Shown here piece by piece: positions 1 through 40,386 of a stretch of DNA of 40,386 nt; position 1 is the stretch's first letter, and each line of letters begins with the position of its first letter. The position numbers and the translations under genes were made by a program. This DNA is from a bacterium (lineage in GTDB: Bacteria > Elusimicrobiota > Elusimicrobia > UBA1565 > UBA9628). The notes under the pieces were generated by a model. The model did no database searches and was not told the DNA's origin. It saw only the letters and a list, made by a program, of their open reading frames with translations. The stretch spans positions 1 to 40,386 of the forward strand of contig JAJXTZ010000004.1 in assembly GCA_021783355.1 (NCBI GenBank). The letters are read 5' to 3'.

Positions 1-152
1 CCCTTCTGGCGCTCCAGGCGGCGGGCGTAGAGCCCCTCCTCCTCCCAGGCCTTCAGCAGCTCCGGCTCGCGCCGCGCCAGGTCTCCGCGCTGGGGGAAAT
101 CCGTCTTCGGGAGATGGACGGTGGCCGACCAGTCGGTGCGCGTCTCGGGCAT
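1..152 (-). CDS. ileS: Isoleucyl-tRNA synthetase, N-terminal part (truncated by window edge)
   Basis: Minus-strand translation from ATG at 152: [51 protein letters not shown], matching the IleRS N-terminal LPKTDFPxRxxLxxREPExLxxWEExxLY pattern. Missing from the ORF track because it runs off the edge. Confidence 0.85.
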
Positions 153-187
153 GGCCGCATCCTATCAATTTTGGTACGATGGCCTCC

Positions 188-421
188 ATGACGACCTTCC
201 TCGCCGTCTGCCTGGGCCTGATCGTCCTGGAGCTCGCGATCCTGATCGCCGTGCTGGCCGCGCCCCTGCTCAAGGTGCGCGACGCCGCGCAGGCCGTCGA
301 GGTCGCCGCCTACCGCGTGGACCAGGAGGTCCTCTCGCTGGGCCAGTCCCTGCGCTCCGGCTGGGGCCAGGCCGCGCGCACCGTGGTCTCCGCCGGCGTC
401 GAGCTCTTCCGCCGCCTGTGA
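188..421 (+). CDS. Small single-TM membrane protein
   Basis: ORF MTTFLAVCLGLIVLELAILIAVLAAPLLKV... with one hydrophobic N-terminal helix; TACGAT 7 nt upstream of ATG 188; abuts the next CDS. Confidence 0.6.
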   Translation: MTTFLAVCLGLIVLELAILIAVLAAPLLKVRDAAQAVEVAAYRVDQEVLSLGQSLRSGWGQAARTVVSAGVELFRRL

Positions 422-422
422 C

Positions 423-929
423 ATGGACGCGCTCAAGGCCCTGACGCGCTGGCTGACCGACCCCGCGCTCTCCAAGCGCAAGAAGTTCCTGTCCGGGCTG
501 GACCTCTTCGCCGACCTGTCCGGCTCCGAGCTGGGCCGCGTGGCGCAGGGCCTGCACGCGCGCACCTACCGCCCCGGCGAGGTGGTCTTCGTCGAGGGCG
601 ACATCGGCCGCGCTCTGTTCATCCTGGAGTCGGGCTCGGTGGAGCTGACCCGCCGCGGCGCCGACGGCAAGCCCGTGGTCCTCTACGCGCTCAAGCCCGG
701 CGAGTTCTTCGGCGAGATGGCGCTGCTGGAGTCCCTGCCCCGCTCGGCCACCGCGACCGCGACCGAGACCTCGCGCCTGCACCTGCTCTACCGCTCCAAG
801 CTCGAGGCCCTGCTCCACGCCGAGCCCCGCGTCGGCGCGGCCATCATGGGCCACCTGGCGCGCCTGCTCTCCGCGCGCCTGCGCCGCGCGACCGGGGCGC
901 TCGCGTCCCTGCCCGTCCCCCATGCCTGA
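423..929 (+). CDS. Cyclic nucleotide-binding (CRP-like) domain protein
   Basis: FADLSGSELGRVAQGLHARTYRPGEVVFVEGDIGRALFILESGSVEL...GEFFGEMALLESLPRSATATA is a canonical cNMP-binding domain. Confidence 0.85.
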   Translation: MDALKALTRWLTDPALSKRKKFLSGLDLFADLSGSELGRVAQGLHARTYRPGEVVFVEGDIGRALFILESGSVELTRRGADGKPVVLYALKPGEFFGEMALLESLPRSATATATETSRLHLLYRSKLEALLHAEPRVGAAIMGHLARLLSARLRRATGALASLPVPHA

Positions 930-1998
930 GGAGCGCCGCGTCCCCCTCGGGCCCGCGCTGGCGGTCCTGGCCGCGGGGCTCTACGCGTTCTACCGCCTGC
1001 ATGAGGCCCTGACCCCCTTCGTGCTGGCCGCCGCGTTCGCCTACGTGGTCAATCCGGTGGTGTCCTACTTCGAGGCCCGGGGCCTGCGCCGCGCCCACCT
1101 GGTGATCGCCGGCTACCTGGCGGGCCTCGCCCTCGGCTACGCGGCCTACGCCGGAATCAAGACCGTCCTGGTCGGCGAGACCGAGTTCCTCAACGCCAAC
1201 GCCCCGGCCTACGCCCGCCAGCTCCAGGCCTTCGTCCTGTCCGAGGAGGCCAAGCTGACGCGCACCCTGCCCCTGCCGCCGGCGGTGGCCGAGCGCGCGC
1301 TAGGCGCGGCGATGGACACGGTTCTACAGCGCGTCCAGGCCCTACCCTCGCAGATCTTCGGCCTGGTCCCGTTCCTGCTGCACGCGTTGCTGGTGCCGTT
1401 CATCGGCTTCTTCTTCCTGCTCGACGGCCCGGCGGGCTTCGACGGGCTGATCCAGGCCGCGCCCAGCCGCTACGTGGAGCAGGCCGTGCACCTGGCCGGG
1501 GACATCGACGTGTCCCTGGGCAACTACCTGCGCGGCATCCTGATCGCCGCGGCCGCGATCACGATCGCCTCCTTCGCGGGCCTGCTGACGCTGGGCGTGG
1601 ACAACGCCGCCGCGATCGCCTTGCTCGCCGGAGTCACCTCCTTCATGCCGTACCTGGGCGCGGTGGTCGGGGCGCTGGCGGGCTTCGCGATGGCCGTCTA
1701 CCAGTTCGGCTCGCTGTGGGCCGGGGTCAAGGTGCTGATCCTGTTCGCGGGGATCCGTCTGGCCGACGAGATCCTGCTGGAGCCCGTCATCGCGCGCCAC
1801 TCGGTGCGTCTGCACCCGCTCGTGTTCCTGCTGGCCCTGATCGTCGGCGGGGAGACCTTCGGCTTCCTCGGACTGGTTTTCGCGATTCCGGCGGCCTGCA
1901 TCCTGAAGGCCCTGGCCAAGGTCGCCTGGGCGTGGTACGCCAGCGAGCGGGGACTGGCCCCCTACGCCCCCTCCTGCGAGGCCGTCCCCTACACCTGA
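922..1998 (+). CDS. AI-2E family transporter (YdiK/PerM-like permease)
   Basis: Multi-TM ORF with LTPFVLAAAFAYVVNPVV, VPFIGFFFLLDG and LVFLLALIVGGETFGFLGLVFAIPAACILK motifs; overlaps upstream CDS by 8 nt. Confidence 0.85.
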   Translation: MPEERRVPLGPALAVLAAGLYAFYRLHEALTPFVLAAAFAYVVNPVVSYFEARGLRRAHLVIAGYLAGLALGYAAYAGIKTVLVGETEFLNANAPAYARQLQAFVLSEEAKLTRTLPLPPAVAERALGAAMDTVLQRVQALPSQIFGLVPFLLHALLVPFIGFFFLLDGPAGFDGLIQAAPSRYVEQAVHLAGDIDVSLGNYLRGILIAAAAITIASFAGLLTLGVDNAAAIALLAGVTSFMPYLGAVVGALAGFAMAVYQFGSLWAGVKVLILFAGIRLADEILLEPVIARHSVRLHPLVFLLALIVGGETFGFLGLVFAIPAACILKALAKVAWAWYASERGLAPYAPSCEAVPYT

Positions 1999-4900
1999 CG
2001 GCGGGCGGCCGGCGCGCCCAGCGTCGGCCCCAGGTCCTTGGGCCGCGTCATCTCCGGGAGCTTGGGCTTGAACGCGCGCAGGCGCTTGCGGATCTCGGAG
2101 AGCGCCCGGTCCAGCTGAGGGTCGCGGCCGGCCGCGTGGTCCTGCGGGCGGATCTCGACCGTCAGGTCCGGGTCCACGCCCCGGTTCTCCACGCCCCAGC
2201 CCGCGTCGTCGAACCAGAACGCGAACTCCGGCTGGGTGGTCAGGCCGCCGTCGGCCAGCGGGAAGCGCGGGTGGATGCCGATCACCCCGCCCCAGGTGCG
2301 CTTGCCGACCAGCGGCCCCAGGCCCAGGCGCCGGAACGCGTGCGAGAAGATGTCGCCGTCGGAGCCCGAGTGCTCGTCGGTCAGCGCGACCAGCGGCCCG
2401 GCCGGGGACTCCGCCGGGTACGGCTCCAGGCCTTGGTGGCGGCTGGCGCCCCAGCCGATGCGCCGGCGGGCCAGCTTCTCCAGGATGAGCGCGGACACGT
2501 GCCCGCCCCCGTTGTTGCGCACGTCCACGATCAGGCCGTCGCGCTCCACCTCGGCCAGGAACGCGCGGTGGAACTCGGCGTAGCCGGACGGCCCCATGTC
2601 GGGCACGTGGATGTAGCCGCAGCGCCCTGCGGTGGCCTCGCGCACCAGGCGCCGGTTGCGCTCCACCCACTCGCGGTAGCGCGCGGGGCGCTCGTCGCGC
2701 AGGACGCGGACCACGGCGTCGCGCGCGGGGCCGCCGCCGGCGGGGAGCAGGGTGAGCAGGACCTCCGCGCCGGCCTTGTGGACCAGGGCCTGCGCGGGCG
2801 GGAAGGACGCCGTCAGGACGCGCCCGTCGACGGCGCGCAGAAGGTCGCCCTCGGCCGCGCCCACGCCCGGGGCGCGCAGCGGGGAATCGGCGTCGCGGTT
2901 CCACGCGTCGCCGCGCAGCACGCGCGTCACGCGCCAGCCGCCGCGCCCGGCGTCCCAGGCGAACTCCGCGCCCAGGCGCCCCTGCCCGTACTCGGGCTCC
3001 GGGCGGTGGTCGCCGCCGATCGCGTACGCGTGGCTGGTCCCCAGCTCGCCCTGCATCTCCCACAGCAGGTCGGTGAACTCGGCGCGCGAGGCCACGCGCT
3101 CCAGCAGCGGCTCGTAGCGGCGGTAGATCGCGCGCCAGTCCGGGGCCTTGAGCCCCGGGTTCCAGAACAGGTCGCGCTGGAGGCGCCAGGCGTCCGCGCA
3201 CATCTGCCGCCACTCGGCGGCCGGGTCCAGGCTGGCCCGCGCGCGGGACAGGTCCACCAGGCCGCTCTTGCGCCCGGGGCCCTCGGCGTCCTTCGCCGGG
3301 TCGACGGCCTCGCCGGCCGCGCACACGCGCAGGCGCAGGCCCGACTGCACGGCCATCGCGCTCCCGTCGGCCGACAGCGCGAAGTCGCCGACCCGCTCGA
3401 CGAGGGGCTTGGCCTCGCGCGTCTCGAAGTCGTAGGCCGAGAGCGTGGCCTCGCCCGGCGGGACCGTGGCGAAGATGTTCCGGCTCAGGCTCCCCTTGAC
3501 CGGGACGGTGGTGAACAGGGCCTTGCCCTTCATGCCCAGGACGCGCTGATAGCGGCCCTCCGGGACCGGGAAGGCGACCACGCGGTCGCTGAGGCCCTCC
3601 AGGTCGATCGCGAACGGCGCGGGCTTGCCGCCCTTCTTCTCTCCGGCGGGCTCCCCCTTCAGCGGGCGGGCGCGCGCGACGAACGGGGACGGCAGGTCCT
3701 TGCGCAGCGTGATCAGGTACGGGCGCACGCCGCGCGGGAATCCCAGCTCGAACTGGAGGCCGTCGTAGACCGGGTCGAACTCGCGGTAGGACAGGAAGTA
3801 CAGGTACTTGCCCTCGGGGTCGAAGGCGGGGCCCACGTCGCGCAGCACCGGCTTGGTCGCGTCGTGGGTCTTGCCGGTCTCGGAGTCCCAGAGGCGGATC
3901 GCGCACAGGGCGGGGGAGGTGTGGATCGCGTACGCGGCCCAGCGCCCGTCCGGGGACCAGGCCTCGCCGCGGATCGGGCCGTGCGGGCTGCGGTCCACGC
4001 GCCGGGAGGTCCCGGTCTTGAGGTCCACGCAGAGCAGCTCGTTGCGGTGATTGGTGAGCAGGACCCGGTCGGCCTTGGGCGAGACGGTCAGGGTCACCGC
4101 GCGGCCGAACCCCGCGCCCTTCAGACGGACCACGCCGGAGCCCGAGGACGGGGAGACGGTCCGCACCTCCAGGCGCTCCTCGCCGTCCTCGTCGGAGACC
4201 ACCACTAGGCGCTTGCCGTCGCCCAGCCAGCGCGGCAGGCGGTAGCGCACGCCGTCGGGCGCGCCGTGGGAGACGGCCGGGCCCTCCCACGGACCCATCA
4301 CGGCGAGCTTGCCGCGGTAGACCAGCGCCAGCGCGCAGGCCTTGGGGTCCAGGTCCCAGTCCTCCAGGTACGCGTCCGCGGACACGAAGCGGCGCGCGCG
4401 CTGTGTGCGCGGCGAGCGCAGGTCCACCGGGACCGCGCGGTCGGAGCCGTCGGCCGGGTCGAACACGCGCAACTCGGCGCCCAGCTGGTAGGCGATCCGC
4501 GTCCCGTCGGTGGACGGGTTGCGGACGTAGAACTCCCGGTGCGCGGTGTGGCGGCGCAGGTCGCGGCCGGTGATCCGGCACGAGTACAGGTTGCCCGTTC
4601 CCTCGTGGTCGGAGACGAAGAACACGCGGCCGGCCGCGGACATCGGCCAGGCCAGGTTGCCGCCGGTCTCGATCAGGCGGCGGAACTCCCCCCGGCCGCG
4701 CGCGTCCGCCCACAGCTCGCCGGCGGTGCCGCCGCGGTAGCGCTTCCAGAACGCCGGGTCGCGCCGGTTGCGCCCCAGCACGCGCGCGCCGTCCGGACCG
4801 AAGCTCAGGTCGTCGGCCGGGCCCAGGCCCAGCGCGCGGGGCTCGCCGCCCGCCGCGGGCACGGCGAAGAGCTCCGCCGGGGACGCGAAGGGTCTGCGCG

Positions 4901-5213
4901 CGCTGGAGGCGAACAGGACCTCGGCCCCGTCCGGCGTCCAGCCGATCACGCGCGAGGCCCCGCCCAGGAAGGTCAGGCGCCGCGCCTCGCCGCCGCCGGC
5001 GGGCATCACGGTGACTTCCGCCTCCCCCTCCTCGCGGCCGGTGAAGGCGACGAGCCGCCCGTCGGGCGACAGCGCGGGGCGCGACGACTCCCCCCGCCCG
5101 GAGGTCAGGCGCCGCGCGACGCCTCCGGCGACGGGGACGGTCCAGAGGTCGTCCTCGCAGACGAAGACCAGCGTGTCGCCGTGGATCGCGGGGAAGCGGT
5201 AGTAGCCTTGCAT
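1989..5213 (-). CDS. Tricorn-type protease (WD40-like beta propeller + PDZ + S41 peptidase)
   Basis: N-terminal MQGYYRFPAIHGDTLVFVCEDDLWTVPVAGGVARRLT, propeller blades, and C-terminal LTDEHSGSDGDIFSHAFRRLGLGPLVGKRTWGGVIG catalytic region. Confidence 0.9.
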   Translation of the reverse strand: MQGYYRFPAIHGDTLVFVCEDDLWTVPVAGGVARRLTSGRGESSRPALSPDGRLVAFTGREEGEAEVTVMPAGGGEARRLTFLGGASRVIGWTPDGAEVLFASSARRPFASPAELFAVPAAGGEPRALGLGPADDLSFGPDGARVLGRNRRDPAFWKRYRGGTAGELWADARGRGEFRRLIETGGNLAWPMSAAGRVFFVSDHEGTGNLYSCRITGRDLRRHTAHREFYVRNPSTDGTRIAYQLGAELRVFDPADGSDRAVPVDLRSPRTQRARRFVSADAYLEDWDLDPKACALALVYRGKLAVMGPWEGPAVSHGAPDGVRYRLPRWLGDGKRLVVVSDEDGEERLEVRTVSPSSGSGVVRLKGAGFGRAVTLTVSPKADRVLLTNHRNELLCVDLKTGTSRRVDRSPHGPIRGEAWSPDGRWAAYAIHTSPALCAIRLWDSETGKTHDATKPVLRDVGPAFDPEGKYLYFLSYREFDPVYDGLQFELGFPRGVRPYLITLRKDLPSPFVARARPLKGEPAGEKKGGKPAPFAIDLEGLSDRVVAFPVPEGRYQRVLGMKGKALFTTVPVKGSLSRNIFATVPPGEATLSAYDFETREAKPLVERVGDFALSADGSAMAVQSGLRLRVCAAGEAVDPAKDAEGPGRKSGLVDLSRARASLDPAAEWRQMCADAWRLQRDLFWNPGLKAPDWRAIYRRYEPLLERVASRAEFTDLLWEMQGELGTSHAYAIGGDHRPEPEYGQGRLGAEFAWDAGRGGWRVTRVLRGDAWNRDADSPLRAPGVGAAEGDLLRAVDGRVLTASFPPAQALVHKAGAEVLLTLLPAGGGPARDAVVRVLRDERPARYREWVERNRRLVREATAGRCGYIHVPDMGPSGYAEFHRAFLAEVERDGLIVDVRNNGGGHVSALILEKLARRRIGWGASRHQGLEPYPAESPAGPLVALTDEHSGSDGDIFSHAFRRLGLGPLVGKRTWGGVIGIHPRFPLADGGLTTQPEFAFWFDDAGWGVENRGVDPDLTVEIRPQDHAAGRDPQLDRALSEIRKRLRAFKPKLPEMTRPKDLGPTLGAPAARRQV

Positions 5214-5235
5214 GGCTTCATTCTACAATAGTGCC

Positions 5236-5514
5236 ATGACCGCTTCGGGACTCCTGCGCGCCGCCGCCCTTTCCGCCCTGGCCGCGGCCGCGGCCGCCTG
5301 CGCCGGCGCCGGGGCGAGGGCGGCCTGCGGCCCGGACGAGGTCTTCCTGCCGAACTACGGGCAGTGCTACAAGATGGGCCCGCTGGACCCGGTCCCGCCC
5401 GCGCCCGCGAAGAAGCAGCGCGCCCTCAGCGCCCGGAAGGACCGCGGCCCACGAACGGGGCCAGGCGCACGCGCAGGTCGGCCGGGAGGCGCGCGGGACG
5501 CCACAGGTCGTTGA
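5236..5514 (+). CDS. Small secreted protein/lipoprotein (hypothetical)
   Basis: MTASGLLRAAALSALAAAAAACAGAGARAACGPDEVFLPNYGQCYKMGPLDP: signal-like N-terminus, Cys pair; TACAAT-N6-ATG. The 3' end overlaps the convergent gene, so the C-terminus is uncertain. Confidence 0.5.
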   Translation: MTASGLLRAAALSALAAAAAACAGAGARAACGPDEVFLPNYGQCYKMGPLDPVPPAPAKKQRALSARKDRGPRTGPGARAGRPGGARDATGR

Positions 5515-6328
5515 CCGCGGCGTGGCGGGAGAAGGCCCGCGCCGTCACCTTGCCGCCCAGGTCCTTGTCCACCACGTCGCAGGCGAAGGCCACGCTGGCC
5601 CGGCCCAGGTCGGAGATCCAAGTGCGCACGGTCAGCAGATCGTCGTAGCGGCTGGGGGCCAGGTACTCGCAGCGCGCCTCCACCGCGGGCAGGAACAGCT
5701 TGCGCTGGATCTCCAGGTCGCGGTAGCGCACGCCCAGCGAGCGCAGCAGCTCGGTGCGGCCGATCTCCAGGTACTTCAGGTAGTTCGCGTAATAGATGAT
5801 GCCGGCCTTGTCCGTGTCGGCGTAGGTGACGCGGACCTCGAACTCGTGGAATTTCGCCCGCGGCTTGGGCGGCGGCGGCGCGGGCGCGGGCTCGGCCGCG
5901 GGGGCGGGCGCCGGGGTGCCGCTCGTGGCCGGCAGGATCACGCTGGAGAGCGCGCGGCGGTCCTCGCCCAGGACCTGGTTGACCACGGCGAGCAGGCCCT
6001 GGAAGCCCACGGGCTTCTTCAGGAAAAAGGTCTTGGCCCCGGACTTCACCTTGCCGCGCAGCTCCTCCAGGGTCAGGCCGGTGGAGAAGACCACCGGGAT
6101 GTCGCGGGTGTCGGGCGCGGCGCGCAAGCGCTCGTAGACCGAGCCGCCGTCGGCGCCGGGCATGTAGAAGTCCAGGATGACCAGGTCGGGCCTGGTCTCG
6201 TGCGCGAGCAGGAGCCCCTGCGCCGCGTCGAAGGCCACCGCGACGCGGTAACCGGCCGACTCCAGGCCGTCCTTGAGGGGCGCGACCAGGGTCTGGTCGT
6301 CGTCGACGACGAGGATGGTGCGGGCCAT
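5426..6328 (-). CDS. Response regulator receiver (REC) domain fused to a YbgC-like hotdog acyl-CoA thioesterase
   Basis: One ORF. REC: ILVVDDDQ, LVILDFYMPGADGG, FSTG, FLKKPV. Pro/Ala linker. Hotdog: FEVRVTYADTDKAGIIYYANYLKYLEIGRTELLRSLG. Confidence 0.88.
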   Translation of the reverse strand: MARTILVVDDDQTLVAPLKDGLESAGYRVAVAFDAAQGLLLAHETRPDLVILDFYMPGADGGSVYERLRAAPDTRDIPVVFSTGLTLEELRGKVKSGAKTFFLKKPVGFQGLLAVVNQVLGEDRRALSSVILPATSGTPAPAPAAEPAPAPPPPKPRAKFHEFEVRVTYADTDKAGIIYYANYLKYLEIGRTELLRSLGVRYRDLEIQRKLFLPAVEARCEYLAPSRYDDLLTVRTWISDLGRASVAFACDVVDKDLGGKVTARAFSRHAAVNDLWRPARLPADLRVRLAPFVGRGPSGR

Positions 6329-6370
6329 GAGGTTCGCTAAATTAGCACAAGCGCGCCGCGCGCGTCCAGG

Positions 6371-7501
6371 TCAGACGACCTCGGCGCGGCCGCCGAGGCG
6401 CAGGCGGTAGCGCGTCCCGCGCCACAGCGCGGTCGGGCGCAGGCCCAGCGGGACCAGGACCAGCGCGCCCAGGTCCGCGACGGCCAGGGACGGGTACTTC
6501 CAGGCCGCGGCGCGCACGCCGAAGAAGCGGTCCTGCAGGAAGCCGACCAGGACGCGCGAGGCGCCGGCCGCGGCCAGCGCGGACAGAGGGAGCGCGAGGG
6601 AGTCGCCGCGCGCGGCGGCCCAGGCCGCGGCGGCCAGCGCCTGCAGGACGGGGCTGGCGAGCGGCGCCAGCAGCCACAGCGCGGGCCAGGTCCAGAAGAT
6701 CACCGCGCCCCACTTGGCCAGATGCGCGAAGACGCGCGGCGCCTCGGTGCCGGTCTCGGACAGGCGGCAGGGCGCGCGCAGGAGCTCCTGGCGCAGTCCC
6801 GCGGCGGCTCCGGCCAGGCCCAGCGAGAGGTCCTCGGCGATGGCGTGGGAGAACGGCTCCAGGCCCCCGAGGCGCGAGAGCGCGTCGCGGCGGATCCCCC
6901 AGAAGGCGCCCGCGTAGGAGCGCAGGAAGCCCAGGCGCGCGGTCAGCGCCGCGGGCAGGGCGTACGCGTGGTTGAAGGCGACCACCAGCCACCAGCCGCC
7001 CAGGCCCGGGGCCGCGTCGTGGACGGGCATGCCGTACACGGCGTCGGCGCCGCCTCGGAAGGCGCGCTCCGCGTCGGCCAGCAGCGCGCGGGTCACGCGC
7101 ACGTCGGCGTCGGAGAACAGCACGAAGTCCCGCTTGGCCAGCGGCAGGGCCTCGATCATGTTATGGATCTTGCCCATGCGCCCGCGCGGCGGGCCGGTGA
7201 GGACCACCTCGATGTCGCGGTCCGGGTGGGCGTCCCGGAACGCGACGGCGGCGGGCCAGGCGGGGTCGGCGTCGCTCTCCAGGGCGATCAGGACCTGCAG
7301 GGTCTTGCCCGGGTCGGACTGCGCCAGCGACTCGAAGGCCGCCGGCATCGCGTCGTCTCGGCCGCGCACCGGGCGGATCAGCGTCATGGGCAGGGCGCAG
7401 GGCCCCGCGGGCGCGCCGCGGAAGTGCCGGCGCGTGGCCCACAGGCAGACCCAGAGGCCGGCCGAGCCCAGCAGGGCCAGCCCGGAGAGCGCGGCGCTCA
7501 C
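6371..7501 (-). CDS. GT2/GT21-like membrane glycosyltransferase (HpnI/ceramide glucosyltransferase-like)
   Basis: LIALESDADPAW, FVLFSDADVRV, AFWGIRRDALSRLGG, HLAKW, C-terminal TM segments. GTG start at 7501 overlaps the upstream stop (GTGA). Confidence 0.75.
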   Translation of the reverse strand: MSAALSGLALLGSAGLWVCLWATRRHFRGAPAGPCALPMTLIRPVRGRDDAMPAAFESLAQSDPGKTLQVLIALESDADPAWPAAVAFRDAHPDRDIEVVLTGPPRGRMGKIHNMIEALPLAKRDFVLFSDADVRVTRALLADAERAFRGGADAVYGMPVHDAAPGLGGWWLVVAFNHAYALPAALTARLGFLRSYAGAFWGIRRDALSRLGGLEPFSHAIAEDLSLGLAGAAAGLRQELLRAPCRLSETGTEAPRVFAHLAKWGAVIFWTWPALWLLAPLASPVLQALAAAAWAAARGDSLALPLSALAAAGASRVLVGFLQDRFFGVRAAAWKYPSLAVADLGALVLVPLGLRPTALWRGTRYRLRLGGRAEVV

Positions 7502-8274
7502 GGCCGCACGGGGCGCACGCCCAGGTACTCGCTGCCGTAGCCGGGGTCGGCGAAGTCCCGGCCCGCGGCGTCCGCCGCGTCGGCCGGGTAGTCGAAGGAG
7601 CCGCCGCGCACCGCGCGGAAGCGGCCGCCGTCGCGGTACGGAGAGCCGTCCTCCGGGGCGGGAACGCCGGCGGCGTGCCAGTCGTCCGCGGTCCACTCCC
7701 AGACCTCGCCGGCCATGTCGCAGAGGCCCTGCGGGGTGTTGCCGGCGGGCTTGGAGCAGACCGGCCAGGTGGCGTCCCGGCCGCAGCCGTCGCCGTCGGC
7801 GGACTTGATCACCGCGCGCGCGCATGTCACGGGCTCGTCGCCCCACGGGCGCAGCCGCGCTCCCCCGCCCCCCCGCGCCGCGTACTCCCACTGCGCCTCG
7901 CTGGGCAGGCGCCCGCCGGCCCAGCGCGCGAACGCCGCGGCCTGGCCCCAGTCCAGGCAGTTGACCGGGTGGTCGTCCCGGCCCGGCACGCCCCAGTTGC
8001 AGCGCCCGCCCGAGCCCGGCGGCGCGCAGGCCCCGGCCTTCACGCAGCGCGCGTACTGGGCGACGGTGGCCGGCGTCCGGGCGATCTGGAACGGGCCCAC
8101 GCGCACGCGCTCGGGCCGCAGGCCGGTCCCGTCGTCCGAGCCCATCGTGAAGGTCCCCCCCGGCAGGCTCACCCAGTCCAGGCCCGCGGGTCCGGGGCCG
8201 CGCGGGACGGGCTTGGCGCAGGCGGCCAGCGCCAGGACCAGCGCGGCCGCGGCCCGGCGCGAGCGGGGGTTCAC
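7498..8274 (-). CDS. Formylglycine-generating-enzyme (FGE/SUMF1)-domain secreted protein
   Basis: WVSLPGGTFTMGSDDG, GRLPSEAQWEYAARGG, LCDMAGEVWEWTADDW, AVRGGSFDYPA. GTG 8274 chosen because TATCCT lies 6 nt upstream. Confidence 0.85.
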   Translation of the reverse strand: MNPRSRRAAAALVLALAACAKPVPRGPGPAGLDWVSLPGGTFTMGSDDGTGLRPERVRVGPFQIARTPATVAQYARCVKAGACAPPGSGGRCNWGVPGRDDHPVNCLDWGQAAAFARWAGGRLPSEAQWEYAARGGGGARLRPWGDEPVTCARAVIKSADGDGCGRDATWPVCSKPAGNTPQGLCDMAGEVWEWTADDWHAAGVPAPEDGSPYRDGGRFRAVRGGSFDYPADAADAAGRDFADPGYGSEYLGVRPVRP

Positions 8275-8319
8275 CGCACCAGGATACACCGGGGCGCGCG
8301 CCCCGTCAACGCCGCCACG

Positions 8320-8707
8320 GGCTCCGCCGCCGCGAAAATCTGCACCAGCGGCCGCGATTTCTGCGAGGGAATGGAGGCGTATCTCGACGAGGACATCCCC
8401 GGCGCCATCGTCACATATATTCCGACGAGGAGTTCCACTTCGTCCCCGACTCGGAATACCATTTCGGCTTCACGCTGCCGAACGAGCGGCACTACGGTCT
8501 TAAAGTGGATGCATTCCAGATGACCCCGGCCAGCGGGTGCCTGGCCCAATACTGCGTCGGCGATCAAGCCCACGTGGAGTGGCGCAAAACGGCGAGGTCG
8601 TGGTCCGCCTCCTGACCGATTACGGGAGAACCGACATGGCCCACGAAAGCTACGCGCTCTGGCCGACGAGCGAGATCCCGCGGGAGGCGTCGAAGTCTCC
8701 GCGATGA
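8320..8707 (+). pseudogene. Decayed CDS with at least two frameshifts (family unknown)
   Basis: Protein-like segments in successive frames: AAKICTSGRDFCEGMEAYLDEDIPGAIVT / HIYSDEEFHFVPDSEYHFGFTLPNERHYGLKVDAFQMTPASGCLAQYCVGDQAHVEWR / AQNGEVVVRLLTDYGRTDMAHESYALWPTSEIPREASKSPR*. Confidence 0.5.
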
Positions 8708-8749
8708 CCCGGGTTTCCCACCCGCGCCCCCGTCGCCCGGCATGGGGGG

Positions 8750-9784
8750 CTACGGGCGGACGAGCCTCTCTTCGAGGGCGCGCACCCGGGCCAGGAGTTC
8801 CGGGAGGCGCTCGAGCGCGGCGTTCATCTTGTGGGTCATGCGCGCCGGCCGCGCCGGCGTGCCGAAGTAGGCGGTCTTAGGCTCGGTGTCCTGGGCCACG
8901 CCCGTCATGCCCATGACGATCGTGCCCCGCGCCAGGCGCACGTGGTCGCGCACGCTGACCATGCCCGAGATCATCACCCCGTCCTCCACCGTGACCGAGC
9001 CGGCCAGTCCGGTGTTGCCCGCGATGTAGACGAAGCGCCCCACGCGGCAGTTGTGGGCGATGTGGACCTGGTCGTCGATCTTGGTGTCGTCGCCGATCGT
9101 GGTGCTCTCGATGGTGGCGCGGTCCACCGTGCAGCCGGCCCCGAGCTCCACGCGGTCGCCGATTCTCACGTCGCCGATCTGCGGCACCTTGTGACGGCCG
9201 TCCGCGTCGTCGTGGAAGCCGAAGCCGTCCGCGCCGATGACGGTCGCGCCGTGAACGATCCCGTCCCGGCCTATCCGGCAATGATGGCCGAGCACGACGC
9301 CGGGATGGAGCACGGTGCCGTCGCCGACGCCGGCTCCCGGCTCCAGGACCACGCCGGGATACAGCACGCAGCGCTCGCCGACGACGGCGTCCGCCATCAC
9401 CGTCGCGCCGGGCAGGACGGACGCGCTCGCGGCCACCCGGGCCGACGGGTGGACGCGCGCGTCGGGCGAGACTCCCGCCGGGAAGGAGGGCTCGCGGTCG
9501 AAGGCGCGCAGCAGCGCGATCAGCGCCCGGCGGGCCCGTCCCTCCGGCGCGATCAGCGCGCGCGCGAAATTCTCCGCCAGCGGCGCGACGGTCAGCACCG
9601 CCCCGCGGTCAAGCGTCCGCGCAAGGCGCTTGAGGACCGCGGGCGACTCCACGAAGTACACGAAATTCTCCTCGGGCCCCCGCTCGGGCGTCAGCGCCGC
9701 GGCGTCGCGCACGCCGCGGATCTCGTAGTCCGCCGGACCGCGGAACGCCAGCCCCAGCGCGTCCGCCAGCTCGCGCAGGGTCAA
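8750..9784 (-). CDS. lpxD: UDP-3-O-acylglucosamine N-acyltransferase
   Basis: Left-handed beta-helix hexapeptide repeats plus the LpxD signature GADGFGFHDD...HKVPQIGDVRIGDRVELGAGCTVDRATIESTTIGDDTKIDDQVHIAHNCRVG. Proposed TTG start at 9784. Confidence 0.9.
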   Translation of the reverse strand: MTLRELADALGLAFRGPADYEIRGVRDAAALTPERGPEENFVYFVESPAVLKRLARTLDRGAVLTVAPLAENFARALIAPEGRARRALIALLRAFDREPSFPAGVSPDARVHPSARVAASASVLPGATVMADAVVGERCVLYPGVVLEPGAGVGDGTVLHPGVVLGHHCRIGRDGIVHGATVIGADGFGFHDDADGRHKVPQIGDVRIGDRVELGAGCTVDRATIESTTIGDDTKIDDQVHIAHNCRVGRFVYIAGNTGLAGSVTVEDGVMISGMVSVRDHVRLARGTIVMGMTGVAQDTEPKTAYFGTPARPARMTHKMNAALERLPELLARVRALEERLVRP

Positions 9785-9927
9785 GGACGCTTCCGGCCGG
9801 CCATGCTCCGGTGGTGGGCGCAGAGGCCGCGCTCGCCCTTCTTGCGCGCGCCGCTGCGCTTCTTCAGGCACCGGTGGGCGCCGGAGTAAGTCGAAGAACT
9901 CGTGGTCGCTTCGCACTGCGTTTTCAT
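9781..9927 (-). CDS. 48-aa basic Cys/His-rich small protein
   Basis: MKTQCEATTSSSTYSGAHRCLKKRSGARKKGERGLCAHHRSMAGRKRP*, GGAG 5 nt before ATG; TGA overlaps the proposed lpxD TTG start (TTGA). Confidence 0.45.
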   Translation of the reverse strand: MKTQCEATTSSSTYSGAHRCLKKRSGARKKGERGLCAHHRSMAGRKRP

Positions 9928-10025
9928 GGCGGCTCCGTGGGCGGGGACGGCAGTAGATAGGCGGCTTTGTCACGATAACATTTATCGCTTCCTCCGGCGC
10001 GGAGGAAATGCGTCTCCTCAAGAGG

Positions 10026-10031
10026 TATAAT
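10026..10031 (+). promoter_or_regulatory. -10 element (TATAAT) for the two-component operon
   Basis: Exact TATAAT 14 nt before ATG 10046. Confidence 0.55.
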
Positions 10032-10045
10032 GGCGCTCCAAACCC

Positions 10046-10720
10046 ATGAAACTGCTCATCGTCGAGGACGACGACAAGATCGCCTCGTTCGTCTCCAAAG
10101 GGATGACACAGGCCGGGTTCACCGTGGACCGGGCGCGCGACGGCGACGAGGGGCTCGCGCTGGCTCTCCACGGGCCCTACGCGCTGGCGATCGTGGACCT
10201 GATGCTGCCCGGTCTGGACGGCTTGGCCCTGATCGGCGCTCTGCGCCGCCGCGGGGCGCGCCTGCCGGTGCTGATCCTCAGCGCCAAGCGCAGCGTCGAT
10301 GAGCGGGTGCGCGGCCTCCAGGCCGGAGGCGACGACTACCTGTCCAAACCCTTCTCCTTCGCGGAGTTGCTGGCCCGCGTGCAGGCCCTGACCCGGCGCG
10401 CGGACGCCGGCGCCGACCCCACGCGCCTTGAGGCGGGCGGGCTGCGCCTGGACCTCCTCGCCCGCGAGGTGCGCCGCGGCGCGGCGCGCATCCCCCTCCA
10501 GAGCCGCGAGTTCGCGCTGCTGGAGCTCCTGATGCGCCACGCCGGCAGGCCCGTGCCCAAGGCGATGATACTGGAGAGCGTCTGGGGCTACGACTTCGAC
10601 CCGCAGACCAACGTGGTCGACGTCCTCGTCCACCGTCTGCGCGGCAAGCTCGACAAGGCCGGCGGGCGCGAGACGATCCGCACCCTGCGCGGCGTCGGCT
10701 ATGTCCTCGACGCGCCTTGA
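10046..10720 (+). CDS. OmpR-family response regulator, CusR/CopR-like
   Basis: REC (IVEDDDKI, IVDLMLPGLDG, LSAK, KPF) plus winged helix VPKAMILESVWGYDFDPQTNVVDVLVHRLRGKLDK...IRTLRGVGYVL. Confidence 0.93.
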   Translation: MKLLIVEDDDKIASFVSKGMTQAGFTVDRARDGDEGLALALHGPYALAIVDLMLPGLDGLALIGALRRRGARLPVLILSAKRSVDERVRGLQAGGDDYLSKPFSFAELLARVQALTRRADAGADPTRLEAGGLRLDLLAREVRRGAARIPLQSREFALLELLMRHAGRPVPKAMILESVWGYDFDPQTNVVDVLVHRLRGKLDKAGGRETIRTLRGVGYVLDAP

Positions 10721-12107
10721 ACGGCTGGCGCGCCTCAGGCGCACCGTCGGCTTCCGCCTAGCCGCCTGGCAGGCAGGCTTCCTGCTGGCCGGCGGCATGG
10801 GCATCCTGTTCCTGGCCTACGCGGCGCTGGCCGCCTCGCTGCGCGACGGCGACCGCGCCGTCGTCGTCTCCGAGCTCCAGGAGTTGGCCGCGGCCTACCG
10901 CGCGGGCGGCGCCGACGGCCTGCGCGCGGAGGCCGCCGCTCAGAGGCTCCTGCCGCAGGGCCAGGCCTATGTGGGCGTCGTCCTTCCGGATGGGACGGCT
11001 GCCGCGCTGCTCGCGCCGGCCGCGGGCCGCGGCTTCGACCTGAGCCGGCTGGGCCCCGCGCCCTCGGGTCCGGGAGTCTTCTGGAGCCGCGCGGGCTCGC
11101 CGGACGACGAGGACGCCCTGGAAATCGCCTCCGAGCGCCTGCCCGACGGCGCGGTCCTGCGCGCGGGCCTGACCACGGCCGTCCGGGAGGCGTTCCTTGA
11201 GCGCTTCCGCGTCGTCGTCGCGGCTTTCCTGCTTCCCCTGGCCCTGTTGGCCGCCGGCGGCGGCGTCCTTCTCACGCACCGCGTCCTGGCTCCGCTGCGC
11301 GAGCTCATCGTCACGATCCGCGACATCGAGTCCGGCGCTCTCGACGCGCGCGTCGAGGTCCGCGGCACCGGCGACGAGCTCGACGCGCTGAGCGCGCTGT
11401 TCAACCGGATGGTGGACACCGTCGCCGCGCTGATGGCCGGCATGCGCGGGGCGCTCGACGACGTCGCTCACGACTTGCGCACGCCGCTGACGCGCCTGCG
11501 CGGCGGCGCCGAGGTCGCGCTCTCCGGCGGGGACGCGGCGGCCCAGCGCGAGGCCCTGGCCGCCGCCATCGAGGAGTCGGACGTCATCCTCGCGATGCTC
11601 GACGGGATCATGGACGTCGCCGAGGCCGAGGCCGGAGCCATGCGCCTGAGACTCGAGGACGTGGATGTCGTGCGCCTGCTGGGCGACACCGTCGAGCTTT
11701 ACGCCCCCGCCGCCGAGGAAAAGGGCCTGCGCCTGACGGCCTCGGCGCCGCCCGGCCTGCGCCTGCGTGCCGACCGCGCGCGCCTGCGGAGGGCCTTGGC
11801 CAACCTGGTCGACAACGCGGTCAAATACGTCCCCCGCGGCGGCCGCGTCTCGCTGTCGGCCGAGCGCGAGGACGGCGCGGTCGTCGTCTGCGTGCGCGAT
11901 GACGGCCCCGGCATCCCGCCCGAGGACCTGCCGCGCGTCTGGGACCGTCTCTTCCGCGGCGACCGCAGCCGCTCCGAGCGCGGCCTGGGCTTGGGCCTGA
12001 GCCTGGTCAAGGCCGTCGTCGAAGCCCACGGCGGCCGCGTCCGCGTCGACAGCCGCCCCGGCGCGGGAGCGGTCTTCTTCCTGCGCCTGCCGGACGCCGG
12101 CGCATGA
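10701..12107 (+). CDS. Sensor histidine kinase (HAMP-HisKA-HATPase)
   Basis: Two TM segments, HAMP, DVAHDLRTPLTRLRG, NLVDNAVKYVP, VRDDGPGIPPEDLPRVWDRLFRGD, GLGLGLSLVKAVVEAHGG. Confidence 0.93.
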   Translation: MSSTRLERLARLRRTVGFRLAAWQAGFLLAGGMGILFLAYAALAASLRDGDRAVVVSELQELAAAYRAGGADGLRAEAAAQRLLPQGQAYVGVVLPDGTAAALLAPAAGRGFDLSRLGPAPSGPGVFWSRAGSPDDEDALEIASERLPDGAVLRAGLTTAVREAFLERFRVVVAAFLLPLALLAAGGGVLLTHRVLAPLRELIVTIRDIESGALDARVEVRGTGDELDALSALFNRMVDTVAALMAGMRGALDDVAHDLRTPLTRLRGGAEVALSGGDAAAQREALAAAIEESDVILAMLDGIMDVAEAEAGAMRLRLEDVDVVRLLGDTVELYAPAAEEKGLRLTASAPPGLRLRADRARLRRALANLVDNAVKYVPRGGRVSLSAEREDGAVVVCVRDDGPGIPPEDLPRVWDRLFRGDRSRSERGLGLGLSLVKAVVEAHGGRVRVDSRPGAGAVFFLRLPDAGA

Positions 12108-12119
12108 CACGCGCGTCAT
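12104..12119 (+). promoter_or_regulatory. CusR-box-like operator 1
   Basis: ATGAC-ACGCGC-GTCAT; exactly 32 bp upstream of TACACT (12152-12157), which is 6 nt before ATG 12164. Confidence 0.6.
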
Positions 12120-12163
12120 GCGCGCGCAAGCCGGCGCGCGCGCCGAGGCGCTACACTGGGGGC

Positions 12164-12859
12164 ATGATTTCCGCCGCGCTCGCGCTGCTGCTGACGGCCG
12201 GCCGCGCCCGCGGGCAGTATCTGCCGCCGCGCGTCGAAGTCGCGCGCCTGCCCGGCGCCGGCAAGCACTATCCGCTTGAGCCCTCGCAGGTGGTCGCCGG
12301 CGACTGCCGCCGCCTGGAGCTCAGGGACCCCTCCGTGCGCGTGCGGGAGTTGGCCGTCGTCCGCGTCACGGCCGACACGCCCTGGTACGTCGGCGTGGGC
12401 AGCGTCGCCCGGGACAAGGCCGGCGAGCTGGGCGCCAACTGCGTCGAAAAACGCTCCGAATGGGGGCGGGGCTCCTATCCGCTGCGCGTGAGCTACCGCG
12501 CCTATCTGCTCGACCGGCAGGTCGGCTTCGGCTCGACGGCCTACCGCGCGGCCGTTCCCCGCTCGGAGCTCGCGGCCCTCGCGACCGCCGCGTCGCCGCC
12601 GGCCGTCGCGGCGGCTCCCGCGGCGGCGAGCCCGCCCACCGCGGGCGACGCGCCGCTGTGGACGAACGGTGACTTCATCTTCCGCTTCGAGATCGGCATG
12701 GACACCGCCAAGTTCCCGGACGCCGTCTGGCGGGACGTCGCCCAGGATTTCAGGGAGTATTTCCCGCCCGCGCAGTACGCCGTCCTCCTGCGCGCGCACG
12801 CCCGCGGCGGCAGGATCCTGGTCGACTTCAAGAACCTTCGGATCACGGAGCTCCGCTGA
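12164..12859 (+). CDS. Secreted hypothetical protein
   Basis: MISAALALLLTAGRARGQYLPPRVEVARLPGAGKHYPLEPSQ...; signal-like N-terminus; TACACT-N6-ATG. Confidence 0.65.
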   Translation: MISAALALLLTAGRARGQYLPPRVEVARLPGAGKHYPLEPSQVVAGDCRRLELRDPSVRVRELAVVRVTADTPWYVGVGSVARDKAGELGANCVEKRSEWGRGSYPLRVSYRAYLLDRQVGFGSTAYRAAVPRSELAALATAASPPAVAAAPAAASPPTAGDAPLWTNGDFIFRFEIGMDTAKFPDAVWRDVAQDFREYFPPAQYAVLLRAHARGGRILVDFKNLRITELR

Positions 12860-13374
12860 GCGCGGCGCGCCGACCGCGCTGGCCGGACGCCGCCGGGCGC
12901 CGAAGGCTCGCCGACGAGCTCTTCCGCCTGAGCGTCTGGGTCAAGGTGGCCGACGGCGTCCTCGGCGCCGCGGCTGGAGCGGCCTTCCTGGCGGTCCGGC
13001 GCGCCGCGCTCGACCGCTGGGTCGTCCTGCTCACGCGCGACGAACTGGCCGAGGACCCGACGGACTTCCTCGCCTCGCATCTGCGCGCCTGGGCCGCGCA
13101 TCTGGGCGCGGACGCCCGCACGGCCGTCGCGGCCTACTTGATCGCCCACGGTACGCTCAGCGTCGTGCTCGGCGTCAACGTGCTCAAGGGCCGCCTCTGG
13201 GCCTACCGCTGGGCCGGCGCGCTCCTGGCCGCGTTCACGCTCTACTTGGCCTACCGGGTCGGGCGCGAGCGCTCCCCAGCCCTGGCGCTCCTCTGCGCCT
13301 GGGACCTCGCGATCCTGATCCTGCTGGCCTGGGAGTTCCGCCTTCACGCGCGGCGGCGGGCCGCCGCCGGCTGA
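12856..13374 (+). CDS. DUF2127-like membrane protein
   Basis: ELFRLSVWVKVADGVLGAAAGAAFL...AYLIAHGTLSVVLGVNVLKGRLWAYRWAGALLAAFTLYLAYRV. Homologous-looking sequence extends upstream of the track start 12946; an in-frame CTG at 12856 overlaps the preceding TGA (CTGA). Confidence 0.65.
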   Translation: MSAARRPRWPDAAGRRRLADELFRLSVWVKVADGVLGAAAGAAFLAVRRAALDRWVVLLTRDELAEDPTDFLASHLRAWAAHLGADARTAVAAYLIAHGTLSVVLGVNVLKGRLWAYRWAGALLAAFTLYLAYRVGRERSPALALLCAWDLAILILLAWEFRLHARRRAAAG

Positions 13375-13392
13375 ACGAAGGCGGCGGCGCGG

Positions 13393-14040
13393 TCAGGGCG
13401 CCGCTTTTTCCAGCTCGTCGACGAAGTCAGAAGCTCGGGCGCCCTGGCGTTCGCGCTGGACGACGGTCCCGGGCGCCTTGAGGCCCTCGACCAGCGCGTC
13501 GCCCTTGGCGGCCAGGGGCTCGTTCCCGGCGAACCGCGGGCGCAGGGCGCTCCAGAGCGCGGCCATCTGTCCGCATCGCCGCTCCACCGCCGCGCGGTCG
13601 CCGGGCGCGCCGCGCCTGGAGCGCAGGAGGATCTCGCCGGCCAGGTAGTCGAACCAGACGAGCCGGCGTGCCAGCCGCCTGGACGGCGGGTCCAGGCGCA
13701 TAGCCAGCAGGGTCACCTGCGTCGCGGCCAGCGCTCCCGAAGCCGACGCCCCGCGCGCGCATAGAAGCCGGGCCCGGTCGAGAAGATCATCGGCCACGGC
13801 CAGGTCGATGTCGGCCGCCCCTCCCGCCTGGATCGCGGTGATCGTCACGCGCCGCGCGTCCGCCTGCGCCTGCGCCGCCAGCCGGCGCGCGTCGGCCGTT
13901 TTTCCGGCCAGGCAGGCGTCGGACAAGTCCTCGGCCGCCTCGCCCAAGGCGTGCGCCGGCATCGGCGGCGCGGCCAGCGCAGGCACGGCGCACGAGAACG
14001 ACAACAGAACGGCCACGACGCGGCTTTTCGCGTTTTTCAT
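13393..14040 (-). CDS. Secreted hypothetical protein
   Basis: MKNAKSRVVAVLLSFSCAVPALAAPPMPAHA signal peptide; helical Ala/Arg-rich mature part. Confidence 0.65.
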   Translation of the reverse strand: MKNAKSRVVAVLLSFSCAVPALAAPPMPAHALGEAAEDLSDACLAGKTADARRLAAQAQADARRVTITAIQAGGAADIDLAVADDLLDRARLLCARGASASGALAATQVTLLAMRLDPPSRRLARRLVWFDYLAGEILLRSRRGAPGDRAAVERRCGQMAALWSALRPRFAGNEPLAAKGDALVEGLKAPGTVVQRERQGARASDFVDELEKAAP

Positions 14041-14055
14041 CGGGTCTCCCGTGCA

Positions 14056-14303
14056 TGATACGCCGAAGAATCCATTGCGCTCCTCTCGAGTACAGGTAGC
14101 CCAAGTTGTTCTGCGCGGCCGCGTTTTCCTTGGCGACCGGCTTCAGATAACACTCGCTCGCGCGCCGGCTTGGCCGCGTCCCCTTAACGCTCGGACTCGT
14201 ATGCGTATCGGGAATCCTCCAGCAGGCCCGCCCGGCAGGCCGCCGCCGCGGTCAATAGGACGACTGCGGCGGCGGCGCCGGCACGGCAGCGGCGCCTAAT
14301 CAT
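14056..14303 (-). pseudogene. Remnant of a Sel1-repeat lipoprotein (or a 39-aa lipoprotein ORF 14184-14303 followed by a Sel1 fragment)
   Basis: ORF MIRRRCRAGAAAAVVLLTAAAACRAGLLEDSRYAYESER* (ATG overlaps the PepSY stop), followed in another frame by ASECYLKPVAKENAAAQNNLGYLYSRGAQWILRR, which matches the Sel1 AxxQxxLGxxYxxG pattern. Confidence 0.5.
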
Positions 14304-14871
14304 TGCCTTCGTGCTCTCCGTGCTCGTCTTTCCCGCCGGATTCGCCTTTTTCTCCCTTCTCGCCTTTTTCTCCCTTCTCGCCTTTTTCGTCCGCCTCGGC
14401 CTTCTCGCCGCCCGCGCGGGCGGGCTTGATGCCCAGGATGCGGCCGGCGGCGCTCACGGTCGCGCGCAGGACGCGCCCGTCCTTGGCCCGGATCGTGACC
14501 AGGCTCTCCCGGCCCGACCGGGACAGACGGCTGTCCAGCACCTCCCCGGCGATGCGCGCCTTGACGACCTCCTCGGCGCGGTCCAGGATCTTCTCGTGCC
14601 CCTGCTCGGCCGCGGATTCCAGGACGTTGCTGATGACCGCGCCGGTCTTGGCATCCACCCAGACCTCGCGCAGGCCGTCCGGGGCCTTCATGTCGAAGGA
14701 CCATATGTCGTGCCCGTCCTCGTGCTCATGCTCGGCGCTCTCCACGCGCGCGCCCGGGATCGACGCCAGGGCCGCCTTCGTCGCCGCCTCGCGGCTCACC
14801 TTCGGGGACGTCCCGGCCCAGGCCGGGACCGCCGCCAACGCCACCGTCAACGCCAGGGGAATGTTTTTCAT
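14296..14871 (-). CDS. PepSY-domain secreted protein with EKG-repeat, His/Glu-rich tail
   Basis: MKNIPLALTVALAAVPAWAGTSPKVSREAATKAALASIPGARVESAEHEHEDGHDIWSFDMKAPDGLREVWVDAKTGAVIS; tail GEKGEKGEKGEKGESGGKDEHGEHEGND. Confidence 0.85.
   Translation of the reverse strand: MKNIPLALTVALAAVPAWAGTSPKVSREAATKAALASIPGARVESAEHEHEDGHDIWSFDMKAPDGLREVWVDAKTGAVISNVLESAAEQGHEKILDRAEEVVKARIAGEVLDSRLSRSGRESLVTIRAKDGRVLRATVSAAGRILGIKPARAGGEKAEADEKGEKGEKGEKGEKGESGGKDEHGEHEGND
14344..14388. repeat. 18-bp tandem repeat encoding (EKG)n
   Basis: Repeated cgcctttttctcccttct units starting at 14343, 14361 and (partial) 14379. Confidence 0.8.
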
Positions 14872-14915
14872 GCCCTCAGTATGCCAGGTTCTCGTCGCGC
14901 GAGTCTTGCTCCCGG

Positions 14916-14931
14916 ATGACAAGCGCGTCAT
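14916..14931 (-). promoter_or_regulatory. CusR-box-like operator 2
   Basis: Gene-direction ATGAC-GCGCTT-GTCAT; exactly 32 bp upstream of CATACT (14883-14878), which is 6 nt before PepSY ATG. Confidence 0.6.
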
Positions 14932-15782
14932 GCGGCCTCCGCCTGCCCGGCGTCCGGCGCCGGGAGCGCGTCCGCCGCGCCGGCCTCCGCGCCGATCACG
15001 TCCTTCCTCGTCAGCGTGAGGTAAGCGACCAGGGCCAGGATCGCGGCCAGGAAGAGCGCGCTCGTGGCGGTCGTCCCCAGCCCCAGGCCGCCGGCGGAGC
15101 CGGGCTGGGACAAAAAGTCGCCGATGGAGGCGCCCAGCGGGCGCGTCAGGATGTAGGCCAGCCAGAAGCCGGCGACGGCGTTCGTGGACTGATGCCGGTG
15201 CCCTGAGGCCAGAAGCGCGCGCAGGCCGTAGTGCCCGGCCGCCACGGCCGCGATGAGGCCCGCGAAGATGAGCAGCGAGGTCAGATAGCCCAGCCCCCAT
15301 TTTTCCGCGGACAGGTCGCCCGCCGCCGTGCCCAGCGCGAAGGTGAACAGGATCGTCAGCCAGTAGAAGGCTTCGCGGCGGGTCGTGAGGATGCTGTGCA
15401 CGGACAGGGTCTTCTCGGCCGCGTACCAGCCCGCGAAGGTCGCCAGGAGCAGGACGGAAAAGACGAGAGTGCTCGTCGTCAGGGGCACGCCCAGGCGGTC
15501 CGTCAGGTTGTCGGTGATCAAGGTGCCCACGACGCTGAGCAGGACGACGGCCAGCCAGTAGACGGACGGCACGTACTTCTTCTTGCGGAACTGCACGGCC
15601 ATGACGACGGCGAGGAGGCCGCTCATGACGAGGGAGGTGTTCGTCAAGCCGAAATGGAGCGTCTCGTTGAGGTAATCGGCCGCGGTCTCGCCGATCGTCG
15701 TGCAGAGGACCTTGATGATCCAGAAGTAGACCGTGATCTCAGGAACCTTGTTGAGCATCCTGCGCGCAGGGCTTGCGTTCAT
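14928..15782 (-). CDS. COG4705-like uncharacterised multi-TM membrane protein
   Basis: MNASPARRMLNKVPEITVYFWIIKVLCTTIGETAADYLNETLHFGLTNTSLV...FWLAYILTRPLGASIGDFLSQP; SD AGGAGG upstream of ATG. Confidence 0.8.
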   Translation of the reverse strand: MNASPARRMLNKVPEITVYFWIIKVLCTTIGETAADYLNETLHFGLTNTSLVMSGLLAVVMAVQFRKKKYVPSVYWLAVVLLSVVGTLITDNLTDRLGVPLTTSTLVFSVLLLATFAGWYAAEKTLSVHSILTTRREAFYWLTILFTFALGTAAGDLSAEKWGLGYLTSLLIFAGLIAAVAAGHYGLRALLASGHRHQSTNAVAGFWLAYILTRPLGASIGDFLSQPGSAGGLGLGTTATSALFLAAILALVAYLTLTRKDVIGAEAGAADALPAPDAGQAEAA

Positions 15783-15873
15783 CGTCGTGCCTCCTGAGGG
15801 CGGCCGCGCGCGTGCGCGGCAACCCCTCGCCCGACAGCATAACCCGCCCGCGCGCCCGCCGCCTGTCGCGGCT

Positions 15874-15889
15874 ATGACAATCCTGACAG
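15874..15889 (-). promoter_or_regulatory. CusR-box-like operator 3 (degenerate first half)
   Basis: Gene-direction CTGTC-AGGATT-GTCAT; exactly 32 bp upstream of TATGCT (15841-15836). Confidence 0.5.
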
Positions 15890-16099
15890 GCGCGCGCTCG
15901 GCGGGCAGCGCGTCTTGCGGCGCCGGCGTCCTACCCCATGGCGCCGCGAGGCGGAAGGGGGCCGCGCGGAGTCCCGTCCTTCCCGGAGGCCGAGCGCTCG
16001 TCCTTGAGACTGAACTCGGAATAATTCCCAGCGGAGAATGCTCCGCACGGGTCTTCAGCGGATTTCGGGCCGGTTCGGGACCCGCGGAGAGCCGGCGCT

Positions 16100-17182
16100 C
16101 TACGGCTTCTTCGTGCCCGCGCGGATCAGAGGACGGAGCAGACGCATGACGCGCAGCCGCGGGCGGCCGCCGGCGTCGGCGAGCGGGAAGTAGGCCAGCC
16201 CAGTTTCGGGGTCCACCGCGACGCTGTGCGCGTCGGGTCCGACCCAGCCGCGCCACAGCGTCCTCGGCCTCCCGCCGCGGACGGAGAAGACCGTCGCGAC
16301 GCCGCTCTCGGCGGCGACATAGAGGAGGCCACGCCGGGCGTCCAGCGCCAGCACGTCGGGGTCCCGGCCGACCCGGTCTACCGAGACGGCGCGCAGGTCC
16401 GGCAGAGACAGCGTGAGCAGGCGCGCGTTCGCGTCGCAGGCCACGAAAACGGCACTGTCGGCGTCGTCGACCAGCAGGCCGTGGTCGTGCTCGCAGCTCG
16501 CCGGAAGAGGCAGGCGCCGGACGATCGTCAGCGCCCGCGGGTCGATCACCGCCAGCTCGCGGCGCGTCTGCACGTCGACCAGGACCCGCCGGCCGTCCGC
16601 GTCGTAGGCGCTGTTGCCGGCCTCCCCGCCCAGCGCCAGCGTCTTCAGCACGCGCGGAGGTTCGCCGCCGATCACCGTCTCGCTCCCACCGCGCTCGTCG
16701 GAGACGAAAAGACGGCGCAGGGGCGCGGCCCAGGCGCAGCCGTCGGGAAAGGCGCCGGCGGGCAGGTCGGCGACCGTCGCGAGGTCGGTCAGCCGCAGGG
16801 CCCGCACGCGGCCGCGCCCCAAGGCGCGGCTCGGGAGCGAGCCGGTCGCGCTGACGAAGGCCAGGCCGAGAGGCGGCGCCAGCGTGATCCCCGTGGCCCC
16901 GGGGAAGCCGGGCACGTCCGCGACCGCGCGTCCGCGCCGCACGTCGTAGACCAGGACGCGTCCGGCTTCCATCCGGCTGATGTAGAGGCGTCCGGAGGCC
17001 GCGTCGAAAGCTTGGTAGTCGAAGCGCCCGGCCGGTCCCGGCAAGGGCAGGTCGGCGACCCGCTCCAAGCGCCAGGAGCCGCGCACGGACGCGGCGCGCG
17101 CGGACGCCGCGAAGCCCGCCAGCAGAACCGCCGCCAGCCGCCAGGGGCGGCCGGAGCCCGGCCGGCGTCTCCACGCGGTCAT
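16100..17182 (-). CDS. Secreted YVTN/YncE-type beta-propeller protein
   Basis: Signal peptide plus blade repeats (GRLYISRMEAGRVLVYDVRRGRAVADVPGFPGATGITLAPPLGLAFVSA...); ATG overlaps upstream OMF stop (ATGA). Confidence 0.8.
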   Translation of the reverse strand: MTAWRRRPGSGRPWRLAAVLLAGFAASARAASVRGSWRLERVADLPLPGPAGRFDYQAFDAASGRLYISRMEAGRVLVYDVRRGRAVADVPGFPGATGITLAPPLGLAFVSATGSLPSRALGRGRVRALRLTDLATVADLPAGAFPDGCAWAAPLRRLFVSDERGGSETVIGGEPPRVLKTLALGGEAGNSAYDADGRRVLVDVQTRRELAVIDPRALTIVRRLPLPASCEHDHGLLVDDADSAVFVACDANARLLTLSLPDLRAVSVDRVGRDPDVLALDARRGLLYVAAESGVATVFSVRGGRPRTLWRGWVGPDAHSVAVDPETGLAYFPLADAGGRPRLRVMRLLRPLIRAGTKKP

Positions 17183-18516
17183 GGCGGTCGGGCGAAAGGC
17201 GTGCCGAGAAGGGCGTTCAGAGCCAAGCGGTCGGCGTCCAGGGCCGCACGCAATCGAATGGATTCCTCTTCGTCCTGCAAGAGGGACGTTTCGAGGCCGA
17301 CATAGGCGCCGGTGTCCATCTCGCCGCTTCGAAACTGCTGTTGGGCCACCCCGGCCATCGCCTTCAGAGCGGCGGTCTGCGCTCGGAGGCGCGCGAGCTG
17401 TTCGGTCATGATCGTCGTCGACCGCCAAAGCCCGTCGGCCTGACTTTGCGCCTGATCGAGCCGCGCCTGGTAGTCGGCTCGCAGCGCCTCGCGGCTGGCA
17501 CGCTCGATCGCCACTCGCCCACGGTTGCCGTTGAAGACCGGGAGGCCGACCTCCACCGACAGGCTGACGGCGTGGACGCCGTCGGCCGCGCCGCGGCCCC
17601 ATCGGAAGCCGGCAGTCAGCGCCGGGAACTGGGCGCGCACGGCGGCGCGTAGGCGCTGCTCCTGGCTCTCGTAGCCGGCTTGAAGGGCCAAGAGGTCGAC
17701 GCGATGCGCCGCCAGAGCGCCGAGGGCGTCCTTAAACTCCTCACGCGATAGCGCTGGTGCCGGGCCCGTCGCCGCCCGCAGGCTCGGACGCGCCTCGGGG
17801 TCGAGACCCAGAAGATAGTTCAGCTCATGCCGGGCCGCATCGGCGTCGAGCTGGACCCGCCGCAATCGGGCGTCGGCGTCCGACAGGACCGTGAGGGCGG
17901 CGGCCACCTTCCGGACCGCCGCGGCGTTCTGCTGGAAATCCGCCGAGTCGAGCTCATATTGCTGAGCCAGGAGCCCGCGGCTTCTCTCGATGACGGCTCG
18001 AAGGTCCTCGTCCTTCCGGACGCGGATGAAAAGCCGGCCGGCCGCCACGGCCGTCTGCCACTCTTTCCAAAGGATCGCCAAGTCCACCTGACTGCGCCGC
18101 GCGCGGGCCTGCGCCTGGGCCGCGGGCCGGAGGACGAAGGCCTGGATATCCTCGCTGACTCCCAGGCTGTAGCCGGTGAGCTCGGGGCCGCGCCCGACGC
18201 CGGCCGCCAAATGGGGGTCGGGCAGCAGACCGGCCGCGAACAACTGGGCCTTCGCCACGCCGGCCTCAAGGCGCGCCGTCTTCAGATCGGGATCGTTGAG
18301 CACGGCCAGAGTCATGGCGTCCGTCACGTCAAGGGCCTGCGGCGCGGAGGTCGAGAGGCCGAGCCCCGGGACTTGGACGGCGGAGGCGGAGGAAACCGCG
18401 GCGACCTCGGAGAGGGCGTCGGACGCCGTCGGCAGGCTTCGCCGCGAATAGGCGGCGCACCCGGACGCGAGAATCGCCGCGGCCGCGGGACACAGCACCC
18501 GAACGTGAAGCCTCAT
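17179..18516 (-). CDS. TolC-family outer membrane efflux protein (OMF1)
   Basis: MTLAVLNDPDLKTARLEAGVAKAQLFAAGLLPDPHLAAGVG, VGLPVFNGNRGRVAIERASREALRADYQARLDQAQSQ. Confidence 0.88.
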   Translation of the reverse strand: MRLHVRVLCPAAAAILASGCAAYSRRSLPTASDALSEVAAVSSASAVQVPGLGLSTSAPQALDVTDAMTLAVLNDPDLKTARLEAGVAKAQLFAAGLLPDPHLAAGVGRGPELTGYSLGVSEDIQAFVLRPAAQAQARARRSQVDLAILWKEWQTAVAAGRLFIRVRKDEDLRAVIERSRGLLAQQYELDSADFQQNAAAVRKVAAALTVLSDADARLRRVQLDADAARHELNYLLGLDPEARPSLRAATGPAPALSREEFKDALGALAAHRVDLLALQAGYESQEQRLRAAVRAQFPALTAGFRWGRGAADGVHAVSLSVEVGLPVFNGNRGRVAIERASREALRADYQARLDQAQSQADGLWRSTTIMTEQLARLRAQTAALKAMAGVAQQQFRSGEMDTGAYVGLETSLLQDEEESIRLRAALDADRLALNALLGTPFARPP

Positions 18517-21500
18517 GACGCCCCGCCGCGAGCCGCGAGCCTGAGGCGCCGGGTCATGTAAAGCGCCGGAATCAGATTGGTGCTCAGCAAAGCGCTCCAG
18601 ACGATCCCGCCCAGGGTCACGATGGCCAGGCCCTGCTCCGGCGCGGCGCCCTGGCCGAAGCCGAGCGCCGTCGGAAGCATCCCCAGCACGGCCGTGAGCG
18701 TGGTCAAGACGATGGGCCGGAAGCGCACGCGGATGGCCTCGCGAACGGCGGCCTCCGGCCCCATTCCGGACAGCTCGTTGCGGCGCGCGCGATAGAGCAG
18801 GACGATGCCGTGGTTGAGGCCGATGCCGATCAAGGTCAGGAAGGCCACCAGGCCCGTGGCGTTGAGTCCCACCGTGCTGACCGCCAGAGCGATCGCGCCG
18901 CCGGTGAAGGCCAGGGGCGTGAGCAGCAGCAGCAGGCCGGGCGCCAGGAGGCCGTCGAACTGCAGGACCAGGATGCCGATCATCAGCACGAAGGCCGCCA
19001 GGGCGGCGACGGTCAACCCCAGAGCCGCCTTTTCCAGCTCGGGATAGAGGCCGCCGAAGGCGTAGCGATAGCCGGGAGGCAGCGGGATTTTCTCGAGCTG
19101 GGCGCGGGCGGCGGAGATCGCGCGGCCCAGCGGTCCCGTCGGTATCGCGAGGATTTCGAGGGCGCGCGCCCCCCCGATGTGGACGAGCTGGTTCGGGGTG
19201 ATCGCGAGGTCCAGTCGCGCCAATTGCCCGAGAGGAGTCCAGCCCGAAGTGCGAATCGGCAGGCGCGCAAGATCGGCCATGGATTTTTCGGGAGCGTCGG
19301 CCAGGCGCAGGTAGAGGTCGAGCGGGACGTTGCCATCAGGAACGCGCGCCGCGATCACGCCGTTGATCAGAGGCTCGACCTGCTTTTGCAGGTCGCCCGG
19401 CGTCAGGCCGTAAGCGGCGAGCGCGCCGGCGTCGGGCTTGAGCTGAATCTGGCTGACGGGATAGGCGTTGTTGTTGAAAATCGACGTTAGCGAGGGAACC
19501 TTCTTGAGGACGTCGGAGAACCGCTCGGCAAGCCGCCGCAGGACGGAGATGCGGCTGCCGAAGATTTCGAGCACGAAGGGCTGGGGCAGCCCCGAGAGGC
19601 TCTCTCCGACGCGCTCCAGCGTCGGCGTGCCCATCGCCGTCTGCACGCCCGTCATTCGGCTGGCCGCCAACAGCCGCGCGCCGATCTTGTCGAGGCTGTT
19701 GAAATTGACGCCGGGCTTAAGAGAGATCGTGATCTCGCCCGCGTAGGCGGGCTCGGTGTAGGCCGAGCTTGACGGCGAGCCGATGCGCGCCATGACGTGG
19801 TCGACGGCGGGATCGGCCCGCAGGCGCGCCGTGATCGCGGCGACGGCGGTCTCCGTCTCGGCCAGCGAACTGCCGGGCGGCAGCGTGAAGCTTTCGAGCA
19901 GGACGCCCTCGTTGGGCAAGGGCAGGAAATTGACCGGGACGACGGCCAGAGCGCCCAGGCTGACCAGAAACAGCGTCAGACACGCCCCGAGAGCCTTTCC
20001 GGGCCGCTGAAGAATCCAGTCGAAGATGCGCTCGTTCGCTCGCCTGAGCCGGTCGAGGGCCTGAGCGCCGGCGGCCTCTTTGGCGCCGTGGCGCGCCCTG
20101 ATGAAGCCGAGGCTCAGAGGGATGAAGGTCAGCGAGACCAGCAGAGAGGCGAGCAGCGACAAAGTCATCGCCAGGGCGAAGGGAATGAAAAACAACCCGG
20201 CGATGCCGCCGACGAACAGCATCGGGATGAAGACGGAGACCGTCGTGAGCGTCCCCGTCGTATCCGGCCCCGCGATGTCCTTGACGCCGCGCGCTATGCC
20301 CGTCCAATGCTCGTCGCCTTGCTCCCACCGGTGATAGATGCTCTCCAGGACGATGATGGCGTCGTCGGCGAGAAGCCCGACGGCCACGGTCAGGGCGCCC
20401 AGGGTCATCAGATCGAGGCTCTGGCCGGCGGCGTAGAGCGCCGCGACGCCCATGAGCAGCGACAGGGGTATGCTCAGCCCCAGAATCCACGTGTCTCCGC
20501 TTCCCCCCAGCGCCCAAACCAAGACGGCGATCGCCAGGATGCCGCCGACGACGAGATTGACGCCGAGGTCCTTGCCGACCGCGCCGACCAGGCGTCCTTG
20601 GTCATAGATCTTGATCCAGCGGACTCCCGCCGGAAGCGCGGGCAGCGTCTCGGCGATGGTCGCCGCCGCGGCGCGCGTGACGGGAATCGTCGAGGCGCCG
20701 GGCTGCTTGAACACGGTCAGGGCCAGCGCCGGGCGGCCGTCGAGGAGCAGGGCGTTGAGCGTGGGCACGGCGGAGCGCACGACGCGCGCCAGAGCGCGCA
20801 GGGGGATCGGGCCCTCCGCCCCGGCCACCGGGACGGCCTCGAGCTGGGCCGCCGTGACGGGGAGGTTGCGCGCCTCGATGAAGACGTCCTGATGGCCTTC
20901 GGTCAGATAGCCGCCGGGGGTCAGCAGGACTTGGCTCTTGAGGGCGTCCACAAGGGCGGTGACGGGGACCTTGTAGCGGTGAAGCGCGGCCAGGTCGGGC
21001 TGGACCCATAGCGCCTCGTCGCCGCTGCCGTAGACGTCGACGCGCTGCACGCCGGGCAGGGCGCGCAGCGCGGGGACGACGTCCGCCAGGACGGCGCGCT
21101 GGGCCTGCGCCGGCGGCTCGGAGGCCGGGAGCTCAAGGGCGTAGTCGGCCACCTCGTTGACCGCGTTGCCCATGATCTGGGCCATCGGGTGAACCGAAGC
21201 GGGCAGGTCGGCGCGGGCCAGATCGATCGCGCCGCTGACGGCCTGGAGGTCGAGCTGGGCGTTGGTTCCTGCTTGGAACCGCACGTCGATCTCCGCCGTG
21301 CCGTTGCCCATCGTCGATCGGACCGAGGCCAGACCGGGCAGGGCCATGATGCGCCCTTCGAGCGGCCGGACGAGCTGCGTCTCCAGCTCGACGGCGGCCG
21401 CGCCGGGCTCGTGGGCGACGACGCTGATCTGCGGGAAGTCGAAGCGGGGAAGGACCTCGACCGGGATCTTATGCCAAGCATAGAGGCCGTAAGAGAGAAG

Positions 21501-21578
21501 GCCTCCGTAGACCAGCGCCCAAAGCACCGGCTTGGTCAGGAGCTCCGCCAGGCCCTTCGGCTCTCTTCCTGGCATCAA
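18513..21578 (-). CDS. RND efflux permease 1
   Basis: 1021 aa; VEVLPRFDFPQISVVAHEPGAAAVELETQLVRPLEGRIMALPGLASVRS, VGLLADDAIIVLESIYHRWEQG, LTLIGIGLNHGIVLLYRARRNEL. Confidence 0.92.
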   Translation of the reverse strand: MMPGREPKGLAELLTKPVLWALVYGGLLSYGLYAWHKIPVEVLPRFDFPQISVVAHEPGAAAVELETQLVRPLEGRIMALPGLASVRSTMGNGTAEIDVRFQAGTNAQLDLQAVSGAIDLARADLPASVHPMAQIMGNAVNEVADYALELPASEPPAQAQRAVLADVVPALRALPGVQRVDVYGSGDEALWVQPDLAALHRYKVPVTALVDALKSQVLLTPGGYLTEGHQDVFIEARNLPVTAAQLEAVPVAGAEGPIPLRALARVVRSAVPTLNALLLDGRPALALTVFKQPGASTIPVTRAAAATIAETLPALPAGVRWIKIYDQGRLVGAVGKDLGVNLVVGGILAIAVLVWALGGSGDTWILGLSIPLSLLMGVAALYAAGQSLDLMTLGALTVAVGLLADDAIIVLESIYHRWEQGDEHWTGIARGVKDIAGPDTTGTLTTVSVFIPMLFVGGIAGLFFIPFALAMTLSLLASLLVSLTFIPLSLGFIRARHGAKEAAGAQALDRLRRANERIFDWILQRPGKALGACLTLFLVSLGALAVVPVNFLPLPNEGVLLESFTLPPGSSLAETETAVAAITARLRADPAVDHVMARIGSPSSSAYTEPAYAGEITISLKPGVNFNSLDKIGARLLAASRMTGVQTAMGTPTLERVGESLSGLPQPFVLEIFGSRISVLRRLAERFSDVLKKVPSLTSIFNNNAYPVSQIQLKPDAGALAAYGLTPGDLQKQVEPLINGVIAARVPDGNVPLDLYLRLADAPEKSMADLARLPIRTSGWTPLGQLARLDLAITPNQLVHIGGARALEILAIPTGPLGRAISAARAQLEKIPLPPGYRYAFGGLYPELEKAALGLTVAALAAFVLMIGILVLQFDGLLAPGLLLLLTPLAFTGGAIALAVSTVGLNATGLVAFLTLIGIGLNHGIVLLYRARRNELSGMGPEAAVREAIRVRFRPIVLTTLTAVLGMLPTALGFGQGAAPEQGLAIVTLGGIVWSALLSTNLIPALYMTRRLRLAARGGAS

Positions 21579-22210
21579 TCAGGGGGCTGATAAGCCTGAG
21601 CCACGCGGCGGTGGTATTCCAAGTAGGCGTTGGCGACGACGACGCGGGTCCCCGGCTCCAGTCCGCTTTCGATGAAGGTGTCCCACCCGCGCGCCGGCCC
21701 CGGCCGCACTTCTTGAGGCACGTCGCCGGAAGCGGTGCGCACGAGCACCCACCAGCGCCCGCGGTCGAGAACGAGGGCGCGCGTCGGCACCTTCGGAAGG
21801 TCTCGCGGGGGTCCGCTCAAAGTCACCGTGCCGAACATGCCGTTCTGCCAGTCGGGCTTGGCGGGGGCCGCGATCATCGCCACCGATTCCCCGCCGTCGG
21901 CGCGCAACAGAGAGAATTTGGCGCACACCTTGACGGGCACGGAGCGGCCCGAGCCCGCCGGCGCGAAGTTCCCCTTCAGTCCCGGCCGAAGCTCCTTGAG
22001 GTCGGCGCCGTAGAAGGCGGCCTTGAGCCATAGCCCCTCGGAGGCCGCGCAGCCCCGCGGCCGCGCGTTTCCCCAGGCCAGGGGAGGCTCGACTTGGGCA
22101 TAGGCTTGGTAGTGTGCGCTGACGGTGCTCGTTCGCACCGTCATGACGTCCGCTTCGCCGGCGGTTCCCGCATGAGCGAGAGATGCCAATGCGAGAAAAA
22201 AGAAGCTCAT
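21575..22210 (-). CDS. Minimal periplasmic adaptor-like protein 1
   Basis: Signal peptide; LRPGLKGNFAPAGSGRSVPVKV and VPTRALVLDRGRWWVLVRTASGDVPQEVRPGPARGWDTFIESGLEPGTRVVVANAYLEYHRRV resemble MFP barrel/membrane-proximal domains; ATGA overlap with RND1. Confidence 0.7.
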   Translation of the reverse strand: MSFFFLALASLAHAGTAGEADVMTVRTSTVSAHYQAYAQVEPPLAWGNARPRGCAASEGLWLKAAFYGADLKELRPGLKGNFAPAGSGRSVPVKVCAKFSLLRADGGESVAMIAAPAKPDWQNGMFGTVTLSGPPRDLPKVPTRALVLDRGRWWVLVRTASGDVPQEVRPGPARGWDTFIESGLEPGTRVVVANAYLEYHRRVAQAYQPPD

Positions 22211-22235
22211 TCAATCTCCTCGGAACTGCGCTGAA

Positions 22236-25200
22236 TTATGACATTTTGCGGCGCCGGCGGCCGGGCCGCGCGACCAGCGCCGCGGCGGGCAGGACGATCA
22301 GCGTGAGCAAGGTCGAGGTCAGGATGCCGCCGATCACCGCGATCGCCAGCGGCTTCTGCAGCTCCGAGCCCGTCCCCCAGCCGGCCGCCAGCGGCAGGAG
22401 GCCAAGGATCATCACCGCGGCCGTCATCAGGATCGGGCGCAGGCGCTTCATGGCCGCCGCGTGCACGGCCTCCTCAAGGGGATGGCCCGCCGAGAGCATC
22501 AGGTTCATGTAGTCCAGCAGCATGATCCCGTTGCGCACGACGATGCCCACGAGGAGGACCGAGCCGATCATCGAGGAGACGTTCAGGGTCTGCCCGGCCA
22601 GCCACAGCGCCCAGACCGCGCCCACGCCGGCCAGCGGGATCGTCAAGAGGACCAGCAGGACCTGGGCGGCCGAGCGGAACTCGATCCACAGGATGAAGGC
22701 CACCACCATCACGGCCAAGAGGAGGACGTCGGCCATGTTGCCCATCGCCGCGCTTTGCGCCGCGTATTTGCCGGAGAAGTCCCACGAATAGCCCGCCGGC
22801 AGGCCCAGGGCGTCGGCGGCCCGGCGGATGTCGGCGGCCGCGTTCTTCGTGTTGCGGCCCCGGACGTTGGCGGTGATCGTGATGCGGCGAGTCATGTGGT
22901 CGTGCTGGATCTCGCTGGGGATGTCGCCGTAGCCGACGGCGGCCACCTGCTCGAGCGGGACGGTGCTGCCGCCCGCGGTCTGGAGCGGCAGGCTGCGCAG
23001 GGCCTCCAGGTCCAGGTCGCGGCCGGCCGGGGCCAGGTGCACCACCACGTCCACCTGCTTCTGCACCTCGCGCACAGCGGTCACGGTCAGGCCCGAGGAG
23101 AAGGCGCGCAGGGCGTCGTCGAGGGCGCGCTGGGAGATGCCCAGGCGCCCGGCCTCCTTCTTGTCGACCGTGATCTGGAGGGAGGGCACCGGCGCGTCGG
23201 TCGGCGGGCGCAGGTCGACGAGGCCCCGGATCGCGGACAGCTCCGGCAGCAGCTTGGCGGCAAAGCGGTGCAGGACGCCCAGGTCCGGACCGTACAGGTT
23301 GACCCCGATGTCGGCCGGGACGCCGCCCAGGGCGTCGTTGATCTTGTCGGCCAGCGGCATCAGGTAATCCACGAGGACGCCGGGCAAGGCCGCGGTCTTC
23401 TCGCTCATCAGCGCGATCATCCGGGAGAGCGCGATCGGCCGTTCGCCCTTGGAGACCAGCTTGAGCATGATGTCGCTGTGGTTGACGTTGTCGGTGTCCT
23501 CCGCGCCCGGGGCGTGGCCGGTGCGGCGCACGACGGTGACGACGCCGGGCAGGCCCTTGGCCCACAGCTCGATCTTGCGGTTGACGCGCTCGGCCTCGGG
23601 CAGCGAGGTGCCGGGCGGCATCGTGGAGTTGAGCAGGAGCGCGCCCTCGTCGAGGTCCGGCAGGAAGGAGAGGTCCAGGCGGCGGAAGGCGAGGCCCGCC
23701 AGCAGCAGGGCCGGCACGAAGCCCAGGAGCACGACGGTCTTCGGCCGCCGGAAGGCGGGGGCGAGCGCGCGCGCGTAGAGCCCGTGCAGGGCGCCCTCCT
23801 TCTCCTCGGCCACCTCGCGGCCGGAGAGGAAGCGGTCGGCCAGCGCCGGGATCGCCGTCAGGGCCACCACCAGCGAGGCCAGGAGCGCGAAGGTGACCGT
23901 GCCGCTGACCGGGGCGAACAGGCGCCCGGGCAGGCCCGCCACCAGCACCATCGGGGCGAAGATGCCGATGTTGGCGAAAGTCGAGGCCACGACCGGGATC
24001 GCCACCTCGGCCGTCGCGCGCGCGATCACCTGCGGGTGGCTCGCGCGCCCGCGCAGCTCCGGGGTCGCCAGCCAGCGGAAGATGTTCTCCAGGACGATGA
24101 TCGTGTTGTCGACGATGATGCTGGTGCCGATCGCCAGGCCCCCCAGGGACATGATGTTGACGCCGATGCCCGCCGCGCGCATCCCGACGACCGCCGCCAG
24201 CACCGAGAGCGGGATGCTCAGGGTCGCGATCAGGGTCGTGCGCGCGTGGCGCAGGAAGGCCATCAGCACCAGCACCACCAGCAGCGCCCCGATCCAGACG
24301 CTCTCCTTGACGCTGGCGATGGAGTCGTCGACGAGCCGGGCCTGGTCGTAGTAGTTGCGGATCGTCTCGCCGGCGGGCAGGCTCCGGGAGAACTTGGCGA
24401 CCTCGGCGCGCACGCCCGCGGCGACGGCTCCGGTGTCGTAGCTGGGCTGCTTGAGCACCTGGACGAGGACGGCGGGGCGCCCGTCCTGCGAGGTGTCGCC
24501 GCGCTCGTACTGGAACTCCTTGTCCACGCGCGCCACGTCCTTGACGCGGACCGGCACGCCGCCCTTGACCGCGACCACGGTCTCGGCGATCTCGCCGGCG
24601 TCGCGGAACTGGCCGTTGACGTGCAGGACCAGCTCCTGGTCGTAGTCGTTGACCACCCCCGGGCTCGACAGGATGTTGTTGTCGTCGAGCGCGGAGCGCA
24701 GGTCGGAGAGGGTCACGCCGTACTTGATCATCAGGTAGGAGTTCGGGTAGACGGCGTACTCGTCGACCTTGCCGCCCATGACCAGGACCTTGTAGACGCC
24801 CGGGATGCGCTGCAGGCGCGGCTTGAGGTCGTACATCGCCGAGTCGCGCAGGGCGACGAGGTCCTTGCCGCCGGTGAGGCTGTAGCCCTCGATCATCGAG
24901 AGCGTCGCGCTGAGGTTCTCGATCGTGGGCTGGGCGCCGGGCGGCAGCTGCCCCTGGACCGCCGAGAGCGCCTCGATGAGCAGCTGGCGCGCGGTCAGCA
25001 TGTCGGTGCCCCACCGGAAGGAGACCGAGACCATCGCGATCCCGGTCCCCGAGACCGAGCGCACGTCGGTCACGCCCAGCACGCCGCTGGCCGCGCTCTC
25101 GATGGGCAGGGTCACCTGCCGCTCCATCTCGAGCGAGGAGTAGCTGGGCACCTCGACGATCACGTTGAGCGTCGGGAAGTTCAGCGTCGGGAACAGGTCC

Positions 25201-25313
25201 ACCTTGAGGCCGCGGTAGGCCGCCGCGCCCAGGACGACCACGGCGGCGCAGGCCAGCGCGATCGCCGAGCGCGCTTGGAGCAGTCGTCCGATCAGGCGCT
25301 CCAGGAGCTCCAT
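22236..25313 (-). CDS. RND efflux permease 2 (CzcA/CusA-like superfamily member)
   Basis: 1025 aa; GLKVDLFPTLNFPTLNVIVEVPSYSSLEMERQVTLPIES, IGTSIIVDNTIIVLENIFRWL, LLVGIVVRNGIMLLDYMNLML. Confidence 0.92.
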   Translation of the reverse strand: MELLERLIGRLLQARSAIALACAAVVVLGAAAYRGLKVDLFPTLNFPTLNVIVEVPSYSSLEMERQVTLPIESAASGVLGVTDVRSVSGTGIAMVSVSFRWGTDMLTARQLLIEALSAVQGQLPPGAQPTIENLSATLSMIEGYSLTGGKDLVALRDSAMYDLKPRLQRIPGVYKVLVMGGKVDEYAVYPNSYLMIKYGVTLSDLRSALDDNNILSSPGVVNDYDQELVLHVNGQFRDAGEIAETVVAVKGGVPVRVKDVARVDKEFQYERGDTSQDGRPAVLVQVLKQPSYDTGAVAAGVRAEVAKFSRSLPAGETIRNYYDQARLVDDSIASVKESVWIGALLVVLVLMAFLRHARTTLIATLSIPLSVLAAVVGMRAAGIGVNIMSLGGLAIGTSIIVDNTIIVLENIFRWLATPELRGRASHPQVIARATAEVAIPVVASTFANIGIFAPMVLVAGLPGRLFAPVSGTVTFALLASLVVALTAIPALADRFLSGREVAEEKEGALHGLYARALAPAFRRPKTVVLLGFVPALLLAGLAFRRLDLSFLPDLDEGALLLNSTMPPGTSLPEAERVNRKIELWAKGLPGVVTVVRRTGHAPGAEDTDNVNHSDIMLKLVSKGERPIALSRMIALMSEKTAALPGVLVDYLMPLADKINDALGGVPADIGVNLYGPDLGVLHRFAAKLLPELSAIRGLVDLRPPTDAPVPSLQITVDKKEAGRLGISQRALDDALRAFSSGLTVTAVREVQKQVDVVVHLAPAGRDLDLEALRSLPLQTAGGSTVPLEQVAAVGYGDIPSEIQHDHMTRRITITANVRGRNTKNAAADIRRAADALGLPAGYSWDFSGKYAAQSAAMGNMADVLLLAVMVVAFILWIEFRSAAQVLLVLLTIPLAGVGAVWALWLAGQTLNVSSMIGSVLLVGIVVRNGIMLLDYMNLMLSAGHPLEEAVHAAAMKRLRPILMTAAVMILGLLPLAAGWGTGSELQKPLAIAVIGGILTSTLLTLIVLPAAALVARPGRRRRKMS

Positions 25314-25316
25314 TCG

Positions 25317-25964
25317 TCAGTCGCCTCCCGCGGCCTTGAAGCCGGGATCGAGGAGGCCGATCCCGCCGACCGCGACGACCGCATCGCCGTCGGAGAGCCC
25401 GGCGCGGATCTCCACGTCGCTTCCGATGCCCTCGCCCAGGACGACCGGGGTCGGCTCGTAGGAGACCGCGCCCCCCGCGGCGGGGCGCGCGCGCACGACC
25501 ATCGTGCGGCCGCCTCGGACCATGACGGCGGCGCGCGGCGCGGTCAGCACCCCCCGCCGCTCGCCCACGGTGATGCGCACGTACAGGAAGTCGTTGTCGG
25601 GAACCCCGTCGCGCCCCTCGGGCGAAAGCCAGACCAGGGCCTGTCCCGTCTCGGCGCTGGCGTCGCGCATCGTGCGCACGACCCGGCAGCGGACCGGGCT
25701 CGTCGACGGCAGGACGAAGGCGAAGGCCTGCTGGCCCGGGCGCACCTTGGGCGCGTCGGCGGCCTCCACGGTCGCCTCGAACACCTCTCCCGACGCGCCG
25801 CGCGCGGCGATGCCATAGGCCGGGACGCGCTCGGGCAGGTCGCGGCGCCGGACGACGACGGCCTGGGGCGCGTCGCTCAAGGGGGCCAGCGCCGGCTCCG
25901 CGCGCCGGGCGCAGCCGGCCGCGGCCGCCAGGAGCAGGACCGCGAGGGCGCGTCTAGCGGTCAT
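25317..25964 (-). CDS. Minimal adaptor-like lipoprotein 2
   Basis: Lipobox-like LLLAAAAGCARR; VRPGQQAFAFVLPSTSPVRCRV; VLTAPRAAVMVRGGRTMVVRARP...GSDVEIRAGLSDGDAVVAVGGIGLLDPG (MFP C-terminal pattern). Confidence 0.72.
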   Translation of the reverse strand: MTARRALAVLLLAAAAGCARRAEPALAPLSDAPQAVVVRRRDLPERVPAYGIAARGASGEVFEATVEAADAPKVRPGQQAFAFVLPSTSPVRCRVVRTMRDASAETGQALVWLSPEGRDGVPDNDFLYVRITVGERRGVLTAPRAAVMVRGGRTMVVRARPAAGGAVSYEPTPVVLGEGIGSDVEIRAGLSDGDAVVAVGGIGLLDPGFKAAGGD

Positions 25965-27222
25965 AGGCCGCCGTGTAGCGCCCGCCGGTCAGGCGCTCCA
26001 GGGTCGCCAGATCGGTCAGGTACGAGTAGTAGGCCGCGCGCTCCTGGAGCAGGGCGTTCAGCCACAGGTTCAGCGCGTCCGTCGCCTCCAGGACGCCGGC
26101 GGCTCCCAGGCGATAGCGCTTGACCTCGGCGAGCGCGGCTTGACGAACCTGAGGGAGAAGCGCGGCGAGGACTTGCTGATCCCCGCGATGAGTCCGCGCC
26201 TCGCCGCGGACGCGCGCCAGCCGCGCCAGCAGGAACTGCCGGCGCTCCTCCACCCGGGCCCGCGCCAGACGGACCTCCGCCCGCGCCCGGTCGGTCCGGG
26301 CGGAGATCTGCCCGCCGTCGTACAGGGGCACCCGCAGCCCGAGCCTCGCCGCCCAGCCGCGCGTCATCCCGCTCGTCGCGTAGTCCGCGTAGCCGTACTC
26401 CAGACCCCCGATCAGATCCGGCCAGCGCGCGCGGGCGGCGGCCGTCGCGCCCAGCCGGGCGGCGCGGGTCTCCTGGCCGAGCGCGGCCAGGGTCGGATCG
26501 CCCTGCAGGACCTCGGCCGAGAGGTCTCCAGGCGGACGCGCCCGGCTCCCGGCGACCGGCGCCAGGACCAGGCCCGACGCGTCCTGAAGCCCGACGGCCG
26601 ACGCCAGGGTCCGGCGCCGCGCGTCGAGCCGGGCGCGCGTCAGTCCCCGCTGTCGCGAGAGATCCGCCAGCGCCAGGCGCACCTTCACCGGGTCGAAGGC
26701 CGGCACGCGCCCGATCGAGAACTTGGGCAGCACGGTGTCCAGCAGGCCGCGCAGCTGGCCGGAGACCTGGTCGAGGCTGGCGACGGCGTCGGAGTCCTTC
26801 AGGATCGAGAAGTAAAGGCTCTTGATCTCCAGCGCGACGTCCGCGTCCGTCTCCGCGCGCGCGAGCGCCGCGGCCCGGGCCTGCGCCGCGCTCTGGCGGG
26901 CGCGGACCCAGTCCGGCGACAGCGGGTTGAGCGACTGCTCGAGGATCAGCGTCGCGTTGTTGTCGTCGGGAAGGTTCGTGGACGCGTCGTCGGAACGCAG
27001 CAGCTGTCCGCGAAAGCGCAGCTGGGGACGCTCGACGCCGCGCGCGCTCCTCAGAGACGCCCGCGCCGCGCCCTCCTCGAGCGCGGCCCGCACCGCCGGG
27101 ATCGACTGCTCCCGCGCCCGCGCCAGGCAGTCGCTCAGGCTCAGCGTCTCCCCCCGGGCGCGCGGCAGCGGCAGGGCGCAAAGCAAGAGCAGCGCGACGG
27201 AATCCTTCGGGCGCGGGCGCAT
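25954..27222 (-). CDS. TolC-family outer membrane efflux protein (OMF2)
   Basis: LSLSDCLARAREQSIPAVRAALEEGAARASLRSARG; LGLRVPLYDGGQISARTDRARAEVRLARARVEE. Confidence 0.88.
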   Translation of the reverse strand: MRPRPKDSVALLLLCALPLPRARGETLSLSDCLARAREQSIPAVRAALEEGAARASLRSARGVERPQLRFRGQLLRSDDASTNLPDDNNATLILEQSLNPLSPDWVRARQSAAQARAAALARAETDADVALEIKSLYFSILKDSDAVASLDQVSGQLRGLLDTVLPKFSIGRVPAFDPVKVRLALADLSRQRGLTRARLDARRRTLASAVGLQDASGLVLAPVAGSRARPPGDLSAEVLQGDPTLAALGQETRAARLGATAAARARWPDLIGGLEYGYADYATSGMTRGWAARLGLRVPLYDGGQISARTDRARAEVRLARARVEERRQFLLARLARVRGEARTHRGDQQVLAALLPQVRQAALAEVKRYRLGAAGVLEATDALNLWLNALLQERAAYYSYLTDLATLERLTGGRYTAAYDR

Positions 27223-27267
27223 CCAGACTATTGTGCGATGTCCTGCCGCCGACGCCCTTACCGGCGC

Positions 27268-27283
27268 ATTACATCCCGGTCAT
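27268..27283 (-). promoter_or_regulatory. CusR-box-like operator 4 (upstream of the double-RND operon)
   Basis: Gene-direction ATGAC-CGGGAT-GTAAT (9/10 to ATGAC-N6-GTCAT); exactly 32 bp upstream of CACAAT (27235-27230), 7 nt before OMF2 ATG. Confidence 0.55.
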
Positions 27284-28689
27284 CTGGGACGCGAACGCCG
27301 GCGGCGCGCGTAGAGGACCGACACCCGGTCGTTGCCCCGGGCGCGCCAGGCGGGGTCCGAGTCCAGCGCCCGCGCCAGCGGCGAGGCCGGGGGCAGGATC
27401 GCGGCCGTGACCCCGTAGGCGTCCAGCAGCTCCCGCCAGCCCGGGCGCGCGGCGCTCAAGGTCTCGTAGTCGCCGAGCAGGGTCCAGTACGGGTCCAGGC
27501 GCCCGTCGATGAAGACCTTGGTCCGCGGGCCCAGGCGCCACAGGAGATAGCCGCCCCACTTGTACGGCGCGAACACGCGCGCCCCGGGAAGGCGCGCGGC
27601 CGCGTAGTCCGCCGCGCCGGAGGGAAAAGCGCGCTGCCAGTCGGAGACCGGGCCCAGCGGCGCCAGCGCGCGCGCCTCGGCGGCCTGGAGGGCGCCCAGG
27701 GCCAGCAGGACGCCCAGCGCCCCGGCCAGGCACAGCGGCGAGCGCGCCCAGCGCGCCCGCGCCGCCGCCAGGAGCGACGCGGCCAGCGCCGACAGGGCGA
27801 AGTAGGGCAGCAGCTTGCGCTCGTGCGCGCCCATGACGCCCAAGGCCAGGACCAGCAGCGGCCACGGGAAGCGCCGGCGCAGGCGGTGGACGCCCGCGCC
27901 CAGCGCGGCGGCCGCGAGCAGGGCGTAGGGCAGGGCCGAGGGCTCGAAGGTCAGCGGACGCCATTCGGAGATCAGCGCGCGCCCCGCCGGCGGGGCGAAG
28001 ACGAACCACAGCGGGTAGACGAAGGCGGCGGCGCCGTCGGGGTGCAGGCAGCAGGCCAGCGTCCCCAGCGCCCACGGCGCCAGCGCGCGCGCGCGCGGCG
28101 CGCGCAGGAAGTCCAGGCCGCACACGACGCTCAGCAGGCCCCAGCCCAGCATGAAGCCGCCGTGCAGGTTCACCCAGAGGGCCAGCGACGCCGCCATCGC
28201 CCACGGCGCCCACGCCGCCCCCTCCTCCCAGCGGCGGACCCAGTACAGGTGCAGGCCGAAGAGGAGGAAGGTCCAGCATTGGACCTTGGCCAGCGCGAAG
28301 TTGAACAGCCCGAAGGCCGCCAGCGCCGCCGCCAGGGCCCGCACGGGCTCCGGCGCCTCCCCGCCGGCCAGGCCCGCCAGGCCCAGCGCGCCGACGGTCA
28401 TCAGGACGCAGAGCCCGGCCGCGGCCGGGTAGCCGCCCAGGCGGAAGGCCGCGTAGAGCGAGACGCTGGAGAGCCACTCGGTGGCGACCATCGCGCGGCC
28501 GGCGCGGGTGAAGGAGAACGCCTCCGTCCGCGGCAGGATCCGCTCGCGGACCACGCGCTCGCCGTCCTTCAGGTGGAAGAAGAGGTCGGGATCCACGCGC
28601 ACGCGCATGCGCGCGAAGAACAGGGCGGCGACGGCGAGCAGGACCAGGGCGGTCCACGGGACGCGGAGCGGGGCGCGGGGCGCGGTCAT
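27280..28689 (-). CDS. Multi-TM integral membrane protein (GT-C glycosyltransferase-like, uncharacterised)
   Basis: About 10-12 TM segments; MRVRVDPDLFFHLKDGERVVRERILPRTEAFSFTRAGRAMVATEWLSSV; C-terminal KWGGYLLWRLGPRTKVFIDGRLDPY. Confidence 0.75.
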   Translation of the reverse strand: MTAPRAPLRVPWTALVLLAVAALFFARMRVRVDPDLFFHLKDGERVVRERILPRTEAFSFTRAGRAMVATEWLSSVSLYAAFRLGGYPAAAGLCVLMTVGALGLAGLAGGEAPEPVRALAAALAAFGLFNFALAKVQCWTFLLFGLHLYWVRRWEEGAAWAPWAMAASLALWVNLHGGFMLGWGLLSVVCGLDFLRAPRARALAPWALGTLACCLHPDGAAAFVYPLWFVFAPPAGRALISEWRPLTFEPSALPYALLAAAALGAGVHRLRRRFPWPLLVLALGVMGAHERKLLPYFALSALAASLLAAARARWARSPLCLAGALGVLLALGALQAAEARALAPLGPVSDWQRAFPSGAADYAAARLPGARVFAPYKWGGYLLWRLGPRTKVFIDGRLDPYWTLLGDYETLSAARPGWRELLDAYGVTAAILPPASPLARALDSDPAWRARGNDRVSVLYARRRRSRPR

Positions 28690-28708
28690 GCCCCTATTCT
28701 AGACAAAG

Positions 28709-28739
28709 GGGGAGGGCGGCCGCTGGGGCCGCCCTCCCC
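28709..28739 (-). terminator. Rho-independent-like hairpin downstream of the charged-repeat protein
   Basis: 13-bp perfect stem GGGGAGGGCGGCC/GGCCGCCCTCCCC, 5-nt loop; minus strand continues CCTTTGTCT. Confidence 0.7.
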
Positions 28740-28758
28740 GGCTCAAGTCCTTTGCGGC

Positions 28759-29163
28759 TTACTGTCCGGCCGGAGCCGTCCCGTCCTGCGCGGGGGCGGG
28801 AGCCGGCGTCTGCGCGCCGTGCTGCGGCGCGGCGGCGCCGTTCTTCTCGCGCCGCTCTTTGCGCATCTCCATGCGCTTCTTGCGCATCTCCGCGCGCTTC
28901 TCGCGCCGCTCCTTGCGCATCTCCATGCGCTTCTTGCGCATCTCCGCGCGCTTCTCGCGGCGCTCCTTGAGCATCTGCGCGTGCTTCTCCCGGCGCTCCT
29001 TGAGCGTCTCCGCTCGCTTCGCCGCCGGAGCCTGACCGCCCGCCGGCTGGGCCTGGGGCTGGGACTGCTCTTGACCCTGGGGCGCCGCCTGCGATCCATC
29101 CTGCGCGAACACGACCGCCGGCGCCATCAGCGCCGCCGCCAAGACCAGCATCGCCTTCTTCAT
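28759..29163 (-). CDS. Secreted highly charged helical-repeat protein
   Basis: MKKAMLVLAAALMAPAVVFAQDG signal peptide; KERREKRAEMRKKRMEMR repeats; Ala/Pro/Gln-rich tail. Confidence 0.8.
   Translation of the reverse strand: MKKAMLVLAAALMAPAVVFAQDGSQAAPQGQEQSQPQAQPAGGQAPAAKRAETLKERREKHAQMLKERREKRAEMRKKRMEMRKERREKRAEMRKKRMEMRKERREKNGAAAPQHGAQTPAPAPAQDGTAPAGQ
28844..28951. repeat. 54-bp tandem repeat (18-aa unit)
   Basis: Units at 28844-28897 and 28898-28951, near identical, with a partial degenerate third copy from 28952. Confidence 0.85.
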
Positions 29164-29349
29164 GACTTTGTCGTTCTCCCGAGACCGGCCCTTGGGGCCG
29201 GCTCTGCGTCTCATGCGCGGGTCTCCCCGATTGGTTCGACCCGTCGCATGCCTATTAAAGCAACTAAACGCGCTATTGCATCCACCCCCCGCGGCTCCGG
29301 GCGCGCTCCCCCTGGACCCGCGCGCCGAAACACCGTACAATGACACCGC

Positions 29350-29433
<84 letters not shown>

Positions 29434-29458
29434 CATTCTCGACCTCGGAGGGCTCACG

Positions 29459-30061
29459 ATGGTCCCCGCTCTGATCCTGCTGCTGGCGTCGCCGTCCTGG
29501 GCGGCGCCCTCCTGCGTCAACCATGTCGCGCCGCGCCTGAGCGGCGACCTGTTCGCGCCGGTGGAGTGCTCGAGCGCGACGCTCCCCGCCGCCGCGCTGG
29601 ACGAAGCCCCGGTCGAAGGCTCGCGCAAGGCCTCGCTCAAGGACCTGGCCGGAACCTGGACCGGGCAGACCGAGGAAGGCCTGGGGCGCTACGCGCTGCG
29701 CGCGACGCTGACCGTGAGCTGGCGGGGCCGCGCGCAGGGCGAGGCGACGCTGATGGAGCGGCAGACGCACCTGATGACCGCCGTGTCCCTGACGCTGTCC
29801 CCCGCCAAGGGCGCGGGCCGCTACGACGCGGCCCTGAGCACCCGGATGCTGCCGGGCGCCGTCCTCAAGGGGACGGCCGTGCTGGGCCTGGCCGCTCCCG
29901 GCTCCTCCGCGCGCGTCCTGGACGCGGCGTTCGACAACGGCGCGCGCTACCGCGTCGAGCTCGACCCCGACGGCCCGGACGCGCTGGACGCGCGCGTGCG
30001 CTTCGCCGTCCCCGGCGGGCCCTCGCGGTCCTTCGAGACGCGCCTGACGCGCGCGCCCTGA
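29459..30061 (+). CDS. Secreted hypothetical protein
   Basis: MVPALILLLASPSWAAPSCVNHVAP signal peptide; beta-rich LAGTWTGQTEEGLGRYALRATLTVSWRGRAQGEATLM; SD GGAGG. Confidence 0.75.
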   Translation: MVPALILLLASPSWAAPSCVNHVAPRLSGDLFAPVECSSATLPAAALDEAPVEGSRKASLKDLAGTWTGQTEEGLGRYALRATLTVSWRGRAQGEATLMERQTHLMTAVSLTLSPAKGAGRYDAALSTRMLPGAVLKGTAVLGLAAPGSSARVLDAAFDNGARYRVELDPDGPDALDARVRFAVPGGPSRSFETRLTRAP

Positions 30062-30067
30062 CGCGCC

Positions 30068-30092
30068 GGCGCGCGGTTCATCGTCGCGCGCC
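30068..30092. terminator. Possible hairpin terminator between convergent genes
   Basis: GGCGCGCG-gttcatcgt-CGCGCGCC stem-loop; no clear T-tract. Confidence 0.3.
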
Positions 30093-30137
30093 GAGAGCAG
30101 CGGTCACCGCGGCGCGAGCGGCGGCGCGCAGAGACGC

Positions 30138-31796
30138 TCATTCCTCATGTCTCTCCAGAGCCCGGCGGCCCAGCGTCCAGGGCACGACGAAGGCGACCGC
30201 GTTGAGGACCAGCCACCCCGCGCCCGAACAGCCGGCGACCCGCCAATCCCAGGCCGCTTTTCCGAAGCGCTCCTGGAAGTGCATCTGCATCGGCCAGGAC
30301 AGGATCGCGATCGTCGCGCCGATGTAGAACAGGCAGGCGGCCATGTAGACGAAGCCGCCCAGCGACGACTCGATCTGGTGGATGTTCTCCACCGTGAAGC
30401 GCGGGAACAGGGCCCCCAGGCCGATCCCCATCGCGCACACCCCCAGCGCCAGGGTCAGCAGCGCGACGAGCGAGACCCGCGCGGTGAAGGCGTCCGCGCC
30501 CAGGATGGCGTTCGTGGCCAGGCCCAAGGTCAGCGCGACGGCCAGGGTCGGAGCGGCGGAGAAGACGAACTTCTGGCGCATCACCTCGCGCACGCCCAGC
30601 GGCGCGGCCTTCAGCACCCACCATGATCTCCCCTCCAGGCTGATGGACGGGAAGGTGAAGCGCAGGCCCAGCGCCGCGATGACGAAGCCCGCGGCCCCCA
30701 CGTTCAGGAACGAGATCAGGCTGCGCAGGTCCGGGGACTCCAGCGGCAGCCGGCGGATGCTGAACAGGTAGACGAAGACCAGCCCCACGATCAGCACGAT
30801 CTGCGACCAGTGCTTGACGTCGCGAAAGAAGGTCAGACGCTCCTTCCAAAGGAGCGCGGCCCCGGGGCCGCGCCCCGCCGCGAAGCGCTCCGGCAGCAGC
30901 CGGAACGCGTGCGCGCGCCGGCGCAGGGCCCCCTCCTGCGCGCCGCTGTAGCCGGCGAAGTAAGTGGCCCCGGCGAGGGCCACCAGCCCCGCGTACACCG
31001 CGGCGGCCGCCCCCCAGAGGAGCGCGGCGTCCTTCCCCCACGCGGCCCAATGCCCGCCCGCCGCCGAGCGCAAGGCGCGCGTCATCCACCACGAGGGCAG
31101 GTACGGCGCCGTCGGGGCCTGCAGGAAGCTCAGGTACTGCGCGACCACCTTCAGCGCGTCCGGCCGGATCAAGCGCTCGGGCTGGGCGAAGCGGACCAGG
31201 CCGTAGACGACGGTCAAGGACAGGCTCGACAGCACCCAGACCGCGTCGCGCGTGCGCGACGAGGGGAAGAGATAAAGAAGGACCAGCGTGAAGCCGATCC
31301 CGGCCGACGCCGCCAGCAGCAGGAACGGAGGCAGGGTCGCCAGGAAGGCGGCGAAGAAGGCCGGGCCCAGGCGGTCGACGCGCATCACCGCCAGCACATA
31401 GGGGACCAGGATCAGGCCGATCATCCACGAGGCGAAGAACGCGCTCTCCAGCGACTTGTCCAGGAACACCGTGCGCGCGGCGACCGGGGCCTTCATCAGG
31501 AACTTGAGGTCGTACGAGTAGTACAGCGTGGTCAGCGAGGTCAGCAGGCTCGAGATCGCCACCATCGCCAGCGTCATCAGGAGCATCATCGCCGTCAGCT
31601 TCCACATCAAGAGGGGCCCGATCAGCTCCACGCCCGCCAGGTAGGCGAGCAGGCGGTGGAAGCCCAGGTGGAGGGCGCCCAGCAGCCCCAGTCCGGCGGC
31701 GCCGAAGGCCAGATTGCGCCCCCGCTCCCAGCGGGTCTGGACCCGGACCGCGTTGTACGCGCAGCGCAGCCGCCGGCGCAGCAGGAGGAAGAGCAT
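30138..31796 (-). CDS. ABC-2-type exporter permease
   Basis: Large multi-TM protein (552 aa) adjacent to an ABC ATPase; TTLYYSYDLKFLMKAPVAARTVFLDK. Confidence 0.75.
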   Translation of the reverse strand: MLFLLLRRRLRCAYNAVRVQTRWERGRNLAFGAAGLGLLGALHLGFHRLLAYLAGVELIGPLLMWKLTAMMLLMTLAMVAISSLLTSLTTLYYSYDLKFLMKAPVAARTVFLDKSLESAFFASWMIGLILVPYVLAVMRVDRLGPAFFAAFLATLPPFLLLAASAGIGFTLVLLYLFPSSRTRDAVWVLSSLSLTVVYGLVRFAQPERLIRPDALKVVAQYLSFLQAPTAPYLPSWWMTRALRSAAGGHWAAWGKDAALLWGAAAAVYAGLVALAGATYFAGYSGAQEGALRRRAHAFRLLPERFAAGRGPGAALLWKERLTFFRDVKHWSQIVLIVGLVFVYLFSIRRLPLESPDLRSLISFLNVGAAGFVIAALGLRFTFPSISLEGRSWWVLKAAPLGVREVMRQKFVFSAAPTLAVALTLGLATNAILGADAFTARVSLVALLTLALGVCAMGIGLGALFPRFTVENIHQIESSLGGFVYMAACLFYIGATIAILSWPMQMHFQERFGKAAWDWRVAGCSGAGWLVLNAVAFVVPWTLGRRALERHEE

Positions 31797-32549
31797 CTAC
31801 AGGTAGCGCAAGAGCGACGCGTACTCCGCGCCGCCGGTCAGGCTCAGGAAGATCCCCTCCAGGTCCGAGCCCTCGCGGCGGGACTGGGCCTGCAGCTCGG
31901 CCAGCGTCCCGCAGGCGACCATCCTGCCCGCGATCATGATTCCGATGCGCCCGCAGAGCTTCTCGGCGATCTCCAGCACGTGCGTGCACATGAAGATCGT
32001 GGTGCCGCGCGCGGCGAGCCGCAGGAAGATGTCCTTGACCAGGCGCCCGCTCTTGGGGTCCAAGCCCACCATCGGCTCGTCGAGGACCAGGACCTTGGGG
32101 TCGTGCAGGAGGATGCCGGCCAGCACCAGCTTCTGGCGCATGCCGTGGCTGTAGCTCTCGACGAGCTCGCCGCCCCACGGCGTCAGCTCGAACATCTCCA
32201 GCAGCTCGGGGATGCGGCGGCGCATCTCGCCGAGGTCCGCGCCGTAGAGCTCGCCGACGAAGCGCAGGTACTCCGCGCCGGTCAGCTTCGGATAGACGAA
32301 GGGCTCGTCGGGGACCAGGCCGATGGCGCGCTTGGCCTGCAGGGTCTGCGTCGCCGCGTCGAAGCCGGCCACGCGCACGGTCCCGGCGGTGGGCTTCAGG
32401 AGCCCGGTGATCATCTTGACCGTCGTGGTCTTGCCCGCGCCGTTGGGGCCCAGGAAGCCGAAGATCTCCCCCGCCTCCACGCGCAGGGTCAGCCCGTCCA
32501 CCGCCGCGTGCGGCCCGAAGCGCTTGGTCAGCCCCTCGAGCTCGATCAC
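31797..32549 (-). CDS. ABC transporter ATP-binding protein
   Basis: Walker A GPNGAGKTTTV, signature YSHGMRQKLVLAGIL, Walker B VLVLDEPMVGLD. Confidence 0.95.
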   Translation of the reverse strand: MIELEGLTKRFGPHAAVDGLTLRVEAGEIFGFLGPNGAGKTTTVKMITGLLKPTAGTVRVAGFDAATQTLQAKRAIGLVPDEPFVYPKLTGAEYLRFVGELYGADLGEMRRRIPELLEMFELTPWGGELVESYSHGMRQKLVLAGILLHDPKVLVLDEPMVGLDPKSGRLVKDIFLRLAARGTTIFMCTHVLEIAEKLCGRIGIMIAGRMVACGTLAELQAQSRREGSDLEGIFLSLTGGAEYASLLRYL

Positions 32550-32556
32550 GCGGCCC

Positions 32557-33510
32557 TCAGGTCAGCGCGGGCTTGCGGGCTTTGAGCAGCTCGTCGGCGC
32601 GGGGGATGCTCATCCGGTCGGCCAGGTCGTGGAAGCGCTCGTCCACGCGGTCGCGGTCCAGGCCCTCGACGCTCTTGGTCGAGAAGTCCTCGACGGTGTA
32701 GGAGGCCATCACGGTCCCGTAGGCCATCGCGCGCTTCATGTGGTCCGCGTCGTCGTAGACGCCGCAGGAGGCCAGGTAGCCGAGGAAGCCGCCCGCGAAG
32801 GTGTCGCCGGCGCCGGTCGGGTCCTTGATCTCGGGCAGCGGGAACGGCGGGAAGATGTAGAAGCGCGAGCCGATGCGCATCAGCGCGCCGTGCTCCCCCT
32901 TCTTGACGACGACGACCTTCGGGCCCCAGGACGCGATGACCTCGGCGGCCTGCAGGGGGTTCGGGCGGTCGGCCAGCTTCTCGGCCTCGTCCTCGTTGCA
33001 GAAGAAGATGTCCACCTTGCCCAGCAACTCCTTCAGGGCCCCGGGCTTGGAGTCGATCCAGAAGTTCATCGTGTCGCAGGCCACCAGCGCCGGAGACTGC
33101 ATCTGCGCCAGGACCTCCGACTGCAGCTCCGGGTCGATGTTGGCCAGGAAGACCACCGGCGCCCGGCGGTGCGCGTCGTCGAGCTTGGGGCGGAAGTCCT
33201 TAAAGACGTTCAGGTGCGTGGCCAGGGTCTCGGCCGTGTTCGCGTCGCGCCCGTACCGGCCGGACCAGCGGAAGGTCTTGCCCTTGGCGGTCTTCAGGCC
33301 CGAGCAGTCCACGCCGCGGTCGCACAGCAGCGCGCGGTGCCGCGCGGGGAAGTCCTCGCCGACCACGGCGACCAGCTGGACCGGGGCGAACAGGCGGGCG
33401 GCCAGGGAAAAATAAGTGGCCGAGCCGCCGAGGGCGTCCTGGGCCGAGCCGGCGGTCGTCTTCACGGTGTCGAGGGCCACGGAGCCGACGACGAGGATCG
33501 CGTTGTTCAT
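32557..33510 (-). CDS. PfkB-family sugar/nucleoside kinase
   Basis: LGGSATYFSLAARLF, C-terminal IKDPTGAGDTFAGGFLGYLA signature. Confidence 0.9.
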   Translation of the reverse strand: MNNAILVVGSVALDTVKTTAGSAQDALGGSATYFSLAARLFAPVQLVAVVGEDFPARHRALLCDRGVDCSGLKTAKGKTFRWSGRYGRDANTAETLATHLNVFKDFRPKLDDAHRRAPVVFLANIDPELQSEVLAQMQSPALVACDTMNFWIDSKPGALKELLGKVDIFFCNEDEAEKLADRPNPLQAAEVIASWGPKVVVVKKGEHGALMRIGSRFYIFPPFPLPEIKDPTGAGDTFAGGFLGYLASCGVYDDADHMKRAMAYGTVMASYTVEDFSTKSVEGLDRDRVDERFHDLADRMSIPRADELLKARKPALT

Positions 33511-33538
33511 GGGGGTCTCCGAGACGGCGCGGCGGGAA

Positions 33539-34243
33539 TCAGGCGCCGGACCGGAAGTTGGCCAGCAGGTTCGCGACCGGGACCTGGGACTCCATCTGCT
33601 GCAGGCAGTGGTTGACGAGGTCCAGCGCGAGCTGCTGCTGGACCTTCATCGCGAACTCCCCCTTGTCCTTGTCGAAGCCCTTCATCGAGCCCTTGTGGGC
33701 GGCGGCATAGTCGTCCCGCAGCTCGGCCGGGGACACCTTGGCCGAGCGGTAGAACAGGCTCTTCAGGCGCGCGGTCTTGATCGCCTTGCGGCGGTCGCGC
33801 TCGTACTCCTGGAGCGACTGGTGGAAGGTGGACCGGACGGTCTGCGCGTACACGTCTTCGTCGAAGACCCCGTTGCGGGCGAAGGCGGGCGTCGCGCGGA
33901 TGTCGCGGGAGAGCTCCTCGTCGGTGACGACGAGGCCGAGCTGGTCCGCCTTCAGCGCGAGCATCTCGTCGACCATCATGTTGTTGAGCATCTCCTTCTT
34001 GAGTTCGTCCAGCTTCGCGTCGTCCAGGTCGGTGCCTTGGTCGCGCAGGCGGTCGGCGTAGAGGTTGACGCGGGTCATCAGGTCCTGGTAGGTGATCTTG
34101 GACTTGCCGACGCGGGCCACGACGCCCTGCATGTCGCGGTCGGTGAACCAGTAGCCGCCGAAGCCGACGAACATGCCTCCGAAGAAGATGGCCAGGGTCG
34201 CGGCGAAGACGCTCTTCTGGTGACGGCGCAGGAAGGAGTTCAT
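33539..34243 (-). CDS. SurA/PpiD N-terminal-like membrane-anchored chaperone (no PPIase domain)
   Basis: N-terminal TM anchor; VARVGKSKITYQDLMTRVNLY...LKKEMLNNMMVDEMLALKADQLGLVVTDEELSRDI. Confidence 0.75.
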   Translation of the reverse strand: MNSFLRRHQKSVFAATLAIFFGGMFVGFGGYWFTDRDMQGVVARVGKSKITYQDLMTRVNLYADRLRDQGTDLDDAKLDELKKEMLNNMMVDEMLALKADQLGLVVTDEELSRDIRATPAFARNGVFDEDVYAQTVRSTFHQSLQEYERDRRKAIKTARLKSLFYRSAKVSPAELRDDYAAAHKGSMKGFDKDKGEFAMKVQQQLALDLVNHCLQQMESQVPVANLLANFRSGA

Positions 34244-34268
34244 CGGGAAGGGATCCTTGTCCGGGGTG

Positions 34269-34691
34269 TCACGGCACGGGCTCGGGCGGCGGCGTGGGCT
34301 CGACGGAGGCGGGGTGTGCGCGGCGGTGGCGGGGCTTGTCCTCGCCGGAGGTCATCGCGCAGGTCCCGTCGAAGGAGGCGCCGTCCTCGACGCGCAGCTT
34401 CGGCGTGCGCAGGTCTCCGGTCAGGCGCGACCCGGCCAGGAGCTCGACCGAGCCGGAGGCCACCACGTTGCCCACGATCTCTCCGGAGAGGACCAGGGAC
34501 TCGGCGGCCACGTCGCCCAGGATGCGGCCGCGCGCGCCGACCTCCACATCGGCGGCGTCGGAGATGTCGCCCTCGAAGGTCCCCTCCACGCGCAGAGACC
34601 CCTTCGCGGTCAGGGAGCCGTGGAAGAAGGCCTCCTCGCAGATCAGCGTCATGCCTTCTCGCGCGTCGCCGCGCGGCTTGGATCCGAACAC
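34269..34691 (-). CDS. Bactofilin
   Basis: TLICEEAFFHGSLTAKGSLRVEGTFEGDISDAADVEVGARGRILGDVAAESLVLSGEIVGNVVASGSVELLAGSRLTGDLRTPKLRVEDGASFDG. Confidence 0.92.
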   Translation of the reverse strand: MFGSKPRGDAREGMTLICEEAFFHGSLTAKGSLRVEGTFEGDISDAADVEVGARGRILGDVAAESLVLSGEIVGNVVASGSVELLAGSRLTGDLRTPKLRVEDGASFDGTCAMTSGEDKPRHRRAHPASVEPTPPPEPVP

Positions 34692-34693
34692 GC

Positions 34694-35695
34694 TCAGCTC
34701 CTCGTCCGCCGCTCGCCGGTCGCGTAGCCCAGCAGCTCGCCGGGACCGCGGACCTTCAGGTAGGCCATCGGGTTGATCGAACGGCCCTGGCGGCGGATCT
34801 CATAATGCAGGTGCACGCCGGTCGAACGGCCGGTGGTGCCCATGTAGGCGATCATCTGGCCCTTCTGGACCCGGTCGCCGGCCTTGACCAGCGCCTTGGA
34901 GGTGTGGCCGTAGAGGGTCTGCAGGCCGTAGCCGTGGTCGATGACCACCAGGTTGCCGTAGCCGTGCGACCAGCCGACGAACTCCACGGTGCCGTCGGCG
35001 GTGGCGTAGATCGGGGTGTCGGGGCTGTTGGCGATGTCGATGCCCGGGTGGAACTCGCCGCTCTCCACGGAGTCGCCCTCGCTGCGGCGGAAGGGAGAGA
35101 GGCGGTAGCCGTACAGGGAGGTGATGCGTCCCTCGGTGGGCCAGATGCTGGGCGTGGCGTTGCGCAGGCTCTTCTGGTTGCCCACGTACCAGGCGATCTC
35201 CTGGAAGCTGGCCAGACGGCGCTCGGCGTCCTGGCGGATGCTCTCGATCTCGTGGTGCCAGGCGGGCTGGTTCAGGGCGGTCGCGCGGCCGGTGGCCAGC
35301 AAGCGGTCCAGGGAGAGGCGGTCGGCCAGGGTCGGCCCGCCCATCCCGGTGGCGGCCGCGATCGGGTCGCCCTTGCGCGACATGCTGAGGAGCCCGCGCA
35401 GCTGGCGGTCCGTGGTGCTGGCCTGGTCCAGGACCTGCCGCGCCTGCGCCATCTCCTGCGCCAGGCGGGTCATCTTGACGAGCATGACCTGGTTGTCGGC
35501 CTTGGTGATCCAATAGTCGGTGTTGCGCCCGGCCGCGAAACCCGCCCAGATGGTGACCCCGGACCAGATCGCCAGCAGGAAAAGCCAGAAGCCGAAGGTG
35601 GCCTGCCAGCGCATCGGCTTGTGCCGGGTCTGCGGGATGATCAGCACCGTGAGGCGGCGCGAGAGGGCGTCGGACAGCCGCTGATGGAATTTCAC
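34694..35695 (-). CDS. M23-family peptidoglycan endopeptidase with N-terminal TM and coiled coil
   Basis: YGYRLSPFRRSEGDSVESGEFHPGIDIANSPDTPIYATADGTVEFVGW...LQTLYGHTSKALVKAGDRVQKGQMIAYMGTTGRSTGVHLHYEI. GTG 35695 proposed start, 9 nt after TATAAC. Confidence 0.9.
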   Translation of the reverse strand: MKFHQRLSDALSRRLTVLIIPQTRHKPMRWQATFGFWLFLLAIWSGVTIWAGFAAGRNTDYWITKADNQVMLVKMTRLAQEMAQARQVLDQASTTDRQLRGLLSMSRKGDPIAAATGMGGPTLADRLSLDRLLATGRATALNQPAWHHEIESIRQDAERRLASFQEIAWYVGNQKSLRNATPSIWPTEGRITSLYGYRLSPFRRSEGDSVESGEFHPGIDIANSPDTPIYATADGTVEFVGWSHGYGNLVVIDHGYGLQTLYGHTSKALVKAGDRVQKGQMIAYMGTTGRSTGVHLHYEIRRQGRSINPMAYLKVRGPGELLGYATGERRTRS

Positions 35696-35796
35696 GACGA
35701 CGATGTTATAACAGACTCGGCGGGACCTGTCAACGAAAGAAATGTTAACTTCCGTCGGCCGCATCGTGCGAATTTGGCTCCGCGCCCCGCATCCGC

Positions 35797-35802
35797 TATA
35801 AT
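35797..35802 (+). promoter_or_regulatory. -10 element TATAAT (with TTGGCT at 35774-35779, 17-bp spacing)
   Basis: TTGGCT-N17-TATAAT-N6-ATG upstream of SEC-C gene. Confidence 0.7.
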
Positions 35803-35808
35803 CGCCGC

Positions 35809-36306
35809 ATGACCCAGAACGACTGCCCCTGCGGCTCCGGCCGCCCCTTTTCCGCCTGCTGCGAGCCCTACCTGACCGGCAAGGCCGATGCCCCCACCGC
35901 CGAGGCCCTGATGCGCGCCCGCTACGCCGCGTACGCGACCGGGCGGGTGGACTTCATCGGCAAGACCCACGCCCCGGAAAGCAGCGCCGATTTCGACCGC
36001 AAGGCCTCGGAGAAGTGGGCCAAGGACTCGGAGTGGAAGGGCCTGGAGATCGTCGCGGTCAAGGACGGCGGCGCCTCGGACGCGACCGGGGTGGTGAACT
36101 TCGTCGCCCGCTTCGTCCAAGGCGGCCAGGCCTACGAGCACCGGGAGATCGCGACCTTCCGCAAGGAGGGCGCGCGCTGGTTCTTCGTGGACGGCAAGAC
36201 CCCCAAGCCCGACACCTTCGTCAAGTCCGGCCCCGACCTGGGCCGCAACGACCCCTGCCACTGCGGCTCCGGCAAGAAATTCAAGAAGTGCCACGGCAAA
36301 AATTAA
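35809..36306 (+). CDS. SEC-C motif protein (YchJ-like, NTF2-fold)
   Basis: N-terminal [13 protein letters not shown] and C-terminal [21 protein letters not shown] motifs; [24 protein letters not shown]. Confidence 0.9.
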
Positions 36307-36333
36307 CTTAGGTGCCTGGCACCTAAGTTAATT
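36301..36333. terminator. 33-bp perfect palindrome (REP-like or terminator) overlapping SEC-C stop codon
   Basis: AATTAACTTAGGTGCC-T-GGCACCTAAGTTAATT followed by TCTTC; 16-bp arms. Confidence 0.65.
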
Positions 36334-36397
36334 TCTTCGGCCCCCGGCCGGGAGGTCCGCGGATCGGGGGCGCGGCGGGGCCGGCCCGCCGAAAAGC

Positions 36398-36403
36398 TAT
36401 AAT
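36398..36403 (+). promoter_or_regulatory. -10 element TATAAT of alaS
   Basis: Exact TATAAT 16 nt upstream of alaS ATG. Confidence 0.55.
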
Positions 36404-36419
36404 CACCCCCGCCAACAAC

Positions 36420-39008
<2,589 letters not shown>

Positions 39009-39031
39009 ACTTCCCAAGGAGACGAACCCTC

Positions 39032-39295
39032 ATGACCCTCGCCCCCGCGCTCGCCGCCCAGATCGAGGCCGCCTACGACTTCCGCGGCCACTGCACCGTG
39101 ACCCTCGCCGACGGCTCCGTCTTCGAGGGCTTCCTGTTCAACCGGGAGCTGGCGCCCCTCAAGGGCGAGCCCTACGCCGAGTTCATGATCAAGAACTCCG
39201 ACGAGCGCCGCCGGGTCCCGGCCGCCTCCATCAAGTCGCTGGTCCTCTCCGGCAAGGACTTCGCCGTGCCCTTCGTCCCGCCCCAGAAGGACTGA
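39032..39295 (+). CDS. Small (87 aa) Sm-like beta-barrel-type hypothetical protein
   Basis: MTLAPALAAQIEAAYDFRGHCTVTLADGSVFEGFLFNRELAPLKGEPYAEFMIKNSDERRRVPAASIKSLVLSGKDFAVPF; SD AAGGAG. Confidence 0.7.
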   Translation: MTLAPALAAQIEAAYDFRGHCTVTLADGSVFEGFLFNRELAPLKGEPYAEFMIKNSDERRRVPAASIKSLVLSGKDFAVPFVPPQKD

Positions 39296-39339
39296 CCTCC
39301 CCCCTGGCGCGGCGCCCGTTTTCCGGGCACACTAAGGCC

Positions 39340-40386
39340 ATGAGCCGGCGGACCCCCGTTCTCGCCGCCCTTCTGGCCGCGCTGTGCGTCGCGGCGCGGG
39401 CCGCCGTCGTCGAGGTCGTCCCGCTGTATCCGGCGGCCTCCGCCCCGTGGGCCGGCGCCATCGGCGGAGCCCTGACCGCGCCGCCCGCCGGCGCGCCCGC
39501 CCTCTCGGCCGCCCTGGTCCCGCTGGCCGCGCCCGCGGCGCCCCCGGCCGCGGCCTACGCCCCGCTGGTCGCGCAGCTTGAAGGAACCCTGCACCTGACC
39601 CCGACCGAGTTCCGGGCCATGCCGCCCTCCGAGCGCCGCACCGCGCTGGAGCTGGCCGCCGAGGCCGCGCACGAGGACCTGGCGCAGAAGACCTACGAGC
39701 TGGCCGCACGGGCCCGCGCCCTCTGCGCGCCGGGCCGGGCGCTGGACCGCGAAGGGCGCGCCGAGCTCTACCGAGTGGTCGCGCGCCTGGACGAAGTGCG
39801 CGCCCGCTACGGCCCTTACTTGAATGACGCCGAGCGCGGCGAGGCGGACCGCTCCTACGCGCAAGCCGCGGGGCGCGCCTGGCAGATCCGCGCCGAGCTG
39901 CTCGGCGAGGACGGCAAGAGCCTCTCCGAGTCCTTCGCCGGCGCGGGGCGCGACATGCCCGCCGCCGCTCCGGCCGCCGCGGCGCCGCTGCCGCCCGGCA
40001 CCCCGGCCGCGGTCAAGCTGCTGGAGCGCATGCGCGCCTCCAAGCACGGCTGGGGCGCCGACGACCTGGACGCGCTCCTCACCGGCTTCGGCTTCGTGCG
40101 GCGCGACGGAGGCAAGCACCGCATCTACACCCATCCGGACTACCCCCAGCTCCACGAGACCATCTCCCACCAGCGCGACCTGCCCGCCGGCTACGCGCAG
40201 ACCGCCATCAAGGACATCGAGGAACTGGGCCGCCTGCGCGCCGCCGCGGGCGCGCCGGCCGGGACGGCGCCGTCGTCCGCGGTCCCCGCCGAGGTCAGCC
40301 TCGCCGACCTGGCCGTCCTGATCGCCCCGCCCGCCTCCGCCCAAGCCCCGAAGGCGCGCCCCGCCGCCCCCCAGTCGCGCGCTCCC
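39340..40386 (+). CDS. Secreted protein with C-terminal HicA/YcfA-like domain (open at window edge)
   Basis: 349 in-frame codons with no stop to the window end; signal-like MSRRTPVLAALLAALCVAARA; AVKLLERMRASKHGWGADDLDALLTGFGFVRRDGGKHRIYTHPDYPQLHETISHQRDLPAGYAQTAIKDIEEL. Confidence 0.75.
   Translation, partial: MSRRTPVLAALLAALCVAARAAVVEVVPLYPAASAPWAGAIGGALTAPPAGAPALSAALVPLAAPAAPPAAAYAPLVAQLEGTLHLTPTEFRAMPPSERRTALELAAEAAHEDLAQKTYELAARARALCAPGRALDREGRAELYRVVARLDEVRARYGPYLNDAERGEADRSYAQAAGRAWQIRAELLGEDGKSLSESFAGAGRDMPAAAPAAAAPLPPGTPAAVKLLERMRASKHGWGADDLDALLTGFGFVRRDGGKHRIYTHPDYPQLHETISHQRDLPAGYAQTAIKDIEELGRLRAAAGAPAGTAPSSAVPAEVSLADLAVLIAPPASAQAPKARPAAPQSRAP

Follow-up and report, generated by a model that had tools for sequence, protein, structure and literature searches.

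The window, that is, the whole stretch of 40,386 nucleotides that was analysed (contig C251 of a 2.70 Mb genome of an uncultured Elusimicrobiota bacterium, in 260 contigs and 91% complete), has a GC content of 72% and carries a two-component system (TCS) next to genes for secreted and membrane proteins and a long efflux operon (Table 1). In comparisons with NCBIfam the best model for the response regulator (RR) was TIGR01387 (heavy-metal RR), at 233.7 bits and below the cut-off of 279.2, and that for the kinase was TIGR01386 (CusS/CopS-type), at 221.4 bits and likewise below its cut-off (292.55). The single efflux operon combines two types of RND permease, RND2 being nearer to CusA/CzcA and RND1 nearer to multidrug permeases. 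With the CusA/CzcA model TIGR00914, RND2 scored 640.9 bits (cut-off 701.45) and has the motif IVDNTIIVLEN, which is without a DD pair, while RND1 scored 385.4 bits and has the multidrug-like motif ADDAIIVLES. The pump adaptors (MFPs) are short (211 and 215 aa), and their nearest models are CzcB/NccB.

Table 1. Genes and predicted regulatory elements of the window, in order of position.
Feature	Position	Strand	Remarks
OmpR-family response regulator (RR)	10046..10720	+	Pfam; blastp 47% identity to E. coli CusR, 46% to HprR
Sensor histidine kinase	10701..12107	+	TGA stop inside box 1
Box 1	12104..12119	+	ATGACACGCGCGTCAT, N32 to TACACT
Proximal repeat of box 1, in phase, GCAAG	12126..12130	+	Column set kept in 30-site alignment
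-10 of promoter 1, TACACT	12152..12157	+	6 nt before ATG; predicted leaderless
Secreted protein, no Pfam match	12164..12859	+	Kept in both G012 clusters, 52-57%
DUF2127 membrane protein	12868..13374	+	In G012 with an N32 box of its own
Probable secreted protein, perhaps a further regulon member	13396..14040	-	Homologue directly before PepSY in G178, G179
Secreted PepSY-domain protein (stop codon not counted)	14299..14871	-	Pfam
-10 of promoter 2, CATACT	14878..14883	-	6 nt before PepSY ATG; predicted leaderless
Proximal repeat of box 2, in phase, GCAAG	14905..14909	-	Column set in 30-site alignment
Box 2	14916..14931	-	ATGACGCGCTTGTCAT, N32 to CATACT
COG4705-like membrane protein with four DUF347 repeats (stop codon not counted)	14931..15782	-	Pfam PF03988; 73-76% identical copies in G012 clusters
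-10 of promoter 3, TATGCT	15836..15841	-	Leadered gene, AGGAGG before start
Proximal repeat of box 3, in phase, GACAG	15863..15867	-	Column set in 30-site alignment
Box 3, distal half degenerate	15874..15889	-	CTGTCAGGATTGTCAT, N32 to TATGCT
Six-gene efflux operon OMF2-MFP2-RND2-MFP1-RND1-OMF1	17182..27222	-	OMF2-MFP2-RND2 also next to RR orthologues in G009, G012, G017, G019, G022
-10 of promoter 4, CACAAT	27230..27235	-	7 nt before ATG; predicted leaderless
Proximal repeat of box 4, in phase, GTAAG	27257..27261	-	Same sequence at this position in E. coli hiuH
Box 4	27268..27283	-	ATGACCGGGATGTAAT, N32 to CACAAT

A sequence-only reading of this DNA had described four 16-bp sites, each placed 32 bp before a -10-like hexamer. 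We reproduced the 16-mers, their strands, the N32 gaps and the hexamers exactly at the positions of Table 1, and the genes downstream are those that had been named: 12164 (no Pfam match) with DUF2127, PepSY, the DUF347 gene (taken as COG4705) and the OMF of the RND operon. When both strands of the window were scanned in full for box, N32 and -10, exactly sites 1 to 4 and no further match came up, and 100 windows obtained by first-order Markov resampling contained no such site, as compared with the four observed. Sites 1 and 2 had been called the strongest. A perfect ATGAC-N6-GTCAT occurs only twice in the 2.7 Mb genome, at these two sites; the distal half of site 3 is degenerate, and site 4 has GTAAT. 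Each of the four -10 hexamers has 4/6 consensus matches. When one mismatch was allowed, ATGAC-N6-GTCAT was found 27 times genome-wide against 15 for the reversed control, and thus the loose motif by itself says little. A half-site followed by N32 and NANNNT, without the rest of the box, was rejected as unspecific (10 matches genome-wide, 3 of them in the window). The pattern of box, proximal repeat, N32 and -10 was specific in scans of the genus and phylum genomes, and at this spacing the motif proved rarer elsewhere in the genome than in the window. The TGA within ATGAC doubles as the stop codon of the gene upstream in boxes 1, 2 and 4, namely of the kinase (12104-12107), of COG4705 (14928-14931) and of an ORF at 27280-28689 (27280-27283).

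Ten further Elusimicrobiota genomes, from two families and all with RR orthologues, show the same geometry, which gives 30 aligned N32 sites in total. The most informative columns of this alignment are those of TGTMAT (about -50 to -45), of G-H-A-A-G (about -38 to -34) and of the -10, with less information in the distal arm; the numbering takes transcription to begin 6 nt past the -10 as read from the sequence. The operator is an inverted repeat, ATKAC-N6-GTMAT, standing 32 bp from the -10 and followed 11 bp on by a half-site in the same direction (mostly GHAAG), which is recognisable in nearly all 30 sites, and no -35 consensus was seen. In the second family (G176-G180) a further GCAAG-like repeat follows another 11 bp on. 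The earlier description of a CusR/HprR-like box in a fixed geometry holds, but the element also includes the 11-bp direct repeat, and its proximal half is the better conserved. Operators of heavy-metal RRs follow the consensus ATKACA-N4-TGTMAT or TGACA-N4-TGTCA (PMC7380067, PMC12428095), and the 16-bp operator has this form here as well. Judged by its letters, the box is a heavy-metal-RR type box (AgrR, ATKACA-N4-TGTMAT; CusR; HprR). The recognition helix region of these RRs, FDPQTNVVDVLVxRLR, is nearly invariant and resembles that of CusR and HprR. The residue before RLR (VLV[H/C]RLR) is His in this genome (G000) and in G012 and Cys in all other orthologues aligned, and GTCA half-sites were found only in genomes with the His RR, a split that is confounded with descent.

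Several of the -10s in the window and in G012 are followed after 6-7 nt by ATG or GTG. In 184 kb of sequence, TANNNT-N6-ATG and TANNNT-N7-ATG were found 26 times each, against about 7 at other distances, and a -10-like TANNNT 6 or 7 nt before the start is several-fold over background in the window and in loci of G012, G009, G017, G214, G019 and G011 (L079-L083, L116, L120-L122, L129). Many genes in the window's family thus look leaderless, and this peak supports the -10s of promoters 1, 2 and 4 independently of the box. The TANNNT peak was absent in the second family (G176-G180).

Within the same genus, G012 holds two paralogous clusters that keep the RR (75%), the kinase (65-66%), 12164, DUF2127, PepSY and COG4705, each with N32 boxes before five genes (PepSY, DUF2127, COG4705, a Sel1-repeat protein and a glycosyltransferase). 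The COG4705 promoters of these clusters, orthologous to promoter 3, keep TGTCAG-N32-TATACT. A third G012 locus has the RR (83%), the kinase and OMF2-MFP2-RND2, with the box before OMF2 (contig C11) at N31. In G009 and G017, where the order is RR-kinase-PepSY-OMF2-MFP2-RND2, PepSY is preceded by a site at N32, and so is OMF2 in G019 and G214; the OMF2 promoters of G012, G019 and G214 share the element of promoter 4. G022 has N32 sites before PepSY and before a small gene. In the second family the N32 boxes adjoin the RR-kinase pair in the form ATTAC-N6-GTAAT, and the boxed genes are PepSY, asparagine-synthase-like and PAP2 genes and, in G180, also the RR gene itself. Autoregulation was looked for in the window too, and no box was found 32 bp before the TATAAT at 10026 in the RR promoter. 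PepSY accompanies the RR at most loci and has its own box at eight, those outside the window being in G009, G012 (two loci), G017, G022, G176 and G177. Motif and spacing are therefore conserved in the promoters of relatives, as the sequence-only reading required.

When 341 genomes of the phylum were scanned with the refined pattern, 13/13 exact matches and 24/31 matches with up to one mismatch (reversed control, 4) fell in the 12 genomes with the RR, which make up about 4% of those searched; in the genus, the box-repeat-N32 pattern has five exact matches, all of them in G000 and G012. As most sites of relatives were collected with gaps of 31-33 only, the invariance of N32 among the 30 sites is partly by construction. 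The less biased test of spacing is the histogram of all gaps from 10 to 60 for the window and five other loci, in which gap 32 has 11 matches and any other gap at most 3 (7 against at most 2 without the window). A general tie of the box to COG4705 was rejected, for COG4705 homologues of other phyla (L022-L072) have no consistent N32 site, and the box thus follows this RR. Two of these homologues (L022, L024) lie near an RR-kinase pair (RR identity 40-47%) and are without this N32 box. At G201:C10:13673-13726 (L138) lies an N32 site with one mismatch and an additional GTAAG repeat; no RR orthologue was called in this genome, and the site is perhaps a more distant member.

Taken as a comparison of sequences, these data have shown that the box-N32-(-10) arrangement travels with this RR across two Elusimicrobiota families. 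Since the switch recurs in ten related genomes with the same RR gene, the shared element is best understood as the mark of a genuine circuit of known type that regulates cell-envelope and export genes. We put at roughly 0.85 the probability that the TCS at 10046-12107 controls a local regulon through the four heavy-metal-RR-type operators. The phosphorylated RR would bind at about -60 to -34 and would replace the missing -35 contact, that is, act by class II activation, so as to turn on 12164/DUF2127, PepSY, COG4705 and the double RND operon together.

Related circuits have been described in other bacteria. AgrR of Cupriavidus metallidurans recognises ATKACA-N4-TGTMAT with a better conserved proximal half, has an in-phase direct repeat that contributes to activation, and works at promoters with a good -10 but without a good -35 (PMC7380067). 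The elements of the window share with it the 16-bp consensus, the stronger proximal half, the in-phase repeat, the want of a good -35 and, as we propose here, class II (type II) activation; they differ in phylum, in targets and in position, as the centre lies near -43.5 for AgrR at the promoter of its own gene and at about -52.5 here. The E. coli CusR/HprR boxes ATGACAATTTTGTCAT and ATTACAAAATTGTAAT are also alike, and hiuH has GTAAGG at the repeat position of site 4, whereas the RR is only 46-47% identical, the regulon differs and the sensor region here is without His, Cys and Met. The distance from box to -10 is N32 at E. coli cusR and would be N33 at cusC and hiuH, if the -10s are TAAAGT (cusC) and TATCCT (hiuH), hexamers that were read from the sequence rather than taken from mapped starts. 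Hence the box-N32-(-10) geometry, which is indeed invariant across the four sites as had been claimed, is typical of its type and not unusual. UzcRS of Caulobacter, with a CATTAC half-site and sites at -43 or -53, likewise controls pumps together with secreted and membrane proteins (PMC8963506), but its alphaproteobacterial regulon is large, and the one described here is small and mostly local.

A precedent in gene content is the mmf cassette of Tn6048, reported to be metal responsive, in which PepSY, DUF347 (50% identical to the gene of the window in the pAKD16 copy), a secreted protein and a TCS also lie in one cluster (PMC4914505). The combination of the window, which had not been recognised as described, was thus known in part, though the cassette has no RND pump; it has instead an undecaprenyl-pyrophosphate-phosphatase-like gene. 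MmfR and MmfS are 36% and 32% identical to the RR and kinase, no box-N32 was found upstream of mmfA (pAKD16 copy), and the mmf regulator is no more than a distant relative. A literature search for COG4705 together with PepSY found no paper.

That the four sites are a chance coincidence in GC-rich sequence might be argued from -10s that match at only four of six positions and from the abundance of loose boxes, yet the resampled windows yielded none and the recurrence at equal spacing in ten other genomes already contradicts chance, a reading that we regard as practically negligible. It is improbable, though less so, that a genuine box is read by some other OmpR-family regulator elsewhere in the genome, the adjacent TCS being a chance neighbour. 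Such regulators are likely numerous (a loose first RR search gave 29-136 candidates per genus genome), and in G214 the RR and the boxed pump lie on different contigs; on the other hand, every exact match in the phylum scan falls in a genome with an RR orthologue, RND2-only loci without the RR (L129-L131) carry no good box, and the nearly invariant recognition helix region is CusR/HprR-like.

Whether the TCS senses metal is a separate matter. Genuine metal sensing as by CusRS, CzcRS or UzcRS, with induction of a metal efflux pump, would fit the nearest relatives of the RR (TIGR01387, CusR, HprR), an RND2 that is closest to CusA/CzcA even though below the cut-off and that is without the DD pair of RND1, adaptors closest to CzcB/NccB, and the precedents of UzcRS, which with a related half-site answers U, Zn and Cu (PMC8963506), and of the mmf cassette with PepSY and DUF347 (PMC4914505). 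Against this, RND1 is multidrug-like, no recognisable copper gene is boxed, and the periplasmic part of the kinase (residues 46-172) contains no His, Cys or Met in G000, nor is any of these residues conserved in the sensor region among nine kinase orthologues. The periplasmic domain of CusS has His/Met metal ligands, and kinase 10701..12107 is without such ligands. A PDB search with a profile of the sensor domain gave chance-level matches only (E > 0.6). As the sensor region is without His, Cys and Met and none of RR, kinase and pumps reaches the curated heavy-metal cut-offs, direct Cu/Ag sensing is doubtful and the transfer of function from CusR or AgrR is limited; metal sensing of this kind appears to us unlikely, but deserves to be kept in view.

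On the same grounds, sensor composition and family scores, we lean to an envelope-stress signal. The conserved core of PepSY, pump and DUF347, joined in relatives by PAP2, glycosyltransferase and asparagine-synthase-like genes, suggests a response to envelope damage, a reading whose basis is gene content alone. Of the envelope/metal-stress regulon proposed earlier, the local regulon tied to the adjacent TCS stands, with PepSY and envelope genes as its conserved core, and a metal trigger is the less probable part. We tentatively propose, at somewhat less than even odds, a PepSY-centred envelope-stress TCS of Elusimicrobiota that may have kept the heavy-metal-type operator without sensing metal through the usual ligands, and that would read half-sites arrayed every 11 bp and fire promoters that are largely leaderless in the window's family, its recognition helix changing between His and Cys in step with the use of GTCAT.

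In a phylum that is mostly without cultures, a regulator can in this way be predicted together with its operator and promoter geometry, with the backing of a comparison of two families, and tying PepSY, DUF347, DUF2127 and the RND pump pair to one regulator makes a shared role testable. The PepSY protein itself ends in a low-complexity C-terminal tail (EKGEKGEKGEKG...DEHGEHEGND), which corresponds to a short tandem repeat in the DNA (14299-14400).
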